In this document: piece after piece, positions 1 to 64,000 of the stretch
Layout: the number at the start of each line of letters is the position of its first letter
Position numbering within the stretch: position 1 is the first letter of the stretch
Origin: Guyparkeria sp. SCN-R1
GTDB lineage: Bacteria; Pseudomonadota; Gammaproteobacteria; Halothiobacillales; Halothiobacillaceae
Reading direction: 5' to 3'
Length of the DNA stretch: 64,000 nt
Assembly (NCBI RefSeq): GCF_003932495.1
Contig: NZ_QZMT01000014.1
Location: 1-64,000 of the forward strand
Notes under the pieces: generated by a model
Seen by the model: the letters and a program-made list of their open reading frames with translations, nothing else
The model's database searches: none
Told to the model about the DNA's origin: nothing
Translations under genes and position numbers: made by a program

Positions 1-704
1 TGGTATCAGATTGATGGGGTGAAGGTGCCCCATCAACCATTAAATCCGTATACCCAGTTGATGAAGGATGGAGTGGCTCGGCCGAATTAGGCGCCTCGAT
101 GACCACCGGTAACACCGAATCGTCCATAGTCAACGGCAAGTTCGAGATGGGCTACGTGACCGGCCCCTGGACCCACGACCTCCGCCTCGAGGCCATGCAG
201 GCAAGCGAAGACGGCGAGGACACGGCGAACCGGGCACTGGGCGAGTTCGAGAGCAATTACGCCCTGACCGAGCGCGACTACCTGTTCGGCGTGCTGCGCG
301 GCACCCACGACGAGTTCTCGGGCTACAAATACCAGTCCAGTGTCGCCGCCGGTTACGGCCGTAAGCTCTGGGTCTCGGAACGCGGCTACTGGGACGCCGA
401 GATCGGTCCGGGTCTCCGGGTCTCTGAAACCGAGGACGGCGTGCGCGAGACCAACCCCATCGCGCGTGTCGCCAGCAGTTTCGAGTACCGCCTTTCTGAT
501 TTCGCCGAATTCAACCAGGACGTGACCGTGCTTGCCGGAGAGGACAACACCGAGATCGAATCGGTTACTGGGTTGTCCACCTCCCTGACCGAGACGCTGG
601 CAATGAAGCTCGCCTATACCGTCCAGCACAACACCGACGTGCCGGCCGGTACCGAAAACACGGACACCTATACCTCGGTCAATCTGGTCTACAACTTCGA
701 CTGA
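1..704 (+). CDS. DUF481-family outer-membrane protein, 5' end cut and apparently frameshifted
   Basis: The clearly readable part starts at an ATG at 99 and gives 201 residues ending in the aromatic-rich 'NLVYNFD', typical of a beta-barrel C-terminus. The same frame is open upstream from about 15 and reads GWSGSAELGAS just before the ATG, which is the usual opening of DUF481 (YdiY-like, salt-induced outer-membrane) proteins, so 99 is not the natural start. No start codon is available in that upstream stretch, while frame 1 is open from the window edge to a stop at 88-90. A one-base shift near 69 would join the two. Either the gene is a frameshifted pseudogene or there is a sequencing error. 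Function of the family is poorly defined; the outer-membrane location is inferred. Confidence 0.7.
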
Positions 705-753
705 TCGAGGCATTCGCCCGGATGGGCGAACCCGATTGGAGACGACGACAAGC

Positions 754-788
754 AAAAGGCCCGGTGGCAGATGCCAACCGGGCCTTTT
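754..788. terminator. Bidirectional rho-independent terminator
   Basis: AAAAGGCCCGGT and ACCGGGCCTTTT form a strong GC stem, with A and T tracts on both sides. It lies between the convergent DUF481 gene and ridA, so it can end transcripts from either direction. Confidence 0.85.
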
Positions 789-815
789 CTCGTCCGGGTT
801 GCACAAACGGGCCGA

Positions 816-1205
816 TCAGTCCGGCAGGACCATCACCCCGTCGATCTCCACCTCGGCGCCCTTGGGGAGGGCGCGCACACCGAGGGCCGCGCGGGCCGGG
901 AACGGCTCGGCGAGATATTCCTTCATGATCGCGTTGACGGTCTCGAAGTGCGACAGATCCGGCAGGTAGATCTGCAGCTTGACCACGTCGGCCAGCTCGC
1001 CACCGGCGGCGCGGCAGACGGCGGTGAGGTTGTCGAACACGCGTCGGGTCTGCGCCTCGATGCCACCCTCGACCAGCGTCATGGTCGCCGGGTCGAGCGC
1101 GATCTGCCCGGACAGGTAAACGGTGTCGCCGGCGCGCACGGCCTGGGAATAAGGGCCGATGGCGGCCGGGGCGTCGTTGCTCTGAATGATTTCGCGTCGG
1201 CTCAT
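816..1205 (-). CDS. ridA: RidA family reactive imine/enamine deaminase
   Basis: 129 residues, the normal length for RidA/YjgF/UK114 proteins. These cytoplasmic trimers hydrolyse 2-aminoacrylate and related enamines released by PLP enzymes such as threonine dehydratase. Visible family marks are the N-terminal '[12 protein letters not shown]' and the C-terminal '[20 protein letters not shown]', which holds the conserved arginine that binds the substrate carboxylate. It lies directly downstream of spoT on the same strand with an 18-bp gap, the common gammaproteobacterial gmk-rpoZ-spoT-ridA order, and is probably the last gene of that operon; a terminator follows. Confidence 0.93.
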
Positions 1206-1222
1206 GGTCTCTCCGTGAAAGG

Positions 1223-3406
1223 TCAGTGGCGCGAGACGCGCACCACGTCACGCAATTGCTTGATCGAGCGCATCACGCGGGCCAGGTGGATCCGGTCGGT
1301 GACGCGCACGGTGATGTCGATGATGGTGAGGTTCACGTCGCGATCGTCGAAGCGCACGTCGTCGATGTCGGAGCCGGCGTCAGACACCGCCGCGGCGATG
1401 CGCGCCAGGCCGCCACGTACGTTGTTGGCCTGGATGCTGATCTGCGACTGGTATTCGCCGGTGGGTTGGGTCTCCCATTCCACCGCCAGCCAGCGCTCGG
1501 GGTGTTCACCGGCATCGCTGGCATTGGGGCATCCCTGGCGATGGACGACGATCCCGCGACCGGTCGACAGAAAGCCGACCACCGAATCGCCGGGCACCGG
1601 GTGACAACAGCCGGCGAAGCTGACCACCAATCCCTCGGTGCCGCTGATGATCACCGGCGCCTGCTTGGCGCTACCGTCACGCAGGATCTCGTCGGGGTCT
1701 AGCTTGCCGGCTTCGGCCTTGAGCAGGCGCACGACCAGTGGGGCCATGCGATTGCCCAGACCGATTTCGCGCAAGAGGTCGTTGAAGCTCTCCTGGTGGT
1801 ACTCGCGCAGGATCTTGTCGATGCGCGTCTCGTCGAGCTCCTCGATGTCGCAGCCCTCGGCCGTCATCGCCTTTGCCAGAAGACGGTGGCCCAGGCGGAT
1901 GGCCTCGGCATCCTGCAGATGCTTGAGGTAGGCGCGGATGTTGGCCCGTGCCCGAGCGGTGACCACGAACGACAGCCAGCTGGGATTGGGCACCGCGCCC
2001 GGGGCGGTGATCACCTCGACGGTCTGACCGGACTCGAGCGGGGTCGACAGTGGCGCGAAACGCCGATCGATCTTGCAGGCCACGCAGGTATTGCCCACGT
2101 CGGTGTGGATCGCGTAGGCGAAATCCACCGCGGTGGCACGACGTGGCAGTTCGATGATCTCGCCCATCGGCGTGAAGACGTAGACCTCGTCGGGGAATAG
2201 GTCGACCTTGACCGACTCGAGGAATTCCTGCGGGTTGCCGGCCTTCTGCTGGATCTCCAACAGGTCGCGCAGCCATTCGCGCGCCCGGGTCTGGGTGACC
2301 GACCCGCGGTCGCCCTGGGTCTTGTAGAGCCAGTGGGCGGCGATACCGGACTCGGCGAACTGGTGCATCTCGTGGGTGCGGATCTGCACCTCGAGCGGAA
2401 TGCCGTGCGGGCCGAACAGGATGGTGTGCAGCGACTGGTAGCCGTTCGCCTTGGGGATCGCGATGTAATCCTTGAAGCGCCCCGGCAGCGGCTTGTAGAG
2501 ATTGTGGACGATGCCGAGCGCCCGGTAGCAGTCGTCAACCGAGTCCACCAGCACGCGCACCGCGAACACGTCGAACACCTCCTTGAAGGAGAGGTGCTTG
2601 GACTGCATCTTGCGGTAGATGGAATAGGGGCGCTTCTCGCGCGCCAGGCTATCGGCGGTCAGGCCCTCGTGGGAGAAGCGCTGCTCGAAACGCTCCTGGA
2701 TGCCGGCGACGATCTCCTTGCGGTTGCCGCGCGCGCGGCGCACCGCCTCGCTGAGGATGCGGTGGCGCAACGGGTGGAGCGAGGCGAAGCCCAGGTCCTC
2801 GAGCTCGTGCCGGATGGCGTTGAGGCCCAGCCGGTTGGCGATCGGCGTGTAGATGTCGAGCGTCTCGCGCGCGATGCGCCGACGCTTGTCCGGGCGCATC
2901 ACGCCGAGCGTGCGCATGTTGTGCAGGCGGTCGGCGAGCTTGATCAGGATGACGCGCACATCCTCGACCATCGCCATCATCATCTTACGGAAGTTCGCCG
3001 CCTGCGCCTCGGCCTTCGACTTGAAGCGGATCTGGGCGAGCTTGGAGACGCCATCGACCAGGTGGGCGACTTCCTCGCCGAACTCGGCGACGATCTCGTC
3101 GTGGACGATGTCGGTGTCCTCGACGACGTCATGCAGGATGGCCGCGACCAGGGTGGCCTCGTCCATGCGCAGGTCCGCGAGGATGTGCGCCACCGCGATC
3201 GGGTGACTGATGTAGGGTTCGCCGCTCTTGCGGGTCTGACCGGCGTGCGCCTGGGCACCGAATTCGAACGCGGTGCGAATCCGGGCAATGTCCGCCTGGT
3301 CGAGATACTCGGCGAGGTGCTGGGCCAGCGGGGCGAAGAAGACGTCGGTCAGGTGCGACTCGGCCGTCGCGGCGACGACCGGTGTCCCTGTCTGCCCGCT
3401 CTCCAT
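1223..3406 (-). CDS. spoT: Bifunctional (p)ppGpp synthetase/hydrolase SpoT
   Basis: 727 residues from the ATG at 3406. A longer open frame extends upstream but runs into rpoZ and is low-complexity, so I rejected it. The order is HD hydrolase ('[10 protein letters not shown]', '[14 protein letters not shown]'), synthetase ('[20 protein letters not shown]', 'EVQIRT'), TGS ('[20 protein letters not shown]') and a C-terminal ACT domain ('[20 protein letters not shown]'). An intact HD motif means that it can degrade ppGpp, so it is SpoT/Rel rather than a hydrolase-dead RelA. It controls the stringent response. It sits directly behind rpoZ (25-bp gap), the usual arrangement. Confidence 0.96.
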
Positions 3407-3431
3407 CGGTGCCCCGACCCGGCCCTTGGGC

Positions 3432-3758
3432 TCAGGCCTCGTCGCTGGTGGCCGGCGTGGCCGGGCGGGCCGGTTCGGCGCTTTCGTCGGCAAACTGGGC
3501 CAGCTCGGCGCGGATCTCCTGCTCGGTGATCTCGGAGCGAGACAGGGTGATCTGCTTCTCGATCTCGTCGATGCGTGCGCGATCGATCTTGCCCTCACCC
3601 AGCTCGCGCAGGGCGATCACCACCGGCTTTTCCTTGCCCATCGGCACCAGCGGCTCGGCGCCGTGCTCGATCTGGCGGGCGCGCTTGGCCGCGGTCAGTA
3701 CCAGCTCGAAGCGGTTGGGGATCTTTTCCAGGCAATCTTCTACGGTTACGCGTGCCAT
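3432..3758 (-). CDS. rpoZ: RNA polymerase omega subunit
   Basis: 108 residues beginning [20 protein letters not shown], the diagnostic omega N-terminus, followed by 'AAKRARQI' and '[15 protein letters not shown]'. Omega binds the beta-prime subunit, assists RNA polymerase assembly and forms part of a ppGpp-binding site. The tail after residue 85 is acidic and proline/alanine-rich, as often seen. It is located between gmk and spoT on the same strand, an order that couples polymerase and alarmone functions. Confidence 0.96.
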
Positions 3759-3874
3759 CGGTGTCTTAGCCTCGGTATACAGGTTGGACGGCCCGGCCGT
3801 CAGGGGACGACCGGGCCGTATCGCGGTTGGGTGTCTTCTCGACCGAAAAGACGTTTCTGAGCACTAGTTTACGG

Positions 3875-4507
3875 TCAGTCGGCCTCGCCCAGCAAATCGG
3901 CGATCAGCTCGGGCTGCCGTTCGCGCTGCCGATCGGTCTCAAGCCGGGCGGCGATGAACAGCGCGTCGAGCTCATCCAGCGCCTGCTCGAAGTTATCGTT
4001 GATCACGAGATAGTCGTACCAGTGGCACTCGCTCATCTCGCGGCGGGCTTCCGCCAAACGCCGCGCGATCACCTCGTCGTCGTCCGAGGCGCGATTGCGC
4101 AGGCGGCTTTCGAGTTCGGCGCTGCTGGGCGGGAGAATGAAAATGAAGATCGCCTCGGGAAACAGCTTCTTCACCTGCGCCGCGCCCTGCCAGTCGATCT
4201 CGAGGATCAGGTCGCGGCCACGCTCGAGCTCCTCACTGATCGCCGCCTTGCTGGTGCCGTAGTAGTTGTCGAACACCTTGGCATGCTCGACGAAGGCCTC
4301 CTGGGCCAACATCACCTCGAACTGCGAGATATCGACGAAGTGGTAGTGCTCGCCGTTGATCTCGCCGTCCCGCCGCGGGCGGGTGGTGTGCGAGACCGAC
4401 AACGCCAGCTCCGGCCGACGTTCACGCAGCGCCTTGATCAGGCTGGTCTTGCCCGCCCCGGAGGGCGCCGAAATCACGAATAGCTGTCCACGCGGCGTTG
4501 CCGTCAT
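3875..4507 (-). CDS. gmk: Guanylate kinase
   Basis: 210 residues, normal family length. Guanylate kinase converts GMP to GDP with ATP in the cytoplasm. The P-loop 'SAPSGAGKTS' is at residues 13-22, the GMP-binding 'SVSHTTRPRRDGEINGEHY' follows at about 37-55, and the 'LEIDWQGAAQV' segment and lid arginines ('SRLRNR') come later. It is the first gene of the gmk-rpoZ-spoT-ridA run on the minus strand. Confidence 0.96.
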   Translation of the reverse strand: MTATPRGQLFVISAPSGAGKTSLIKALRERRPELALSVSHTTRPRRDGEINGEHYHFVDISQFEVMLAQEAFVEHAKVFDNYYGTSKAAISEELERGRDLILEIDWQGAAQVKKLFPEAIFIFILPPSSAELESRLRNRASDDDEVIARRLAEARREMSECHWYDYLVINDNFEQALDELDALFIAARLETDRQRERQPELIADLLGEAD

Positions 4508-4538
4508 CGTCTCTCCGTCTGTTTCTTGTCGGTCCCAG

Positions 4539-4560
4539 GGAACCTCTGTTCAGAGGTTCC
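4539..4560. repeat. 22-bp perfect hairpin flanked by CCAG direct repeats (collapsed miniature element)
   Basis: GGAACCTCTG, a TT spacer, then CAGAGGTTCC. The ten-base arm equals the terminal inverted repeat of the larger element at 5099-5362. The hairpin is bracketed by CCAG at 4535-4538 and 4561-4564, as expected for a 4-bp target duplication. It lies between the lipoprotein gene and gmk. It has no T tract, so it is a poor intrinsic terminator. Confidence 0.6.
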
Positions 4561-4565
4561 CCAGC

Positions 4566-5024
4566 TCAGCGAGTCACGCGGGTGGTGCCGTCACGCGCCT
4601 CGATCACCCGTACGCGCTCGCCGGGCTGGAAGGATACATCGGTGGCCTGCACGATGCTGACGGTCCGACCGTTGTCGAGTCGGACGGTGATCTCGTAACC
4701 CGCCTGTCGGGTAATGCCTTCCTCGGCCGCCGAACCGGCCACGCCACCCAGCAGCGCGCCACCAACGGTCGCCAGCGCGCGACCCGTGCCGCCACCGACC
4801 TGGTTGCCCAGGATGCCGCCGGTAATCGCGCCCGCGCCAGTGCCGATCGGGGTCTTGGTGCCCTCGATCTGTACCGTGCGGATGTTCTGGACCGTGCCGT
4901 AGTAGACGGTCTGCATCTGGCGGGCCGAATCGCGCGAATAGGCGCCACTCGAAAGACTGCTGGCACAGCCGGAGAGAAAGGCCAGGCCGGCGACAGCCAG
5001 CACCAGGGTCATCCAGTGTTTCAT
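4566..5024 (-). CDS. Glycine-zipper 2TM outer-membrane lipoprotein (SlyB/Pcp-like)
   Basis: 152 residues from ATG 5024, which has GGAGG eight bases upstream. An upstream GTG in frame would place the ribosome-binding site inside the gene and was rejected. A lipoprotein signal peptide ends in 'LAFLSGC', so the mature protein starts at the cysteine. The centre (about residues 60-100) is a glycine-zipper ('GTGAGAITGGILGNQVGGGT', then 'GGALLGGVAGSAAEEG') of the SlyB/Pcp/Rickettsia 17-kDa type. The end is a small beta domain ('VRLDNGRTVSIVQ'). The probable role is structural in the envelope; the exact function is unknown. Confidence 0.85.
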   Translation of the reverse strand: MKHWMTLVLAVAGLAFLSGCASSLSSGAYSRDSARQMQTVYYGTVQNIRTVQIEGTKTPIGTGAGAITGGILGNQVGGGTGRALATVGGALLGGVAGSAAEEGITRQAGYEITVRLDNGRTVSIVQATDVSFQPGERVRVIEARDGTTRVTR

Positions 5025-5098
5025 GTGGAACCTCCGCACGAGTTAACGAACATTTGAAAGTATAAGTCAGATACCCGGCGTGCCGCAGGGTTCTCTTG

Positions 5099-5362
5099 GG
5101 AACCTCTGCACGATTCGATAGTGCCTCTGCGGGACCGCCAAGGGCCCAGTTGCAAGGCGCAGTCCGCCGTGAATGGCGGGGTCCTTCGCAAGGGCTGCAA
5201 CACCGCTAATGGGTCCTTGGCGGCACGCCCGAAGGGGCTGGCGGGTTTGCCCGCACTCGGCGTTGCCGTCCCTCGCCGGGCAATGAGCCCGCCTTCGGCA
5301 CGGCGCCTTGATTGCGAACAAACCCGCGAGCCGGAGACACCATCGAATCGTGCAGAGGTTCC
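5099..5362. repeat. Miniature inverted-repeat element, copy 1
   Basis: 264 bp bounded by near-perfect 25-bp terminal inverted repeats beginning GGAACCTCTGCACGATTCGA (24 of 25 match). The flanks are CTTG on the left and GTTG on the right, compatible with a 4-bp target duplication carrying one change. The interior, read on the minus strand, is clearly related to the element at 27367-27631. It fills the gap between the lipoprotein gene and an exonuclease III gene. Short open frames inside it are conserved between copies only as far as the DNA is, so I do not call them genes. Confidence 0.75.
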
Positions 5363-5368
5363 GTTGGA

Positions 5369-6136
5369 TCAGCGATAGTCGATGATCAGGGGCGCGTGGT
5401 CGGAGAACTTCTCCTCGCGGTAGACCTGCACGTCCGCCAGCCGCTCGCTCAGATCCGGAGTGACGATCTGGTAGTCGATCCGCCAGCCGACGTTGTTGTT
5501 CCAGGCATTCGCCCGATTCGACCACCAGGTGTACTCCGCGACGTCCGGCTTGAGGGTCCGGTGGGCGTCGACGAAACCCAGGTCATCGAACACCCGGTCG
5601 AGCCAGGCGCGCTCGTAGGGCAGGAATCCGGACTTGTTGCGATTGGCACGCCAGTTCTTCAGGTCGATCTCGCGGTGGGCAATATTCCAGTCACCGCAGA
5701 GGATCAGCGAACGTTCCTCGTCACGGACCCGCTGCAGCATGGGCAGGAAGGCCTCCAGGAAGCGATCCTTGGAGGCCTGGCGGTGATCCCCGGCCGACCC
5801 CGAGGGCAGGTAGAGCGAGGCGACGGTGAGATCGCCCACGTCGAAGGCACAGTAGCGGCCCTCAGCGTCGAACTCCCCCAGCCCCATTTGCGTGGTCACG
5901 GCCTCTGGCTGGATCCGGCTGTAGATGGCCACCCCGCTGTAGCCCTTGCGCTCGGCGTCGACGTAGCGGCAGTGGTAGCCCTCGGGCCAGAAGGTCGGGT
6001 CCTTCTCCAGCTGCCAGGCCTGGGCCTTGGTCTCCTGGATGCAAACGAGATCGGCATCCGCCGTGGCCAGCCAGTCGAAGAACCCCTTGCGCGCTGCGGC
6101 GCGGATGCCGTTGGCGTTAAAACTGATTACCCGCAT
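5369..6136 (-). CDS. Exonuclease III-family AP endonuclease (first of two)
   Basis: 255 residues from ATG 6136 (MRVISFNANGIRAAARKGFF). This is an endonuclease/exonuclease/phosphatase-fold enzyme that cuts at abasic sites in base-excision repair. Visible catalytic motifs are the N-terminal 'FNANGIR', 'VCIQETKA' (metal-binding glutamate), 'LCGDWNIAHREIDLKN' and the C-terminal 'FSDHAPLIIDY' (Asp-His pair). The NGIRAA opening is the ExoA/NApe-like type, unlike the paralogue at 22347-23138. It appears to be a single-gene unit between a miniature element and the DegP gene. Confidence 0.93.
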   Translation of the reverse strand: MRVISFNANGIRAAARKGFFDWLATADADLVCIQETKAQAWQLEKDPTFWPEGYHCRYVDAERKGYSGVAIYSRIQPEAVTTQMGLGEFDAEGRYCAFDVGDLTVASLYLPSGSAGDHRQASKDRFLEAFLPMLQRVRDEERSLILCGDWNIAHREIDLKNWRANRNKSGFLPYERAWLDRVFDDLGFVDAHRTLKPDVAEYTWWSNRANAWNNNVGWRIDYQIVTPDLSERLADVQVYREEKFSDHAPLIIDYR

Positions 6137-6217
6137 GTGTTCGTCCAAATGGATGGATTCTAGCAAGGTAAATTCGAATCAAATCGGCCATCCGAGCAGC
6201 CGCCGAGAACAAAAGTG

Positions 6218-6246
6218 CAAAAAAAACCCCGACCATCGGGTCGGGG
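6218..6246 (-). terminator. Rho-independent terminator of the DegP-type protease gene
   Basis: On the minus strand CCCCGACC-CGAT-GGTCGGGG is followed by a run of eight T. It lies downstream of the protease gene and upstream of the exonuclease gene. Confidence 0.85.
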
Positions 6247-6323
6247 CAGCGGTTCTTCCATGAGGAGCCATTCAATGAGAGTGGTTAGTCGGTTAAAAGT
6301 TCCTCGAGCGGCGGTCTCGTTCG

Positions 6324-7733
6324 TCAGTCCAGATCGACCGCCAGGAACAACGGTTGACCGCGGCGCAACAGGCGAATGGCAACCGGGCGGTTTTCCGGTG
6401 CAGAGGACAGCGCCTCGATAAGATCCTGCTCGCTGCGCATCGGGCGACGATTGACCTCCAGCAACACGTCGCCCGGCTCGAACGCCCCGGCAAACGGCGA
6501 ATCTCCGGCAACCGATTCGATCTCGATGCCGTAGCGCACGCCGAGGCTGCCACGATCGCCCTTTTCCAGCGGCGCGACGGACAGCCCGTACGACGACAGG
6601 GCGCCGCCACCAGCGGCCGCCGAGGCATCCAGCTCGGAAAGCACGACCTCGAACTGCATTTCTTCGCCATCACGGATCACGGTCACCTCGGCCGGCTCGC
6701 CCACCGGGGCGGCGCCCACCAGCCGCGGCAGCTGGCCGGAACGCCGGACCGGCTTGCCGTTGAACTCGGTGATGATGTCACCGGACTCGAGACCCGCCTC
6801 GGCCGCCGGGGTATCCGGTTGGACCTGGGCGACCAAGGCGCCCTGCGTGTCGTCCAGACCGAACGAGCGGGCCAGTTCGTCGGTCACCGGCTGGATGATC
6901 ACGCCGAGATAGCCGCGGCGCACCTCGCCGGTGTCCTTGAGCTGCTCGGCGACGTTCATGGCCACGTTTACCGGGATCGCGAACGAGATGCCCATGTAGC
7001 CGCCGGAGTTGGTGTAGATCTGAGAATTGACGCCGATCACCTCGCCATCGGCGTTGATCAGCGGGCCGCCGGAGTTGCCCGGGTTGACCGGTGCATCCGT
7101 CTGGATGAAGGGCACGTAGGTCTCGTTGGGCAGGTCACGGCCGATGGCCGAGACGATGCCGTGGGTGGCCGAATGATCCAGCCCGAACGGCGCGCCGATG
7201 GCCAGCACCCATTCGCCCACGTCGACCTCGTCGGAGTCGCCGATGGTCACGGCGGGCAGGTCCTCGGCATCGATCTTCAGCAGGGCAATGTCGGTACGGC
7301 GATCCTCGCCTATCAGCTCGGCGGGGTACTCCTTCTGATTGTTCAGGCGAACACTGATTTCGTCCGCGCCACGGACCACGTGGGCGTTGGTGATGACGTA
7401 GCCATCGTCACTGATGATGAAACCCGACCCCAGCGACTGGGCCGGACGCGAGCGCGGCATCGGCTGCTGCGGCATCTGCTCGAAGAAATCGCGCAGCATG
7501 TCGCCCATCGGGCCCGGCGGGAGGTTCGGCATCTGCGGCAGTTGCCCCGATTGGCTCGACTGCTGCCCCTTGGTGACGGTGTTGATGTTGACCACCGCCG
7601 GGGCGTTGTCCTTCGCCAGCTTGGCGAAATCCGGGTACTGCGCCTGGGCAGGCGACCCCAACAGCAGCATCGTCGCGGCGAGTGCGACCGCAAGAAGCGC
7701 GGCGGCTCGGCGGGTTGTCACGAATGCCATCAT
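6324..7733 (-). CDS. DegP/MucD-type periplasmic serine protease (Do family)
   Basis: 469 residues from ATG 7733, which has AGGAG seven bases upstream. A Sec signal peptide ('LLAVALAATMLLLGSPAQAQ') is followed by a trypsin-like domain with the His-Asp-Ser triad in 'VITNAHVV', 'RRTDIALLKI' and 'NPGNSGGPLI', then two PDZ domains ('GVIIQPVTDELARSFGL' and a C-terminal PDZ from about residue 370). Do-family proteases degrade or refold misfolded envelope proteins. The linker after the signal peptide is Q/P-rich ('MPQQPMPRSRPAQS'), as in MucD/AlgW-type proteins. It seems monocistronic with its own terminator. Confidence 0.94.
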   Translation of the reverse strand: MMAFVTTRRAAALLAVALAATMLLLGSPAQAQYPDFAKLAKDNAPAVVNINTVTKGQQSSQSGQLPQMPNLPPGPMGDMLRDFFEQMPQQPMPRSRPAQSLGSGFIISDDGYVITNAHVVRGADEISVRLNNQKEYPAELIGEDRRTDIALLKIDAEDLPAVTIGDSDEVDVGEWVLAIGAPFGLDHSATHGIVSAIGRDLPNETYVPFIQTDAPVNPGNSGGPLINADGEVIGVNSQIYTNSGGYMGISFAIPVNVAMNVAEQLKDTGEVRRGYLGVIIQPVTDELARSFGLDDTQGALVAQVQPDTPAAEAGLESGDIITEFNGKPVRRSGQLPRLVGAAPVGEPAEVTVIRDGEEMQFEVVLSELDASAAAGGGALSSYGLSVAPLEKGDRGSLGVRYGIEIESVAGDSPFAGAFEPGDVLLEVNRRPMRSEQDLIEALSSAPENRPVAIRLLRRGQPLFLAVDLD

Positions 7734-7887
7734 CGACCAACTCCTATTCCGGTTCGGAATCATGCGAAAGGTAACAGCCAAGCCCCGGATCAAGGCTAAA
7801 GGGACCAAACGAGAAGGGGCCAGATCGATGAGATAGGGCTTCCCGCATGAAGTTCAAGTTCAATCCCCCCGGCGGGACGGATCCGCC

Positions 7888-8664
7888 TCACGCGGGGCGC
7901 TGCGAATGCACCGTGATCTCGCGTTCATGCAAGGCGGCGACCAGCGCGGTCATGGCCCGCTCGACCTCCGCACGTTCCCCCTTGAAGCCCAGTTCCAGCA
8001 GCCGTCGTTCGGTCGAGAGCACCGGCAGGCTGAACAGCCGCAAGGCCGGGTGGGCCGCACAGAACGCCTCCATCAGGTCGACCAGCTCGCTCTCCGGGGT
8101 GTCGATCAGCCAAAGCGATCGCTCCACGTAGCCCGCATCCCCGAGTCCGGCCAGCGGGCCGGCAAGGATGTTATCGAGCATCGCGTGCGCCATCTCGGGG
8201 AAGCCGGGCAGGAAGAAATGCCGTTCAAGGGCAAAGCCCGGCACGCGGTTGAACGGGTTGGGTACCAGTTCCGCGCCCTCCGGCAGGTCGGCCATCAGGA
8301 TGCGCTTGGGGTGGGCGCCCTCGCCGAACTGCGACTCGATCAGTGCGGCGGCCTCGGGGTGGCGCACCAAAGGTCGCCCGAAGGCCTTGGCGGCACAGGC
8401 CCGAGTGAGATCGTCGGGCGTCGCGCCGATGCCGCCGAAGCAGAACACCGTCGCGCCGTCGGCTCGGCTGCGACGCAGCAGATCGATGATGGTGATCTCG
8501 CGATCAGGCAGGAACTGCGCCCAGTCGACCACCAGCCCGCGGTCCGCAAGGCGCTCGGTGACCGCCGCGAGATGCCGGTCCTGCCGGCGACCGGAAAGTA
8601 TCTCGTCGCCGATCACCACCACGCCGATGCCGGCAAGCGCTCCGTTGCCAAGACCCTCGTTCAT
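7888..8664 (-). CDS. CinA N-terminal-like molybdopterin-binding-domain protein
   Basis: 258 residues, containing only the MoCF-binding-like domain found at the N-terminus of CinA, with no C-terminal nicotinamide-nucleotide amidase domain. Family motifs are 'GDEILSGRRQDRH', 'FCFGGIGATPDDLTR' and 'NPFNRVPGFAL'. Stand-alone proteins of this kind are related to the ADP-ribose pyrophosphatase part of CinA; the activity here is inferred. It follows hemH on the same strand with an 11-bp gap, so co-transcription is likely. Confidence 0.85.
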   Translation of the reverse strand: MNEGLGNGALAGIGVVVIGDEILSGRRQDRHLAAVTERLADRGLVVDWAQFLPDREITIIDLLRRSRADGATVFCFGGIGATPDDLTRACAAKAFGRPLVRHPEAAALIESQFGEGAHPKRILMADLPEGAELVPNPFNRVPGFALERHFFLPGFPEMAHAMLDNILAGPLAGLGDAGYVERSLWLIDTPESELVDLMEAFCAAHPALRLFSLPVLSTERRLLELGFKGERAEVERAMTALVAALHEREITVHSQRPA

Positions 8665-8676
8665 CCCGGACGCGCT

Positions 8677-9789
8677 CTACTGTTTCGCCCCGATCTTCAG
8701 GGCGTTCTCGCGCACCCGGTCGCGCTCGCGCTGGTCCTCGACGGCATCGAACTCGCTGTGCTCGACCCAGCCCTGGGTGTGCTGACGGACCAGACGGGCC
8801 AGCGCATCGAGGTGATCGCCCCGGTCGTTGAGCGCCGGGATGTAGTGGTAGGTCTCGCCGCCAGCCTCCTCGAAGTACTCGCGGTTCTCGTCTCCGATCT
8901 CCTCGATGGTCTCGAGGCAGTCGGCCGAAAAGCCCGGGCAGATCACGGCGATGTGCTTGACGCCCTGGCCGGGCAGGGCCTTCAAGGTCTCGTCGGTGTA
9001 GGGCTTGAGCCACTCCTCGGGGCCGAAGCGTGACTGGAAGGTGACCATGTAGTCGTCCTCGGACAGGCCCAGGCGTTCGGCGACCAGCCGCGAGGTGACG
9101 TAGCAGTGGCAGTGGTACGGGTCGCCGTTGAGCAGGTAGCGCTTGGGCTCGCCGTGGTAGCTCATGATCAGCTTGTCGGGCTTGCCGTGCTCGTCGAAAT
9201 GCTCCTGGATGCTCGCCGCCAGGGCATCGAGGTAGCCCGGGTCACGGTGATACTGGTTGATGGTGCGCAGCTCGGGCACCCAGCGCCAGTGCATGAATTC
9301 GTCGAAGACCGCGTCCAGCGTCGAGGCGGTGGTCGCACCGGCGTACTGCGGGTAGAGCGGCAACACGACCACGCGCCGGCAGCCGGCCTCGCGCAGTTCG
9401 TGCAGGGCCGAGGGCACCGACGGGTTGCCGTAGCGCATGCCGAGTGCCACGGTCACCGGGCCGGCCATCTGCTCGCTCAACCGCTCCTGCAGGCCCTGCT
9501 GCTGCTGCCGCGCGATGGTCAGCAGCGGCGAGCCCTCGCCGTGGTGATCCCAGACCGAGCGGTAGGCCTCGGCGGATTTCGCCGGGCGGGTGCGCAGCAC
9601 GATGCCGTGCAGGATCGGCCACCACTTCCACTTCGGCAGCTCGATCACGCGCGGATCGGAGAGGAACTGCGCGAGGTAACGGCGCAGCGCCGGCGCCTCC
9701 GGCGCGTCCGGCGTACCGAGATTCAGCAGCAGTACTCCCAGTCCTTCCGCACTGCCGTGCTTGTAGTCCGGTTCACCTTGGTAATTCAT
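8677..9789 (-). CDS. hemH: Ferrochelatase
   Basis: 370 residues. The enzyme inserts ferrous iron into protoporphyrin IX, the last step of protoheme synthesis. The N-terminus 'GLGVLLLNLGTPDAPEAPAL' and 'RYLAQFLSDPRVIELP' are classic. The catalytic histidine lies in 'LIMSYHGEPKR' and the conserved glutamate in 'CPGFSADCLETIEEI'. The gene is divergent from trxB across a 216-bp spacer and upstream of the CinA-like gene. Confidence 0.95.
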   Translation of the reverse strand: MNYQGEPDYKHGSAEGLGVLLLNLGTPDAPEAPALRRYLAQFLSDPRVIELPKWKWWPILHGIVLRTRPAKSAEAYRSVWDHHGEGSPLLTIARQQQQGLQERLSEQMAGPVTVALGMRYGNPSVPSALHELREAGCRRVVVLPLYPQYAGATTASTLDAVFDEFMHWRWVPELRTINQYHRDPGYLDALAASIQEHFDEHGKPDKLIMSYHGEPKRYLLNGDPYHCHCYVTSRLVAERLGLSEDDYMVTFQSRFGPEEWLKPYTDETLKALPGQGVKHIAVICPGFSADCLETIEEIGDENREYFEEAGGETYHYIPALNDRGDHLDALARLVRQHTQGWVEHSEFDAVEDQRERDRVRENALKIGAKQ

Positions 9790-9984
9790 TCGATGGCCTC
9801 AACATTTTTCGACGAGTATCCTACAGTCTGGACGTGCTCGGCCGACGCACCAACACGCGTCGCCGAACCCGAGACCGGGTCAATCCCGGGTCATTCTAGG
9901 CAAACCAGTCACACGTTGCCGGACCGGATGATTTCACGCCGATCCGGCGGTCGCCGTCACGCCGGTGACCCTTACACCGAATAA

Positions 9985-10965
<981 letters not shown>

Positions 10966-10989
10966 TCCCGACTGACCATCGCTTCATCC

Positions 10990-11009
10990 GGCCGATCGGA
11001 CGATCGGCC
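10990..11009. other. 20-bp perfect inverted repeat downstream of trxB
   Basis: GGCCGATCG, GA, CGATCGGCC. It has no T tract, so it is not a standard terminator. It could be an operator or a transcript-stabilising hairpin between trxB and the next gene. Confidence 0.35.
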
Positions 11010-11032
11010 ATCACGACTGAAGGAACACCGAC

Positions 11033-11389
11033 ATGGATCCAACCATCGCCGCCTACGTGGTGCTACTGGCACTGGCGCTCGGCCTGACCGGCGCGCTGCG
11101 TGCCGAACGGGAACACTGCGGCCGGGGCCTGTTGATCGTCACCACCCTGGCCGGTTTCCTGGTGGTCGCGGCCGTCAGCGCGCTGCTGACCTCGCAGAGT
11201 GCGCTCGAGCTCGTGCTGTCGACCATCGCCGTGTTCTTCGGCGCGCAGTCGGCGGCGACGGCCTTCCTGCTGCTGCGCCAGGAGATACATGCCGAACCGG
11301 CGGACGAGCCCGACGAGCAGGACCTGCTCGACGAGGAGGACCGCGAACAGCAGTTCGCCCATGAACGTGCCAGCAAGGAGGTGTCGTGA
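11033..11389 (+). CDS. Small membrane protein resembling the PntA membrane segment
   Basis: 118 residues with three predicted membrane helices (about 5-22, 32-52 and 58-80) and an acidic cytoplasmic tail ('DEPDEQDLLDEEDREQQ'). The spacing and the final helix 'LVLSTIAVFFGAQSAATAFL' followed by 'LLRQEI' resemble the C-terminal membrane helices of transhydrogenase subunit PntA. No NAD-binding domain is present. The start has GAAGGA upstream. Its stop overlaps the start of the next gene, implying translational coupling. Homology to PntA is my inference from pattern, at moderate to low certainty. Confidence 0.6.
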   Translation: MDPTIAAYVVLLALALGLTGALRAEREHCGRGLLIVTTLAGFLVVAAVSALLTSQSALELVLSTIAVFFGAQSAATAFLLLRQEIHAEPADEPDEQDLLDEEDREQQFAHERASKEVS

Positions 11390-12288
11390 TGGGCATCGGA
11401 TTGATGATCGACAATGCCGGCTGGTTCGCCCTGGGGCTGGTACTGATTACCCTCTCGGCGCTGACCCACCCGGGGCGCCGCCGGGTCTGGATGTGGGCGC
11501 TGCCGCTGGCGATCCTGATCGTGCTCGCCGGCGCGCTCTTCCCCGGGGCGGCCGGCGATCTGCCGGGCATGGGCTGGAAGGCGTGGCTGGCGATCGCCGC
11601 GCTGGCCTTCGGCGTGGCCGCCGCGCCGTGGTATCGGGCCAATCGCAACCAGGATACCCGCCTGATCGACCTGGTGCGGGGTGCAGCGATCGTCCTGATC
11701 GGCAGCGGCATCACCATCACCCTGCTGGGCGTGATCGGCTGGGAGCAGACCACGCTCTACCTCGGTGCCTGGGATCTGCGCCTGGCCGCGGTGCTGGGCA
11801 TCTTCATCGGTGTCTGGACCGGCGTCACCGGGCTGATCCACTGGCTACGCCTCAAGGGCACGTTGCTTGCCTCGAACCGGGGCTCGCGCAATCAGCAGAT
11901 CGCTCAATGGGTGGTACTGGCGATCATCGGGGTACTCGGCGTGATCGCCGTCGCCTACCCGAAGGTCGCCGTGGCGCCATTGGTCCTCCTGATCGTGCTG
12001 GCAATCGAATGGGCGGCCCTGGCGGCCCTGTCCCAGAAGCACGAGGACCTGTTGCATATCCAGGCACGGCACGTCGGCCTGGTGGGCGTGGCCATCGTCA
12101 CGCTCGGCTACGTGCAGAGCAGCCTGTTGCTGCTGGTGATCGGTGGGTTGGTGGTTGCCGGCTCGATCCACTTCGTCAAGCGCCAGGGCGCCTTCTGCCA
12201 GATCTCGCGGCGGACCTTCTACGACGACGAGACGGAGGATGCCACCGCCGAGACGGAGCCGAACGAATCGACCAGCTCGGCGAAGTGA
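11389..12288 (+). CDS. Membrane protein resembling the PntB membrane domain without the NADP domain
   Basis: 299 residues with about eight hydrophobic helices. ATG 11389 is preferred over GTG 11386 because of AGGAGG spacing. 'LGIFIGVWTGVTGLIHWLRL' followed by KGTL aligns with the PntB stretch [20 protein letters not shown]. The N-terminal helix pair and 'LLLLVIGGLVVAGSIHFV' near the end also match PntB order. Full PntB continues into a 180-residue NADP-binding domain; here there is only a short acidic tail. The pair with the preceding gene could be a nucleotide-independent ion channel or transporter. Function is unknown. Confidence 0.65.
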   Translation: MGIGLMIDNAGWFALGLVLITLSALTHPGRRRVWMWALPLAILIVLAGALFPGAAGDLPGMGWKAWLAIAALAFGVAAAPWYRANRNQDTRLIDLVRGAAIVLIGSGITITLLGVIGWEQTTLYLGAWDLRLAAVLGIFIGVWTGVTGLIHWLRLKGTLLASNRGSRNQQIAQWVVLAIIGVLGVIAVAYPKVAVAPLVLLIVLAIEWAALAALSQKHEDLLHIQARHVGLVGVAIVTLGYVQSSLLLLVIGGLVVAGSIHFVKRQGAFCQISRRTFYDDETEDATAETEPNESTSSAK

Positions 12289-12310
12289 TCGCGCCCGGGG
12301 TTGCCGGGGC

Positions 12311-12925
12311 TCAGTCGTGACTCAGGTCGTCGAGGGTCAGCTCGAAGGCATCGACGAACTGCTGACGGAAGAAGGCCACCGCCGGCAGGTCGGTCATCTC
12401 GTCAAGCTTGCCGTACAGGAACTCCTCGGCACGGCGGAATTCCTGGTTGCCGGCGGCCCGCTCCTCGATGCACTTGAGGTAGGCGGACAGCGAATCGGCG
12501 GCCTTGACCAGCCGCAGCACCTCGGGCTCGATGCGTGCGCTCTCGATCACCTCGGCAAACGATTCCTGCAATGACTCGGGCAGCAAGCCGATGATCTTGC
12601 GTTCGGCGTGCGCCTCGAGTGCCTTGTAGGAATCGCGGATATCCTCGCGGAAGTACTTCACCGGTGTGGGCAGGTCGCCGGTGATGATCTCCGAGGCATC
12701 GTGGTAGAGCGCCACGCTGACCACCCGACCGACGTCGTTGTTCTCGCCGAATTCCTGGTTGCCGATCACCGCCAGGGCGTGGGCGATCATCGCCACCTGC
12801 AGGCTATGTTCCTGGACGTTCTCGCTGCGCGTGTTGCGCATCAGCCCCCAGCGGTAGATGTACTTCATCCGCGAGAGGTAGGCGAAGAAGTGGCTTTTTT
12901 CGGGGCTCTGGTCGGATTCGCTCAT
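12311..12925 (-). CDS. yfbR: 5'-deoxynucleotidase YfbR-like HD hydrolase
   Basis: 204 residues from ATG 12925. This HD-domain phosphohydrolase dephosphorylates deoxyribonucleoside 5'-monophosphates. Metal ligands are visible in 'VQEHSLQVAMIAHAL' and 'ALYHDASEIITGDLPTPVKY', the family signature, and in 'VKAADSLSAYLKC'. It lies just downstream of dgt (57-bp gap) on the same strand, so two dNTP/dNMP-degrading HD enzymes form a likely operon for nucleotide-pool control. Confidence 0.92.
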   Translation of the reverse strand: MSESDQSPEKSHFFAYLSRMKYIYRWGLMRNTRSENVQEHSLQVAMIAHALAVIGNQEFGENNDVGRVVSVALYHDASEIITGDLPTPVKYFREDIRDSYKALEAHAERKIIGLLPESLQESFAEVIESARIEPEVLRLVKAADSLSAYLKCIEERAAGNQEFRRAEEFLYGKLDEMTDLPAVAFFRQQFVDAFELTLDDLSHD

Positions 12926-12981
12926 CGGGCTCCTGGCAATTTTCTGGCAATCATCAAAGGCTAAGCGGGTAGTCGCCACGC

Positions 12982-14427
12982 TCAGGCCTGCGTGGACGGG
13001 CGGAAACCCACCTCGCGGAACTCCTCGAACAGGCTGACGGCGAAGCTGTCGGTCATCCCGGAGATCATGTCGGTCAGCAGTTGCGCCTCGCGGTAGCGGA
13101 TCGGCATCGGGTTGCCTGGTGACTCGAACACCCGCCGGTAATTCTCCGAGATGCGCTGGTAGATGTAACCGGCCAGCGGCGTGGACCGCGGGCTGGCCGG
13201 GTCATCCCGATCCTCGCGGCGCGTGATCGCGTACCAGAAGGCATCCATCAGGCCGTGGATCACCCTCAGGCCGGTCAGCTCGACGCGCAGCACCGACTTA
13301 TGCCGGTAGGCGTGCTGCCAGTTGCAGGCCTTCAGGGCGGCCAGCAGGCGCCCGCCGCGCGAGGCATCCACGAGCTCCTGCTCGAAACGGCCCTCGGCCA
13401 TGGCCGGCAAGGAGTCGATGAACACCTCGCCGATCGCCTCCATCAGCGCCCCGATCGCGCGGATGCGGAAGGTCTGCATGGAGATGTCGTTGAGCTCGTC
13501 CGGCGAGAGGCGCTCGCGCCGATAGGCCTTGTGCTCGGCGGCCGCCGCGTCGCAGACCGCCGTGACCACCGGGTCGTCCGGCGCCTCGTGGCGCAGGAAG
13601 GCGATGGTATCGGAAAACGACAGCAGCCCCTTCTTGACCGCGTCCTCGGCGTCCAGCACCGAGTAGGCGATGTCGTCGCAGGCCTCCATGATCCAGGTCA
13701 ACGGGTGGCGCTGGCCGGGAGCGAGTCCCGTCCCGGCCCAGACCTCGTCCATCAGCGCCCGCTCGGACTGGAAATAGCCGTGCTTCTTGTGGGTAACCCG
13801 ACCGCGGTCGATCTCGTCGCTGGCCGCGGGGTACTTCACCAGCGCGGCGAGGCTCGCGAGCGTCAGGTTCAGGCCGTAGTCGTCGTTGATCAGCTGGAGC
13901 TTGGTCAGCAGGCGCAAGGTCTGGGCGTTGCCCTCGAAGCGCAGGAAGTCCTGCTTCATCGCCGCGCTCAGGGCCGGTTCGGCATCCAGCACCTCGGCAC
14001 GGTTGATCTCGAACCAGCGCGCGATCGCATCCTCGCCCTGATGACCGAACGGCGGGTTGCCCAGATCGTGGGCCAGGCCGATGGTGGCCAGCAGGGCGGG
14101 GACGTCGCGCAACGCCTCGGGCAAGCCCGCGGCCACGCCGTGGTGGAAGACCAGATCGATGCCCACCGAGCGGGCCAGGTTGGCCACCTCGTGCGAATGG
14201 GTCAGCCGGGTGCGCACGCTGTCCGAGCGATCCAGCGGGAAGACCTGCGTCTTGTCGGCCATCCGGCGCACCGGGGTGGAGAACAGCACCCGGTCGTAGT
14301 CGCGCTCGATGGCCGTGCGCGTCTGCGCCGGCACGGTCGCCAGGAGGTTGCCCTGCCCGCTGCGGGGGCGGCGGCGGTCGGAATTGAGCCAGCGGCGCCA
14401 GTGGCTGTCGAGATCCTGCCTCATCAC
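12982..14427 (-). CDS. dgt: dGTP triphosphohydrolase
   Basis: 481 residues. It hydrolyses dGTP to deoxyguanosine and triphosphate. HD-domain metal ligands are seen in 'RTRLTHSHEVANLARSVG' and 'IGLAHDLGNPPFGHQGEDAI', and the dGTPase family marks 'DKTQVFPL' and 'ACDDIAYSVLDAEDA' are present. It is the first gene of the pair with yfbR and divergent from the dehydrogenase gene across 280 bp. Confidence 0.93.
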   Translation of the reverse strand: MMRQDLDSHWRRWLNSDRRRPRSGQGNLLATVPAQTRTAIERDYDRVLFSTPVRRMADKTQVFPLDRSDSVRTRLTHSHEVANLARSVGIDLVFHHGVAAGLPEALRDVPALLATIGLAHDLGNPPFGHQGEDAIARWFEINRAEVLDAEPALSAAMKQDFLRFEGNAQTLRLLTKLQLINDDYGLNLTLASLAALVKYPAASDEIDRGRVTHKKHGYFQSERALMDEVWAGTGLAPGQRHPLTWIMEACDDIAYSVLDAEDAVKKGLLSFSDTIAFLRHEAPDDPVVTAVCDAAAAEHKAYRRERLSPDELNDISMQTFRIRAIGALMEAIGEVFIDSLPAMAEGRFEQELVDASRGGRLLAALKACNWQHAYRHKSVLRVELTGLRVIHGLMDAFWYAITRREDRDDPASPRSTPLAGYIYQRISENYRRVFESPGNPMPIRYREAQLLTDMISGMTDSFAVSLFEEFREVGFRPSTQA

Positions 14428-14707
14428 GATTCCTTGAGGGGTGGCCAGGGAATAGTCGGAACACGGGGCCGTCGGAGCCGGAAATCACCACCGGGTTCTG
14501 CTAGCCTCCTTAGGCCGAAACGGGCCGGTAACGACACGAAAGTAAGGCCCGAAGGTTCGCGATTCCACCAGTGGCGACAGGGAAACGAACGACCGCTGGC
14601 GCAAGCATAACCCTATACCCGCCGCAATCCACCAGACGACGGAGCGTGCCCCGCGCGATTGTGGCGAGAGAACGACCGCAGCACAGAACATCGAAGAGGG
14701 CACCGTC

Positions 14708-15565
14708 ATGAACACCACGATCGGAATGATCGGCCTGGGGCTGATGGGAACCGCCATGGCCCGCCGTCTCGCAGAAGCTGGCTGGGCGGTGACCGGCTTT
14801 AACCGCCACCCACGCGAGATCGAGAACATCCCCGTCGCCGCCAGCCTGGCCGATCTTGCCGATCGCGCCGAGACCCTCTGGATGATGGTCAGCGACTACA
14901 CTGCCTGCCGCGAGGTAATCGACCGACTGGGCGAGGCCGGCATCCGCGATCACGTGGTGATCAACAGCTCGACCATCGCCCCGTCGGAATCCGCCGAAAT
15001 CGCACGCCGGGTCGAGGCGCTCGGCGGCGACTACCTCGAGGCCCCCGTCCTCGGTTCCATCCCGCAGGCGCAAAGTGGCACGCTGCAGTTGCTGCTGGGC
15101 GGTTCCGAGGCGCTGATCGAACGCCTCGACCCGCTGCTGCAAGCGCTGGGCACGCCGACCCATTTCGGGGCGGTACGCAGCGGCGCCGCCGCCAAACTCG
15201 CCTTCAATCAGCTGATCGGCTCGCTGACCGCGGCCTTCTCCATGAGCCTCGGGCTGGTCCAGCGCGAGGGGGTCGATGTCGACCGCTTCATGGAAACCCT
15301 GCGCGCATCGGCCCTCTACGCGCCGACCTTCGACAAGAAGCTGGGCAACATGCTCGACCACTCGTTCGAGAAGGCCAATTTCCCGCTCAAGCACCTGCTC
15401 AAGGACATCCGTCTGTTCACGCGCAGTGCCGCCGGACAGGACATCGACACCCACCTGTTGATTGGCCTGCAGCACGTGCTCGAGGAAGGGATCTACGCCG
15501 GCCACGGCAATCACGATTATTCGTCCCTCTACGAGAATATCGTCCGCCACGGCACCACGCACTGA
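14708..15565 (+). CDS. NAD(P)-dependent beta-hydroxyacid dehydrogenase family protein
   Basis: 285 residues. The N-terminal Rossmann motif '[17 protein letters not shown]' and the C-terminal helical domain follow the 6-phosphogluconate/3-hydroxyisobutyrate dehydrogenase plan. '[17 protein letters not shown]' is the substrate-loop signature and '[14 protein letters not shown]' carries the catalytic lysine. The substrate cannot be told from sequence; tartronate semialdehyde, hydroxyisobutyrate and succinic semialdehyde reductases share this plan. It stands alone between dgt and purH. Confidence 0.88.
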
Positions 15566-15717
15566 TCTCTCGGGAGACCGGCGAACGAGCGGGTCGTGAG
15601 TTGCGGCAAGGGAGCCTAAACACCTCCGGGCCAAGCGGGTACAATGCGCGGTTTGCGCACCGCTCCCGTCGTGCGGCTGGTGCGTTCGAACCCATCGCTG
15701 AAAACACGGATATCCCC

Positions 15718-17280
15718 ATGAGCCATCATGCCGTCAAGCCGCGCCGCGCCCTGCTGAGCGTTTCCGACAAGACCGGGATCCTGGGCCTGGCCCAGGGTCT
15801 GCACGCCGCCGGCGTGGAACTGCTGTCCACCGGCGGCACCGCCCGTCTGCTGCGCGAGAACGACGTGCCGGTGCGCGAGGTCAGTGACGTCACGGGTTTC
15901 CCGGAGATCATGGCCGGGCGGGTCAAGACGCTCAACCCGCTGATCCACGGCGGCATCCTCGGCCGTCGCGGCACCGACGACGAGGTGATGGTCACCCACG
16001 GCATCACGCCGATCGATCTGGTGGTGGTCAACCTCTATCCGTTCGCCCGCACGGTGGCCGACCCCGACTGCGACCTGCCAACGGCGATCGAGAACATCGA
16101 CATCGGCGGCCCGGCGATGGTGCGCGCGGCGGCCAAGAACCACAACGACGTGGCGATCGTGGTCAACCCGGCCGACTACGAGGTCGTGCTCGGGGAGATC
16201 AACGGCGAGGGCATCTCCATGGCCACGCGCCAGCGTCTGGCCGGGGCGGCCTTCAGCCACACCGCCCAGTACGACGGCATGATCGCCGACTACCTGGGCC
16301 GCCAGTTCGAGGAAAGCGCGTTCGCGCCGACCTGGCATCTTCCGCTGAACAAGTCGATGGATCTGCGCTACGGCGAGAACCCGCACCAGAACGCGGCCTT
16401 CTACGTCGAGCCGGACGCCGCACCGGGCACGCTGGCCCGCGCGCGCATCGTCCAGGGCAAGCCGTTGTCCTTCAACAACCTCGCCGACGCCGATGCCGCA
16501 CTCGAATGCGTCAAGCAGTTCGACCGCCCGGCCTGCGTGATCGTCAAGCACGCCAACCCCTGCGGCGTGGCCACCGGTGACGACATCACCACCGCCTACG
16601 ACCGTGCCTTCGCCACCGACCCGACCTCGGCCTTCGGCGGCATCATCGCCTTCAATCGGCCGCTGGACGCCCACACGGCACGCAGCATCGTCGATCGCCA
16701 GTTCGTCGAGGTGATCATTGCCCCCGAGATCGGGGCCGAGGCGGCATCCGAGCTGGCCGCCAAGCCGAACGTGCGGGCACTCGCGATCGACGATTGGTCG
16801 GTCAAGCCGGCCCCGGGCATGGACTTCAAGCGCATCGGCGGCGGGCTGCTGGTCCAGGACTTCGACCACGGCGTGGTCGGCGCCGATGACCTGAAGATCG
16901 TCACCAAGCGTGCGCCGGACGAGGCGGAGATCCAGGATCTGCTGTTCGCTTGGCAGGTGGCCAAGTTCGTCAAGTCCAACGCCATCGTCTACGCCAGCGG
17001 CCAGCAGACCATCGGCGTCGGCGCCGGCCAGATGAGCCGGGTCTACTCCGCGCGCATCGCCGGCATCAAGGCGGCCGATGCCGGCCTGCCTGTCGAAGGT
17101 TCGGTAATGGCCTCGGATGCCTTCTTCCCGTTCCGCGACGGCATCGACGCCGCGGCGACGGCGGGCATCAAGGCCGTGATCCAGCCGGGCGGCTCGATGC
17201 GCGACCAGGAAGTCATCAACGCGGCCGACGAGCACGGCATCGCAATGGTATTCACCGGGATGCGCCACTTCCGCCACTGA
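15718..17280 (+). CDS. purH: Bifunctional AICAR transformylase/IMP cyclohydrolase
   Basis: 520 residues from ATG 15718; upstream in-frame codons are not protein-like. It catalyses the last two steps of IMP synthesis. The N-terminal MGS-like cyclohydrolase domain shows '[12 protein letters not shown]' and '[12 protein letters not shown]'. The transformylase domain shows '[15 protein letters not shown]', '[12 protein letters not shown]' and '[16 protein letters not shown]'. It ends 'FTGMRHFRH', the typical purH terminus. A strong terminator follows at 17307. Confidence 0.96.
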
Positions 17281-17306
17281 GCGCCGCTTGTCGATCCGCA
17301 CACGAG

Positions 17307-17335
17307 AAGGCCCCTCGAACGAGGGGCCTTTTTTA
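17307..17335 (+). terminator. Rho-independent terminator of purH
   Basis: AAGGCCCCTC-GAAC-GAGGGGCCTT followed by six T in total. The A-rich left side may also serve the convergent minus-strand genes. Confidence 0.9.
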
Positions 17336-17357
17336 ATGGGGCGCCGGCCGCGCCGGA

Positions 17358-17540
17358 TCAGGCAAAGGGATCGAAGGGCTCCTGATCCTTGCGCCGATGA
17401 TGACGCTTTAGGTCCAGCTCCAGTGATTTGATTAGGGTATGTTCGTCGACTGGCTCGCGGTCGCGACGCTGCAGTTCGGCACGCGCCATCTCGATCAGGC
17501 GCCGCAGTTCCGTCAGAGAGAGACGATTGAAATCGAACAT
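17358..17540 (-). CDS. Small charged helical protein of unknown function
   Basis: 60 residues from ATG 17540 (MFDFNRLSLTELRRLIEMAR). It is predicted mostly alpha-helical and rich in Arg, Glu and Lys, with no recognised domain. It starts four bases after the stop of the phosphatase gene on the same strand, so it is probably translated with it. The regular heptad-like L/I spacing in the first 30 residues favours a real protein, but the role is unknown. Confidence 0.55.
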   Translation of the reverse strand: MFDFNRLSLTELRRLIEMARAELQRRDREPVDEHTLIKSLELDLKRHHRRKDQEPFDPFA

Positions 17541-17544
17541 CGGA

Positions 17545-18402
17545 TCAGCCGGTCGCATCGATCACGGAATGGAAGTGGTGCCCGCGGCGCACGAACCGGT
17601 GGGTCCGCACACTGGGGTCGTGGTAGTGAGCGCTCACGGCGAGGGTGTCGCCCACCTCGACCAGCGCCAGCCCACGGCCGGGCCGTTCGTCCCAGGCGCC
17701 GCAGTCGATCCAGAGCCGGTTGCCATCACGCACGGGCTGGCCGGTAATCGTGTGACCCGCGATGACCCAGTCGATGCCCCGCACACTGCGTTCCGGTCGA
17801 CGGCCATCGAGCACCTCGTGGACCTGTGAGCGCCCCCACAGCATGGTGTCGAGCTGCGGGTCGGCCTTGGTCGCGGCCCAGTAGCTCAGCTTCTTGACCC
17901 GCTCGAGTCGGGCGATGTTCTGGTCCCAGTCCCACAGCGGCAATTCGGCATGCACCACGCCGACGGCCGCCGGTCCGTTGCCGACCTGGATCATCAGCGG
18001 CATCTGGCTGATCAGGTTCATCACCTCGGTGATCAGGTCGTCCCACTTGTCGTCGTTTAGCTTGTCGTAGGGCTCCAGCAGCCAGGCCGAGCCCATCGCC
18101 TCGAGGTCGGCGCGCTGGCGAGCGGTCAGGCAACGTTCGGCGAGCGCGTCGCGATGATTCGCGATCACCCGCTCGTGATTGCCGGCCACGGAAAAGAACC
18201 AGGGCTCACCCAAGAGACGCAGGGTGCCCAGTGAATCCTCGCCGTAGTCGATCAGATCCCCTACGGCAATGACACGATCCCGCTCCGGGGAAAAATCGTG
18301 CTTGTCGAGGATCTTTTCCAGCAGCGGCCGACTGCCATGCAGATCGCCGACGATGAAATCCCGACCCCGCGGGTTCTTCAAAAGCTGTTTGAATAACGTC
18401 AT
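17545..18402 (-). CDS. Metallophosphoesterase of the PPP serine/threonine phosphatase type
   Basis: 285 residues from ATG 18402 (MTLFKQLLKNPRGRDFIVGD). The calcineurin-like signature is complete: 'GDLHGSRP', 'GDLIDYG', 'GNHERV' and histidines in 'GVVHAELP' and 'IAGHTITG'. This places it with bacterial PrpA/lambda-type PPP phosphatases that remove phosphate from proteins, though nucleotides such as Ap4A remain possible. It precedes the 60-residue gene in a probable two-gene unit. Confidence 0.88.
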   Translation of the reverse strand: MTLFKQLLKNPRGRDFIVGDLHGSRPLLEKILDKHDFSPERDRVIAVGDLIDYGEDSLGTLRLLGEPWFFSVAGNHERVIANHRDALAERCLTARQRADLEAMGSAWLLEPYDKLNDDKWDDLITEVMNLISQMPLMIQVGNGPAAVGVVHAELPLWDWDQNIARLERVKKLSYWAATKADPQLDTMLWGRSQVHEVLDGRRPERSVRGIDWVIAGHTITGQPVRDGNRLWIDCGAWDERPGRGLALVEVGDTLAVSAHYHDPSVRTHRFVRRGHHFHSVIDATG

Positions 18403-18811
18403 GTAATCTAAGCAACAACGCCTGCGCCACGGCATGCGACGGGCCGTCTGACATGCCATGAGGATTGGATTGGGTCGACGGTCCGTCCGGGACTCAAATA
18501 GGCAACGAGCTGGGCGACATCGCTGCCACGCGGGGACGGGGCGGGCAGATAGCCGCCGATCGCATGATCGATATGTTCGCTAAAAAATAGCGTCAGGTCA
18601 ACAGCTTGGCCAACGGCTCCTCCGGTTGCGCGCGAGGTCGCAAAAGCTCGCATCGTCGCCATCGATTTTGCCCAACATTCGCTGATACCCCATTCGATAA
18701 TTAACCGACTAAAGGGCTGCGATTCCATTCGCTCGAGCGTATGCTGTTCGACGGGATGCAATTCACACCCGTGACAATAAAACCGACGAAAACCACTCAA
18801 GGAGGATTTTC
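18403..18811. other. 409-bp intergenic region, no supported gene
   Basis: It separates the divergent phosphatase and DsrE-like genes. It is visibly less GC-rich than the neighbouring genes. A 130-codon minus-strand open frame here has no protein-like character. A GGAGG ribosome-binding site for the DsrE-like gene lies at its right edge. Confidence 0.5.
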
Positions 18812-19288
18812 ATGAAAACCCGTTCCCTTTTCCCGGCCGCCTGGCTGATGCTGCTTGCCGCGTTCTCCTTCGCCAATGCAGCGCATGCCGCCGATGCCGA
18901 CAAGATCGAGAAGGTCGGCGGCAATACCCTGGCCAAGGAACACCTGGTGCTGCAAATCACAGAAAGTGACATGCAGCGCCAGAACCTGGTGCTCAATGTT
19001 GCCAACAACGTCCTCAAGGCACGTGGTGGCCCGGATCAGATCGACGTCGAAGTCGTTGCCTTCGGTCCGGGCATCAGCATGCTGTTTGCCAACAACCATC
19101 ACGCCGAGCGCATCCAGTCGCTGGCCGATCAGGGCGTGCGCTTCTCCGCCTGCGAGAACTCGATTGCCGGCGCGACGCGCAAGCTGGGCAAGGAACCAGA
19201 GATGAATTCCGCCGCCGTACCGGTCGAAGCCGGTATTGCCCGCATCCTCGACCTGGTCGACGCCGGTTACGTGCTGGTTCGCCCGTAA
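18812..19288 (+). CDS. Exported DsrE-family protein
   Basis: 158 residues. A Sec signal peptide ('WLMLLAAFSFANAAHA') precedes a DsrE/DsrF-like fold ('NLVLNVANNVLKARGGPDQI', 'EVVAFGPGISMLF', 'GVRFSACENSIAG'). The cysteine in 'SACEN' is where DsrE-type proteins hold their reactive Cys. Cytoplasmic DsrE relatives carry sulfur in sulfur oxidation; the periplasmic versions are poorly characterised. AGGAGG lies upstream and a terminator just after. A sulfur-handling role is inferred only. Confidence 0.82.
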   Translation: MKTRSLFPAAWLMLLAAFSFANAAHAADADKIEKVGGNTLAKEHLVLQITESDMQRQNLVLNVANNVLKARGGPDQIDVEVVAFGPGISMLFANNHHAERIQSLADQGVRFSACENSIAGATRKLGKEPEMNSAAVPVEAGIARILDLVDAGYVLVRP

Positions 19289-19311
19289 CGCCAGAACCCC
19301 GCACGCAAGCC

Positions 19312-19347
19312 GCCCCGGTTCCCTTATCAAAGGCCCGGGGCTTTTTT
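19312..19347 (+). terminator. Rho-independent terminator of the DsrE-like gene
   Basis: GCCCCGG and CCCGGGGC form the stem, with a larger loop, followed by six T. Confidence 0.75.
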
Positions 19348-19452
19348 GTGGCCGATCGAACGTCACCCGAATCACGGCACTGCAACCCTGCACCCACCTA
19401 CCGGCAAGGCGTATGATCGAGGCATCCCTCATCAACCGACAGGCCGATCCCC

Positions 19453-22326
19453 GTGTCCGACCTCGACGAAATCACCCCCGCACAGACGCTGCTTGATCAA
19501 CTGAGCCAGTCCTCCTCACTGGAGCCCTCGCAACGCGCCCAGCTCGAACACGTGATGCGCTGCAGCCCGTTCATCCAGCAAAGTCTGGCGGCCGAGGCCG
19601 ACATCCTCGATTACGTGCTCGATGGATGCGCCGACGACTTTCTCGGCGACGGGCTCGAGGCGCGCTTCGCCCGGCTGAACGGCTCGGTCGACGAGCGCCG
19701 AGCGCTGGAAACGGCGGCCTTCGGTCGGGAGCTACGACGCCTGCGTCGGCGCGAGATGATCCTGATCGCCTGGCGAGATCTCAACGGCATCGATGACACC
19801 GATGCCACCCTGCGCTCGCTGTCGAAACTGGCCGACTACTGCGTCGCCGAGGCGCTTGCCTACCACGAGCATCACCTGCAGTCGCGCTTTGGTCAGCCGC
19901 GCGGGCCGAACGGCGAGCCGATCGGCCTGGTCGTGATTGGCATGGGCAAGCTCGGCGGCGACGAGCTCAATTACTCCTCGGACATCGACCTGATCTTCGC
20001 CTACGCCGAGGAAGGGGAGACCGATGGCAACAAGACAATCAGCAACGCGGAGTACTTCATCCGGCTCGGCCAGCGGCTGATCCGCTCGCTCGACGAGAAG
20101 ACCGGTCACGGCTTCGTCTTCCGCGTCGACATGCGCCTGCGCCCCAACGGCGACGAAGGCCCCCTGGCGATGAGCTTCGACGGGCTGGAGCTCTACTACG
20201 CCACGCGCGGACGCGAATGGGAACGCTATGCGTGGATCAAGGCACGCGTGATTGCGGGCGACCAGGAGGCCGGGCGCGAGCTGATGGACATGCTCCGGCC
20301 GTTCGTCTTCCGTCGCTACCTCGACTTCGGTGCGTTCAGCCAATTGCGCGAGATGAAGCGCATGATCGAACGGGAGATGACCGATGCCGCCATGCACAAC
20401 AACATCAAGCTGGGCCCCGGCGGCATCCGCGAGATCGAATTCATCGGCCAGCTGTTCCAGCTACTGCGCGGCGGGCGCGAACCCGAGCTGCAGGCGCGAC
20501 GACTGATCCCGGTGCTCGCCATCCTCGAGGAAATGGGCGAGCTGGACGAACACACCGTCGCCGATCTCACCGCCGGTTACGACTTCCTGCGCCGGTCCGA
20601 GAACCGTCTGCAGATGCTCTACGACCACCAGACGCAGACCCTGCCGGACAACAGGTTCGATCAACTGCGCCTGGCGATCGCGATGGGATTCGAGGACTGG
20701 GGTCATTTCCTTTATGCCCTCGACCAGCACCGCGACCGCATCCACGGGCATTTCTCCGAGGTACTGCGGCTGCCCAGCGACAACGATGAGAGCGAGGAAC
20801 CGTTGGAACAGGTCTGGAACGGCCTGGGCAATGTCACGGATCGCGTCGCCATCCTCGAACGCCACGGCTTCGAGCAGGCCTCGGTGCTGGAGCGCCACCT
20901 CTCGTCGTGGCGCGATACCCAGGCGCCGGCGATCAGCGGTACCGTGGCGCAGCGACTCGACGAGCTGATGCCCGATCTGCTGCGTGACATCAGTGCCTAT
21001 CAGGGCCAGGTGGCTATCCTCGATCGCATGCTCGACCTGCTGACGGCCATCCTGCGCCGCTCGGTCTACGTCGCATTGCTGATCGAACAGCCCCAGGCCC
21101 GTCGCCAACTGGTCCGGCTGGTCCACGGCAGCCCGTGGATTGCCTCGTTGCTGACGCAGCACCCGATTCTCCTCGACGAGCTGATCGACCCCGAAACCCT
21201 GTATGCCCCGCCCAACAAGACGGAACTGGCACAGGAACTGGGGGAACTGCTGGGCAAATGTCCGCACGACGAGGAACGCAGCCTCGACGAACTGCGCCGC
21301 TTCAAGCAACTTGCGACCCTGCGGGTGGCCGCTGCCGACGTGGTGGGCGCATTGCCGGTGATGCGGGTATCCGACCAGCTCACCTGGATCGCCGAGGTGA
21401 TCCTCGAGGCGGTTCACCAGCGTGCCCGCGAGCAAATCGAGGCGCGCCACGGCAAGCCCCGCGCCGTCAACGAGGCCGGCGAGACCTTCACGCCGGGGCT
21501 GGCCATCATCGGTTACGGCAAGCTCGGCGGGATCGAGCTCGGCTACGGCTCGGACCTCGACGTGGTCTTCCTGCACGATTCCACCGATCGGGAAGCGGTC
21601 ACCGACGGTGATCGATCGATAGACAACAGCCTCTACTTCGCGCGGCTGGCCCAGAAGATCATTCACACCCTGAGCATCCGCACGCCGGCCGGCGTGCTCT
21701 ACGAGGTCGACACGCGCCTGCGGCCGGACGGCGTCGGGGGGTTGCTGGTCTCGTCGGTGAACGCCTTCGCGCAATACCAGGCGGAACACGCCTGGGTCTG
21801 GGAGGTACAGGCAATGTGCCGGGCGCGTTTCGTGGGCGGATCCAACTCGGTGGGCGATACCTTCGCCGAGATCCGGCGCCAGACGCTGACCCAGGAAAGG
21901 GACCCGATCGAGCTGCGCGAGGCCGTGGTGGGCATGCGCCGCAAAATGAGGGCAAACCAAACCGAGACACCGGCCGGGCTATTCCACCTTAAGCGCGACG
22001 TCGGCGGCATCACTGACATCGAATTCCTGGTGCAGTACCTCTTGCTGCGCCATGCCGCCGAGCACCCGGAGATCCTCGAGTTCACGGATAACATCCGTCA
22101 GCTCGATTCGCTCAGGGATGCCGGGTTGATCGACGCCGAGGCCAGCGACTCGCTGATCCAGGCCTACCGGACTCTGCGGGACGCGGGCCATCATCAGGCC
22201 CTGCTGGGCAGCCGCTCGGTGGTCGAGGCCCAGGCGTACGAGGCCGAGAGACAAATCGTGATCGATCAATGGCGGGCGTTGGTCGGTTGCCTGCCACCGG
22301 GGTCAGACGGCGATAGCACCGATTAG
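19453..22326 (+). CDS. glnE: Bifunctional glutamine synthetase adenylyltransferase/deadenylase
   Basis: 957 residues with a GTG start. It adds and removes AMP on glutamine synthetase under control of PII. Two nucleotidyltransferase domains are visible: 'GMGKLGGDELNYSSDIDLIF' (about residue 160, deadenylase half) and 'GYGKLGGIELGYGSDLDVVF' (about residue 685, adenylylating half), each with the paired aspartates, followed by helical domains ('GPGGIREIEFIGQLFQLLRG' and 'DVGGITDIEFLVQYLLLRHA'). It links functionally to the glnK-amtB genes at 57.5-59.1 kb. Confidence 0.96.
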   Translation: MSDLDEITPAQTLLDQLSQSSSLEPSQRAQLEHVMRCSPFIQQSLAAEADILDYVLDGCADDFLGDGLEARFARLNGSVDERRALETAAFGRELRRLRRREMILIAWRDLNGIDDTDATLRSLSKLADYCVAEALAYHEHHLQSRFGQPRGPNGEPIGLVVIGMGKLGGDELNYSSDIDLIFAYAEEGETDGNKTISNAEYFIRLGQRLIRSLDEKTGHGFVFRVDMRLRPNGDEGPLAMSFDGLELYYATRGREWERYAWIKARVIAGDQEAGRELMDMLRPFVFRRYLDFGAFSQLREMKRMIEREMTDAAMHNNIKLGPGGIREIEFIGQLFQLLRGGREPELQARRLIPVLAILEEMGELDEHTVADLTAGYDFLRRSENRLQMLYDHQTQTLPDNRFDQLRLAIAMGFEDWGHFLYALDQHRDRIHGHFSEVLRLPSDNDESEEPLEQVWNGLGNVTDRVAILERHGFEQASVLERHLSSWRDTQAPAISGTVAQRLDELMPDLLRDISAYQGQVAILDRMLDLLTAILRRSVYVALLIEQPQARRQLVRLVHGSPWIASLLTQHPILLDELIDPETLYAPPNKTELAQELGELLGKCPHDEERSLDELRRFKQLATLRVAAADVVGALPVMRVSDQLTWIAEVILEAVHQRAREQIEARHGKPRAVNEAGETFTPGLAIIGYGKLGGIELGYGSDLDVVFLHDSTDREAVTDGDRSIDNSLYFARLAQKIIHTLSIRTPAGVLYEVDTRLRPDGVGGLLVSSVNAFAQYQAEHAWVWEVQAMCRARFVGGSNSVGDTFAEIRRQTLTQERDPIELREAVVGMRRKMRANQTETPAGLFHLKRDVGGITDIEFLVQYLLLRHAAEHPEILEFTDNIRQLDSLRDAGLIDAEASDSLIQAYRTLRDAGHHQALLGSRSVVEAQAYEAERQIVIDQWRALVGCLPPGSDGDSTD

Positions 22327-22346
22327 CGGTCGGGCTGCGGCGCCCG

Positions 22347-23138
22347 TTAGCTGCCGGGCGCACCGTGATCGAGTTCGAGCACCACGGGGGCATGATCGGA
22401 CGGACGCTCCCAGCGACGGGGCTCCACGTCGATCCGGCAGGCCCGGGCTTGATCGCGCAGGGCCTCACTGATCAGGATCAGGTCGATCCGCAGGCCGCGA
22501 TTGCGACGGAAATTGGCCTGCCGATAATCCCACCAGGAAAAGGCGTTCTCCGGCTGATCGAACAGGCGGAAGGCGTCGATCAATCCGGTCTCGAGGATCC
22601 GGTCGAGCGCATCGCGCTCGGGGGTGCTGCACAGGATACGATCCCGCCAGGCTTCCGGGTCATGGACATCGGCGTCCGTGGGGGCGATGTTGAAATCGCC
22701 GACCACCACGCGCTTGGCGTACCGGCCTGCCTCCTCGGCCAACCACCGGGTCAGGGCTTCCAGCCAGGAAAGCTTGTAGGCGTATTTTTCCGAACCGACC
22801 GCCTCGCCATTGACCACGTAGAGGTTGATCACCCGCAAATCGCCGAACGTCGCGGCAATCACCCGTCGCTGAGGGTCCTCGAAACCGGGGATATCGGTGA
22901 CCACGTCGGTCGGTTCCGGCCAGTGGGCGGGATAGACCCACGCCACCCCGTTGTAAGTCTTCTGGCCGTTGGCGATCACGCGGTAGCCGGCCGCCTCGAT
23001 CGTCTCGCGATCGATGGCCTCGTCGAGCTGCTTTAGCTCTTGCAAGCCGAGCAGGGTGGCGGGCTGGTCGGCCAGCCATTCCAGTACCTGCGATTGGCGG
23101 ACCTTGAGCGAATTGACGTTCCAGCTAACGATGTTCAT
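22347..23138 (-). CDS. Exonuclease III-family AP endonuclease (second of two)
   Basis: 263 residues starting MNIVSWNVNSLKVRQSQVLE. Catalytic motifs are 'WNVNSL', 'GLQELKQ' (metal glutamate), 'VVGDFNIAPTDADVHDP' and 'PSDHAPVVLEL'. It belongs to the same fold as the gene at 5369-6136 but the sequences are well separated, so these are old paralogues rather than a recent duplication. It has the XthA/NExo type of opening and is convergent with glnE. Confidence 0.93.
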   Translation of the reverse strand: MNIVSWNVNSLKVRQSQVLEWLADQPATLLGLQELKQLDEAIDRETIEAAGYRVIANGQKTYNGVAWVYPAHWPEPTDVVTDIPGFEDPQRRVIAATFGDLRVINLYVVNGEAVGSEKYAYKLSWLEALTRWLAEEAGRYAKRVVVGDFNIAPTDADVHDPEAWRDRILCSTPERDALDRILETGLIDAFRLFDQPENAFSWWDYRQANFRRNRGLRIDLILISEALRDQARACRIDVEPRRWERPSDHAPVVLELDHGAPGS

Positions 23139-23214
23139 GCGCGTCTGCCTCGGGCGAAATCCGTGAGCGAAATCATGGGACCATTCTCGCAGAATCCGGG
23201 CAACCTGCGGGTCG

Positions 23215-24162
23215 TCAGAACGGCGCGCGAATCCCCTGGGCGATCAGCCAGATCACGAACAACAGCAACGCGGCGCTGATGAACGCGCCAGCCTTGCGGG
23301 TCTTGCGGCGTATCAGGCTTTCCTGGGGCAGCCCGGAGATGATGAACGGCTCACCACCCGTCGGCCGGTGCAGGAGATGAACGGTGTTGCTGCCCGAGAC
23401 CCGTGGGTCATCGACCTCGCTGAGCTCCTTTCTCGCCTGCGCCCGAGCCAGGCGCATGGCCCAGTCCCATTCACGCGGCGAGATCTCGCCATCGCCATCC
23501 AGATCGAAACGTTCACGGGCCGCCGCGTCGTGTTTCCACTCCTGCAGCAGTGCACGACGACGCCTTTCGATCACGTCCTTCTCCGAGACACCACCATTGC
23601 GGTGGCCACGGGTTTCCAACCAGCCGAGCACGTAAAGGGGCTGTTCGGGGAGAAGCAGGCGTTCGGTGTAGCGATACGGCTTGCCGCCGAAACCGAGCGA
23701 GGACGTCGACGACCAGTCGGAGTCCGAGGCACGCTCGCGCCAGCGTCGACTGGAATGCGGGATTACCCGGGCGTGATCCGGATCGACGAACGCCTCGTCG
23801 GTGCCATCGTCGATCCGCAGCAGGGCATCGCTGGTCCGCCGCTCGACGGTGACCCAGTTCCGATTCTTGCCGCTGGACTCAAGCCGCTCGATCTTCATGT
23901 CGAACCACAGACACGGGGTGAAGGTCAGCGGCGAGTAGAGAGGGTGCTCGTCGATCACCCGTCCGGTGCCCTCAATCTCGTTGAAGCCCTGGGCGGCCGA
24001 GCGCAGCTTGGCGGTGGGGGTATGGGCGATGATTCGCGCGCGGGCAAGGGTGCGAAACCCGACGAACAGGCAGACCAGCAGCAGGATCAGCAACCCCGTC
24101 CAGAGCACCAGGTAGAAACCCGGTTCGAGACCGATCAACCAGTCGGATAGGGCGTCCTGCAT
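23215..24162 (-). CDS. GIDE-domain membrane protein with an EF-hand
   Basis: 315 residues: an N-terminal membrane helix (about 15-37), a GIDE-type beta domain ('GTGRVIDEHPLYSPLTFTPC', 'WVTVERRTSDALLRIDDGT'), a calcium-binding EF-hand loop 'DLDGDGEISPREW' at about residue 225, and a C-terminal membrane helix. GIDE domains were named from eukaryotic E3 ligases; there is no RING here, so ligase activity is not implied. The gene sits next to lemA on the same strand (31-bp gap), a known recurrent pairing in bacteria. Function is unknown. Confidence 0.8.
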   Translation of the reverse strand: MQDALSDWLIGLEPGFYLVLWTGLLILLLVCLFVGFRTLARARIIAHTPTAKLRSAAQGFNEIEGTGRVIDEHPLYSPLTFTPCLWFDMKIERLESSGKNRNWVTVERRTSDALLRIDDGTDEAFVDPDHARVIPHSSRRWRERASDSDWSSTSSLGFGGKPYRYTERLLLPEQPLYVLGWLETRGHRNGGVSEKDVIERRRRALLQEWKHDAAARERFDLDGDGEISPREWDWAMRLARAQARKELSEVDDPRVSGSNTVHLLHRPTGGEPFIISGLPQESLIRRKTRKAGAFISAALLLFVIWLIAQGIRAPF

Positions 24163-24193
24163 CGGTCGTCAACCAGACTGCGAACAGCCGGGA

Positions 24194-24766
24194 TCAGCTG
24201 AACAGGGCCTTCACGTCGACGTCTTCGGTGGTCTTGCGATCGAACTCCAGCAACCGGAAGGCACGGAAGCGGAACAACTGGGCGATCAGGACATCCGGGA
24301 ACTGTTCGATGCGGATGTTATTGGTGTTGACCGCCGCGTTGTAGAACTCGCGCCGATCGGCAATCTCGTTCTCCAGCCCGCTGATGCGCTGCTGCAGGTG
24401 CTGGAAGGTCTCGTTGGCCTTGAGCTCGGGGTAGGCCTCGGCCACCGCGAACAGGTTACCCAGACCGAGGCGCAGGCTCTGCTCGGCCCCGCCCAGCGCC
24501 CCGACGTCGCCGCGCTGCTGCGCGTCATTGACCGCCGCGCGCGCCTCCATCACTCGTTCGAGCGTATCGCGCTCGTAGTGCATGTACTGCCGGGCGGTTT
24601 CGACCAGCTTGGGCAACTCGTCGTGACGCTGACGAAGCAGCACGTCGATGTTCGACCAGGCCTGCGAGACGTTGTGCTTCAGCTGCACCAGACCGTTGTA
24701 GACGATGATCCCCCAGATCAGGATCAGCACCAGCAGGAAAACGATGATCGACAGCGCGATGCCCAT
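24194..24766 (-). CDS. lemA: LemA family protein
   Basis: 190 residues. One N-terminal membrane helix ('IALSIIVFLLVLILIWGIIV') is followed by a helical domain with the LemA signatures 'NGLVQLKHNVSQAWSNIDVL' and 'LKANETFQHLQQRISGLENE'. LemA proteins are membrane-anchored four-helix proteins of unclear function, often beside GIDE- or TPM-domain genes, as here. Confidence 0.93.
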   Translation of the reverse strand: MGIALSIIVFLLVLILIWGIIVYNGLVQLKHNVSQAWSNIDVLLRQRHDELPKLVETARQYMHYERDTLERVMEARAAVNDAQQRGDVGALGGAEQSLRLGLGNLFAVAEAYPELKANETFQHLQQRISGLENEIADRREFYNAAVNTNNIRIEQFPDVLIAQLFRFRAFRLLEFDRKTTEDVDVKALFS

Positions 24767-24828
24767 GGTTTGCTCGCCTCCGTGGCTACCCCGCCGTAAC
24801 GGGGTTCAGTTGCTTCAATGACTGCGGG

Positions 24829-27631
<2,803 letters not shown>

Positions 27632-27707
27632 CTAGCGATCATACCATTTTCCCGCCCAACCTCGGACCGGAGTGGTGATCGGCCTGCCAACCCGGGGCCG
27701 ACGGCAC

Positions 27708-28778
27708 TCAACGCGGCGTGATCTGGCCTGCCGAGACCGCAAAGCGTGCCTGGATATCGCCCTCGCCATCGATGGCATCGGCGGCGATCACGCTGACGAA
27801 CGCCTGGTGGCCGCTCGTGCCGAGATAGTCCAGCACCCGGCGGCGATTGTCCGCATCGAGCTCCGAGGCCAGATCGTCGAACAGCACCACCGCGGGTTCA
27901 CCACGCACCTCGGCCCAGAGGTCGAGCACCGCCAGGTGCAACAGCACCACCAGCATCTTGATCTGCCCGCGGGAGGCGACCTGCCGGGCCTCGTGATCGT
28001 CGAGCGCGATCTTGAGATCCGCGCGGTGGGGACCGAACAGGCTTGCCTGCTGGTCGCGTTCGCGCTCGGCACCCTGGCGAAGGGCTTGTTCGAGATCGAG
28101 ATCCTGGCGGTAGCCGGGCAGGTAACGCAAGGCGAGCGCGCTACCCGGCAGCATCCGCTCCAACAGGGCGGTGATCCGCTGGTTGAGATCCGCGAGCACG
28201 TCGCATCGGGCCGTCTCGAGTCGGCCAGCGGTTTCGAGATAGAGCTGATCCCATGCCGGTTCACGGCGGCCCCGGCGCAGCAGGGCATTGCGCTGCTTGA
28301 GCGCGCGCTGGAAATCGCGATGGATGCCGTGGAAATACGGCCGGGCATAGAACCCGACGCGGTCGAGGAAACGGCGCCGGTAATCGGGCGAACCGAGCAC
28401 CAGGTCGTCGGATTGCGGGTGCAGGGCAAGCACCGGCAGCAGCCGGGCCAGTTCACTCAACCGGGCGACGTTTTCCTGATCGACCCTCAGGGTCATGCTG
28501 CGTCGGTCGCGCTGCAACGCGAGCCGATGCGCGGTGTGACCGGTCTGGGTCTTCACCTCGGCACGCAACAGGAGATCGTTGGCACCGTGTCGAATCAGTT
28601 CGCTGGCGTTGTTGCCGCGAAAGGAGCGACCGAGGCTCAAGGTGTGAATCGCCTCGAGCAGGCTGGTCTTGCCGGCGCCGTTGGCCCCGCTGATCAGGTT
28701 GATGCCGGCCGCCGGTTCGAGATCGAGCGGTTCGAGGTTGCGGAACCGCTCGACGTGCAGTGTCGCCAGTCGCGTCAC
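27708..28778 (-). CDS. recF: DNA replication and repair protein RecF
   Basis: 356 residues. It is an SMC-like ATPase that helps load RecA at single-strand gaps with RecO and RecR. The Walker A motif 'SGANGAGKTSLLEAI' is at about residue 31, the signature-like 'SRGQIKMLVVLLHLA' follows later, and Walker B is in 'AVVLFDDLASELD'. It begins ten bases after dnaN ends on the same strand, the conserved origin-region order. Confidence 0.95.
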   Translation of the reverse strand: MTRLATLHVERFRNLEPLDLEPAAGINLISGANGAGKTSLLEAIHTLSLGRSFRGNNASELIRHGANDLLLRAEVKTQTGHTAHRLALQRDRRSMTLRVDQENVARLSELARLLPVLALHPQSDDLVLGSPDYRRRFLDRVGFYARPYFHGIHRDFQRALKQRNALLRRGRREPAWDQLYLETAGRLETARCDVLADLNQRITALLERMLPGSALALRYLPGYRQDLDLEQALRQGAERERDQQASLFGPHRADLKIALDDHEARQVASRGQIKMLVVLLHLAVLDLWAEVRGEPAVVLFDDLASELDADNRRRVLDYLGTSGHQAFVSVIAADAIDGEGDIQARFAVSAGQITPR

Positions 28779-28788
28779 GTCAAGCCGC

Positions 28789-29898
28789 TTAGATCTTCAT
28801 CGGCATGAGGACGTAGCGGGTCCGGATGGCGTCTTCGTCGGTCGGCAGAATCAGGGCACTGGATTCGGGGGTCTCGAAATCCATGCGGACCTGCATGTCG
28901 TCGACGTGCGAGAGGATTGCCAGCATGTAACTGATATTGAAGGCAATTTTCAGGTCATCGCCCTGGTAGTGTACCGGGATCTCCTCGCGGGAGGATTCCT
29001 GGTCGCTGTTGATCGCCTCGATCGCGAGCCGGTCGGATTGCAGGTGGTAGTGCGCGCCGGCGAAGCGGTCGGTATTGAGCACGGACGCACGTTGCAGGAC
29101 CTGCTTGAGCGTTTCGCGATCTACGTGGACCTGCTTGCTGTTGTTCTTCGGAATGACCCGCTCGTAGTCCGGGAATCGGCCGTCGATGAGCTTGCTGACC
29201 ATGCGCTGGTGGGCAAGTTTGAGTTCGATCTGCTGGGTACTGACCAGCAATTCGACCGGGGAATTGTCGTCGCGGTCCAGCGCCCGCATCAGTTCCATCA
29301 CCATCTTGCGCGGCACGATGATGCGCAGGGTCTCCTCGATCGATTGCTGACTGTCGGTCTCGGCGAGCGCCAGTCGATGGCCGTCGGTGGCCACGCAACG
29401 AATGCGTTCCGGGCTGACTTCGAACAGCAGGCCGTTGAGGAAATAGCGGACATCCTGCTGGGCCATCGAAAACTGTGTCTTGTCCAGCATGGCGCGAAGC
29501 CGATCCTGTCCGAGAACCAGGCGATGTTCCTCGGTGGTCGCCTCCATGCGCGGGTATTCGTCAGCAGGCAGGCAGGCGAGTCGAAACACGCTGTGGCCGG
29601 CCTGGACGATGACGAAGCCTTCTTCCTGGCGAATGACGATCTGCGATTCGGCGGGGATTGCTCGAATGATGTCGTGCAACTTGCGTGCGTTGACCGTGGT
29701 TCGACCCGGCTGTGGGGCGTCGACGGGACACTCGCTTTCCAGTTGGATCTCGAGATCGGTGCCGGTGAGCTTGAGCTGATCGGCATCCACTTCAAGTAGC
29801 AGGTTGCCCAGGATCGGCATCGTCTGGCGTTTCTCGACGCCTCCGATTACCCGGTTGATGGCATCGAGCAGGTCCGGTCGACTGACGGTCAGTTGCAT
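28789..29898 (-). CDS. dnaN: DNA polymerase III beta sliding clamp
   Basis: 369 residues, standard length. It forms the dimeric ring that tethers polymerase to DNA. The N-terminus is 'MQLTVSRPDLLDAINRVIGG' and the C-terminus ends 'YVLMPMKI', close to the near-universal MPM(R/K)(I/L) ending. It is located between dnaA and recF. The 266-bp space upstream holds DnaA-box-like sequences. Confidence 0.97.
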   Translation of the reverse strand: MQLTVSRPDLLDAINRVIGGVEKRQTMPILGNLLLEVDADQLKLTGTDLEIQLESECPVDAPQPGRTTVNARKLHDIIRAIPAESQIVIRQEEGFVIVQAGHSVFRLACLPADEYPRMEATTEEHRLVLGQDRLRAMLDKTQFSMAQQDVRYFLNGLLFEVSPERIRCVATDGHRLALAETDSQQSIEETLRIIVPRKMVMELMRALDRDDNSPVELLVSTQQIELKLAHQRMVSKLIDGRFPDYERVIPKNNSKQVHVDRETLKQVLQRASVLNTDRFAGAHYHLQSDRLAIEAINSDQESSREEIPVHYQGDDLKIAFNISYMLAILSHVDDMQVRMDFETPESSALILPTDEDAIRTRYVLMPMKI

Positions 29899-30073
29899 GG
29901 TGGGCGGTTCCTCTGAATCAGTAACAGATGTTTTTATTCTGTTGATGATGATGAATGTGATGTAGCCGTTTTCCTTGGGATAAGTGCGAAAAGCCGAGTT
30001 CGATCAGTAGCTTCTCGCACTTAACAGGTTGGCTCAATGCCATGGGACGGCCTGTGTATGAAATGGGACGGTT

Positions 30074-30082
30074 TGTGGAAAA
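30074..30082 (-). promoter_or_regulatory. DnaA box
   Basis: On the minus strand it reads TTTTCCACA, which fits the consensus TTWTNCACA. Confidence 0.5.
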
Positions 30083-30098
30083 CTCGTTATTCGCGGAT

Positions 30099-30107
30099 TC
30101 ATCCACA
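30099..30107 (+). promoter_or_regulatory. DnaA box-like site
   Basis: TCATCCACA differs from TTATCCACA at one position and lies 16 bp from the preceding box. Confidence 0.4.
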
Positions 30108-30164
30108 CGTTCCCCAGTGCCTGTCCCCGTGATGTGCGTGGCTTGTCCCCAGGACCGGCTGTGT

Positions 30165-31574
30165 TTACACATTCAGCGTGTGTCGCAGCAGGTTGTAGTC
30201 GTCATTGATCTTGCTGTCGATCTCGCGAAGCTCTTCGATCTTGCGCACCGCGTGCAGCACTGTGGTGTGATCGCGGCCGCCGAACGATTCGCCGATTTCG
30301 GGCAGGGAGTGGTTGGTCAACTCCTTGGCCAGTGCCATCGCGAGCTGGCGCGGTCGGGCGATCGAACGAGTGCGTCGGGCGCCGGTGAGCTCCTGGATCT
30401 TGACGTTGTAGTACTTGGCGACCGTGCGCTGGATGTTGTCCAGGGTGATCATCTTGGCGTGCGCCGAGATCATGTCCTTTAGCGCATCCTTGGTCGACTC
30501 GATGGTGATCGGCCGCTTGGAGAACTGCGTGGTGACGATCACCCGTCGCAGGGCACCCTCGAGTTCGCGGATGTTGGCCTGGATGCGCCGGGCGATGAAG
30601 AAGGCGACGTCCGAATCGAGATCGATGCCCGACTGCTCGGCCTTGCTGTGCAGGATGGCGACCCGGGTTTCCATGTCGGGCGGCTCGACCGCCACGGTCA
30701 GACCCCAGCCGAAGCGCGACTTCAAGCGTTCCTCCAGCCCCTCGATCTCCTTGGGGTAGCGATCGCAGGTCATCACGATCTGCTTGCCCTGCTCGATCAG
30801 CGCGTTGAAGGTGTGGAAAAACTCCTCCTGGCTGCGCGGCTTGGTGGCGAAGAACTGGATGTCGTCGATCAGCAGCGCGTCGATGCCGCGGTAGAAGTTC
30901 TTGAACTGCTCGGTGTTGTTGTTGCGAATCGCGGTGATCATTTCCTGCACGTACCGCTCGCTGTGCAGGTAGATCACGCGCCGGTCGCCTTGCTGCTCGA
31001 TGATCTGATTGCCCACCGCGTGCATCAGATGGGTCTTGCCCAGGCCCACGCCACCGTAGATCAGCAACGGGTTGTAGCTGGCCCCGGCATTGGCGGCGAC
31101 CTGCTGGGAGGCCGCACACGCCAGTTGGTTCGACTTGCCCTGGACGAACGTCTCGAAGGTAAAGCCGCGATTGAGATTGTGCGAGAAGCCTTCGTCGGCG
31201 GTGTCACCCGGCTCGACCGGCTCGGGTTCGATCGGACTGGGCGTGGTCGGTCGAGGGGCCGCAGGCGCCGGCCGGGTGCTCGGCGGCGTGCTCGGGGTCG
31301 TCGATGACTTGGTATGGCTGCGTCCTGCCTCGCCGATGCGCAACGAGACGTCGAGCTCGGGTTGGCCGGAAATCTCGCGGGCGTGGATGCGAATCTGTTC
31401 GAGCAGTTTCTGGTTGACCCAGTCGAAGGCGAAGCGGTTGGGGGCCCACAGCAGCCATTGCTCGTCGCTGACCTGTTCGGCCTGCAACGGGAATATCCAC
31501 ATGGTCAGCTGATCGTTCGGCAACTCCTGGGCCAGACGATCGATGCATTGTTGCCACATCGGGAAATGCTGCAT
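30165..31574 (-). CDS. dnaA: Chromosomal replication initiator DnaA
   Basis: 469 residues. Domain I is N-terminal ('CIDRLAQELPNDQLTMWIFP'), domain II a P/T-rich linker (about 105-130), and domain III an AAA+ ATPase with Walker A 'GGVGLGKTHLMHAV' and Walker B 'ALLIDDIQF'. Domain IV has the DnaA-box-binding helix-turn-helix 'GESFGGRDHTTVLHA'. It binds DnaA boxes and opens the origin. It is first in the dnaA-dnaN-recF run and divergent from rpmH. Confidence 0.97.
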   Translation of the reverse strand: MQHFPMWQQCIDRLAQELPNDQLTMWIFPLQAEQVSDEQWLLWAPNRFAFDWVNQKLLEQIRIHAREISGQPELDVSLRIGEAGRSHTKSSTTPSTPPSTRPAPAAPRPTTPSPIEPEPVEPGDTADEGFSHNLNRGFTFETFVQGKSNQLACAASQQVAANAGASYNPLLIYGGVGLGKTHLMHAVGNQIIEQQGDRRVIYLHSERYVQEMITAIRNNNTEQFKNFYRGIDALLIDDIQFFATKPRSQEEFFHTFNALIEQGKQIVMTCDRYPKEIEGLEERLKSRFGWGLTVAVEPPDMETRVAILHSKAEQSGIDLDSDVAFFIARRIQANIRELEGALRRVIVTTQFSKRPITIESTKDALKDMISAHAKMITLDNIQRTVAKYYNVKIQELTGARRTRSIARPRQLAMALAKELTNHSLPEIGESFGGRDHTTVLHAVRKIEELREIDSKINDDYNLLRHTLNV

Positions 31575-31618
31575 GACGACGGTCGTTCTCCACCGGTTCG
31601 GGGTCGGCTGGGGGTCTT

Positions 31619-31782
31619 TACACGAATCGAGACCGCCGCTGACGCAGTCTGGCGGGCTTTCTGGCCTGCTCGCCCTGGTTCGTCACGGGGTGTTCCGCTT
31701 CTTGACGGGCAATCAGCCCGCGGTTGAATCGGTGCCGTGACGGCCAAAACGCCGGCAAGCCGGGGCCGCGGAGATTCGTGTA
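31619..31782. repeat. Diverged miniature element, copy 3
   Basis: A shorter (about 164 bp), diverged relative of the elements at 5099 and 27367. The ends TACACGAATC and GATTCGTGTA are inverted repeats, and the minus-strand interior GCGGGCTGATTGCCCGTCAA resembles GCGGGCTCATTGCCCGTCGA of copy 2. It sits just upstream of dnaA. The exact borders are uncertain. Confidence 0.55.
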
Positions 31783-31837
31783 TCGATACCTCGGACAAGG
31801 GGCGGATGATAACATCCACCCCCGGCCGATCGACATC

Positions 31838-31846
31838 TTATCCACA
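31838..31846 (+). promoter_or_regulatory. Consensus DnaA box
   Basis: A perfect TTATCCACA lies in the dnaA-rpmH spacer, where pseudomonad-type origins lie and where DnaA often represses its own gene. Only one perfect box is visible in this spacer. Confidence 0.65.
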
Positions 31847-31955
31847 AGATATGAGACGGTCGCGAATCCGCCGGTACGCAGACCAGCGGCGGGTGGTTCC
31901 TGACCGGGTTTCGAGGTACCGGGGCAGTCTTTCCGGGGCCCGTGCCACGTCGCCC

Positions 31956-31986
31956 TTGACAGCGGCCCCCGGTCTGTCAGAGTATT
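31956..31986 (+). promoter_or_regulatory. Possible sigma-70 promoter of rpmH-rnpA
   Basis: TTGACA at 31956-31961 is a perfect -35 element. A weak -10 candidate (GAGTAT) lies about 18 bases downstream. It is about 110 bp before rpmH. Confidence 0.4.
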
Positions 31987-32092
31987 CGGCCCCTTTTTCA
32001 AGCGGATACGGTCGATCAATTCGACCCGAACGGACCGGCGAGGCCGGTCTTTCCGACCACATCATCGACCTGATCAATACTGGGACGTCGTC

Positions 32093-32227
32093 ATGAAAAG
32101 AACCTTTCAGCCGAGCAACCTGCGCCGCAAGCGGACCCACGGCTTTCGTGCCCGCATGAAGACCCGTGGCGGCCGCGCCATCATCAACGCCCGTCGCGCC
32201 AAGGGCCGCAAGCGTCTGTCTGCCTGA
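32093..32227 (+). CDS. rpmH: Ribosomal protein bL34
   Basis: 44 residues, [20 protein letters not shown] and onward, ending RKRLSA; this is the universally conserved L34 sequence. It is a large-subunit ribosomal protein. It is divergent from dnaA and followed after five bases by rnpA, the conserved arrangement. Confidence 0.97.
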
Positions 32228-32232
32228 GGCAG

Positions 32233-32652
32233 ATGACCTCTGCACCGCCCGAGGCCCTGAGCTCCGGGGCCGACAGCACGGAACCGGCCGTCATTCGTGG
32301 CGGCCGGTTTCCGCGTTCGGCGCGCCTGCTTTCCGGGCGGGACTACCAGCGCGTGATGCGCGGTGGTAACCGGGTGCATACCGCCAACCTGATGCTGGCA
32401 TTGCACGCCAATCCCGGCGGCGAGCCGCGCCTGGGCCTGGCCGTCAGCCGCAAGCGGGTACGGCTTGCGCATGAGCGCAATCGGGTCAAGCGCGTTGCCC
32501 GCGAACATTTTCGTCTGAGCCGCGCCGAGCTGCCCGGCATGGATGTGGTCGTGCTGGCCAAGTCGGGGGTGGACGAGTTGTCCATGTCCGACTTGCACCA
32601 ACAGATGCGCCAGGCACTGAACAAGGCGAGCCGGAAATGCGCCGCGTCCTGA
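32233..32652 (+). CDS. rnpA: Ribonuclease P protein component
   Basis: 139 residues. It is the protein cofactor of RNase P, which matures tRNA 5' ends. The RNR signature appears as 'AHERNRVKRVAREHFR', preceded by 'GLAVSRKRV'. The first 25 residues are extra compared with shorter homologues, so a later start is possible. It overlaps yidD by 16 bp. Confidence 0.95.
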   Translation: MTSAPPEALSSGADSTEPAVIRGGRFPRSARLLSGRDYQRVMRGGNRVHTANLMLALHANPGGEPRLGLAVSRKRVRLAHERNRVKRVAREHFRLSRAELPGMDVVVLAKSGVDELSMSDLHQQMRQALNKASRKCAAS

Positions 32653-32945
32653 TCGGTCTGGTCAAGGGCTATCGCCTGCTGATCAGCCCCATGCTGCCGC
32701 CATCCTGTCGGTTCTACCCGACCTGTTCGGAGTACGCGGTCGACGCCCTTTCACAACACGGCGCGCTCAAGGGTGGCTGGCTGACCCTGCGTCGACTGGG
32801 TCGCTGCCATCCCTTTTGCGCCGGCGGTGTCGATCCGGTGCCTGGCACCTCCTCGGCACCCGGCTGCTCCCGCTGCCACCCCGAATCCGACGCTTCCCGA
32901 GCCGATGCCCATCACGGGCCCCATGCCGTTCAATCGCGAGACTGA
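32637..32945 (+). CDS. yidD: Membrane protein insertion efficiency factor YidD
   Basis: 102 residues. The core 'LLISPMLPPSCRFYPTCSEY', 'ALKGGWLTLRRLGRCHPF' and 'GGVDPVP' is diagnostic of YidD, a small amphipathic protein that assists YidC-dependent membrane insertion. The C-terminal 25 residues are a variable His/Ser-rich tail. It overlaps rnpA and lies nine bases before yidC. Confidence 0.95.
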   Translation: MRRVLIGLVKGYRLLISPMLPPSCRFYPTCSEYAVDALSQHGALKGGWLTLRRLGRCHPFCAGGVDPVPGTSSAPGCSRCHPESDASRADAHHGPHAVQSRD

Positions 32946-32954
32946 AAGATTCCC

Positions 32955-34664
32955 ATGGAACAACGCCGCCTGATCTTGATCATCGCCCTGGGCTTCGTCC
33001 TGATCCTGCTCTGGCAGGCCTGGCTGGAAGACAATACGTCATCGGCCGAGCGCAGCAACGTTACCCAGACGACCGAACAGGCGGCGGCCGGAAATGACCG
33101 CCCGGCCGACGATCTGCCTACCTCCGGCGGGCCGTCCACGGGGGGCGACGTGCCTTCCGCGGCTGGCGACGAGGCCGGCGCCGGGGCGGGTGACGCGTCG
33201 GATCGGGTGCGGATCGAGACCGACGTGCTGTCGTTGGAGATCGATCCGAACGGCGGCGTGATCCGCCAGGCGGACCTGCTGGAGTACCCCGTCGAGCTCG
33301 ATCAGCCGGACGAGCCGGTGCGCCTGCTCCAGGACAGCAGCGGCTTTACCTACATTGCCCAGTCCGGCCTGATCGGCGCGAAGAATGCGCCGGCGCCGGA
33401 TCACCATGCCACCTTCCAGGTAGAGGAGCCCGAGTACCGGCTCGCCGACGGCGAGTCCGTGCTCGAGGTGCCGATGACCTGGGAAGAGGACGGCATCCGG
33501 GTAACCAAGACCTACCTGTTCAAGCGCGGCTCGTATGCGATCGACCTACGCTACACGGTGGAGAACACCACCGACGCCGAATGGCGGGGTCAGCAATATC
33601 GTCAGCTGACCCGCTCGGGCTCCACCCCCGGCATGCAGCTGATGTACACCTACACCGGCGGCGTCTATGCGGGCACGCCTCCCGGCGGCGGCGATCGACT
33701 CAACTACGAGAAGATCGAATTCGACGAGATGGGCAAGATCAAGCTGCAGAAGGATCTGCAGGATGGTTGGGCCGCCATCATCCAGCACTACTTCATGAGT
33801 GCCTGGGTGCCGTCGAACCCCGAACAGGTGAACCAGTACTACACCCTGCGCAGCCAGAACGACGGTTTTACCGTCTACAGCCTGGGCCTGATGTCGCCGG
33901 TCACCGCAGTGGCGCCGCAGTCGACCCAGACGCTCGAATCGATCCTCTACGTCGGGCCGAAGATCCAGTCGAACCTCGATCCGCTCGCCACGGGCCTGCA
34001 TCTGGCGGTCGACTTCGGCATCCTGACCGTCATTTCCGAGCCGATCTTCTGGCTGCTCGACTTCTTCCATAGTTGGGTCGGCAACTGGGGCTGGGCGATC
34101 GTGCTGGTCACCCTGGTGATCAAGCTGCTCTTCCTGTGGCCCTCGGCGATCAGCTATCGATCGATGGCGCGCATGCGGGCCGTCACGCCGAAGATGCAGG
34201 CCTTGAAGGAGCGCTTCGGCGACGACAAGCAGCGTCTTTCCCAGGAAATGATGAAGCTCTACCAGAAGGAGAAGATCAATCCGCTGGGTGGCTGCCTGCC
34301 GATCCTGATCCAGATCCCGGTGTTCATCGCGCTCTACTGGGTGCTGGTGGAGTCGGTCGAGCTGCGCCAGGCGCCGTGGATCCTGTGGATCGAGGACCTT
34401 ACCCAGAAGGATCCGTACTTCATCCTGCCGTTGCTGATGGGCGCCTCGATGTTCCTGCAGCAGAAGCTCAACCCGGCGCCGGTCGATCCGATGCAGAAAA
34501 AGATCTTCCAGTGGCTGCCGGTGATCTTCACGGTCTTCTTCGCCTTCTTCCCGGCGGGTCTGGTGCTCTACTGGTTCGTCAACAACCTGCTTTCGATCGT
34601 CCAGCAGGCGATCATCACCCGCCGGGTGGAAAAGCAGATGGCGGCCCAGAAGGGATCGAGCTGA
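32955..34664 (+). CDS. yidC: Membrane protein insertase YidC
   Basis: 569 residues. An N-terminal membrane helix ('LILIIALGFVLILLWQAWL') is followed by a low-complexity linker, a large periplasmic beta domain (about 85-355) and the Oxa1-type five-helix insertase domain. Key stretches are 'GWAIVLVTLVIKLLFLWPSA', 'GGCLPILIQIPVFIALYWVL' and 'FFPAGLVLYWFVNNLLSI'. It inserts inner-membrane proteins with or without SecYEG. Confidence 0.97.
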   Translation: MEQRRLILIIALGFVLILLWQAWLEDNTSSAERSNVTQTTEQAAAGNDRPADDLPTSGGPSTGGDVPSAAGDEAGAGAGDASDRVRIETDVLSLEIDPNGGVIRQADLLEYPVELDQPDEPVRLLQDSSGFTYIAQSGLIGAKNAPAPDHHATFQVEEPEYRLADGESVLEVPMTWEEDGIRVTKTYLFKRGSYAIDLRYTVENTTDAEWRGQQYRQLTRSGSTPGMQLMYTYTGGVYAGTPPGGGDRLNYEKIEFDEMGKIKLQKDLQDGWAAIIQHYFMSAWVPSNPEQVNQYYTLRSQNDGFTVYSLGLMSPVTAVAPQSTQTLESILYVGPKIQSNLDPLATGLHLAVDFGILTVISEPIFWLLDFFHSWVGNWGWAIVLVTLVIKLLFLWPSAISYRSMARMRAVTPKMQALKERFGDDKQRLSQEMMKLYQKEKINPLGGCLPILIQIPVFIALYWVLVESVELRQAPWILWIEDLTQKDPYFILPLLMGASMFLQQKLNPAPVDPMQKKIFQWLPVIFTVFFAFFPAGLVLYWFVNNLLSIVQQAIITRRVEKQMAAQKGSS

Positions 34665-34674
34665 TCGGCGGCGA

Positions 34675-34690
34675 TGTTTCCCGTGAAACA
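34675..34690. promoter_or_regulatory. parS-like ParB-binding palindrome
   Basis: TGTTTCCCGTGAAACA matches the bacterial parS consensus TGTTTCACGTGAAACA at 15 of 16 positions. It lies in the yidC-mnmE gap, close to the presumed origin, where parS sites normally cluster. No parA or parB gene is in this window. Confidence 0.65.
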
Positions 34691-34723
34691 TCGCTCCCTT
34701 GCCGGGCGTAATCGGACGTTCTC

Positions 34724-36070
34724 ATGAGCGCGATACCGGTCGACACGATCTGCGCGGTGGCGACCGCCGCCGGGCGGGCCGGTGTCGGCGTCGTCCGACT
34801 GTCCGGGCCGGAGGCGCTCGCCATCGTCCGACGCCTGAGCGGCATCGAGCCCCGTCCTCGCTACGCCCACTACGTCACGCTGAACCGACCGGAAAGCGAC
34901 GAGGTGCTGGACGACGGCATCCTGCTGTATTTCCCGGGGCCGCATTCCTACACCGGCGAGGACGTGGTCGAATGGCAGGGGCACGGCAACCCGGTGCTGC
35001 TGGATGCCGCCGTCGCGGCGATGATCGCCTGTGGTGCGCGCATGGCCCGTCCCGGTGAATTTACCGAGCGGGCCTTCCTCAATGGCCGCATGGATCTGGC
35101 ACAGGCCGAGGCGGTCGCCGATCTGATCGAGGCCGGTTCCACGCAGGCGGCCACCGCCGCGCGCCGGTCGTTGACCGGGGCGTTCTCGCGACGTGTGGAT
35201 GCGTTCGTTGAACACCTGATCCACCTGCGGATGTACATCGAGGCCGCCCTCGATTTCCCCGAAGAAGAGATCGATTTCCTTTCCGACACGCGGCTGCGTG
35301 ACCAACTCGCCGCCTTGCGTGAGGAGTTGGCCGACCTGCTGGGCCGCACCGGTGAAGGCGTGCGGCTGCGCGAAGGATTGCAACTCGTGATCGTCGGCCA
35401 GCCCAATGCCGGCAAGTCGAGTCTGCTCAACCAGCTGGCCGGCGAGTCGCGCGCGATCGTCACCGAGATTGCCGGCACCACCCGCGACGTGCTGCGCGCC
35501 GAGATCATGCTCGACGGCCTGCCGCTGCACGTGATCGATACCGCCGGCCTGCGCCAGAGCGATGACCCGATCGAGCAGGAAGGTATCCGCCGCGCCTGGG
35601 AGGAGATCGAGCGCGCCGATCTGATCCTGCACCTGATCGACGGCGCACACGGCCGATCGGCCGAGGACGAGGCCACGCTCGCGCGCCTCCCCGACAAGCC
35701 GCTGCTGACCGTGATCAACAAGGTCGACCTGACCGACCAGTCGCCCTCCGAGGCGGTCGAGGACGGCATACTGCGGTTGAGCGCCCGAACCGGGGCGGGC
35801 GTGGATGCGTTGCGCCGCGAACTGCGGCACCTTGCCGGCGTGTCCGATCGGACCGAGGATCCCTTTATCGCGCGTCGGCGGCATCTCGAGGCACTCGAGC
35901 GCGCCCGGGAAAGCCTGGCCGAGGCCTCCGACTCGCTGGCGTTGGGGGCGGGCGAGCTGGCGGCCGAGTCGTTGCGCCGCGCGCAGTCCGCGATGGAGGC
36001 CATCACCGGTCGCTATACCGCCGATGACCTGCTGGGCGAGATCTTCGGCAGTTTCTGCATCGGCAAGTGA
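34724..36070 (+). CDS. mnmE: tRNA modification GTPase MnmE
   Basis: 448 residues. With MnmG it makes the 5-carboxymethylaminomethyl group at wobble uridine. The N-terminal tetrahydrofolate-binding domain has 'AGRAGVGVVRLSG'. The inserted G domain carries 'GQPNAGKSSLLNQLAG', 'DTAGLR' and 'NKVD'. The protein ends 'IFGSFCIGK', the conserved catalytic C(I/L)GK. The usual downstream mnmG-rsmG-parAB genes are not here. Confidence 0.96.
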   Translation: MSAIPVDTICAVATAAGRAGVGVVRLSGPEALAIVRRLSGIEPRPRYAHYVTLNRPESDEVLDDGILLYFPGPHSYTGEDVVEWQGHGNPVLLDAAVAAMIACGARMARPGEFTERAFLNGRMDLAQAEAVADLIEAGSTQAATAARRSLTGAFSRRVDAFVEHLIHLRMYIEAALDFPEEEIDFLSDTRLRDQLAALREELADLLGRTGEGVRLREGLQLVIVGQPNAGKSSLLNQLAGESRAIVTEIAGTTRDVLRAEIMLDGLPLHVIDTAGLRQSDDPIEQEGIRRAWEEIERADLILHLIDGAHGRSAEDEATLARLPDKPLLTVINKVDLTDQSPSEAVEDGILRLSARTGAGVDALRRELRHLAGVSDRTEDPFIARRRHLEALERARESLAEASDSLALGAGELAAESLRRAQSAMEAITGRYTADDLLGEIFGSFCIGK

Positions 36071-36211
36071 GCCGTACCGGATTCGTGCCGGTCTACCCGA
36101 GCGCCCTGCTTGGTTGAAGGCCCCGGCCTCTCGCGCTTAAATACCCGATCGATTTTTCTTGGGACCGTCGGGCCACGTCCGGCTTGCCCTTTCGGGTAGA
36201 GGAGCGCCGCC

Positions 36212-36766
36212 ATGCTGTCGATGGAGTACCAGCCGCCGATTGACATTCGACAGGTCACCGGTCGAGTGGTCGGGTTGGGAACCCACCGGGCCTTGCAGTC
36301 AAAGACCGACTGCAATGGCATCATCACCCAGGCCAGCCGATCGCTGGCCGAGATTTCCGGGTTCGCTGTCGACGAGCTGATCGGCCAGCCGCACAACATC
36401 CTGCGCCATCCGGATATGCCCGATACCGTCTATTACCTGATGTGGCAGACCATTCAGGCCGGCGAGGAATTCTTCGGCATCGTCAAGAATCGCTGCAAGA
36501 ACGGTGATCATTACTGGGTGCTGACCCGCGTCGCGCCGATCGTCCGTGATGGCCAGACGCAGGGTTACACCTCGGCTCGCTTTCTGCCGCGCGCCGACGT
36601 GGTGCCGGAATGGGAGCAGCTGTTTGCCGACATGCGCGCCGCCGAGCAGCGCAGTAGTCAGACCGACGAGCGGCGTTTTACGCCCGCGATCGAGGTAATG
36701 AATCGCTTCGTCCGTCGGCACGGTTATGCCAGCCTGCCGCAGATGGTGCTGTCCTCCCGGGCCTGA
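36212..36766 (+). CDS. Single PAS-domain sensor protein (Aer-type PAS)
   Basis: 184 residues. A PAS domain covers about residues 25-130. 'GIITQASRSLAEISGFAVDE' followed by 'LIGQPHNILRHPDMP' and 'NRCKNGDHYWVLTRVAPI' resemble the FAD-binding PAS of the aerotaxis receptor Aer. There is no membrane, HAMP, signalling or kinase part, so it must act through a partner. It lies upstream of a GNAT gene (16-bp gap) and an EAL gene. Redox or oxygen sensing is inferred from the PAS type. Confidence 0.8.
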   Translation: MLSMEYQPPIDIRQVTGRVVGLGTHRALQSKTDCNGIITQASRSLAEISGFAVDELIGQPHNILRHPDMPDTVYYLMWQTIQAGEEFFGIVKNRCKNGDHYWVLTRVAPIVRDGQTQGYTSARFLPRADVVPEWEQLFADMRAAEQRSSQTDERRFTPAIEVMNRFVRRHGYASLPQMVLSSRA

Positions 36767-36782
36767 GTTGGCGTAGAACAGA

Positions 36783-37328
36783 ATGTCGTTGCCCGCCTGC
36801 CAATCCGCTGAGCCCAATCGGCTGTCGCTCGATCCGGCGGAACCTGACGATCTGCCCGGTATCGCGGCCCTGGCCGAAAGCATCTGGTGGCGGTGTTATC
36901 CGCCCATCATTGGCAGTGCCCAGGTGCATTACATGCTCGGGCGCGGCTACGCCTTGCCCGCGTTGCGCGAGGCCCAGCAGAACGGCACCCGCTTTTCGCT
37001 GCTGCGGATTGTCGGCGTGCCGATCGGCTTTTCGGCCTGGCGCCACGAATCGGATATGGCCTTCCTCGACAAGCTCTACCTGGATCCGAGCTTTCACGGC
37101 AAGGGGCTGGGTCACTGGTTGATCGATGCCAGTTGCCGGCAGATGGCCGTTGAGGGTCTCGACCAGGTCCGACTGCGGGTCAATCGACACAATCACCCGG
37201 CCATCAGGGCCTACGAACGGGCCGGGTTTTTTGTCTCGGGCAGTGATTGCCAGCCGATCGGCAAAGGCTTCGTCATGGACGATTACCTTATGTATCGCAC
37301 GGGAATTCTCGGGCTTTTGCTAGACTGA
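36783..37328 (+). CDS. GNAT family N-acetyltransferase
   Basis: 181 residues. The acetyl-CoA-binding segment is 'LYLDPSFHGKGLGHWLIDAS' (Q/RxxGxG/A variant HGKGLG), followed by 'VNRHNHPAIRAYERAGF', the typical GNAT C-terminal signature. The substrate is unknown. It sits between PAS and EAL genes on the same strand and may share their transcript. I see no reason to pair it with the antitoxin-like gene at 52591, which is 15 kb away inside a transposon. Confidence 0.85.
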   Translation: MSLPACQSAEPNRLSLDPAEPDDLPGIAALAESIWWRCYPPIIGSAQVHYMLGRGYALPALREAQQNGTRFSLLRIVGVPIGFSAWRHESDMAFLDKLYLDPSFHGKGLGHWLIDASCRQMAVEGLDQVRLRVNRHNHPAIRAYERAGFFVSGSDCQPIGKGFVMDDYLMYRTGILGLLLD

Positions 37329-37386
37329 CCCACTGGCGCCGCCGCCTCGGTGGGCCATTGCTTGTCAGTGCCCCGGGAGGTTGTCG

Positions 37387-38181
37387 ATGCCGCAAGTGAC
37401 CGAACTCAACGATCTGCAGGTGTTCCCCGACGGGGTGCGGCAGGTCACCTGCCGCGATTGCCTGGCCGAGGCCTCGGACAAACTGGGTTTCTCGTTTTCC
37501 ATGGCGTTCCAGCCGATCGTCGATATCGATCGCAACGAGATCTACGCCTACGAGGCGCTGGTGCGCGGTCCCAACGGGGAGTCGGCCGGCAGTGTGCTCG
37601 GCCAGGTCACCGACCAGAATCGCTACTACTTCGATCAGGCCGCGCGCGTGACCGCGATTCGCCTCGCCTCCGAGCTCGGGATCGAGGCGCATCTGAGCAT
37701 CAACTTCATGCCCAATGCCGTCTACAAGCCGCAGGCCTGCATTCGCGCGACCATGGAGGCGGCTGCCATCTACGGCTTCGACCCGAAGCGGTTGATCTTC
37801 GAGGTCACCGAGGCCGAGCGCATCACCGATCGCGGCCACCTGCGCTCGATCTTCGACGAGTACCGCGAGCGCGGGCTGATGCGGGCGATCGATGACTACG
37901 GCGAGGGGTTCGCTGGACTGAATCACCTGATCGAGCTCGAGCCCGACCTGGTCAAGATCGATCTCAACCTGATACGCGGTGTCGATGAACACCGCAGCAA
38001 GCAGGCGGTGATCCGTTCGACCGCGATGATGTGCGAGGAAATGGGGATCGAGCTGATCGCCGAAGGGGTCGAGACGCGCGAGGAATACGAGACGCTACGT
38101 TCGCTCGGACTCAACCGCTTCCAGGGATACTGGTTCGCCCGGCCCGGGTTCGAGACACTCCCGATCCCCGAGATGCCCTGA
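37387..38181 (+). CDS. EAL-domain cyclic-di-GMP phosphodiesterase
   Basis: 264 residues from ATG 37387 (GGGAGG upstream; a TTG six bases earlier is less likely). It is a stand-alone EAL domain, similar in plan to the EAL half of BLUF-EAL proteins. Catalytic motifs are mostly intact: 'YEALVRG', 'FEVTEAERI', '[12 protein letters not shown]', '[11 protein letters not shown]' and '[10 protein letters not shown]'. It is predicted to hydrolyse c-di-GMP to pGpG. There is no sensor domain; the PAS protein encoded 1.2 kb upstream could supply one, by inference. Confidence 0.87.
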
Positions 38182-38290
38182 ATTCGCCCACGCCCGCCTC
38201 TCCGGCTGCACGCCGCCGCGAGGTGTCGAGCAGACGGACCGGCGAGGCCCCCGGCTCGATAACGGCCCAATTCATTCCACCGAAGATTCC

Positions 38291-39358
38291 ATGCCCTCAG
38301 AAAAAGACCCCGTCATTCGACTGACCCAGTACAGCCATGGTGCCGGTTGTGGCTGCAAGATCGCCCCGGCCCTGCTCGACGACATGCTGGTCTCGAGCCT
38401 GACCCCGATCCAGCCCGACGCCCGGCTGCTCGTGGGCAACGACTCGCGTGACGATGCGGCCGTCTTCGATCTGGGCGACGGCAGCGCCGTGATCTCGACT
38501 ACCGACTTCTTCATGCCGATCGTCGACGACCCGTTCACCTTCGGCCGGATCGCGGCGACCAACGCGATCAGCGATGTCTACGCCATGGGCGGTCAACCGT
38601 TGCTGGCCATCGCGATCCTCGGCTGGCCGATCGACAAGCTGGGCCCGGAGATCGCCGCGGCGGTGATCGACGGCGGGCGCAGTGCCTGCTTTGATGCCGG
38701 CATCACGCTGGCTGGCGGGCACTCGATCGATGCCCCCGAACCCATTTTCGGCCTGGCCGTGACCGGCCGCGTCGAGCTCGACCGGCTCAAGCGCAACGAC
38801 ACCGCTCGTGCCGGCGATCATCTCTTTCTCACCAAGCCGCTCGGCGTTGGCGTATTGACCACCGCACAAAAGAACGGCGTGCTCGACGCCGCCCACGCCG
38901 ATTTCGCCCCGCAGAGCATGACGCGCCTGAACCTTATCGGCCGTGAGTTGGCGGCGCTCGAGGCGGTCACCGCCATGACCGATGTCACCGGCTTCGGGCT
39001 GGGCGGTCATTTGCTCGAGTTGGTGCGCGGCAGCCGGCTGCGCGCCGAGATCGACGTGGCATCGTTGCCGCTGATCGAGGCGGTCGCCGACTACATCGCC
39101 GCCGGCCAGATGCCGGGCGGTACCGGGCGGAACTTCGCCAGCTACGGACGTGATCTCGGCCAGATGAGCGAGTTCGCCCGCGCGATCGTCTGTGATCCGC
39201 AGACCTCCGGTGGGTTGCTGGTATCGGTGCGTCCCGAGGCAGCCGACGCCGTCGCCTCGTTGCTGGCCGAGGCCGGACTGCACGCGGCTCCCATCGGACG
39301 CCTGCACGAGGAGAACGAGGGCCCGCGCGTGGTCTTCCATGAGGGCGGCTCGGCGTGA
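38291..39358 (+). CDS. selD: Selenophosphate synthetase
   Basis: 355 residues. It makes selenophosphate from selenide and ATP. The catalytic segment '[11 protein letters not shown]' has cysteine at residues 20 and 22 and the essential lysine at 23; cysteine rather than selenocysteine is used. The downstream '[11 protein letters not shown]', '[14 protein letters not shown]' and '[17 protein letters not shown]' are typical. It overlaps selU by four bases (ATGA-type), so the pair is an operon. Confidence 0.95.
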
Positions 39359-40494
39359 GCGGGCGTGCCGATCTGCCGTTGGTGACCGATATCGCCTCGA
39401 TTTTCCTCGACGAGCGGCCGATGCTGGACGTCCGCGCACCGGTGGAGTTCGAGCAGGGGGCGTTTCCCGGGGCAGAGAATCGGCCGCTGCTCACCGACGA
39501 GGAGCGCCACCAGGTCGGCATTCGTTACAAGGAAGCCGGCCAGGATGCCGCGATCGCGCTGGGCTACGAGTTGGTCGACGCACAGGAAAAGGCCCGCCGG
39601 GTGGCGAAATGGCAGGCGTTCACCGAGGCCCATCCCGACGGCCTGCTCTACTGTTTCCGTGGTGGGCTGCGCTCACGATTGACCCAGCAGATGCTGTTCG
39701 AGGAGGCGGGTATCACCTATCCGCGCGTCGCCGGCGGCTACAAGGCCATGCGCCGCTTTCTGCTCGATGCCCTGGAAACCCAGGCGGCCGACGCCCCCCT
39801 GATCATGCTGGGTGGGCGCACCGGCGTGGGCAAAACGCCGTTTCTGTACCACTTCGAGCGCTACCTGGATCTCGAGGGGCGGGCGCGGCACAAGGGCTCG
39901 GCCTTCGGTCGCGAGCCGGAACCGCAACCCATGCCGATCGACTTCGAGAACCAGGTCGCGATTGACCTGTTGCGCCTGCGGCATCGTGCCCCGGACGAGC
40001 CGATCCTGGTGGAGGACGAGGGCAAGATGGTCGGCGCGCGGCTGGTGCCGCCGGCCCTGTTCGAGCGCATGCGCACCTCGCCGCTGGTGGTGATCGAACG
40101 TCCGCTGGACGAGCGGGTCGAGCAGAGCCTCAAGGACTACATCATCGATCTCGAGGCCGGTTACCGCGGCGTGCTGGCCACCGACGCCGCCGGGGCGAGC
40201 GCGCGGGTGCGCGAGCACATCCTCGGGGCGATCAACCGGGTGGCCAAGCGCCTCGGCGGCGCGCGCCACGCCAAGGTGCGCGGCATGGCCGAGGAGGCCC
40301 TCGATGCCTGGTACGGCCAGGATGATGTCCAGGGCCTGCGCGATCTGATCCGGGTGATGCTGGTCGAGTACTACGACCCCATGTACGATTACCAGCTGGC
40401 CAACAAGCGCGACCGCATCGTCTTCAGCGGTCCGCCCGAGGCGGTGGCCGAAGAGCTGGCCTCGCGAGGACTGCGGCCGCAACGGCCGATCTGA
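39355..40494 (+). CDS. selU: tRNA 2-selenouridine synthase
   Basis: 379 residues. It replaces sulfur by selenium in 2-thiouridine at the wobble position. An N-terminal rhodanese-like domain has the catalytic cysteine in '[11 protein letters not shown]', and the C-terminal P-loop domain carries '[16 protein letters not shown]'. It is translationally coupled to selD, which supplies its selenophosphate. The gene is also called ybbB or mnmH. Confidence 0.95.
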
Positions 40495-40585
40495 CGCCCT
40501 CGCTGACCTGCCCCGGCCCGGTGAGCCTGTTCGTCGCCCTCTCGCCGCGGTAGACTTCCCGCCCCCTCGGAAGGTCGAGCCCGTC

Positions 40586-41380
40586 ATGCCGGAATCACCT
40601 CAACAACCCGTCCCGAGCGGTCGAGACGATCTCTACCGCGACCCGCAGCCACCGGCGGCGTTCCGTTTCGACGCCTCGGTGGCGGCGGTGTTCCCGGACA
40701 TGATCTCGCGCTCCGTGCCGGGCTATCGTTTCAACCTCGAGCTGGTGGCGGCGATTGCCCGGCGCCACGTGCAGGCTCACTCCCGGGTCTACGACCTGGG
40801 CTGTTCGCTGGGCGCGATGACGCTCTCGATCCGCTCGGCACTCGCCGGCATGGATGCGCCGCCGGCGGGGGTCGAGCTGATCGGCGTGGACAACTCGCAG
40901 GCCATGCTCGAGCGCGCCCGGGCGCAGCTGGCCGCGTTCCACTCGCCCTATCGCACCGATCTGGTCTGTGCCGACCTTGCCGAGGTGCTGCCCGAACGCG
41001 CCTCGATGGTGGTGCTCGCCTACACGCTGCAGTTCGTCGAGCCGGCGCGGCGCGATGCCGTGATCGCCCGCCTTTACGACGGCCTGTTGCCGGATGGCGT
41101 GCTGGTGCTGGCGGAAAAGGTCAACGAACCCGAACCCGGCGCCGAGGCGCTGATGACCGAGCTTCACCATGACTTCAAGCGCGCCAATGGCTACTCCGAG
41201 CTGGAGATTGCCGGCAAGCGACAGGCATTGGAAAACGTGCTGCTCACCGAGACGGTCACCAACCACGAGGACCGCCTGCGGCAAGCGGGCTTCGACGAGG
41301 TGGTGATGCTCTCGCGCCATTACGGGTTCTGCCTCTGGCTGGCGCGGCGATGCAAAAAAACAACGGATCAGACCGACTGA
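40586..41380 (+). CDS. cmoA: Carboxy-S-adenosyl-L-methionine synthase
   Basis: 264 residues. It makes carboxy-SAM from SAM and prephenate for wobble uridine modification. Signatures are 'FRFDASVAAVFPDMISRSVP', 'VYDLGCSLGAMTLSIR' (SAM site) and 'LAYTLQFVEPARRDAVI'. Normally cmoA is next to cmoB; here an outer-membrane protein gene lies between them. Confidence 0.95.
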   Translation: MPESPQQPVPSGRDDLYRDPQPPAAFRFDASVAAVFPDMISRSVPGYRFNLELVAAIARRHVQAHSRVYDLGCSLGAMTLSIRSALAGMDAPPAGVELIGVDNSQAMLERARAQLAAFHSPYRTDLVCADLAEVLPERASMVVLAYTLQFVEPARRDAVIARLYDGLLPDGVLVLAEKVNEPEPGAEALMTELHHDFKRANGYSELEIAGKRQALENVLLTETVTNHEDRLRQAGFDEVVMLSRHYGFCLWLARRCKKTTDQTD

Positions 41381-41491
41381 TTGCCCCGTCCAGGGAACCG
41401 CTCATGGCGGGAAGAGACATACCTCTTATGCTGTGCGACCCATAACGGACGGTCGCGATTTTGTCGTGTGTGAACAACAGGAATGGAACCG

Positions 41492-42523
41492 ATGAACGCC
41501 TTTGAAAATCTCGTGTCCCGGGCCGTGGCGCAGGCCATTGCCTTGGCCATCCTGCCGCTGAGCCTGCTCCTTGCAACGGGGGCGCAGGCCTCGCCGATCG
41601 CCGACGAGACCGGTTTCTCCGGCGAGATTCAGCCGCTGATCGGTGTCATGTCGAGCCGGTCCAATCTGGCCGTGTCCGGCGATCAGAAGCGGATTGATTC
41701 CCTCTACAGTCTGTCCTCACGCGAGACACGCCCGATCGGTGGGGTGTTGGGGCAGATCGACTACACCGTCGTGCCGCGCGAGTTGTCGCTCTATGCCGGC
41801 ACCCCTCGGTCCGCCCTGGCCGATGGGGAGCTCGGCGTCGAGGTCGGTGCGCGCTACCTGGTGGGCGGTGTCGGGCTGCTGACCGCGGGCGTGATCCCGG
41901 TCACCGTCAATGACAGCGAGGTCTGGTCGGACCCGTTCGTGGTCGGAGAGCGTCGTGACGCCACCGATACCGATCGCCGCGGCCTGCACCTGGGGCTGGC
42001 GGGCATTGCCGGCACCGGGTTGTCGGTGGATTACCGCCTGTACCGTCGCGACATCGACGATGAACGTTCTGGCCAGGCGCTGGAGTTGTCGCCCGCCGAG
42101 CGTCGACTGCTGGAACGGGAAGGCACCGAGCACCGCTTCGATCTCAATTACCGGCTCGCCCTCACCGATCGCTTTAGTCTGACGCCCGGCGTGCAATACC
42201 GCCGCCTGGATGCCGATGGCGCCGCGAACCGGGGCTGGCTGCTGCGCCCGCAGCTGACAGCCCGCTACGAGATGGATCGCTGGTCGCTCTCGATGACCGG
42301 TTACTACGGCGTGGACCGCTACGACGCGCGTCAGCCGATCTATGACGAGTACCGCGACGGCAAGGAAATGGGTGTGGTTGCCGGCGTGCGCTACGCCGAG
42401 CCGTTCGGTTGGTCGAACTGGTCGGTCAACGCCTACGGTGTCTGGTCCGAGCGCGATTCCGACATCCGCTTCTACGATCAGGAAACCGGCCTGTTCGCCG
42501 TCGGGCTCGGTTACCGGTTCTGA
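41492..42523 (+). CDS. DUF2860-like outer-membrane beta-barrel protein
   Basis: 343 residues from ATG 41492; an ATG nine bases earlier is possible but badly spaced from its ribosome-binding site. A signal peptide ('AIALAILPLSLLLATGAQA') precedes 'GFSGEIQPLIGVMSSRSNL', the opening of DUF2860-type proteins. Alternating aromatic and polar strands continue to a final 'FAVGLGYRF', a classic barrel C-terminus. Function is unknown. It lies seven bases upstream of cmoB, so it is probably co-transcribed with it. Confidence 0.75.
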   Translation: MNAFENLVSRAVAQAIALAILPLSLLLATGAQASPIADETGFSGEIQPLIGVMSSRSNLAVSGDQKRIDSLYSLSSRETRPIGGVLGQIDYTVVPRELSLYAGTPRSALADGELGVEVGARYLVGGVGLLTAGVIPVTVNDSEVWSDPFVVGERRDATDTDRRGLHLGLAGIAGTGLSVDYRLYRRDIDDERSGQALELSPAERRLLEREGTEHRFDLNYRLALTDRFSLTPGVQYRRLDADGAANRGWLLRPQLTARYEMDRWSLSMTGYYGVDRYDARQPIYDEYRDGKEMGVVAGVRYAEPFGWSNWSVNAYGVWSERDSDIRFYDQETGLFAVGLGYRF

Positions 42524-42530
42524 TCAACCG

Positions 42531-43529
42531 ATGAGGGATGCCGCCACCGAGCGGTCGGTCGCGCTCGGCATCGAGCGCATCGCCCGCCAGACCCGTGCCG
42601 CGCTCGGTCACCTTCCCCGGCGCATGCCGATGGAGGGGTGGCGTACGTTCGACTGGGCCGCGGTCAATCACGGCGACTGGTCGCGATGGCTGGCCGCCGT
42701 CGGCGATCTCCCCGAGCGCCCTGCCGGGGCCGTCAATCATCTCGACCGACCCGCTATCACCGCGCGTGCCGACGAGGCCCTGCCCGGGCTCGAGTATGTG
42801 CTCCGTGACCTGATCCCCTGGCGCAAGGGGCCCTTCGACCTGTTCGGGGTGTCGATCGATACCGAGTGGCGCTCGGACCTCAAATGGGACCGACTGGTCG
42901 ACCACATCCAGCCGCTGGCCGGTCGGCGGGTACTCGATATCGGCAGCGGCAACGGCTATCACCTCTGGCGCATGCTCGGCGCGGGGGCGGATTTCGCCCT
43001 CGGCGTAGACCCCACCTGGGTGTTCGCGGCCCAGTTTCATGCCGTCGCCCACCTGCTGGGCGAAACGCGCGCCGGCATCGTGCCCACCACGCTGGAAGGC
43101 TTTCCGCAGCGGCCGCGATTCGACACGGTCTTCTCGATGGGCGTGCTCTATCACCGCCGTGATCCGTTCACGCACCTCGGCGAACTCAAGGCCTGTCTGC
43201 GTCCGGGCGGCGAGCTGGTCCTCGAGACCCTGGTGGTCGAGGGCGATGCCACCACGATCCTCACGCCGGCCGATCGCTACGCCGGCATGCGCAATGTCTG
43301 GTTCCTGCCCAGCCCGGCCGCTGTGATCGGCTGGCTCAAGCGCATGGGCTTCGTCGATTCCGAAGTGGTCGACGTGACGGCGACCACCGCGGAGGAGCAA
43401 CACCGCACCGACTGGTTCGGCGACCGGCAATCGCTGGTCGACTTCCTCGATCCCGACGACCCCTCCAGCACCCGCGAAGGCCTGCCCGCACCGCGGCGCG
43501 CCATCATCACCGCTCGTCGCCCCGGCTAG
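42531..43529 (+). CDS. cmoB: tRNA U34 carboxymethyltransferase
   Basis: 332 residues from ATG 42531, close to the usual 323. It transfers the carboxymethyl group of carboxy-SAM to 5-hydroxyuridine 34, forming cmo5U. Marks are 'LIPWRKGPFDLFGVSIDTEW', 'RRVLDIGSGNGYHLWRMLG' (cofactor site), 'MGVLYHRRDPFTHL' and 'RYAGMRNVWFLPS'. It works with CmoA at 40586. Its stop is two bases from the comM remnant on the other strand. Confidence 0.95.
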   Translation: MRDAATERSVALGIERIARQTRAALGHLPRRMPMEGWRTFDWAAVNHGDWSRWLAAVGDLPERPAGAVNHLDRPAITARADEALPGLEYVLRDLIPWRKGPFDLFGVSIDTEWRSDLKWDRLVDHIQPLAGRRVLDIGSGNGYHLWRMLGAGADFALGVDPTWVFAAQFHAVAHLLGETRAGIVPTTLEGFPQRPRFDTVFSMGVLYHRRDPFTHLGELKACLRPGGELVLETLVVEGDATTILTPADRYAGMRNVWFLPSPAAVIGWLKRMGFVDSEVVDVTATTAEEQHRTDWFGDRQSLVDFLDPDDPSSTREGLPAPRRAIITARRPG

Positions 43530-43531
43530 CG

Positions 43532-44184
43532 TTACGACATTCCCCCGCTGAACAGCCGATCGAGGTTGCGGTAGCCGATCGCCTCGGCCAGGGCGGCCGA
43601 ATCGATGGCGTCGCGATCCTCGTAGTCGGCGATGCTGCGGGCGAGCTTGAGGATCCGCTCGCGCGCCCGCCCCGAGAGATTCAGTTGCTCGATCGCCCGG
43701 TTGAGCATGTGGCGCTCGGGTTGCGCGAGCACGATGTGTTCGGCCACCCCGGCGGCGTCCAGCCGCGCGTTGACCACCCCCTGCCGTGCCCGCATGCGTT
43801 GACGTGCCGCGATCACCCGCTCGCGCACGGTCTGGCTGTCTTCGCCGTCGGGCTGTGCCTGATCGAGGTCGGTGGCCGGCACGCGCGGGACTTCCAGGTG
43901 GATGTCGATCCGATCGAGCAATGGGCCGGAGACCTTGGCGCGGTAACGCTGGGCGGCGCGCGAGTGGATCTCGCTGCCCTGCGGTGAAGGGTTCATCGCC
44001 GCGATCAGCTGAAAGTCGGCCGGGAAGCGGGCGTGGCGCGCGGCCCGCGAGATCATCACCGAACCGGCCTCGAGTGGTTCGCGCAGGGCCTCGAGCACGC
44101 GGCGATCGAATTCTGGCAGCTCGTCGAGGAACAGCGTGCCGTGGTGGGCGAGCGAGATCTCGCCCGGTGCCGGGTGAGAGCCGC
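43532..44184 (-). pseudogene. comM: comM, 3' part, cut off by the Tn7-like transposon
   Basis: The C-terminal 216 codons of a ComM/YifB Mg-chelatase-like AAA+ protein, from 'SHPAPGEISLAHHGTLFLDE' to the stop. It includes Walker B ('LFLDELPEF') and the C-terminal chelatase-associated domain. The 5' part is at 55093-55953. 861 bp plus 648 bp give one 503-codon frame when the insertion and one GCCGC are removed. ComM is a hexameric helicase that aids branch migration in natural transformation; in this state it should be inactive. A short spurious start exists inside the transposon end. Confidence 0.93.
44180..44184. repeat. 5-bp target-site duplication, left copy
   Basis: GCCGC immediately precedes the TGTCA end of the transposon and is repeated at 55093-55097. 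Five bases is the duplication length of Tn7-like elements. Confidence 0.9.
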
Positions 44185-44318
44185 TGTCATATACTGAAAT
44201 AAGTGCGACAGTGGGGTCGTTGAAACAGGGAGTTAGCATGCATCTTATGGAAATTGCTGCGACAGGATTGTCGAAATTGCTGCGACGAGGTGGCGAATGA
44301 CTCGAAATAGCTGCGACA
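44185..44318 (+). repeat. Transposon left end with four TnsB-site-like repeats
   Basis: Fifteen-base repeats GAAATNNNTGCGACA lie at 44196-44210, 44250-44264, 44273-44287 (last base G) and 44304-44318, all in the same inward orientation. The outermost follows TGTCA plus six bases. The fourth overlaps the first codons of tnsA, so TnsB bound here could repress the operon. The pattern is what is expected of TnsB-binding sites; binding is inferred. Confidence 0.85.
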
Positions 44319-44995
44319 GCATTGAACGCCGCCGCTCGGTACGCACGATTGGCCGTACGCGGAGGAGTGTCTCGGGCACATACATGTTCCGTGGGGAGAC
44401 ACCGATTCCATTCGAGTCCACGCTCGAGCGCGACTTCTTGATCCGCAAAGCGTTCTCGAGAGATGTGCTGGATGTGATTTCACAGCCTGTGGAGATCCCA
44501 TTCGAAACATCGGACGGTCGTCGGTTCACCTACACGCCAGATTTCCTCGTTTACTACCGCCTCGGATCCCGTGACTATCTCGACTACCCAAAGCCCCTTC
44601 TCGTTGAGGTGAAGCCGGAGGAGCAATGGCGCGCAAACTGGCGCAAATGGTTGGCCAAGTGGAAGGCGGCGTATCGCTATGCTCGCGAGCAAGGGTGGTC
44701 CTTCACAATTCAGGATGAGTCCCGGATACGTGACCAGGCACTCACGAATATCCGGTTTCTTGATCGTTTCAAACGCGGTGCCTTTTCAGAAAGGGAGAGT
44801 CGAGCCATTGTCGAGACCCTAGCGACAATGGGCAGTGCACCGTTTCATTACCTGCTGAGCCGCCATTTCATGGGGATCTACGAGGCCGAGGGGATTGCCC
44901 ACATTTGGCATCTGCTCGCCACTCGTCGGCTTGAGTGCGACATCAGCTCGCCGCTCAATCAACAGACGACTTTATGGGTGCCCACTGATGAATGA
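44297..44995 (+). CDS. tnsA: TnsA-like transposon endonuclease
   Basis: 232 residues. In Tn7-like elements TnsA cuts the 5' ends of the transposon so that, with TnsB, the element moves by cut and paste. The nuclease core shows 'FESTLERDFLIR' (glutamate), 'FTYTPDFLVYY' (aspartate) and 'LLVEVKPEE' (ExK), a complete restriction-enzyme-like catalytic set. The N-terminal 'RSVRTIGRTRRSVSGTYMF' is typical. A second domain (about 150-232) should bind TnsC/TnsB. The start lies among TnsB-site repeats, and the gene overlaps tnsB by eight bases. Confidence 0.9.
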   Translation: MTRNSCDSIERRRSVRTIGRTRRSVSGTYMFRGETPIPFESTLERDFLIRKAFSRDVLDVISQPVEIPFETSDGRRFTYTPDFLVYYRLGSRDYLDYPKPLLVEVKPEEQWRANWRKWLAKWKAAYRYAREQGWSFTIQDESRIRDQALTNIRFLDRFKRGAFSERESRAIVETLATMGSAPFHYLLSRHFMGIYEAEGIAHIWHLLATRRLECDISSPLNQQTTLWVPTDE

Positions 44996-46922
44996 AGAAG
45001 GCGATTTCGAGTTGCCGAATGAGTCGCTGGAGCCCGTTCGTCAACGGGTCGATGTGCAAGTTGGCAACTACCTCCGTCAGGGCGAATCGGTCTACCGGAT
45101 CACAGAAGTCCTAGACTTCGACACCGCCATTGGGGTCAACATGGACGACGGCCGAAGCCGCCCACTCCGGATAAAGGAGTTGCGGCCGGTTTCCTCGGCA
45201 GACTCCGATTTCGCTCATGCGCACGATGATCTGGAGGAAATTGCTGACGAGGATTGGCGTACTGCGGAGCAGAGATACGCTGCCATCAGACCTTTGCTGA
45301 GTGCGGTGAATCCGGGGAGGCCGGCTGTTGAAGAGCGCGCCAAGGAAGTTGGCGTCAGCCCGTCGACTATTTATCGCTGGTTAGACCGCTACAAATCGCT
45401 TGGTGTGGTCTCCGCCCTGATTCCAAGGCAACGGGGTTGGAAGGTGGGTAGAAGCCGGATTTCCGGTATGGCCGAAGCGGTGATTCAGGAGGTCATCGAC
45501 GACGTTTATCTAACTCCTCAAAGACCAAACGATCAGGCCGTGGTGATGGAGGTTAAACGGCGCTGTCACAAGCGAGGAATCAATCCTCCCAGCGAGAGCA
45601 CTGTTAGATCAAGGATTGCGAAGGTTCCCGAACGCACGAGGATGCGAAAGCGCGGCTACAGAGAGAAGGCGAGGAATCATTTCCAGCCAACGCCTGGGCG
45701 TTTCCCGAATGCGGATTACCCGCTTGCCTACGTACAGATCGATCACACGCCTGTCGACGTGATCCTGGTGGACGATGAGCATCGGCTCCCCATCGGAAGG
45801 CCTTGGATTAGCGTTGCGATCGACGTGTACAGCCGTACCGTCACCGGCTATTACCTCTCCTTCGATGCGCCCTCGGCAACGTCCGTGGCCATGTGCATCG
45901 CCCACTCGATCCTGCCAAAGGACGATTGGATGACCCTTCATGGCGTCCAAGCGGATTGGCCGGTGTGGGGTCTCCCTGCAACCGTGCATGTCGATAACGG
46001 ACCTGATTTCCGCTCGGATACCTTTCGACGGTCATGCGAAATGTACGGCATCAACTTGGAGTTCCGGCCGGTCAAAGCCCCTCGGTACGGCGGGCACATA
46101 GAACGCCTCCTGGGCACCTTTATGAAGAAGGTCCACTCGGTTCCCGGCACGACGTTCTCTTCGGTGCCTGATCGAGACGGATACGATTCAGAGAAGCATG
46201 CGTCGATGACGAAGACGGAGTTCGAGCGGTGGCTGGTTACGTTGATCACCCGTCACTATCACTATGACCGCCATAGCTCGCTGGGCGTGCCTCCGCTCAA
46301 GCAATGGGAAACAGGGATCTTCGGCAACGCCAAAGACCCGGGGACGGGGATACCCCCTCGCCCGGACAATCCAGCTCGGCTTCTCCTGGATTTCCTTCCA
46401 TCCTTTCGCCGTACCGTTCAGAAATTCGGCGTCACGATCGACGGGATGCTTTATTACGATGAGGCGCTTCGTCCCTGGATCAACGCCAAGGAACCGCACG
46501 ACTCGAAACGCAAGCGCCAACTCATCTTTCGGCGGGACCCACGGGATATCAGCCATGTCTGGTTCTTCGATCCCGATTTGAAGCACTACTTCAAGATTCC
46601 CTTCGCGGACCTTTCCTTGCCCGCCATGAGTATCTGGGAGCTTAACCAGGCCAAGGACAAGCTGAAGAGGGAAGGTCAACAAGCGTTCAGTGAGCATTTG
46701 ATTCTCGAGGCGCTTACTGACCTGCGGGATCAGGTCGAGGCGTCAAAGGCTGCAACCAAGAAGGCTCGCCGTCAGGCCCAGCGACGCAAGGAGCATGAGC
46801 GCCGGGTTACGCCCGCTGACCCCGTTAAGCGCAAAGCGGACGCACCCAAGGATTTTGGTGACAAATTGGATGACTCTTTGCTGGACGATATCGAAATCGG
46901 CGGGTTGGGAGACATTTCATGA
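44988..46922 (+). CDS. tnsB: TnsB-like DDE transposase
   Basis: 644 residues from ATG 44988; an in-frame ATG further upstream lies inside tnsA and is unlikely. The order is N-terminal helix-turn-helix DNA-binding domains ('AKEVGVSPSTIYRWLDRYKS'), then the retroviral-integrase fold with catalytic Asp in 'YVQIDHTPVDVILVD', Asp in 'VHVDNGPDFRS' and Glu in 'YGGHIERLLGTFMKKV', then a Mu-type C-terminal beta domain and a basic tail that should contact TnsC. It joins the 3' ends to the target. It is coupled to tnsA before it and tnsC after it (four-base overlap). Confidence 0.95.
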   Translation: MNEEGDFELPNESLEPVRQRVDVQVGNYLRQGESVYRITEVLDFDTAIGVNMDDGRSRPLRIKELRPVSSADSDFAHAHDDLEEIADEDWRTAEQRYAAIRPLLSAVNPGRPAVEERAKEVGVSPSTIYRWLDRYKSLGVVSALIPRQRGWKVGRSRISGMAEAVIQEVIDDVYLTPQRPNDQAVVMEVKRRCHKRGINPPSESTVRSRIAKVPERTRMRKRGYREKARNHFQPTPGRFPNADYPLAYVQIDHTPVDVILVDDEHRLPIGRPWISVAIDVYSRTVTGYYLSFDAPSATSVAMCIAHSILPKDDWMTLHGVQADWPVWGLPATVHVDNGPDFRSDTFRRSCEMYGINLEFRPVKAPRYGGHIERLLGTFMKKVHSVPGTTFSSVPDRDGYDSEKHASMTKTEFERWLVTLITRHYHYDRHSSLGVPPLKQWETGIFGNAKDPGTGIPPRPDNPARLLLDFLPSFRRTVQKFGVTIDGMLYYDEALRPWINAKEPHDSKRKRQLIFRRDPRDISHVWFFDPDLKHYFKIPFADLSLPAMSIWELNQAKDKLKREGQQAFSEHLILEALTDLRDQVEASKAATKKARRQAQRRKEHERRVTPADPVKRKADAPKDFGDKLDDSLLDDIEIGGLGDIS

Positions 46923-47815
46923 CCAAGGAACCTTATTCCCATATCCACCCTGAATTTCGGCACATCATGGGGTTGTCTGACGAAGAGCGTCTGGAGTTCT
47001 TGGACCAGCCGCGGTGGATCGGTTACGAAGCCGCCCATCGCATTTTGGATACGCTTCAGGGCCTGATGCACAAACCGAAGCGCCCCCGAATGCCGAACCT
47101 GCTTATCGTGGGTGACTCGAATCAGGGGAAGACGACGCTCCTCCAGCGTTTCTACGACTTGTGCGGCGAGGGTTACGTCAACGAGGACGCCGAACCAGTC
47201 AAGCCCGTGATCTTGGCTGAGGCGCCAAGCAGTGCCGACGAGAAAGCTCTCTACTGTTCCATCCTGGAACGGTTTCATGCTCCGTATCGGTCGACCGACC
47301 CCAAGACGAAGCTTCGCTACCAGATCATCCACCTGTTTCGGGAGTGCCACGTTCAGATTCTGGGCATCGACGAGTTCCATTCTCTGCTGACAGGGTCAGC
47401 CATCAAACAACGGGAGGTGATGAACGCCATCAAGTTGCTCTGCAATGAGTTGGCCATCCCTATCGTGGGAGTCGGAACGCGTGATGCGGTGCGTGTACTT
47501 CACACTGACCCACAACACGCCAGCCGATTCGACGTAATCGAGCTTCCACGGTGGGAGCTCAACAAGTCTTTTCAGCGCTTGTTGGTGGATTTCGAATCGG
47601 TACTGCCTCTGAAAAACCCCTCCCGTTTACATCAGCCCGAACTCGCCAAGCTGGTTTTCGCCATATCGGAGGGAAACTTGGGCAATCTTCACCGGCTTCT
47701 TGCCAAATGCGCGATGGATGCGGTCCGAAGCGGCAAGGAACAGATCGACAAGGAGATCATCGAGGGGAACAAATGGCTTCGACCCACACGTGGCATCCGG
47801 GAAGTGATGCTCTAG
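46919..47815 (+). CDS. tnsC: TnsC-like AAA+ regulator
   Basis: 298 residues, TniB/TnsC type, shorter than Tn7 TnsC (555). Walker A is 'VGDSNQGKTTLLQRFY' and Walker B 'ILGIDEFHSLL', followed by sensor-type 'IPIVGVGTRDAVRVLHTDPQ'. It forms ATP-dependent filaments on DNA that connect the target selector to the TnsA-TnsB transposase and give target immunity. It overlaps tnsB by four bases and tniQ by 43 bases. The short form matches systems where TniQ recruits it directly. Confidence 0.92.
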   Translation: MTKEPYSHIHPEFRHIMGLSDEERLEFLDQPRWIGYEAAHRILDTLQGLMHKPKRPRMPNLLIVGDSNQGKTTLLQRFYDLCGEGYVNEDAEPVKPVILAEAPSSADEKALYCSILERFHAPYRSTDPKTKLRYQIIHLFRECHVQILGIDEFHSLLTGSAIKQREVMNAIKLLCNELAIPIVGVGTRDAVRVLHTDPQHASRFDVIELPRWELNKSFQRLLVDFESVLPLKNPSRLHQPELAKLVFAISEGNLGNLHRLLAKCAMDAVRSGKEQIDKEIIEGNKWLRPTRGIREVML

Positions 47816-48903
47816 AACCAGGATGGCCGGTTCCGACGGATCTCCTCCCGGACGAAATCCTGTCCTCATGGCTCGTTCGCAGTGCATTACGGCAAGGATG
47901 TGATCCACTAGCGCTGACTTGCGATCTCTGGCCGGGGTGGCGTCCTTGGACGGTGGACGTTGATCGCATGCTTCCGCCCGAGCGACTGAATGGCCTTTCC
48001 CGGCGTGCCGGCATGGATACAAAAGCAATCCAATCCGCCACGCTCCTTCCGGTCACTACTCAAATTCGTGATCACAAACCTCCAGGCCGCTCAATTTGGC
48101 CGTGGATGCTCGCTCTCGGCGCTCGGAATACCAAACGACGAAGCGGTCTTCAGTATTGTCCCGAGTGCCTAGCCGAAGGCAAAGCACCGTATTTCAGAAT
48201 CCAGTGGCGATTCGCGTGGCATACATGCTGCACAATGCATGGTTGCTCGCTGCATGACCGTTGTTGGCAATGTCATGCCTCCATCGAACCCCACCGGCTC
48301 GACGCCGACGCACCGCACCTAGCGCGTTGTGCAAGTTGCGACGAGAACTTGTGCGCTGCTCCTAGAATGAATTGCTCGGGTAACGCCCTCGCCTTTCAAT
48401 CGGCCGCTGACAATGTCCTCTTGGGTGTTCAATCTTCGCTGTTCGGACACGCCCAAACGGTAAGTGCGTGGTTTGAGGTTGTCGATTTCTTCATTTCTTT
48501 GGTTCGCCGCAGCGGCCGGAGCCGAACAAAGGCCCAGCTCGCTTTATTTGACCTGATGGGACTCGAGGCCCCTTCAGGGGCGCCGGCTTTTCCAGGCGCG
48601 AGTATTGAATATCTGTCTGTCGCGGATCGGCAGGAAATACTAGGACTCGCATGGGGGTTTCTTGGGGCGGAAGAAGCTGACGTGCTCGCCGCGGTTCTCG
48701 ACTCGGGGATCTCTCAACAAGGCCTTGCGGACAAGAGACAGCGAATACCGCCTCTCCTCGAAGGGCTGATCTCGCTAGCCCCCGATGCCGCCAAGGCTAC
48801 CCCTCGCCTAAAACGGCGAGCTCGAACAGGACTAAGACCTCGTCATGAGGTCGAACGGATGATGGCCAGACTGGTCCGCAAACTGGATATGAAGCGGCGA
48901 TGA
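47773..48903 (+). CDS. tniQ: TniQ/TnsD-type target-site selector
   Basis: 376 residues from ATG 47773, inside the end of tnsC. A longer frame from 47551 is only the shadow of tnsC. The TniQ N-terminus is seen in 'LLPDEILSSWLVRSALRQG', and the zinc site in 'LQYCPECLAEG', 'WHTCCTMHGCSLHDRCWQCH' and 'CASCDENLC'. The C-terminal 150 residues are helical and would read the attachment site. By analogy with TnsD, it should recognise comM DNA and recruit TnsC; the exact site is inferred from where the element sits. Confidence 0.9.
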   Translation: MASTHTWHPGSDALEPGWPVPTDLLPDEILSSWLVRSALRQGCDPLALTCDLWPGWRPWTVDVDRMLPPERLNGLSRRAGMDTKAIQSATLLPVTTQIRDHKPPGRSIWPWMLALGARNTKRRSGLQYCPECLAEGKAPYFRIQWRFAWHTCCTMHGCSLHDRCWQCHASIEPHRLDADAPHLARCASCDENLCAAPRMNCSGNALAFQSAADNVLLGVQSSLFGHAQTVSAWFEVVDFFISLVRRSGRSRTKAQLALFDLMGLEAPSGAPAFPGASIEYLSVADRQEILGLAWGFLGAEEADVLAAVLDSGISQQGLADKRQRIPPLLEGLISLAPDAAKATPRLKRRARTGLRPRHEVERMMARLVRKLDMKRR

Positions 48904-50336
48904 GCGCTCAACCGGGCCGAATTCGGCAGACCGAGTGCGATGAGTGCGGGAATGGCGATCTCTGTATCCATCGGGTCGACAAAGGCCACCGGTACTGCGG
49001 CACTTGCTACAAGCGAGTATTCGTTCGGAAACCTTGTTCAAGCTGCGGGCAGGAGGCCCGACTGCCGAAGACGAATCCAAGGGCCATCTGCCGGAACTGC
49101 GAGAAGAACAAACCGTGTGTCCGGTGTGGCAGAACAGGCTTTCGGTTGGGAAAGGTCACGGAGTTCGGGCCGGTCTGCAATGCCTGCTCCGTGTATTTCC
49201 GCTCCGCGGAGCCCTGCGAGGTCTGCGGAACCCTGTCAAAGAGACTCACACGTGTGTCACGTTTACCCCACTACGGGCGGGTCTGTCCAAAGTGCGCAAG
49301 AACAGCGCATGGGACTTGTAACGCTTGTCGACGTCATCGAAAACTCGATATTGCCCCCGATGGGCAACAACTTTGCCGCAAGTGTCTGGAGCATGGCGAA
49401 GTCAGGTGTCCTGAGTGCAGTGAATCCATGCCTGCGGGCTACGGGTGTCGTTGCGAAATCTGCTACTGGCGTGGCTTGTACAAGAAGCGGACCGAGATCA
49501 ACGCCAAGTTATTCCGAACATGCGAACTGTCAGATCGATTTCGGGAGTTCGCCGCCTGGCTAGTAGCGAGACAGGGGCCTAAGCGGGCTGTGCGCACGAT
49601 TCAGCGATACGTCGACTTTTTTAAAGGCATGGATGGCCAGTGGGGTGGGATTCCGAACCATAACGAATTGGTACGGCAACTCGGTCCCGAGGGCCTCAGG
49701 CGATACCGACTTGTTACCCAGTGGTTGAGCGAAGTCGCCCATATCGTCGTGGACCAGGTGGTTGGCAGGGAAGAATCCGAGCGGCGTCAGATCGAAACTC
49801 TCATCCAGAGGTTGCCGAAAGATTCCGGCTGCCGGGCTTTGGGAGAAAGTTACCTGGAATATCTAACCGACCGCCGGAGTCACAGAGCCACCTCGTTGCG
49901 TTCCGTCCGGTGTGCTCTGGGTCCGGCTCTTGCTCTTCTCGTTGCGTCACGCGGGAATCCGACTCAAGCGGGTCTCGAAAAATTTCTGCGTGACAAGCCG
50001 GGACAACGTGCTGCATTGGCCGGTTTTGTGAATTATCTAAGAAGAGAATTGGGCCTCAACCTGAGTCTGCCGCTAGGGCCAGGTACCCTTGGAAAGCGAG
50101 CGAAGCTAGAGAAGCGAATGCTAGCGTTGCTTGCTAACGAAGACCGATCAAACGAAATCCAAGCCCAATGGGTGCTACTTGGGCTTGAGTATTTTCATCG
50201 TGTCAGCGTCGCCAGGGCAGGTGGGCGTGATGGTCTTGCCATTGGGCTATGTGAAGACGGTAGTCAAAATGTGAGCCTGAGAGGTGTTGACTACTGGATC
50301 CCCGCTCTTCCAACGCCCCCGGTAGACACACGGTGA
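48900..50336 (+). CDS. Multi-zinc-ribbon protein with an integrase-like helical region, last gene of the tns operon
   Basis: 478 residues, coupled to tniQ by an ATGA overlap. The first 200 residues hold about eleven CxxC pairs (such as 'CSSCG', 'CRNCEKNKPCVRCG' and 'CPECSESMPAGYGCRCEICY'), so several zinc ribbons. The rest is helical. 'LVARQGPKRAVRTIQRYVDF' and 'YLEYLTDRRSHRATSLRSVR' resemble the core-binding domain of tyrosine recombinases, but no catalytic R-H-R-Y set follows. Its position equals tniE of Tn6022/AbaR islands as I remember them. A DNA- or target-binding accessory role is inferred; function is unknown. Confidence 0.75.
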   Translation: MSAQPGRIRQTECDECGNGDLCIHRVDKGHRYCGTCYKRVFVRKPCSSCGQEARLPKTNPRAICRNCEKNKPCVRCGRTGFRLGKVTEFGPVCNACSVYFRSAEPCEVCGTLSKRLTRVSRLPHYGRVCPKCARTAHGTCNACRRHRKLDIAPDGQQLCRKCLEHGEVRCPECSESMPAGYGCRCEICYWRGLYKKRTEINAKLFRTCELSDRFREFAAWLVARQGPKRAVRTIQRYVDFFKGMDGQWGGIPNHNELVRQLGPEGLRRYRLVTQWLSEVAHIVVDQVVGREESERRQIETLIQRLPKDSGCRALGESYLEYLTDRRSHRATSLRSVRCALGPALALLVASRGNPTQAGLEKFLRDKPGQRAALAGFVNYLRRELGLNLSLPLGPGTLGKRAKLEKRMLALLANEDRSNEIQAQWVLLGLEYFHRVSVARAGGRDGLAIGLCEDGSQNVSLRGVDYWIPALPTPPVDTR

Positions 50337-50692
50337 GAACTCACCCTGCTCAGCAGACCGCTGAGTACCATGACCGGCAGTACCTCGGCGACCGTAGCAG
50401 GAAGCGGCAATGATGAGGTGATCTCACGAGGTAATCACAAAATTCCACCTCGGATGCTCTTCCGAATCCCCGAACCGCGTAGCGCCAACGGCCTCGCAGC
50501 GTGGTTTTGGCGTAGTCCGATCATATGAAGAAGACCAGTATGGCCTGTATTCGTACTGGCACTAGCAAGTTGCGAGATCGAAGCGCTCACGCTTCCTGAT
50601 TCCTCTACACATGCAGCCAGAGCACTCCAAGGGTCTCCGCGCTACGAGATTCCGTGTCGACGCGATTTGTTGATCACTATGGCCCAATGCCA
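50337..50692. other. 356-bp stretch without a recognisable gene inside the transposon
   Basis: It lies between the zinc-ribbon gene and the IS3-family element. No open frame with protein-like composition and no TnsB-site repeat was seen. It could be what is left of cargo removed by a deletion next to the IS. Confidence 0.5.
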
Positions 50693-50755
50693 TGAATCGC
50701 CCCGACTTTCCTAGACACCTCAAGAGCCTCACAATGAGGGTTCCGAGGAGGTGCC

Positions 50756-51034
50756 ATGAGCAGTCGACGTTATCCAGACGAATTCAAGGTTGAGGCGGTC
50801 AAGCAGGTGACAGAGCGAGGCCGCCGAGTGAAGGAGGTGGCCGAGCATCTTGGCGTCTCCCAGCACAGCCTTTACGCGTGGATCCGGCGTTATCAGCAGC
50901 CGGATGAAGAAAAGCAGAAGCAGCAGGCTCAAGCCGATGAGATCCGCCGCCTGAATGCGCAACTCCGGGAAGTCACCGAGGAGCGCGACATATTAAAAAA
51001 GGCGGCCGCGTACTTCGCCAAGCAGTCCGGGTGA
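50756..51034 (+). CDS. IS3-family transposase OrfA
   Basis: 92 residues. The helix-turn-helix 'VKEVAEHLGVSQHSLYAWIR' is followed by a leucine-zipper region ('RRLNAQLREVTEERDILKKA'), which is standard OrfA. The heptamer A-AAA-AAG at 50995-51001 is in the correct frame for -1 slippage, which would fuse OrfA to OrfB and make the active OrfAB transposase. Confidence 0.95.
   Translation: MSSRRYPDEFKVEAVKQVTERGRRVKEVAEHLGVSQHSLYAWIRRYQQPDEEKQKQQAQADEIRRLNAQLREVTEERDILKKAAAYFAKQSG
50995..51001 (+). promoter_or_regulatory. Programmed -1 ribosomal frameshift site
   Basis: AAAAAAG is aligned to the OrfA frame as A AAA AAG, the standard slippery heptamer of IS3-family elements, about 30 bases before the OrfA stop. 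Confidence 0.8.
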
Positions 51035-51906
51035 GGTACGCGTTCATCAAGGACCACGAACGCGCCCATCCGGTGCGCCGCCTTTGCCGCTTGATGAATG
51101 TCCACCCGAGTGGCTACTACGCCTGGAAGCGTCAGCCGGACTCCCGGCGACAGCGGGAAGATCGACGGCTGCTGGGCGTGATCAAGCAATCCTGGCTGGA
51201 GAGCGGTGGCGTCTACGGCTATCGCAAGATCCATCACGATCTGCGGGATCTGGGCGAGCGTTGCGGCAAGCACCGTGTGGCCCGCCTGATGCGTGGAGAG
51301 GGATTGAAGTCACAGACCGGCTACCGGCGTCGCCCCGGCTTTCGTGGTGGACGCCCGGCCGTCGTGGCGCCGAATCACTTGCAGCAGCAATTTGACGTGT
51401 CCGCTCCCAACCAGGCCTGGGTCACGGACATTACCTACATCCGGACTCACGAGGGATGGCTGTACCTGTCGGTGGTTCTGGATCTGTTCTCCCGGCAAGT
51501 CGTCGGCTGGTCCATGCGTCCACGCATGGATCGGGAGCTGGCCATGAATGCCTTGATGATGGCCGTGTGGCGACGCCAGCCTGACGGCCCGGTCGTCGTC
51601 CATTCCGATCAGGGAAGCCAGTTCAGCAGCCACGACTGGCAGGACTTTCTCAAGGCCCACGGCCTCGTGGGCAGCATGAGCCGGAGGGGGAACTGCCACG
51701 ACAACGCCGTGGCGGAGAGCTTCTTCCAGTTGCTCAAACGTGAGCGAATCCGCCGTCGGATCTATCCGGACCGGGAAGAAGCCCGCCGAGACGTGTTCGA
51801 TTACATCGAGCTCTTCTACAACGTCCGCCGCCGTCATGGCTACATCGGCGGGCTCTCTCCGGTAGAGTTCGAGAAGCGCTATTTCAACCGGCTCGCGAGT
51901 GTCTAG
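51031..51906 (+). CDS. IS3-family transposase OrfB (DDE integrase domain)
   Basis: 291 residues from GTG 51031, in the -1 frame relative to OrfA. The catalytic set is intact: Asp in 'WVTDITYIRT', Asp in 'VVHSDQGSQFSS' and Glu in 'CHDNAVAESFFQLLKRE'. 'GVYGYRKIHHDL' is the HTH_21-type region before it. It is probably made mainly as an OrfAB fusion by frameshifting. No damage is seen, so the IS may still be active. Confidence 0.95.
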   Translation: MRYAFIKDHERAHPVRRLCRLMNVHPSGYYAWKRQPDSRRQREDRRLLGVIKQSWLESGGVYGYRKIHHDLRDLGERCGKHRVARLMRGEGLKSQTGYRRRPGFRGGRPAVVAPNHLQQQFDVSAPNQAWVTDITYIRTHEGWLYLSVVLDLFSRQVVGWSMRPRMDRELAMNALMMAVWRRQPDGPVVVHSDQGSQFSSHDWQDFLKAHGLVGSMSRRGNCHDNAVAESFFQLLKRERIRRRIYPDREEARRDVFDYIELFYNVRRRHGYIGGLSPVEFEKRYFNRLASV

Positions 51907-52032
51907 AAAACCGGGGGCGATTCAGGATGTTTTTACGAATGCACGTCCAAATTTCCTCGTTGAGGAGCATATCTGGGTAGGGAGGCCTACATAAGACGGC
52001 CCCCGCTATCCCACACCAAAGGAGGCTTATAT

Positions 52033-52305
52033 ATGCCAATCGAACGACGAATTGTTCAGACCGGAAAAGATCGCGACGGGGACATCACCGCCCTTTGCAA
52101 CTCTGGTGAGCACTGGTCCCCACGTTCCAAGTCTAAAGCCATTCAGGACATCGAGAGTGGTATCTACCAGTACTACGTTCTTCTCAAGAACGGTGAGCGT
52201 GCCATTGTTGGCGTCGTGAACGGTTCCTCAGGCAAGTACCTCAGGACCAATTGGGATGGAACAAAACGAAACAATCTTGATGATCTTCCGGACTGCACGA
52301 GCTAA
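52033..52305 (+). CDS. DUF3892-family small protein
   Basis: 90 residues. 'DGDITALCNSGEHWSPRSKS', 'IESGIYQYYVLLKNG', 'GKYLRTNWDGTKRNNLDDLP' match the DUF3892 pattern. AGGAGG precedes the ATG. It is 15 bases before a DUF2188 gene; such small domains are common accessory genes on mobile elements, but no function is established. Transposon cargo. Confidence 0.8.
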   Translation: MPIERRIVQTGKDRDGDITALCNSGEHWSPRSKSKAIQDIESGIYQYYVLLKNGERAIVGVVNGSSGKYLRTNWDGTKRNNLDDLPDCTS

Positions 52306-52320
52306 GACGTAGGGGGCGAA

Positions 52321-52557
52321 ATGAGTAACAAGCGAGATATTCACGTAGTACCCCATAAGGAGGGGTGGGCGACTCGGCGTGAAGGGAGTTCCCGGGCATT
52401 GGGGATCCATCGGACGCAGACCGATGCGATCGATTCAGGGAGGAGTCAGGCTCGGAAGGATCGCGTGGAGCTCGTGACGCACCGCAAAGATGGTCGCATC
52501 CGTGACTCAGACAGTTACGGGAACGACCCGCATCCACCTAAGGATAGAAAGCATTGA
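52321..52557 (+). CDS. DUF2188-family small protein
   Basis: 78 residues. 'HVVPHKEGWATRREGSSRAL', a central 'TQTDAIDSGRSQARKDRVEL' and the end 'SDSYGNDPHPPKD' are the DUF2188 signature, in which the C-terminal SYGxDPxPPK is nearly invariant. It forms a two-gene unit with the DUF3892 gene. Function is unknown. Its 3' end faces the TacA-like gene on the other strand. Confidence 0.82.
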   Translation: MSNKRDIHVVPHKEGWATRREGSSRALGIHRTQTDAIDSGRSQARKDRVELVTHRKDGRIRDSDSYGNDPHPPKDRKH

Positions 52558-52590
52558 AACGCAGTACCTGATGACGGCGGGCAGCCTCAG

Positions 52591-53007
52591 CTAAGGTTGT
52601 TCATGTCCCTGAGCCCGGCGTTGACCCCGGGCCTTTATTTTTTGGTGCCGCCTCTTTGCCTCTAGGTATTTTGGAGATGGCGGACGGGGATTGTCGATTA
52701 GATCGACGATGAGTTCAGCCTCTCGCTCGGTGAGCACGATGGTGGTTCTGTCTCGCAGGGAGGCGATTCCGGCACTCAAGGCTCGGCTCGCAACTTCGCT
52801 TGTCGGGACTTTTGCCGCTGCGGCGAGCTCATCTAGGGCGGCGAGATGATCTGCGGACACGGGAATTAGTGGCGTTGCGTGGTCTTTTTGGGGGTGTTGA
52901 CTTAACCGTTCGCGTCGCTGGACATGGTTCGCGAAGGCGAAGAGCCCCGTAATGAAGGCGATAAGCCAGCCAGCCCCAGCGAGAAATGCGATCCATGTTT
53001 CGTTCAT
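52591..53007 (-). CDS. Membrane-anchored TacA-like (DUF1778) antitoxin homologue without toxin
   Basis: 138 residues. One N-terminal membrane helix ('WIAFLAGAGWLIAFITGLFA') is joined by a short linker to a region resembling TacA/DUF1778 antitoxins: 'DHLAALDELAAAAKVPTSEV' as the ribbon-helix-helix-like part, then 'TTIVLTEREAELIVDLIDNP' and 'RPPSPKYLEA', the shape of the toxin-neutralising tail. Normally a GNAT toxin gene (tacT) follows directly; here none is present. It is downstream of the TnsE-like gene on the same strand (139-bp gap). The membrane anchor is unusual. The assignment is by pattern, at moderate certainty. Confidence 0.55.
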   Translation of the reverse strand: MNETWIAFLAGAGWLIAFITGLFAFANHVQRRERLSQHPQKDHATPLIPVSADHLAALDELAAAAKVPTSEVASRALSAGIASLRDRTTIVLTEREAELIVDLIDNPRPPSPKYLEAKRRHQKIKARGQRRAQGHEQP

Positions 53008-53146
53008 GTGTTCTCACCGTTGTGATTGCTTGCCAAGTGGATTGCCGTAGCAGCGAGGTTAGACGAACTGCTTGGATCAAGAAGCTTCAGGGGTTGGGCG
53101 GGAGGCCTTGGCGCCGCATTGATCTCGCTGGTCAGGTTCCGTGGGA

Positions 53147-54973
53147 TTACAACTTCACTCCCATCTTCCTGAGGGCGTTCCGAGCTGCCGCTTCACATGG
53201 CACGGTGTCATTTTTCGATTTGCTATGGGCGAACGTATCTGCATCTCCTGGGCATGAGCCAACCAACCCTTTAAACACCCCTTCGGAGTAACGAATTCTC
53301 GAAAGGAGGATCCGTAGCCACTCTTCTAGGTCTGTTTCACTGTCAAGATGGAAGCAAAGCCCACTCATTGACTCTTCACTAAATTCCCCTGAGCCATCAG
53401 CTTTGGGGCGTGTCCTGCGTTGAATCTCCACGACATAGAGGTCTTGCTCATCGACCTGAATTCGCATAACGAGAGCCCCACGGGGCTGGGTAGCCTCTTT
53501 GTCTAGGAAAGGCCATTTACGCGTGCTGCCAGAAACCTTTGCACTTTGGCTAAACGGCGCGATCTGAATGAGCTTTGGGTGCCCGATTCGTTGGAATCCG
53601 CCTTCAAACGCAAACCAGGCAACGCTTTGGATCCGCTCCGGGAAAGCGTGTTGGAGATGTTGGGCCGCCTCCCACATGTCTCTCAATTTGCCCTGCGACT
53701 CCATTTCTACTGGTGCGTGAAACAAAGCCAAGCCGACTCCTTTACCTTCTCCGTGGGGAGCTCCGCTGGAGAAGATTTCTGCATCAGTCGCTTGATCGCC
53801 AGCAGCAATCGGTGACCCAGCATGCTCTCGTTTAATCCTTTGTGAGACCACTTGCTGCCGATTCCCGGACGGCGGTAGCAGTTCCTCGAACTCCGGATCA
53901 TCAATTGAGGCGCGTGGTCCGGAATGATCCGGCTCATCATCTTTTGTCAGAGGCAAGTCCATCTCACCCTTTAGCGAGGTTCGGTATGGCTGCCGTCCAA
54001 GGCCTTCCTCGGTAGGCGGACCCATTTCGTCGATCGTCGGGTATTCTCGTGTGCCCCGGGAAAGGATAATTGGCGGACCCTCTGGCTCGCTGCAGCCAAT
54101 GACTTCCAGGGCGAGGAAGGATCTACCGTTATCGAAGGGGATGCCTCGAACCCTTAGTTTGGCGGGCTGCCTGAACCATGGTCCAATTTTTGGGTGTGCT
54201 AGTCGTGATCCGTGCCCTTGCCGTGGACTGGCCGAGTGCGCCTGCTCGAGTTGCGAATAAATGCCCTTGAGGCATTTTGTTGTGGGAGGGAGATATTTAG
54301 CGGAGGCGAGGATCTTTGCATCCCCCGTCGCAAGCCTCCCGTTGTCTCTCAAGGCGACCTGCCACTTACCGCTTATTTCCTGCTGGTTAAGGGGGGCGTA
54401 AAGATGGCTGTGCGGGTCATCGAAGCCCCGCCATGGATAAGTAGCTAAAACGCGTTTCAGCTCTTGCGACCGGCCATAGCATCGGGAAAAAAACTCCAAT
54501 GACGGGATTACCAGCTTTCCGCCCGTTCCGAGATTTAGCTCGATCAAGGGATTTTTGTCCCGACCGTACTTTAAGGGGTGGAGTGACCGCGGGTACGGGG
54601 GTTCTGTGCCTGCCTGGGCGGCTTGTGCAAATGAGTTGAAGGACCAGCCTCCTTCGCGGAAGTCAACTGAGAACTCTTTCGTCTGAAAGGTGATCCGCTC
54701 TCGGCACCGATTGTTGGCCCAGATTGTCCCGATCCTCATTTGTCCCAATGCAGTTAGTGGGACGTCTCGGAGTTCGTAATCGCCGAAGGAGCGGCCGTCG
54801 GGGCTCAGTTGACGGAAGACAACAACAACCAGGGGTTGGCTGCTCGCTCGATAGTTTTTCTTCAGTCCGCCATACCACCAGGCCACCCAGCGCTGCCCGT
54901 CGTTCAGTCCCAGCGAGTCCAAAGGCATCGCAGGGGCAATCCTCTGGGTTCGGATCTTGTGGGTGTTGCTCAT
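53147..54973 (-). CDS. tnsE: TnsE-like transposon targeting protein
   Basis: 608 residues, against 538 for Tn7 TnsE. Resemblance is in order and pattern: an N-terminal beta-rich half with 'LVIPSLEFFSRCYGRSQELK' (Tn7: HIPQLELARSLFLINSYF), 'LRVRGIPFDNGRSFLALEVI' (Tn7: LHVKGRSSNEDKDYLVEEIV), a charged linker (about 330-400), then a C-terminal domain with 'MWEAAQHLQHAFPERIQSVA' and 'LVMRIQVDEQDLYVVEIQRR' (Tn7: FVLLEVDASDG). In Tn7, TnsE directs insertion into replicating plasmids. Here it lies alone at the right end, reading inward, opposite to tnsABC. Identification is from remembered sequence; an HMM search would settle it. Confidence 0.6.
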   Translation of the reverse strand: MSNTHKIRTQRIAPAMPLDSLGLNDGQRWVAWWYGGLKKNYRASSQPLVVVVFRQLSPDGRSFGDYELRDVPLTALGQMRIGTIWANNRCRERITFQTKEFSVDFREGGWSFNSFAQAAQAGTEPPYPRSLHPLKYGRDKNPLIELNLGTGGKLVIPSLEFFSRCYGRSQELKRVLATYPWRGFDDPHSHLYAPLNQQEISGKWQVALRDNGRLATGDAKILASAKYLPPTTKCLKGIYSQLEQAHSASPRQGHGSRLAHPKIGPWFRQPAKLRVRGIPFDNGRSFLALEVIGCSEPEGPPIILSRGTREYPTIDEMGPPTEEGLGRQPYRTSLKGEMDLPLTKDDEPDHSGPRASIDDPEFEELLPPSGNRQQVVSQRIKREHAGSPIAAGDQATDAEIFSSGAPHGEGKGVGLALFHAPVEMESQGKLRDMWEAAQHLQHAFPERIQSVAWFAFEGGFQRIGHPKLIQIAPFSQSAKVSGSTRKWPFLDKEATQPRGALVMRIQVDEQDLYVVEIQRRTRPKADGSGEFSEESMSGLCFHLDSETDLEEWLRILLSRIRYSEGVFKGLVGSCPGDADTFAHSKSKNDTVPCEAAARNALRKMGVKL

Positions 54974-55046
54974 CCTGTGGCCGTCCAGTAAGCCAAACTG
55001 GTGTTTTGGGCGGAATTAAGTAGACAAGGTAGTAACTCCTGAATTT

Positions 55047-55092
55047 TGTCGCAGCTATTTCCAAAATGTCGCAGCAATTTCGACAACTGACA
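55047..55092 (-). repeat. Transposon right end with two TnsB-site-like repeats
   Basis: Read inward on the minus strand: TGTCA, six bases, GAAATTGCTGCGACA (55067-55081), then after five bases GAAATAGCTGCGACA (55047-55061). These match the left-end repeats, in the inward orientation. The sites lie about 75-120 bases upstream of the TnsE-like gene and so could also affect its promoter. Confidence 0.85.
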
Positions 55093-55097
55093 GCCGC
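55093..55097. repeat. 5-bp target-site duplication, right copy
   Basis: GCCGC immediately follows the ACA end of the transposon and is identical to 44180-44184. Confidence 0.9.
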
Positions 55098-55953
55098 CAC
55101 CGATCAGCGCGACGGCCGAGGCCGAGTGGTGCGGGGCGCGAAACGGGCGCTCGCCGAAGCGGGAGGGGTCGAATCCACCGGGCGTGACCGTGGCCACCTC
55201 GGCCGCGGCTAGGGCCTCTTCCTCGGTCATCGGCGGCAGGATGCCGGCGAGTCGCTGGGCCAGCATGCTCTTGCCGGCACCCGGTGGACCGATCAGCAGC
55301 AGATTGTGTTTTCCAGCCGCGGCGATCGCCAGCGCGCGCTTGGCCCGCGGTTGGCCGCGGACGTCGGCGAGATCGCCATTGATGGCCGGGTCGACCGGCG
55401 GGGGTGGACGGTGTTCCAGTCGCACGGGATCGGCCTCGCCCGCCAGGTAGGCCACCAGATCGCGCAGATGATGTAGCCCTCGGCCGGCAACCCCCGGGAT
55501 GAGCTCCGCCTCCGCCTGGCCGTCGGCTGGCAGGAGCAATTCCCGCCCGGCATCGCGCGCCGCCCGGGCGGCGGACAGATTGCCGCGCACCGAGCGCAAG
55601 CTGCCATCCAGGGACAGCTCACCCAGGCATTCGATATGTGCCAATCGTTCACGGGCGGGCGCCGGTAGCTGACCGGTGGCGGCGAGGATGGCCAGGGCGA
55701 TGGCGAGATCGAAGCGCGCGCTTTCCTTGGGCAGGTCGGCCGGGGCGAGATTGACGGTCAGCCGACGTGGCGGGAACTCGAAGCCCGAGGAAAGGATCGC
55801 CGCACGGACCCGGTCGCGGGATTCGCGCACGGCGGTCTCGGGTAGCCCGACCAGGGTGAATGCCGGCAGTCCCGGGGCGACATGGGCCTCGACGGTGACC
55901 GCGGGGGCGTGAATGCCGAGCAGGGCCCGGCTGTGAATCTTGGCGATGGGCAT
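55093..55953 (-). pseudogene. comM: comM, 5' part, cut off by the Tn7-like transposon
   Basis: The N-terminal 287 codons, from ATG 55953 ('MPIAKIHSRALLGIHAPAV'). It holds the Lon-like N-terminal domain ('GLPAFTLVGLPETAVRESRD') and the AAA+ Walker A 'LLIGPPGAGKSMLAQRLAG', and stops at 'HHSASAVALIGGG', where the transposon enters. Walker B and the rest are at 43532. The reading frame runs about 40 codons into the transposon end before a stop, so a truncated protein could be made. Confidence 0.93.
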
Positions 55954-56119
55954 GTCCGTATGCCTCGTGTCGTGGGTAGGTCGGCCGGCGGGCCTTGCGG
56001 AAAACGCGGCGCCGGCGAGGGGATTGTCGGTCTGAGGCCGCTGCTGGCCGGGCATCCATGCCCGCCGGCAACGGCTTGTTCAACGAACCGGCGCGGAAAC
56101 CGGTTCGCCGGGCCCGGGT

Positions 56120-56401
56120 TCAGCTGGCCATGTCGCCTTCTTCATTCTCGGGCTGGCCGCGGTGGTGTTTTTCCATCTCGGCGACGCGCTGCTCCAACGC
56201 CTCGAGCTTGGCGCGGGTGCGGGCGAGCACCTGGGTCTGCACGTCGAATTCCTCGCGCGTGACCAGATCCATACGGGAAAAGCCGTTGCTGACGGCCTGG
56301 CGAACCGCCTTGTCGAACTCCTGCTTGCCCTCGCGCAGGCTCTCGGGCATGGCCTGCTCGATGCGCTGGGAGATCTCTTCGATCGTGTGGGTGATGGACA
56401 T
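56120..56401 (-). CDS. ubiK: Ubiquinone biosynthesis accessory factor UbiK
   Basis: 93 residues from ATG 56401. This is the YqiC/BMFP family: an amphipathic N-terminal helix ('TIEEISQRIEQAMPESLREG') and a C-terminal coiled coil ('LARTRAKLEALEQRVAEMEK'). UbiK forms a complex with UbiJ and aids aerobic ubiquinone synthesis. The family is commonly encoded next to comM, as here before the transposon came in. Confidence 0.92.
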   Translation of the reverse strand: MSITHTIEEISQRIEQAMPESLREGKQEFDKAVRQAVSNGFSRMDLVTREEFDVQTQVLARTRAKLEALEQRVAEMEKHHRGQPENEEGDMAS

Positions 56402-56751
56402 CTCGGTACCTCGGTGTGGTTCGTCGTCGACGGCATCCCGATTGTTGGGTATACCCCTAGCAGATGCAAGGCAAAGCGACCCGGCATGACCACACCCGAT
56501 CATCACCCGCCCCCGGGCTGATCTCCGGGCGATGCCGGGGCAATTACGGGGCAATCACGGGGCGCGGGGCGCACCATAAAGAGGCAGCAGCGAAAATCGC
56601 CGTCCCCAAATTGGGGAGCCGGTGCGCGGAGCGGCGAGAGCGATTCCGATGGTGTTGATTATAAGTGTCTATAAATAAAGGAAAACCACAACTGGCACGG
56701 GCGGTGCAATGACCTGGGCGAACCCGAACGTTCACCTGATGGAGCACAGAC
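56402..56751. other. 350-bp divergent regulatory region ubiK / TorF porin
   Basis: It contains the sigma-54 promoter listed separately, and AT-rich DNA around 56655-56685. Half-sites resembling NtrC operators (GCACCA near 56570 and GGTGCG near 56620) are visible but not convincing as a palindrome. No gene is seen. Confidence 0.5.
56693..56708 (+). promoter_or_regulatory. Sigma-54 (-24/-12) promoter
   Basis: TGGCACGGGCGGTGCA fits TGGCACG-N4-TTGCA except for one base in the -12 element (GTGCA), with the correct spacing between the GG and GC. It is about 45 bases upstream of the TorF-type gene and its glnK-amtB neighbours, consistent with NtrC-dependent expression under nitrogen limitation. Confidence 0.7.
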
Positions 56752-57483
56752 ATGAAAAAGACACTTATCGCCACCAGCCTTGCCACCGCCATGGCTTCCG
56801 CCGTCAGCCTGTCGGCCCTCACCCTGCCCTCCGTGGCTGCGGCCGAGGTCTCCGCCAATGTCGGTGTGGTTTCCAACTACTTCTTCCGTGGTGTGACCCA
56901 GACCGACGACGGCGCGGCCGTCCAGGGTGGCCTCGACTACGGGCATGACTCCGGCTTCTACGCCGGCACCTGGGCCTCCACTGTCGACTTCGGTGACGGC
57001 ACCAGCTACGAGCTCGACCTCTATGCCGGCTACGGCGGCAGTTTCGGCGATCTCGGTTACGACGTCGGCTATATCTACTACGCCTACCCGGACGGCGACG
57101 ATCTCGACTTCGGCGAGATCTACGGCTCGCTCTCCTACAGCTATCTCACCGCCGGTTTGGCCTACACGGTCAATTCTCAGGCAAGCGGTGACGATGCTGC
57201 CTTCGATACGGGTGACCTGTACTACTACGCCGGCGTCGATGTTCCGTTCGGCGATTCCGGTTACAGCGGCAGCCTCTACTACGGCTACTACACCTTCGAG
57301 AACGACAGCTCGACCAACGAACTCGACTACGGTCACTGGAGCGCGGGCCTTTCCAAGGATGTCGGCGATTTCGGTTCGGTCGGCTTCAACTTGGAGATGG
57401 CTGACATCTCGGGGGATCACGCATGGGCTGATTCGAATTCCGACGACCTGAAGCTGTGGATCAGCTGGTCCAAGTCGTTCTGA
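56752..57483 (+). CDS. TorF-family putative porin
   Basis: 243 residues. A signal peptide ('SAVSLSALTLPSVAAAEV') is followed by 'SANVGVVSNYFFRGVTQTDD', the opening of the Gcw_chp/TorF family. Alternating Gly/Tyr/Asp-rich strands end in 'DLKLWISWSKSF', with a terminal phenylalanine as for barrel insertion. It lies behind a sigma-54 promoter and 64 bases upstream of glnK, so it is probably part of a nitrogen-limitation unit, perhaps admitting small nitrogen compounds through the outer membrane (inferred). Confidence 0.85.
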   Translation: MKKTLIATSLATAMASAVSLSALTLPSVAAAEVSANVGVVSNYFFRGVTQTDDGAAVQGGLDYGHDSGFYAGTWASTVDFGDGTSYELDLYAGYGGSFGDLGYDVGYIYYAYPDGDDLDFGEIYGSLSYSYLTAGLAYTVNSQASGDDAAFDTGDLYYYAGVDVPFGDSGYSGSLYYGYYTFENDSSTNELDYGHWSAGLSKDVGDFGSVGFNLEMADISGDHAWADSNSDDLKLWISWSKSF

Positions 57484-57499
57484 TCCGACCGAACCATAA

Positions 57500-57886
<387 letters not shown>

Positions 57887-57901
57887 GCGGAGGATTTCAC
57901 C

Positions 57902-59146
57902 GTGGAAACTCAAGTCATCGAACTGGGCTATGCCCTCGATACGTTCTACTTCCTGATCGCCGGTGCCTTCGTCATGTGGATGGCAGCGGGCTTCACCATG
58001 CTCGAGGCCGGGCTGGTGCGCTCGAAAAGCACCGTCGAGATCCTGACCAAGAACATCGCGCTGTTCTCGATCGCCTGCGTGATGTACATGGTGGTCGGCT
58101 ACAACATCATGTACGGCGACGGCATCTCCAGCATCATCCCGGGTCTGAGCTTCTTCCTGGGCGCCGACAACACGGCGGCCGAGGTCGTGGCGAGTGGTGG
58201 CGACATCTACTACTCCAACATGGCCGACTTCTTCTTCCAGGTCGTGTTCGTGGCCACCGCCATGTCCATCGTCTCCGGCGTGGTCGCCGAGCGGATGAAG
58301 CTGTGGGCCTTCCTCGCCTTCACCGTGGTCCTCACCGGCCTGATCTACCCGATCCAGGGCTACTGGAGCTGGGGTGGCGGCATCCTGAGCGATCTGGGCT
58401 ACTCCGACTACGCCGGCTCGGGCATCGTCCACTTCACCGGTGCGGTTGCCGCCCTGGCGGGTGTGCTGCTGCTCGGCCCGCGTAAGGGAAAGTTCGGCCC
58501 CAACGGTCAGGTCAATGCCCTGCCGGGTGCCAACCTGCCATTGGCGACCCTGGGTACGTTCATCCTGTGGTTGGGTTGGTTCGGCTTTAACGGCGGCTCG
58601 GAACTCAAGGTCTCCGACGTCGGTTCGGCCAACGCCGTCGCCCAGGTGTTCACCAACACCAATCTCGCCGCTGCCGGTGGCGTGATCGCGGCGATGATCG
58701 CCTCGCGCCTGACCTTCGGCAAGGTCGACCTGACCATGGTGCTCAACGGCGCGCTGGCCGGCCTGGTCGCCATCACCGCCGACCCGGCTTCCCCGTCGGC
58801 CCTGATGGCCACTCTGATCGGTGCAATCGGTGGCGTGATCGTGGTGTTCTCGATCCTCGGCTTCGAGAAGATCCGCATCGATGACCCGGTCGGTGCCCTG
58901 TCGGTCCACGGCGTGGCCGGTATCTGGGGCGTCTTGGCGGTACTGCTGTCGAACGACGAGGCGACCCTCGGCGGACAGCTGGCGGGTCTTGCCCTGATCG
59001 GTGGCTTCGTCTTTGTCGCCAGCCTGATCATCTGGCTGATCCTCAAGGCCGTCATGGGCCTGCGCATCAGCGATGAGGACGAGCAGGAAGGCGTCGACTC
59101 GGTCGAATGCGGCATGGAGGCCTACCCCGAGTTCACCACCAAGTAA
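57902..59146 (+). CDS. amtB: Ammonium transporter AmtB
   Basis: 414 residues with a GTG start, about eleven membrane helices. The twin pore histidines are in 'GSGIVHFTGAVAALAG' and 'GALSVHGVAGIWGVL'. The cytoplasmic tail 'GLRISDEDEQEGVDSVECGM' is the GlnK-contacting C-terminus. There is no cleavable signal peptide. It moves ammonium across the inner membrane and is in an operon with glnK; a strong terminator follows. Confidence 0.96.
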   Translation: METQVIELGYALDTFYFLIAGAFVMWMAAGFTMLEAGLVRSKSTVEILTKNIALFSIACVMYMVVGYNIMYGDGISSIIPGLSFFLGADNTAAEVVASGGDIYYSNMADFFFQVVFVATAMSIVSGVVAERMKLWAFLAFTVVLTGLIYPIQGYWSWGGGILSDLGYSDYAGSGIVHFTGAVAALAGVLLLGPRKGKFGPNGQVNALPGANLPLATLGTFILWLGWFGFNGGSELKVSDVGSANAVAQVFTNTNLAAAGGVIAAMIASRLTFGKVDLTMVLNGALAGLVAITADPASPSALMATLIGAIGGVIVVFSILGFEKIRIDDPVGALSVHGVAGIWGVLAVLLSNDEATLGGQLAGLALIGGFVFVASLIIWLILKAVMGLRISDEDEQEGVDSVECGMEAYPEFTTK

Positions 59147-59194
59147 GGACGCATCGATTCATTCGACGACACAGGGACGTGTCAGCAAAAAGCG

Positions 59195-59223
59195 AGGCCC
59201 GGGCAACTGCCCGGGCCTTTTTG
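59195..59223. terminator. Bidirectional terminator between amtB and yigZ
   Basis: GGCCCGGGCA-ACT-GCCCGGGCC is followed by five T on the plus strand and preceded by five A a few bases upstream. It serves the convergent amtB and yigZ genes. Confidence 0.88.
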
Positions 59224-59252
59224 CGTCTATCGACACGTATCGTCGGTGGTGC

Positions 59253-59882
59253 TTAGTCGTCGTTGGGCGGCTCGAGCCGTTCGATGCCCTGGGCGCCAAG
59301 GAAGGCCTCGAAGGCGTCAACCTGTTCGACGGGTACGGCCAGCCGTGCGGTCACCCGGTTGCCGTAGTCGATCGACAGCAGTTGCGCCCCGTACTGGTCC
59401 GACCAGTGTCGCAACGGCTGCTCGTCGGCAAAGTCGAATGCCAGGGTGAAGGCCCGCTGCGGGCGATGTTCGTCCAGGGGGAGGTCGGCGAGTGCCTGCT
59501 GTGTCGCTCCGGCATAGGCGCGCACCAGGCCGCCCGCGCCCAGCTTCACGCCACCGAAGTAGCGCGTCACCACCACGATCACGTCGCCGATGCCCTTGTG
59601 CTGGATGACGTTGAGGATCGGCTTGCCGGCCGTGCCGCTCGGTTCGCCGTCATCGCTCATCGCCGCGCTGGCGGCGGTCTCCGGGTTGCCGACCAGGTAG
59701 GCCCAGCAATGATGGCGCGCGTCCGGGTAGTCCGCCTTCACTGCCTCGACGAAGGCCAGGGCCGCCTGGCGGTCCGCGACTGGCCCGGCGCGGGCGATGA
59801 AGCGGCTTTTCTTGACCTCCAGCTCGCGCTCGATCGTCGCGGCCGGTGTGACATAGCCGTTTGACGAGGTGGCCTGGCTCAT
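59253..59882 (-). CDS. yigZ: YigZ/IMPACT family protein
   Basis: 209 residues from ATG 59882. The UPF0029 N-terminal domain shows 'VKKSRFIARAGPVADRQAAL', 'HHCWAYLVGN' and 'DDGEPSGTAGKPILNVIQHK', followed by 'VVVVTRYFGGVKLGAGGLVR', all diagnostic. The C-terminal DUF1949 domain follows. Eukaryotic IMPACT modulates translation control; the bacterial role is unclear. It is convergent with amtB. Confidence 0.93.
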   Translation of the reverse strand: MSQATSSNGYVTPAATIERELEVKKSRFIARAGPVADRQAALAFVEAVKADYPDARHHCWAYLVGNPETAASAAMSDDGEPSGTAGKPILNVIQHKGIGDVIVVVTRYFGGVKLGAGGLVRAYAGATQQALADLPLDEHRPQRAFTLAFDFADEQPLRHWSDQYGAQLLSIDYGNRVTARLAVPVEQVDAFEAFLGAQGIERLEPPNDD

Positions 59883-59906
59883 GAAGGAAGCCCTGCGCTG
59901 ACAACG

Positions 59907-59932
59907 GAAAACGCCTGCCGGATGGGCAGGCG
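59907..59932 (-). terminator. Possible rho-independent terminator of yajL
   Basis: On the minus strand CGCCTGCC-CATCC-GGCAGGCG is followed by four T. It lies between yajL and yigZ, both on the minus strand. Confidence 0.65.
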
Positions 59933-59967
59933 CGGGGCGTGATCGGGGAGTTTGTCGATCGGGGGAT

Positions 59968-60522
59968 TCAACGGGCGAGCTTGGATTCCACCGCGTCGCG
60001 GGTTTCGCGTCCGGCCAGCTGTTCGACCAGCGCGAGGGCAAAGTCCATCGCCACGCCCGGGCCACGGGCCGTGACCAGGTTGCCGTCGACCACCACGGCC
60101 TCGTCGGTCACCTCGGCACCCTGCGCCTCGTTGGCATCGAGCGCGCCGGGGAAATGCGTGATGCGACGACCCTTGAGCAGGTTCGCGGTTGCCAACACCT
60201 TCGGCGCGGCACAGATGGCACCGATCCAGCGCCCGGCAACCGACTGGTCCTGCAGGCGCTTGAGCACCCGCTTGTCGGCGGCGAGGTTGTTCGCCCCCGG
60301 CTGGCCGCCGGGCAGGACGATGGCATCGAAGACCCGACTCTCGTCGAGCAGCGTGAGGTTGGTGTCGGCGACCACCGTGGTGCCGCGCGAACCGGTTACC
60401 TCGTCTTCGTGCAGCGCGGCGACCTCCACCTGAATCCCGCCACGACGCAGGATGTCGATGGTGGTGATGGCCTCCAGGTCCTCGAACCCGGGTGCCAGAA
60501 GGACCAGAGCCTTGCTTGCCAT
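59968..60522 (-). CDS. yajL: DJ-1/YajL family protein
   Basis: 184 residues. The DJ-1/PfpI fold has the nucleophile cysteine in 'WIGAICAAPKVLATANLL', the acidic partner in 'APGFEDLEAITTIDILRRGG' (glutamate near residue 15) and the loop 'VLPGGQPGANNL'. Members protect cells from oxidative and aldehyde stress and are described as chaperone or deglycase; the exact activity is debated. It lies 29 bases after ctpA on the same strand. Confidence 0.92.
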   Translation of the reverse strand: MASKALVLLAPGFEDLEAITTIDILRRGGIQVEVAALHEDEVTGSRGTTVVADTNLTLLDESRVFDAIVLPGGQPGANNLAADKRVLKRLQDQSVAGRWIGAICAAPKVLATANLLKGRRITHFPGALDANEAQGAEVTDEAVVVDGNLVTARGPGVAMDFALALVEQLAGRETRDAVESKLAR

Positions 60523-60551
60523 GTCGTGCTTCCTCCTCGTGTGCCGTGCGA

Positions 60552-61883
60552 TCAGCGGTGGGTGTTCTTGCTGACGATCACCATGCCCTTGAGCATGTTC
60601 AGCGCCTCATAGAGCTGGTAGTCGCGAATGACCAGCGGCTCACGCTCCTCGTCGTCCTCGCCACTCTCCGCCTGCTTGATGGCATCCATCATGTCCGAAT
60701 CGCCGTTGGTCAGGTGGCCGGCGAGGCTGGCCTCGGAGATGGAGAACACATCCTCGATGTCGCTAACCTTGAGCTGATGAACGGTGACGTCAGGCTTGAT
60801 GCCCTCGGCCTGGATGGAGCGGCCGCTCGGGGTGTAGTAGCGCGCGGTGGTCAGGCGCAGGGCGCCGCCGTTGGACAACGGCATGATCGACTGGACCGAG
60901 CCCTTGCCGAAGGTCTTCTCGCCGATGACCAGCGCCCGGCCGCTGTCCTGCAGCGCGCCGGCGACGATCTCGGAGGCCGATGCCGAGCCGCCGTTGACCA
61001 GCACGACCATCGGCGCGCCGTCGAGACGATCACCGCTGCTGGCCTCGAAGCTCATCTTGGCGTCGGCGACGCGACCCTTGGTGTAGACGATCTGGCCTTT
61101 CTCCAGGAACGCGTCCACCATCTCGACCGAGCCGTCGAGCACGCCGCCGGGGTTGTTGCGCAGGTCGAGCACCAGGCCCCTGAGCGCCTCGTCATCGTTT
61201 TCATCGACCAGGGCGTCGAGCGCTTCGTGCATCTGCTCGACGGTGCGCGACTGGAACTGCGAGACCCGGATGTAGCCCATGCCGGGCTCGAGCAGTTCGT
61301 GCTTGACCGACTCGGTCTTGATGATCGCGCGGGTAATGGTGAACTCGAGCGGCTTTTTCTCGCCTTCGCGGGCGATGGTCAGCTCGATGTCGGTATCCGG
61401 CTTGCCGCGCATGCGCTTGACGGCTTCTTCCAGGTCCATGTCCTGGGTGAGCTCGCCGTCGATGCGAATGATCTTGTCGCCTGCCTCGAGCCCGGCGCGT
61501 TTTGCCGGGGTGTCGTCGATCGGGGCGATGACCGTCAGCACGCCGTCCTTCATGCCCACCTGGATGCCCAGTCCGCCAAACTCACCGGAGGTGGATTCGC
61601 GCAGGCTCTTGAATTCCTCGTCGTCGAGGTAGCCCGAGTGGGGGTCGAGCTCCGAGATCATGCCGCGGATGGAATTCTCGATCAGCTCGCCCTCGCTGAT
61701 GTCATCGACGTAATCCGAACGTACCCGGTCGAGCACGTCGGAGTAGGTCCGCAGCTGCTCCAGTGGGACGTCGCCGTTGGTTTCGGCCGGTCGTTCGGCC
61801 ATCGCGTTGACGGCAATCGCAATGGCAAAGCCGAAGAAGGCGGCGATGCCCAGGTTCGAGGCCTTGCGGATCCAAGTGGTCAT
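60552..61883 (-). CDS. ctpA: C-terminal processing peptidase (S41 family)
   Basis: 443 residues. An N-terminal membrane anchor or signal ('LGIAAFFGFAIAIAVNAMAE') is followed by a PDZ domain ('GGLGIQVGMKDGVLTVIAPI', about 95-185) and the tail-specific protease domain. The Ser-Lys dyad is in 'NGGSASASEIVAGAL' and 'GEKTFGKGSVQSI'. It cleaves envelope proteins, in other bacteria including peptidoglycan hydrolases. It is placed downstream of envC on the same strand, a common pairing linking cell-wall cutting and its control. Confidence 0.94.
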   Translation of the reverse strand: MTTWIRKASNLGIAAFFGFAIAIAVNAMAERPAETNGDVPLEQLRTYSDVLDRVRSDYVDDISEGELIENSIRGMISELDPHSGYLDDEEFKSLRESTSGEFGGLGIQVGMKDGVLTVIAPIDDTPAKRAGLEAGDKIIRIDGELTQDMDLEEAVKRMRGKPDTDIELTIAREGEKKPLEFTITRAIIKTESVKHELLEPGMGYIRVSQFQSRTVEQMHEALDALVDENDDEALRGLVLDLRNNPGGVLDGSVEMVDAFLEKGQIVYTKGRVADAKMSFEASSGDRLDGAPMVVLVNGGSASASEIVAGALQDSGRALVIGEKTFGKGSVQSIMPLSNGGALRLTTARYYTPSGRSIQAEGIKPDVTVHQLKVSDIEDVFSISEASLAGHLTNGDSDMMDAIKQAESGEDDEEREPLVIRDYQLYEALNMLKGMVIVSKNTHR

Positions 61884-62200
61884 GGTGTGCTCTCTAGATA
61901 TTAATTAGCGGTATTGGGCCCAATCGGGCCGGTGTTGCGGTCGTTAGGCCGGGGATACCCCCGGCTGGGCGTTTCGTGCTGTTCCTGTGACGGTGGGGGC
62001 GACTACCCGGCAATCAAGGCGCAAGATGGCGCCGTGATCGCTTTCCTGGGCATTCGGCTCGAACCCCGTGGCGTTAGCCCTGCCCGACACACGATTGTCG
62101 TCAACTATGCCATGGTCAAGGCCCCGGCCGCGAGCCCTATTAGTGGGCTCGGAACCCCCTTGATTAGAACACGACGGGGCCGGGCGCCACCGAGGCTCGG
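61884..62200. other. 317-bp spacer between envC and ctpA
   Basis: No gene is supported. Some short inverted repeats (for example GGGCCCAATCGGGCC near 61915) are visible. No convincing terminator or promoter could be assigned. Confidence 0.4.
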
Positions 62201-63385
62201 TCAGCCGCCGACCACCTTGCGCCATGCCGGCCAGCGGCCCGGGTCGATCGGACGGTTACCCCGGCGGACCTCCACGTACAAGCCTTCCTGGTCGGCATCG
62301 ATGATTCCCGAGGTGCAAAGGCGATCGCCACGCGCCACGCGATCGCCCTTGGCGACATCCAGCGAGCGGCAGTGGGCGTAGAGCGAGAGGAAGTCGCCGT
62401 CGTGGCGCAGCATCACCAGCTGTCCCCAGCCCTTGAGCGTCCCGGCGAATGCCACGCGGCCGGCGTCGACCGCTCGAACCGCACTGGCACCGGCAACATG
62501 GAAGATCACGCCATCGTTGCGCAGGCGCCCCTGAGGCAGGGTCTCGCCGAAGCGACGTTTGATCTGTCCGGCGATCGGGATGCTGCCGTCGTCGTGGACC
62601 TGTGCCGGGGGGGCTTCCTTGGGTGCCGGGCGTCGCTCCTGTCGCTCCTGCCGCGCTTGTTGCTCGGCCTGTTCACGTTCGGCCCGGCGGCGTTCCGCCT
62701 CTGCCTTGGCTGCGGCCTCGGCGGCCTTCTGTGCGGCGGCAACCTCGCGGTCCAGCCGTTGCTTGCGATCCAGCAGGTTCTTCAGTTTCTGTTGTTGGTC
62801 ATCCAGGGTCTCGCCCAGCGAGGCCAGCACTTGTTGCTGTTCAGCGAGGTTCTCACCGACGTCCTCATAGTGACCGTCGAGGCGCGCACCGGCCTCGCGC
62901 AACTCGCGGTCGGTCGCCGCGATCGCTTTGCGGTTCTCGGCCAGTTTGACCCGTTGCGCCTCGAGTGCCCGCTGGGCCTGTTGGACGGGGCGGATCAGCG
63001 CACGCAGGTAGTGCAGGTCGCGGTCGGTCTGCAGGGCATCGCCGTCACCCAGCAGGGCCTGAAGCACACTGCCGCGCGTCAGCGGATAGGCCGCCTGCAG
63101 GCGATGCTCGAGTTCGGCACGTCGCTGGGCCAGTCCTTCACGCAGTTCGGCCTCGCGTTGATCGAGTGTCTGCTGGCGCGATTCGAGTTCGCTGCGCTCC
63201 GCGTCCAGCTCGCGCGCCTTCTCTTCCAGAAAGGCCATGCGCTTTTGCAGCTCGGCCAGGTACTCGCGGGCGGCAACCCGTTCCTTCTCGGTGGACTCGA
63301 TCACCTCGCGCTGGGCCTCGATGCGTTCCTCGATGGCCTCCTCGGCGAGGGCCGGCGAGGCGAGCGCAATGAGCACGGCCAGCAT
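62201..63385 (-). CDS. envC: EnvC-like murein hydrolase activator
   Basis: 394 residues from ATG 63385 ('MLAVLIALASPALAEE' as a short signal peptide). A TTG at 63451 would give a longer signal peptide with an arginine-rich start and is a fair alternative. A long coiled coil (about 20-250) precedes a degenerate LytM domain: 'GVIFHVAGASAVRAVDAGRV' lacks the HxxxD zinc ligands, and 'LYVEVRR' replaces the HxH histidines. Such non-catalytic LytM factors activate amidases AmiA/AmiB at the septum. It lies upstream of ctpA. Confidence 0.88.
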   Translation of the reverse strand: MLAVLIALASPALAEEAIEERIEAQREVIESTEKERVAAREYLAELQKRMAFLEEKARELDAERSELESRQQTLDQREAELREGLAQRRAELEHRLQAAYPLTRGSVLQALLGDGDALQTDRDLHYLRALIRPVQQAQRALEAQRVKLAENRKAIAATDRELREAGARLDGHYEDVGENLAEQQQVLASLGETLDDQQQKLKNLLDRKQRLDREVAAAQKAAEAAAKAEAERRRAEREQAEQQARQERQERRPAPKEAPPAQVHDDGSIPIAGQIKRRFGETLPQGRLRNDGVIFHVAGASAVRAVDAGRVAFAGTLKGWGQLVMLRHDGDFLSLYAHCRSLDVAKGDRVARGDRLCTSGIIDADQEGLYVEVRRGNRPIDPGRWPAWRKVVGG

Positions 63386-63754
63386 GGCCCGCCGGGGTGC
63401 CCGACCGAGCGGCAGTTTCGGGGTGTGACGGTTTGGCGGTGACTGTGGCAAGGCTGCCCCTGACCATGGAGAAACGAGAGCGGTGGCACCGCCGAGCGAA
63501 CGTTGTCGTGTCCACCTCGGGCTTCGCCCGTGGCCACTGCAACAATTCGGCGGAAAAGCGGTAGTATACGGAGCAGGGAAGTCTCTGCACGAATTGCCAA
63601 GGTCTTGGCGGAGCGAGCAGAGGGTCCCACGAGGGATTTCGCCGTACGGGCGGTCCGAGGCGAGCGGCGCAGGCCGGCGCCCGGTCGATCGCCCTGTTTC
63701 CCGCGGGAACGCGGCGGCTTCCGTCACCCGCAACCAGCACTTGGGTCGAACCAT
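63386..63754. other. 369-bp divergent region envC / ArsR-type gene with a solo miniature-element end
   Basis: At 63577-63600 it carries GGGAAGTCTCTGCACGAATT, matching one end of the inverted-repeat elements at 5099 and 27367; no opposite end was found. No gene is seen. Confidence 0.5.
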
Positions 63755-64000
63755 GAATTTGGAAACCGAGGAATATCCTGCCACCCGGCTGATGGGCCGC
63801 TCCGATGATATCGAGCGTGCTTCGCGATCACTCAAGGCGATGTCACACCCGCTCCGGCTGAAGATCCTGTGCGTGCTGGGCGATAACGAGCTCAGTGTGC
63901 AGCAGATCGTCGAGGCCGTCGGCACGACCCAGAGCAACATCTCCCAGCACCTCGCCATCCTGCGCGACAAGGGCATTCTTGCCTCGCGCAAGGACGCCAA
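63755..64000 (+). CDS. ArsR-family winged-helix regulator, cut by the window end
   Basis: 82 codons are visible from ATG 63755 ('MNLETEEYPATRLMGRSDDI'). 'LKAMSHPLRLKILCVLGDNE' and the recognition helix region 'TTQSNISQHLAILRDKGILA' are typical of ArsR-type repressors. There is a cysteine in 'KILCVLG', but the metal or sulfur-sensing residues cannot be judged because the rest is missing. The regulated gene is not in the window. Confidence 0.85.

Follow-up and report, generated by a model that had tools for sequence, protein, structure and literature searches.

A probable Tn6022-family Tn7-like transposon in the comM attachment site of a Guyparkeria genome

The comM gene (minus strand) in the window, i.e., the whole stretch of 64,000 nucleotides from Guyparkeria sp. 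SCN-R1 that was analysed, is split at 44185-55092 by a 10,908-bp element. We are confident that this element is a Tn6022-family Tn7-like transposon which was inserted, probably recently, in the comM attachment site of its halothiobacillacean host. It is a known kind of comM-targeting transposon, already described in Acinetobacter, and is here represented by a further Tn6022-family element. Tn6022-type transposition into comM, best known from Acinetobacter resistance islands, extends to a genus of Halothiobacillaceae in which occupied and open comM alleles are found side by side, and this offers a non-clinical setting for asking whether the element profits from the loss of comM or whether this loss simply follows from the choice of a conserved landing site.

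The insertion and the two pieces of the gene are arranged as follows.
43532-44179, minus strand: comM 3' part, 648 bp including the stop, 215 codons plus stop, starting SHPAPGE; Walker B half of the ATPase domain and Mg_chelatase_C
44180-44184, unstranded: left copy of the 5-bp target duplication GCCGC, flanking the element
44185-55092, unstranded: the complete element (10,908 bp), each end of which reads TGTCA inward
55093-55097, unstranded: right copy of the 5-bp target duplication GCCGC, end of the comM 5' part
55093-55953, minus strand: comM 5' part of 287 codons (861 bp) with VALIGGG at its end; contains the ChlI domain and the half of the ATPase domain that bears Walker A

The sequence-only reading had described two in-frame comM parts of 861 and 648 bp that would give a 502-residue ComM once the element and one GCCGC were removed. 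Both lengths are indeed multiples of three and both frames are open; the last five bases of the 5' part are one copy of the duplication, and with one GCCGC copy counted 861 and 648 bp amount by arithmetic to 1,509 bp, or 502 residues and a stop. Seven congeners read IGGG-S through the site. Pfam matches in the 5' part comprise ChlI and positions 1-94 of the 207-position Mg_chelatase profile, and those in the 3' part comprise positions 96-205 of the same profile and Mg_chelatase_C. Because the profile is divided in this way, the insertion lies inside the ATPase domain and leaves Walker A and Walker B on different pieces, the LFLDE of Walker B beginning at base 46 of the 3' part (the naming of the two motifs is our own reading). 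A split at this place should abolish the helicase activity of ComM.

The sequence-only reading had named a second intact copy elsewhere in the genome as evidence against a disabled comM, and we searched the host assembly (2,418,072 bases in 68 contigs, 99.99% complete) for one, using both the ChlI family and the comM 5' part; none was found. The ChlI family gave three matches, namely the comM 5' part with 143.6 bits and two weak ones with 33.3 and 30.5 bits, in frames of 462 and 829 aa which we take to be probably RadA and Lon, and the 287-aa 5' part gave one further match (41 residues, E 3.3e-4). With neither a complete ATPase domain nor a second copy found, the claim is well supported by the anatomy of the locus.

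The element itself contains the following features.
44196-44324, unstranded: left end with four repeats of 21 bp (GAAATNGCTGCGACA type), putative TnsB sites
44297-44995, plus strand: tnsA, 232 aa; Pfam Tn7_TnsA-like_N 8.2e-19, Tn7_Tnp_TnsA_C 6.7e-8
44988-46922, plus strand: tnsB, DDE transposase of 644 aa with its ATG at 44988 (ORF scanned from 44985); PADLOC TnsB 4.4e-41, Pfam Mu-transpos_C and rve
46919-47815, plus strand: tnsC / tniB ATPase, 298 aa; Pfam TniB 5.1e-71
47773-48903, plus strand: tniQ; Pfam TniQ 4.9e-24; start uncertain, nearest in-frame ATG at 47773, scanned from 47809
48900-50336, plus strand: tnsF homologue, 478 aa; Cys-rich residues 1-199, then a part resembling a tyrosine-recombinase core-binding fold
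50693-51924, plus strand: IS3-family insertion sequence; orfA 50756-51034, orfB 51031-51906, terminal inverted repeats 16/20
52033-52305, plus strand: short DUF3892 protein of 90 aa; the congener G007 has a stretch of 74% identity close to its own tnsE-like gene
52591-53007, minus strand: 138-aa protein; weak TacA1-antitoxin match, under the Pfam cut-off
53147-54973, minus strand: putative tnsE, 608 aa, at the end opposite tnsA and in the same direction as comM, with homologues at the same place elsewhere
55047-55086, unstranded: right end with two inverted 20-bp copies of the left-end motif, putative TnsB sites

Hallmarks of a Tn7-like transposon are present, namely TnsA, TnsB, TnsC, and a TniQ-domain protein in a row, the 5-bp target duplication, and the end repeats, which we infer to be TnsB sites. 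If up to three mismatches are allowed, the 15-base core of these repeats has 15 occurrences in the window (6.25 expected); with at most one mismatch there are five, all at the element ends. The GC content of the element (0.54-0.62 in 1-kb values) differs from that of the two kilobases on either side (0.64-0.69). No resistance or defence gene was recognised among the element ORFs scanned with Pfam, NCBIfam, and PADLOC.

The same set of proteins (TnsA, TnsB, TnsC, TniQ, and TnsF), an opposite-strand TnsE-like gene at the other end, and an insertion in the comM ATPase domain that leaves a target duplication and the gene in two pieces characterise both Tn6022 of Acinetobacter johnsonii, as described in PMC10293859, and the AbaR/Tn6022 islands of Acinetobacter baumannii. 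The location near Walker B matches Tn6022 by description. The window proteins TnsA to TnsF are 33-53% identical to those of an A. baumannii copy and the TnsE-like protein about 23%. Unlike the Tn6022/AbaR elements, that of the window is 10.9 kb long with an IS3-type insertion and two small genes, and its host is not an Acinetobacter. Further counterparts, with 43-80% identity from TnsA to TnsF and with the same codon and orientation, are the elements of Marinobacter vinifirmus FB1 (20,627 bp, so that its cargo differs from that of the window) and of a Gallionella metagenome-assembled genome, the latter known from its TnsA side only. Tn7, which is also treated in PMC10293859, shares the TnsA/TnsB transposase, the TnsC regulator, a TniQ-domain protein, and several end repeats, whereas it spares glmS and the window element splits comM. 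We also considered Tsy, a tyrosine-recombinase transposon which likewise combines TnsF with comM but, according to PMC10293859, lacks TnsA/B/C, inserts by another mode, and carries a tyrosine recombinase and an HTH gene beside TnsF. The window element is not a Tsy, as it has the Tn7 genes and no Phage_integrase match among its ORFs scanned.

Six other elements were detected after the same comM codon, in Marinobacter vinifirmus, Halomonas sp. PA16-9, the Gallionella genome, and the genomes G007 (a congener of the host), G014, and G147. Two of them are seen from both sides (Marinobacter, and G147 with 20,599 bp), two from the comM 5' side only (G007 and Halomonas, where no comM 3' part lies in the 3.4 kb beyond TnsA), and two from the 3' side only (Gallionella and G014), so that seven elements in seven genomes share the codon and three, counting that of the window, show both junctions. 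Where the 5' side is seen, comM breaks off behind the third glycine codon of (I/V)GGG, and where the 3' side is seen, it resumes at one and the same codon. The orientation is constant, with TnsA towards the comM 3' part in all five cases seen and the TnsE-like gene beside the 5' part, on the comM strand, in all four where it was found. The five bases at the site are GCGGC in three of the seven open congeners and different in the other four, and the G007 copy follows GCGGT. Since these bases vary, the spot is set by its position and not by the bases that are duplicated.

An untargeted insertion that chanced on comM could be argued from a related element whose TnsE end lies on a plasmid of Methylobacter sp. 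YRD-M1 with no comM found beside it, but the recurrence of one codon in seven genomes speaks so strongly against chance that we give this explanation next to no credence. On that plasmid the TnsE end adjoins a gene annotated as a PDDEXK nuclease, a location in line with a second, plasmid-directed route.

With targeted insertion as the preferred reading, homology to the published system suggests how the site would be found. TnsF is reported to bind comM around the Walker B codons, to recognise a 10-bp region there, and to be needed for insertion at that place, which the authors compare with Tn7 aiming at the glmS catalytic site (PMC10293859). By analogy, the window's TnsF homologue would bind the conserved Walker B stretch of comM, TniQ would bridge TnsF to TnsC, and TnsA/TnsB would insert the element at a fixed distance upstream of that stretch, after the third (I/V)GGG glycine codon, in a fixed orientation with the TnsA end towards the comM 3' part. 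ComM would then be split between Walker A and Walker B and its helicase activity lost.

The TnsF homologue was identified by gene place and sequence family, the product of 48900-50336 having no Pfam, NCBIfam, or PADLOC match at E <= 0.01. Its gene overlaps tniQ at 48900-48903, and in each of three loci that were inspected (Methylobacter, Halomonas sp. PA16-9, and A. baumannii) a homologue adjoins tniQ; the A. baumannii homologue (36.6% identity, E 8.8e-95) also comes after TnsA-B-C-TniQ in the order of the window. In a plasmid collection, 70 records contain homologues (51 from Acinetobacter, 52 with at least 80% coverage), with 35-43% identity among the matches listed. The TnsF originally named is a protein of 498 aa encoded beside a short TniQ; it combines zinc fingers at the N-terminus with a degenerate tyrosine recombinase, the fold including recombinase-like core-binding and partial catalytic domains (PMC10293859). 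The window protein has 26 Cys in residues 1-199, and PDB searches returned only weak zinc-finger-type matches (best E 0.03). Its structure model is poor (pLDDT 66.3, pTM 0.34); Foldseek on this weak model returned nothing at E <= 0.001, and the top four rows of VIA-align are tyrosine recombinases with middling scores (Z 5.4-7.4, residues 303-397), followed by cyclins at Z 5.0, which is in keeping with a degenerate tyrosine recombinase without being proof of one. In the sample of the class, homologues of TnsF are uncommon: 4 of 369 genomes have one, counting the window, and the other three are partial. In the order they were found in 2 of 27 genomes, again counting the window, and a search of genome contigs with the TnsF alignment gave four loci.

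In the G147 element (L024:4771-6795, L042:11112-11630), the end of the TniQ protein matches only the first zinc-finger stretch of TnsF (38% identity across 94 aa), and at the other end of the element a TniQ-like gene stands in place of the TnsE-like gene; one TniQ fusion with the zinc-finger part of TnsF is mentioned in PMC10293859. Only about 90 residues of the TnsF zinc region were found in this element, yet it occupies the same comM codon. A full TnsF is thus not needed in every element, which suggests either that the site can be chosen without the recombinase part or that the choice is made by the second TniQ.

We also surveyed the class with the comM 5' part, which matches 320 of 369 genomes at 1e-30; reading frames are known only among the best matches listed, so that these counts give no interruption rate. 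Among those listed, eight genomes besides the window have a comM frame of at most 400 aa and none is cut at the window's codon; G147, with its cut at that codon, ranked below these matches. Four of these frames lie at contig edges (G101, G212, G136, and G028), two depart from comM at a point further along (G354, close to the end of its contig, and G328), and the last two (G165 and G204) are interrupted by other DNA at Walker B or just behind it. In G165 the cut falls after about position 1461 of locus L056, just after Walker B (LFLDELPEF). In G204 it falls within Walker B near 11766 of locus L057, where three large tandem ORFs occupy 5644-11231, the first with a Phage_integrase match and the other two without a Pfam family; this is possibly a tyrosine-recombinase trio or a Tsy-like element.

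Within the genus, comM stays open across the site in seven of the ten congeners, with frames of 506-695 aa; G007 has an element of its own there, and comM was not found in the remaining two, G003 and G006, which are 64% and 79% complete. All 16 genomes from other genera of the family have a comM frame of at least 491 aa. The window flanks are contiguous in congener DNA; in locus L006, the aligned stretches ending at 44184 and starting at 55088 of the window overlap by ten bases. The comM 5' part of G007 shows +2 and +1 changes relative to the window and to locus L008, as expected either of a decaying pseudogene or of an assembly fault.

To estimate the age of the insertion, changes in comM were assigned to branches using L006 as the compared relative (the closest in the 5' part, not one chosen from a tree) and three other congeners for polarisation, with 10 and 16 ambiguous sites left out. 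On the window branch we counted 33 synonymous against 2 nonsynonymous changes for the 5' part and 12 against 3 for the 3' part; the counts for L006 were 35 against 4 and 27 against 7, respectively. With L007 as the compared relative, the window branch had 36/1 in the 5' part and 13/2 in the 3' part, and with L008 it had 28/2 and 12/2. Considering that both comM halves look constrained for most of the window branch, the insertion is probably recent on the scale of this branch. L007 was kept as an outgroup despite a frame shift after a G run near the end of its comM, which adds noise to the 3' count. In this single-contig congener (G009), the shift alters the last part of the protein and reflects either a slippage mutation or a sequencing error.

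Since the host has the uptake genes comEC (840-aa frame), dprA (395), and pilQ (470) and a comEA-type gene above its cut-off, it is plausible that any natural transformation of which it is capable would be lowered by the insertion, mainly for DNA differing from the chromosome, and not abolished. Work on Acinetobacter points the same way. In two A. baumannii strains, transformation rose about 1,000- and 300-fold when AbaR was cured from comM, and a comM deletion matched the island-bearing parents (PMC7508600). PMC11472951 reports that comM loss reduces transformation without abolishing it and that comM is inactivated in 22% of A. baumannii strains surveyed, more commonly in non-transformable ones.

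The sequence-only reading had also proposed that precise excision would repair the gene. Its arithmetic is right, but being exactly restorable is a generic property, true of any insertion with a target duplication, and the mechanism is doubtful. Excision of a Tn7-like element with TnsA means that both strands are cut at each end. As the window element has TnsA, no clean seam is expected at the cut donor, and comM would be repaired mostly through recombination with intact comM DNA. For the related A. johnsonii element, 60.9% simple insertions and 39.1% cointegrates are reported (PMC10293859). The one observation that might favour regular restoration by clean excision comes from G014, in which one contig (C86, SDAY01000029.1) has the element and a comM 3' fragment and another (C69, ending shortly before the gene end) has comM open through the site, the two being identical at 126 of 126 bases. 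These filled and open copies reflect either a strain mixture or excision; G014 is a metagenome assembly, in which a mixture of filled and empty strains explains both alleles. Together with the prediction from TnsA, this makes regular clean excision improbable in our judgement, and recombination with intact comM DNA is preferred.

Why these elements split comM may be answered in two ways. It had been suggested from the window alone that the element gains by blocking its own removal through transformation, that is, a host without comM would be less able to delete the element with empty-site DNA. This idea is already in print: diminished removal of mobile elements through comM loss is proposed in PMC11472951, and a related proposal, that transformation of other elements is limited, in PMC10293859. 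It would fit the repeated choice of comM by the seven elements, the interruption of A. baumannii comM by AbaR and by other elements, more commonly in non-transformable strains (PMC11472951), and the two class members, G165 and G204, cut by other DNA at or just after Walker B. On the other hand, seven of the ten congeners keep comM open, recombination that salvages comM is reported to be no more frequent than chance (PMC11472951), and comM may be no more than a conserved and dispensable place to land, recognised by its Walker B DNA. We regard a benefit of this kind as possible but less likely than not. The other answer, to which we assign about an even chance, is that comM is chosen only for its conserved Walker B DNA and the low cost of its loss, the transformation defect being a by-product. 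It is favoured by the use of one codon in distant genera while the five bases vary among congeners, and by the published recognition of the 10-bp Walker B region, likened to that of glmS by Tn7. Yet Tn7-like elements appear to use safe sites at which the attachment site is left intact (PMC8649781), and the splitting of a target gene is unusual and calls for explanation.

In position and strand, the TnsE-like protein agrees with the divergent TnsE described for Tn6022; it is 65% and 42% identical to the proteins at the same place in G007 and Marinobacter. The Marinobacter protein matches Acinetobacter proteins with about 25% identity (E about 1e-35) and, as a query, 31 records of the plasmid collection, 25 of them from Acinetobacter. 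No match of the window protein to TnsE of Tn7 was obtained by Pfam, by a PDB-profile search of the alignment, or by structure (model pLDDT 33.1).

The truncated comM frame reads 40 codons into the right end of the element, and its TGA overlaps the ATG of the tnsE-like gene (ATGA, 54970-54973). The same overlap occurs in G007 with a spacer 12 bp longer. Considering this arrangement, the fixed orientation in comM might place the plasmid-targeting tnsE under comM transcription and, in the window, also under comM translation; we hold this to be quite unlikely. If true, it would tie the escape of the element to incoming plasmids to comM expression and hence to competence. Translational coupling is possible in the window and not general: as a trait of the family it was rejected, because the ATGA overlap is absent in Marinobacter and the Halomonas comM frame stops 66 bases past the junction. 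A consensus scan of 54900-56200 gave no sigma-70-like promoter, missing comM's own as well, and a single terminator-like site on the opposite strand, a number not above chance. No paper among those listed by literature searches states such a coupling in its title or abstract opening. In the class-wide search with the TnsE-like alignment, 2 of 369 genomes had matches, namely the window and G296, a single-contig genome with two C-terminal TnsE-like fragments at C1:1770521-1770856, perhaps the remnant of such an element.
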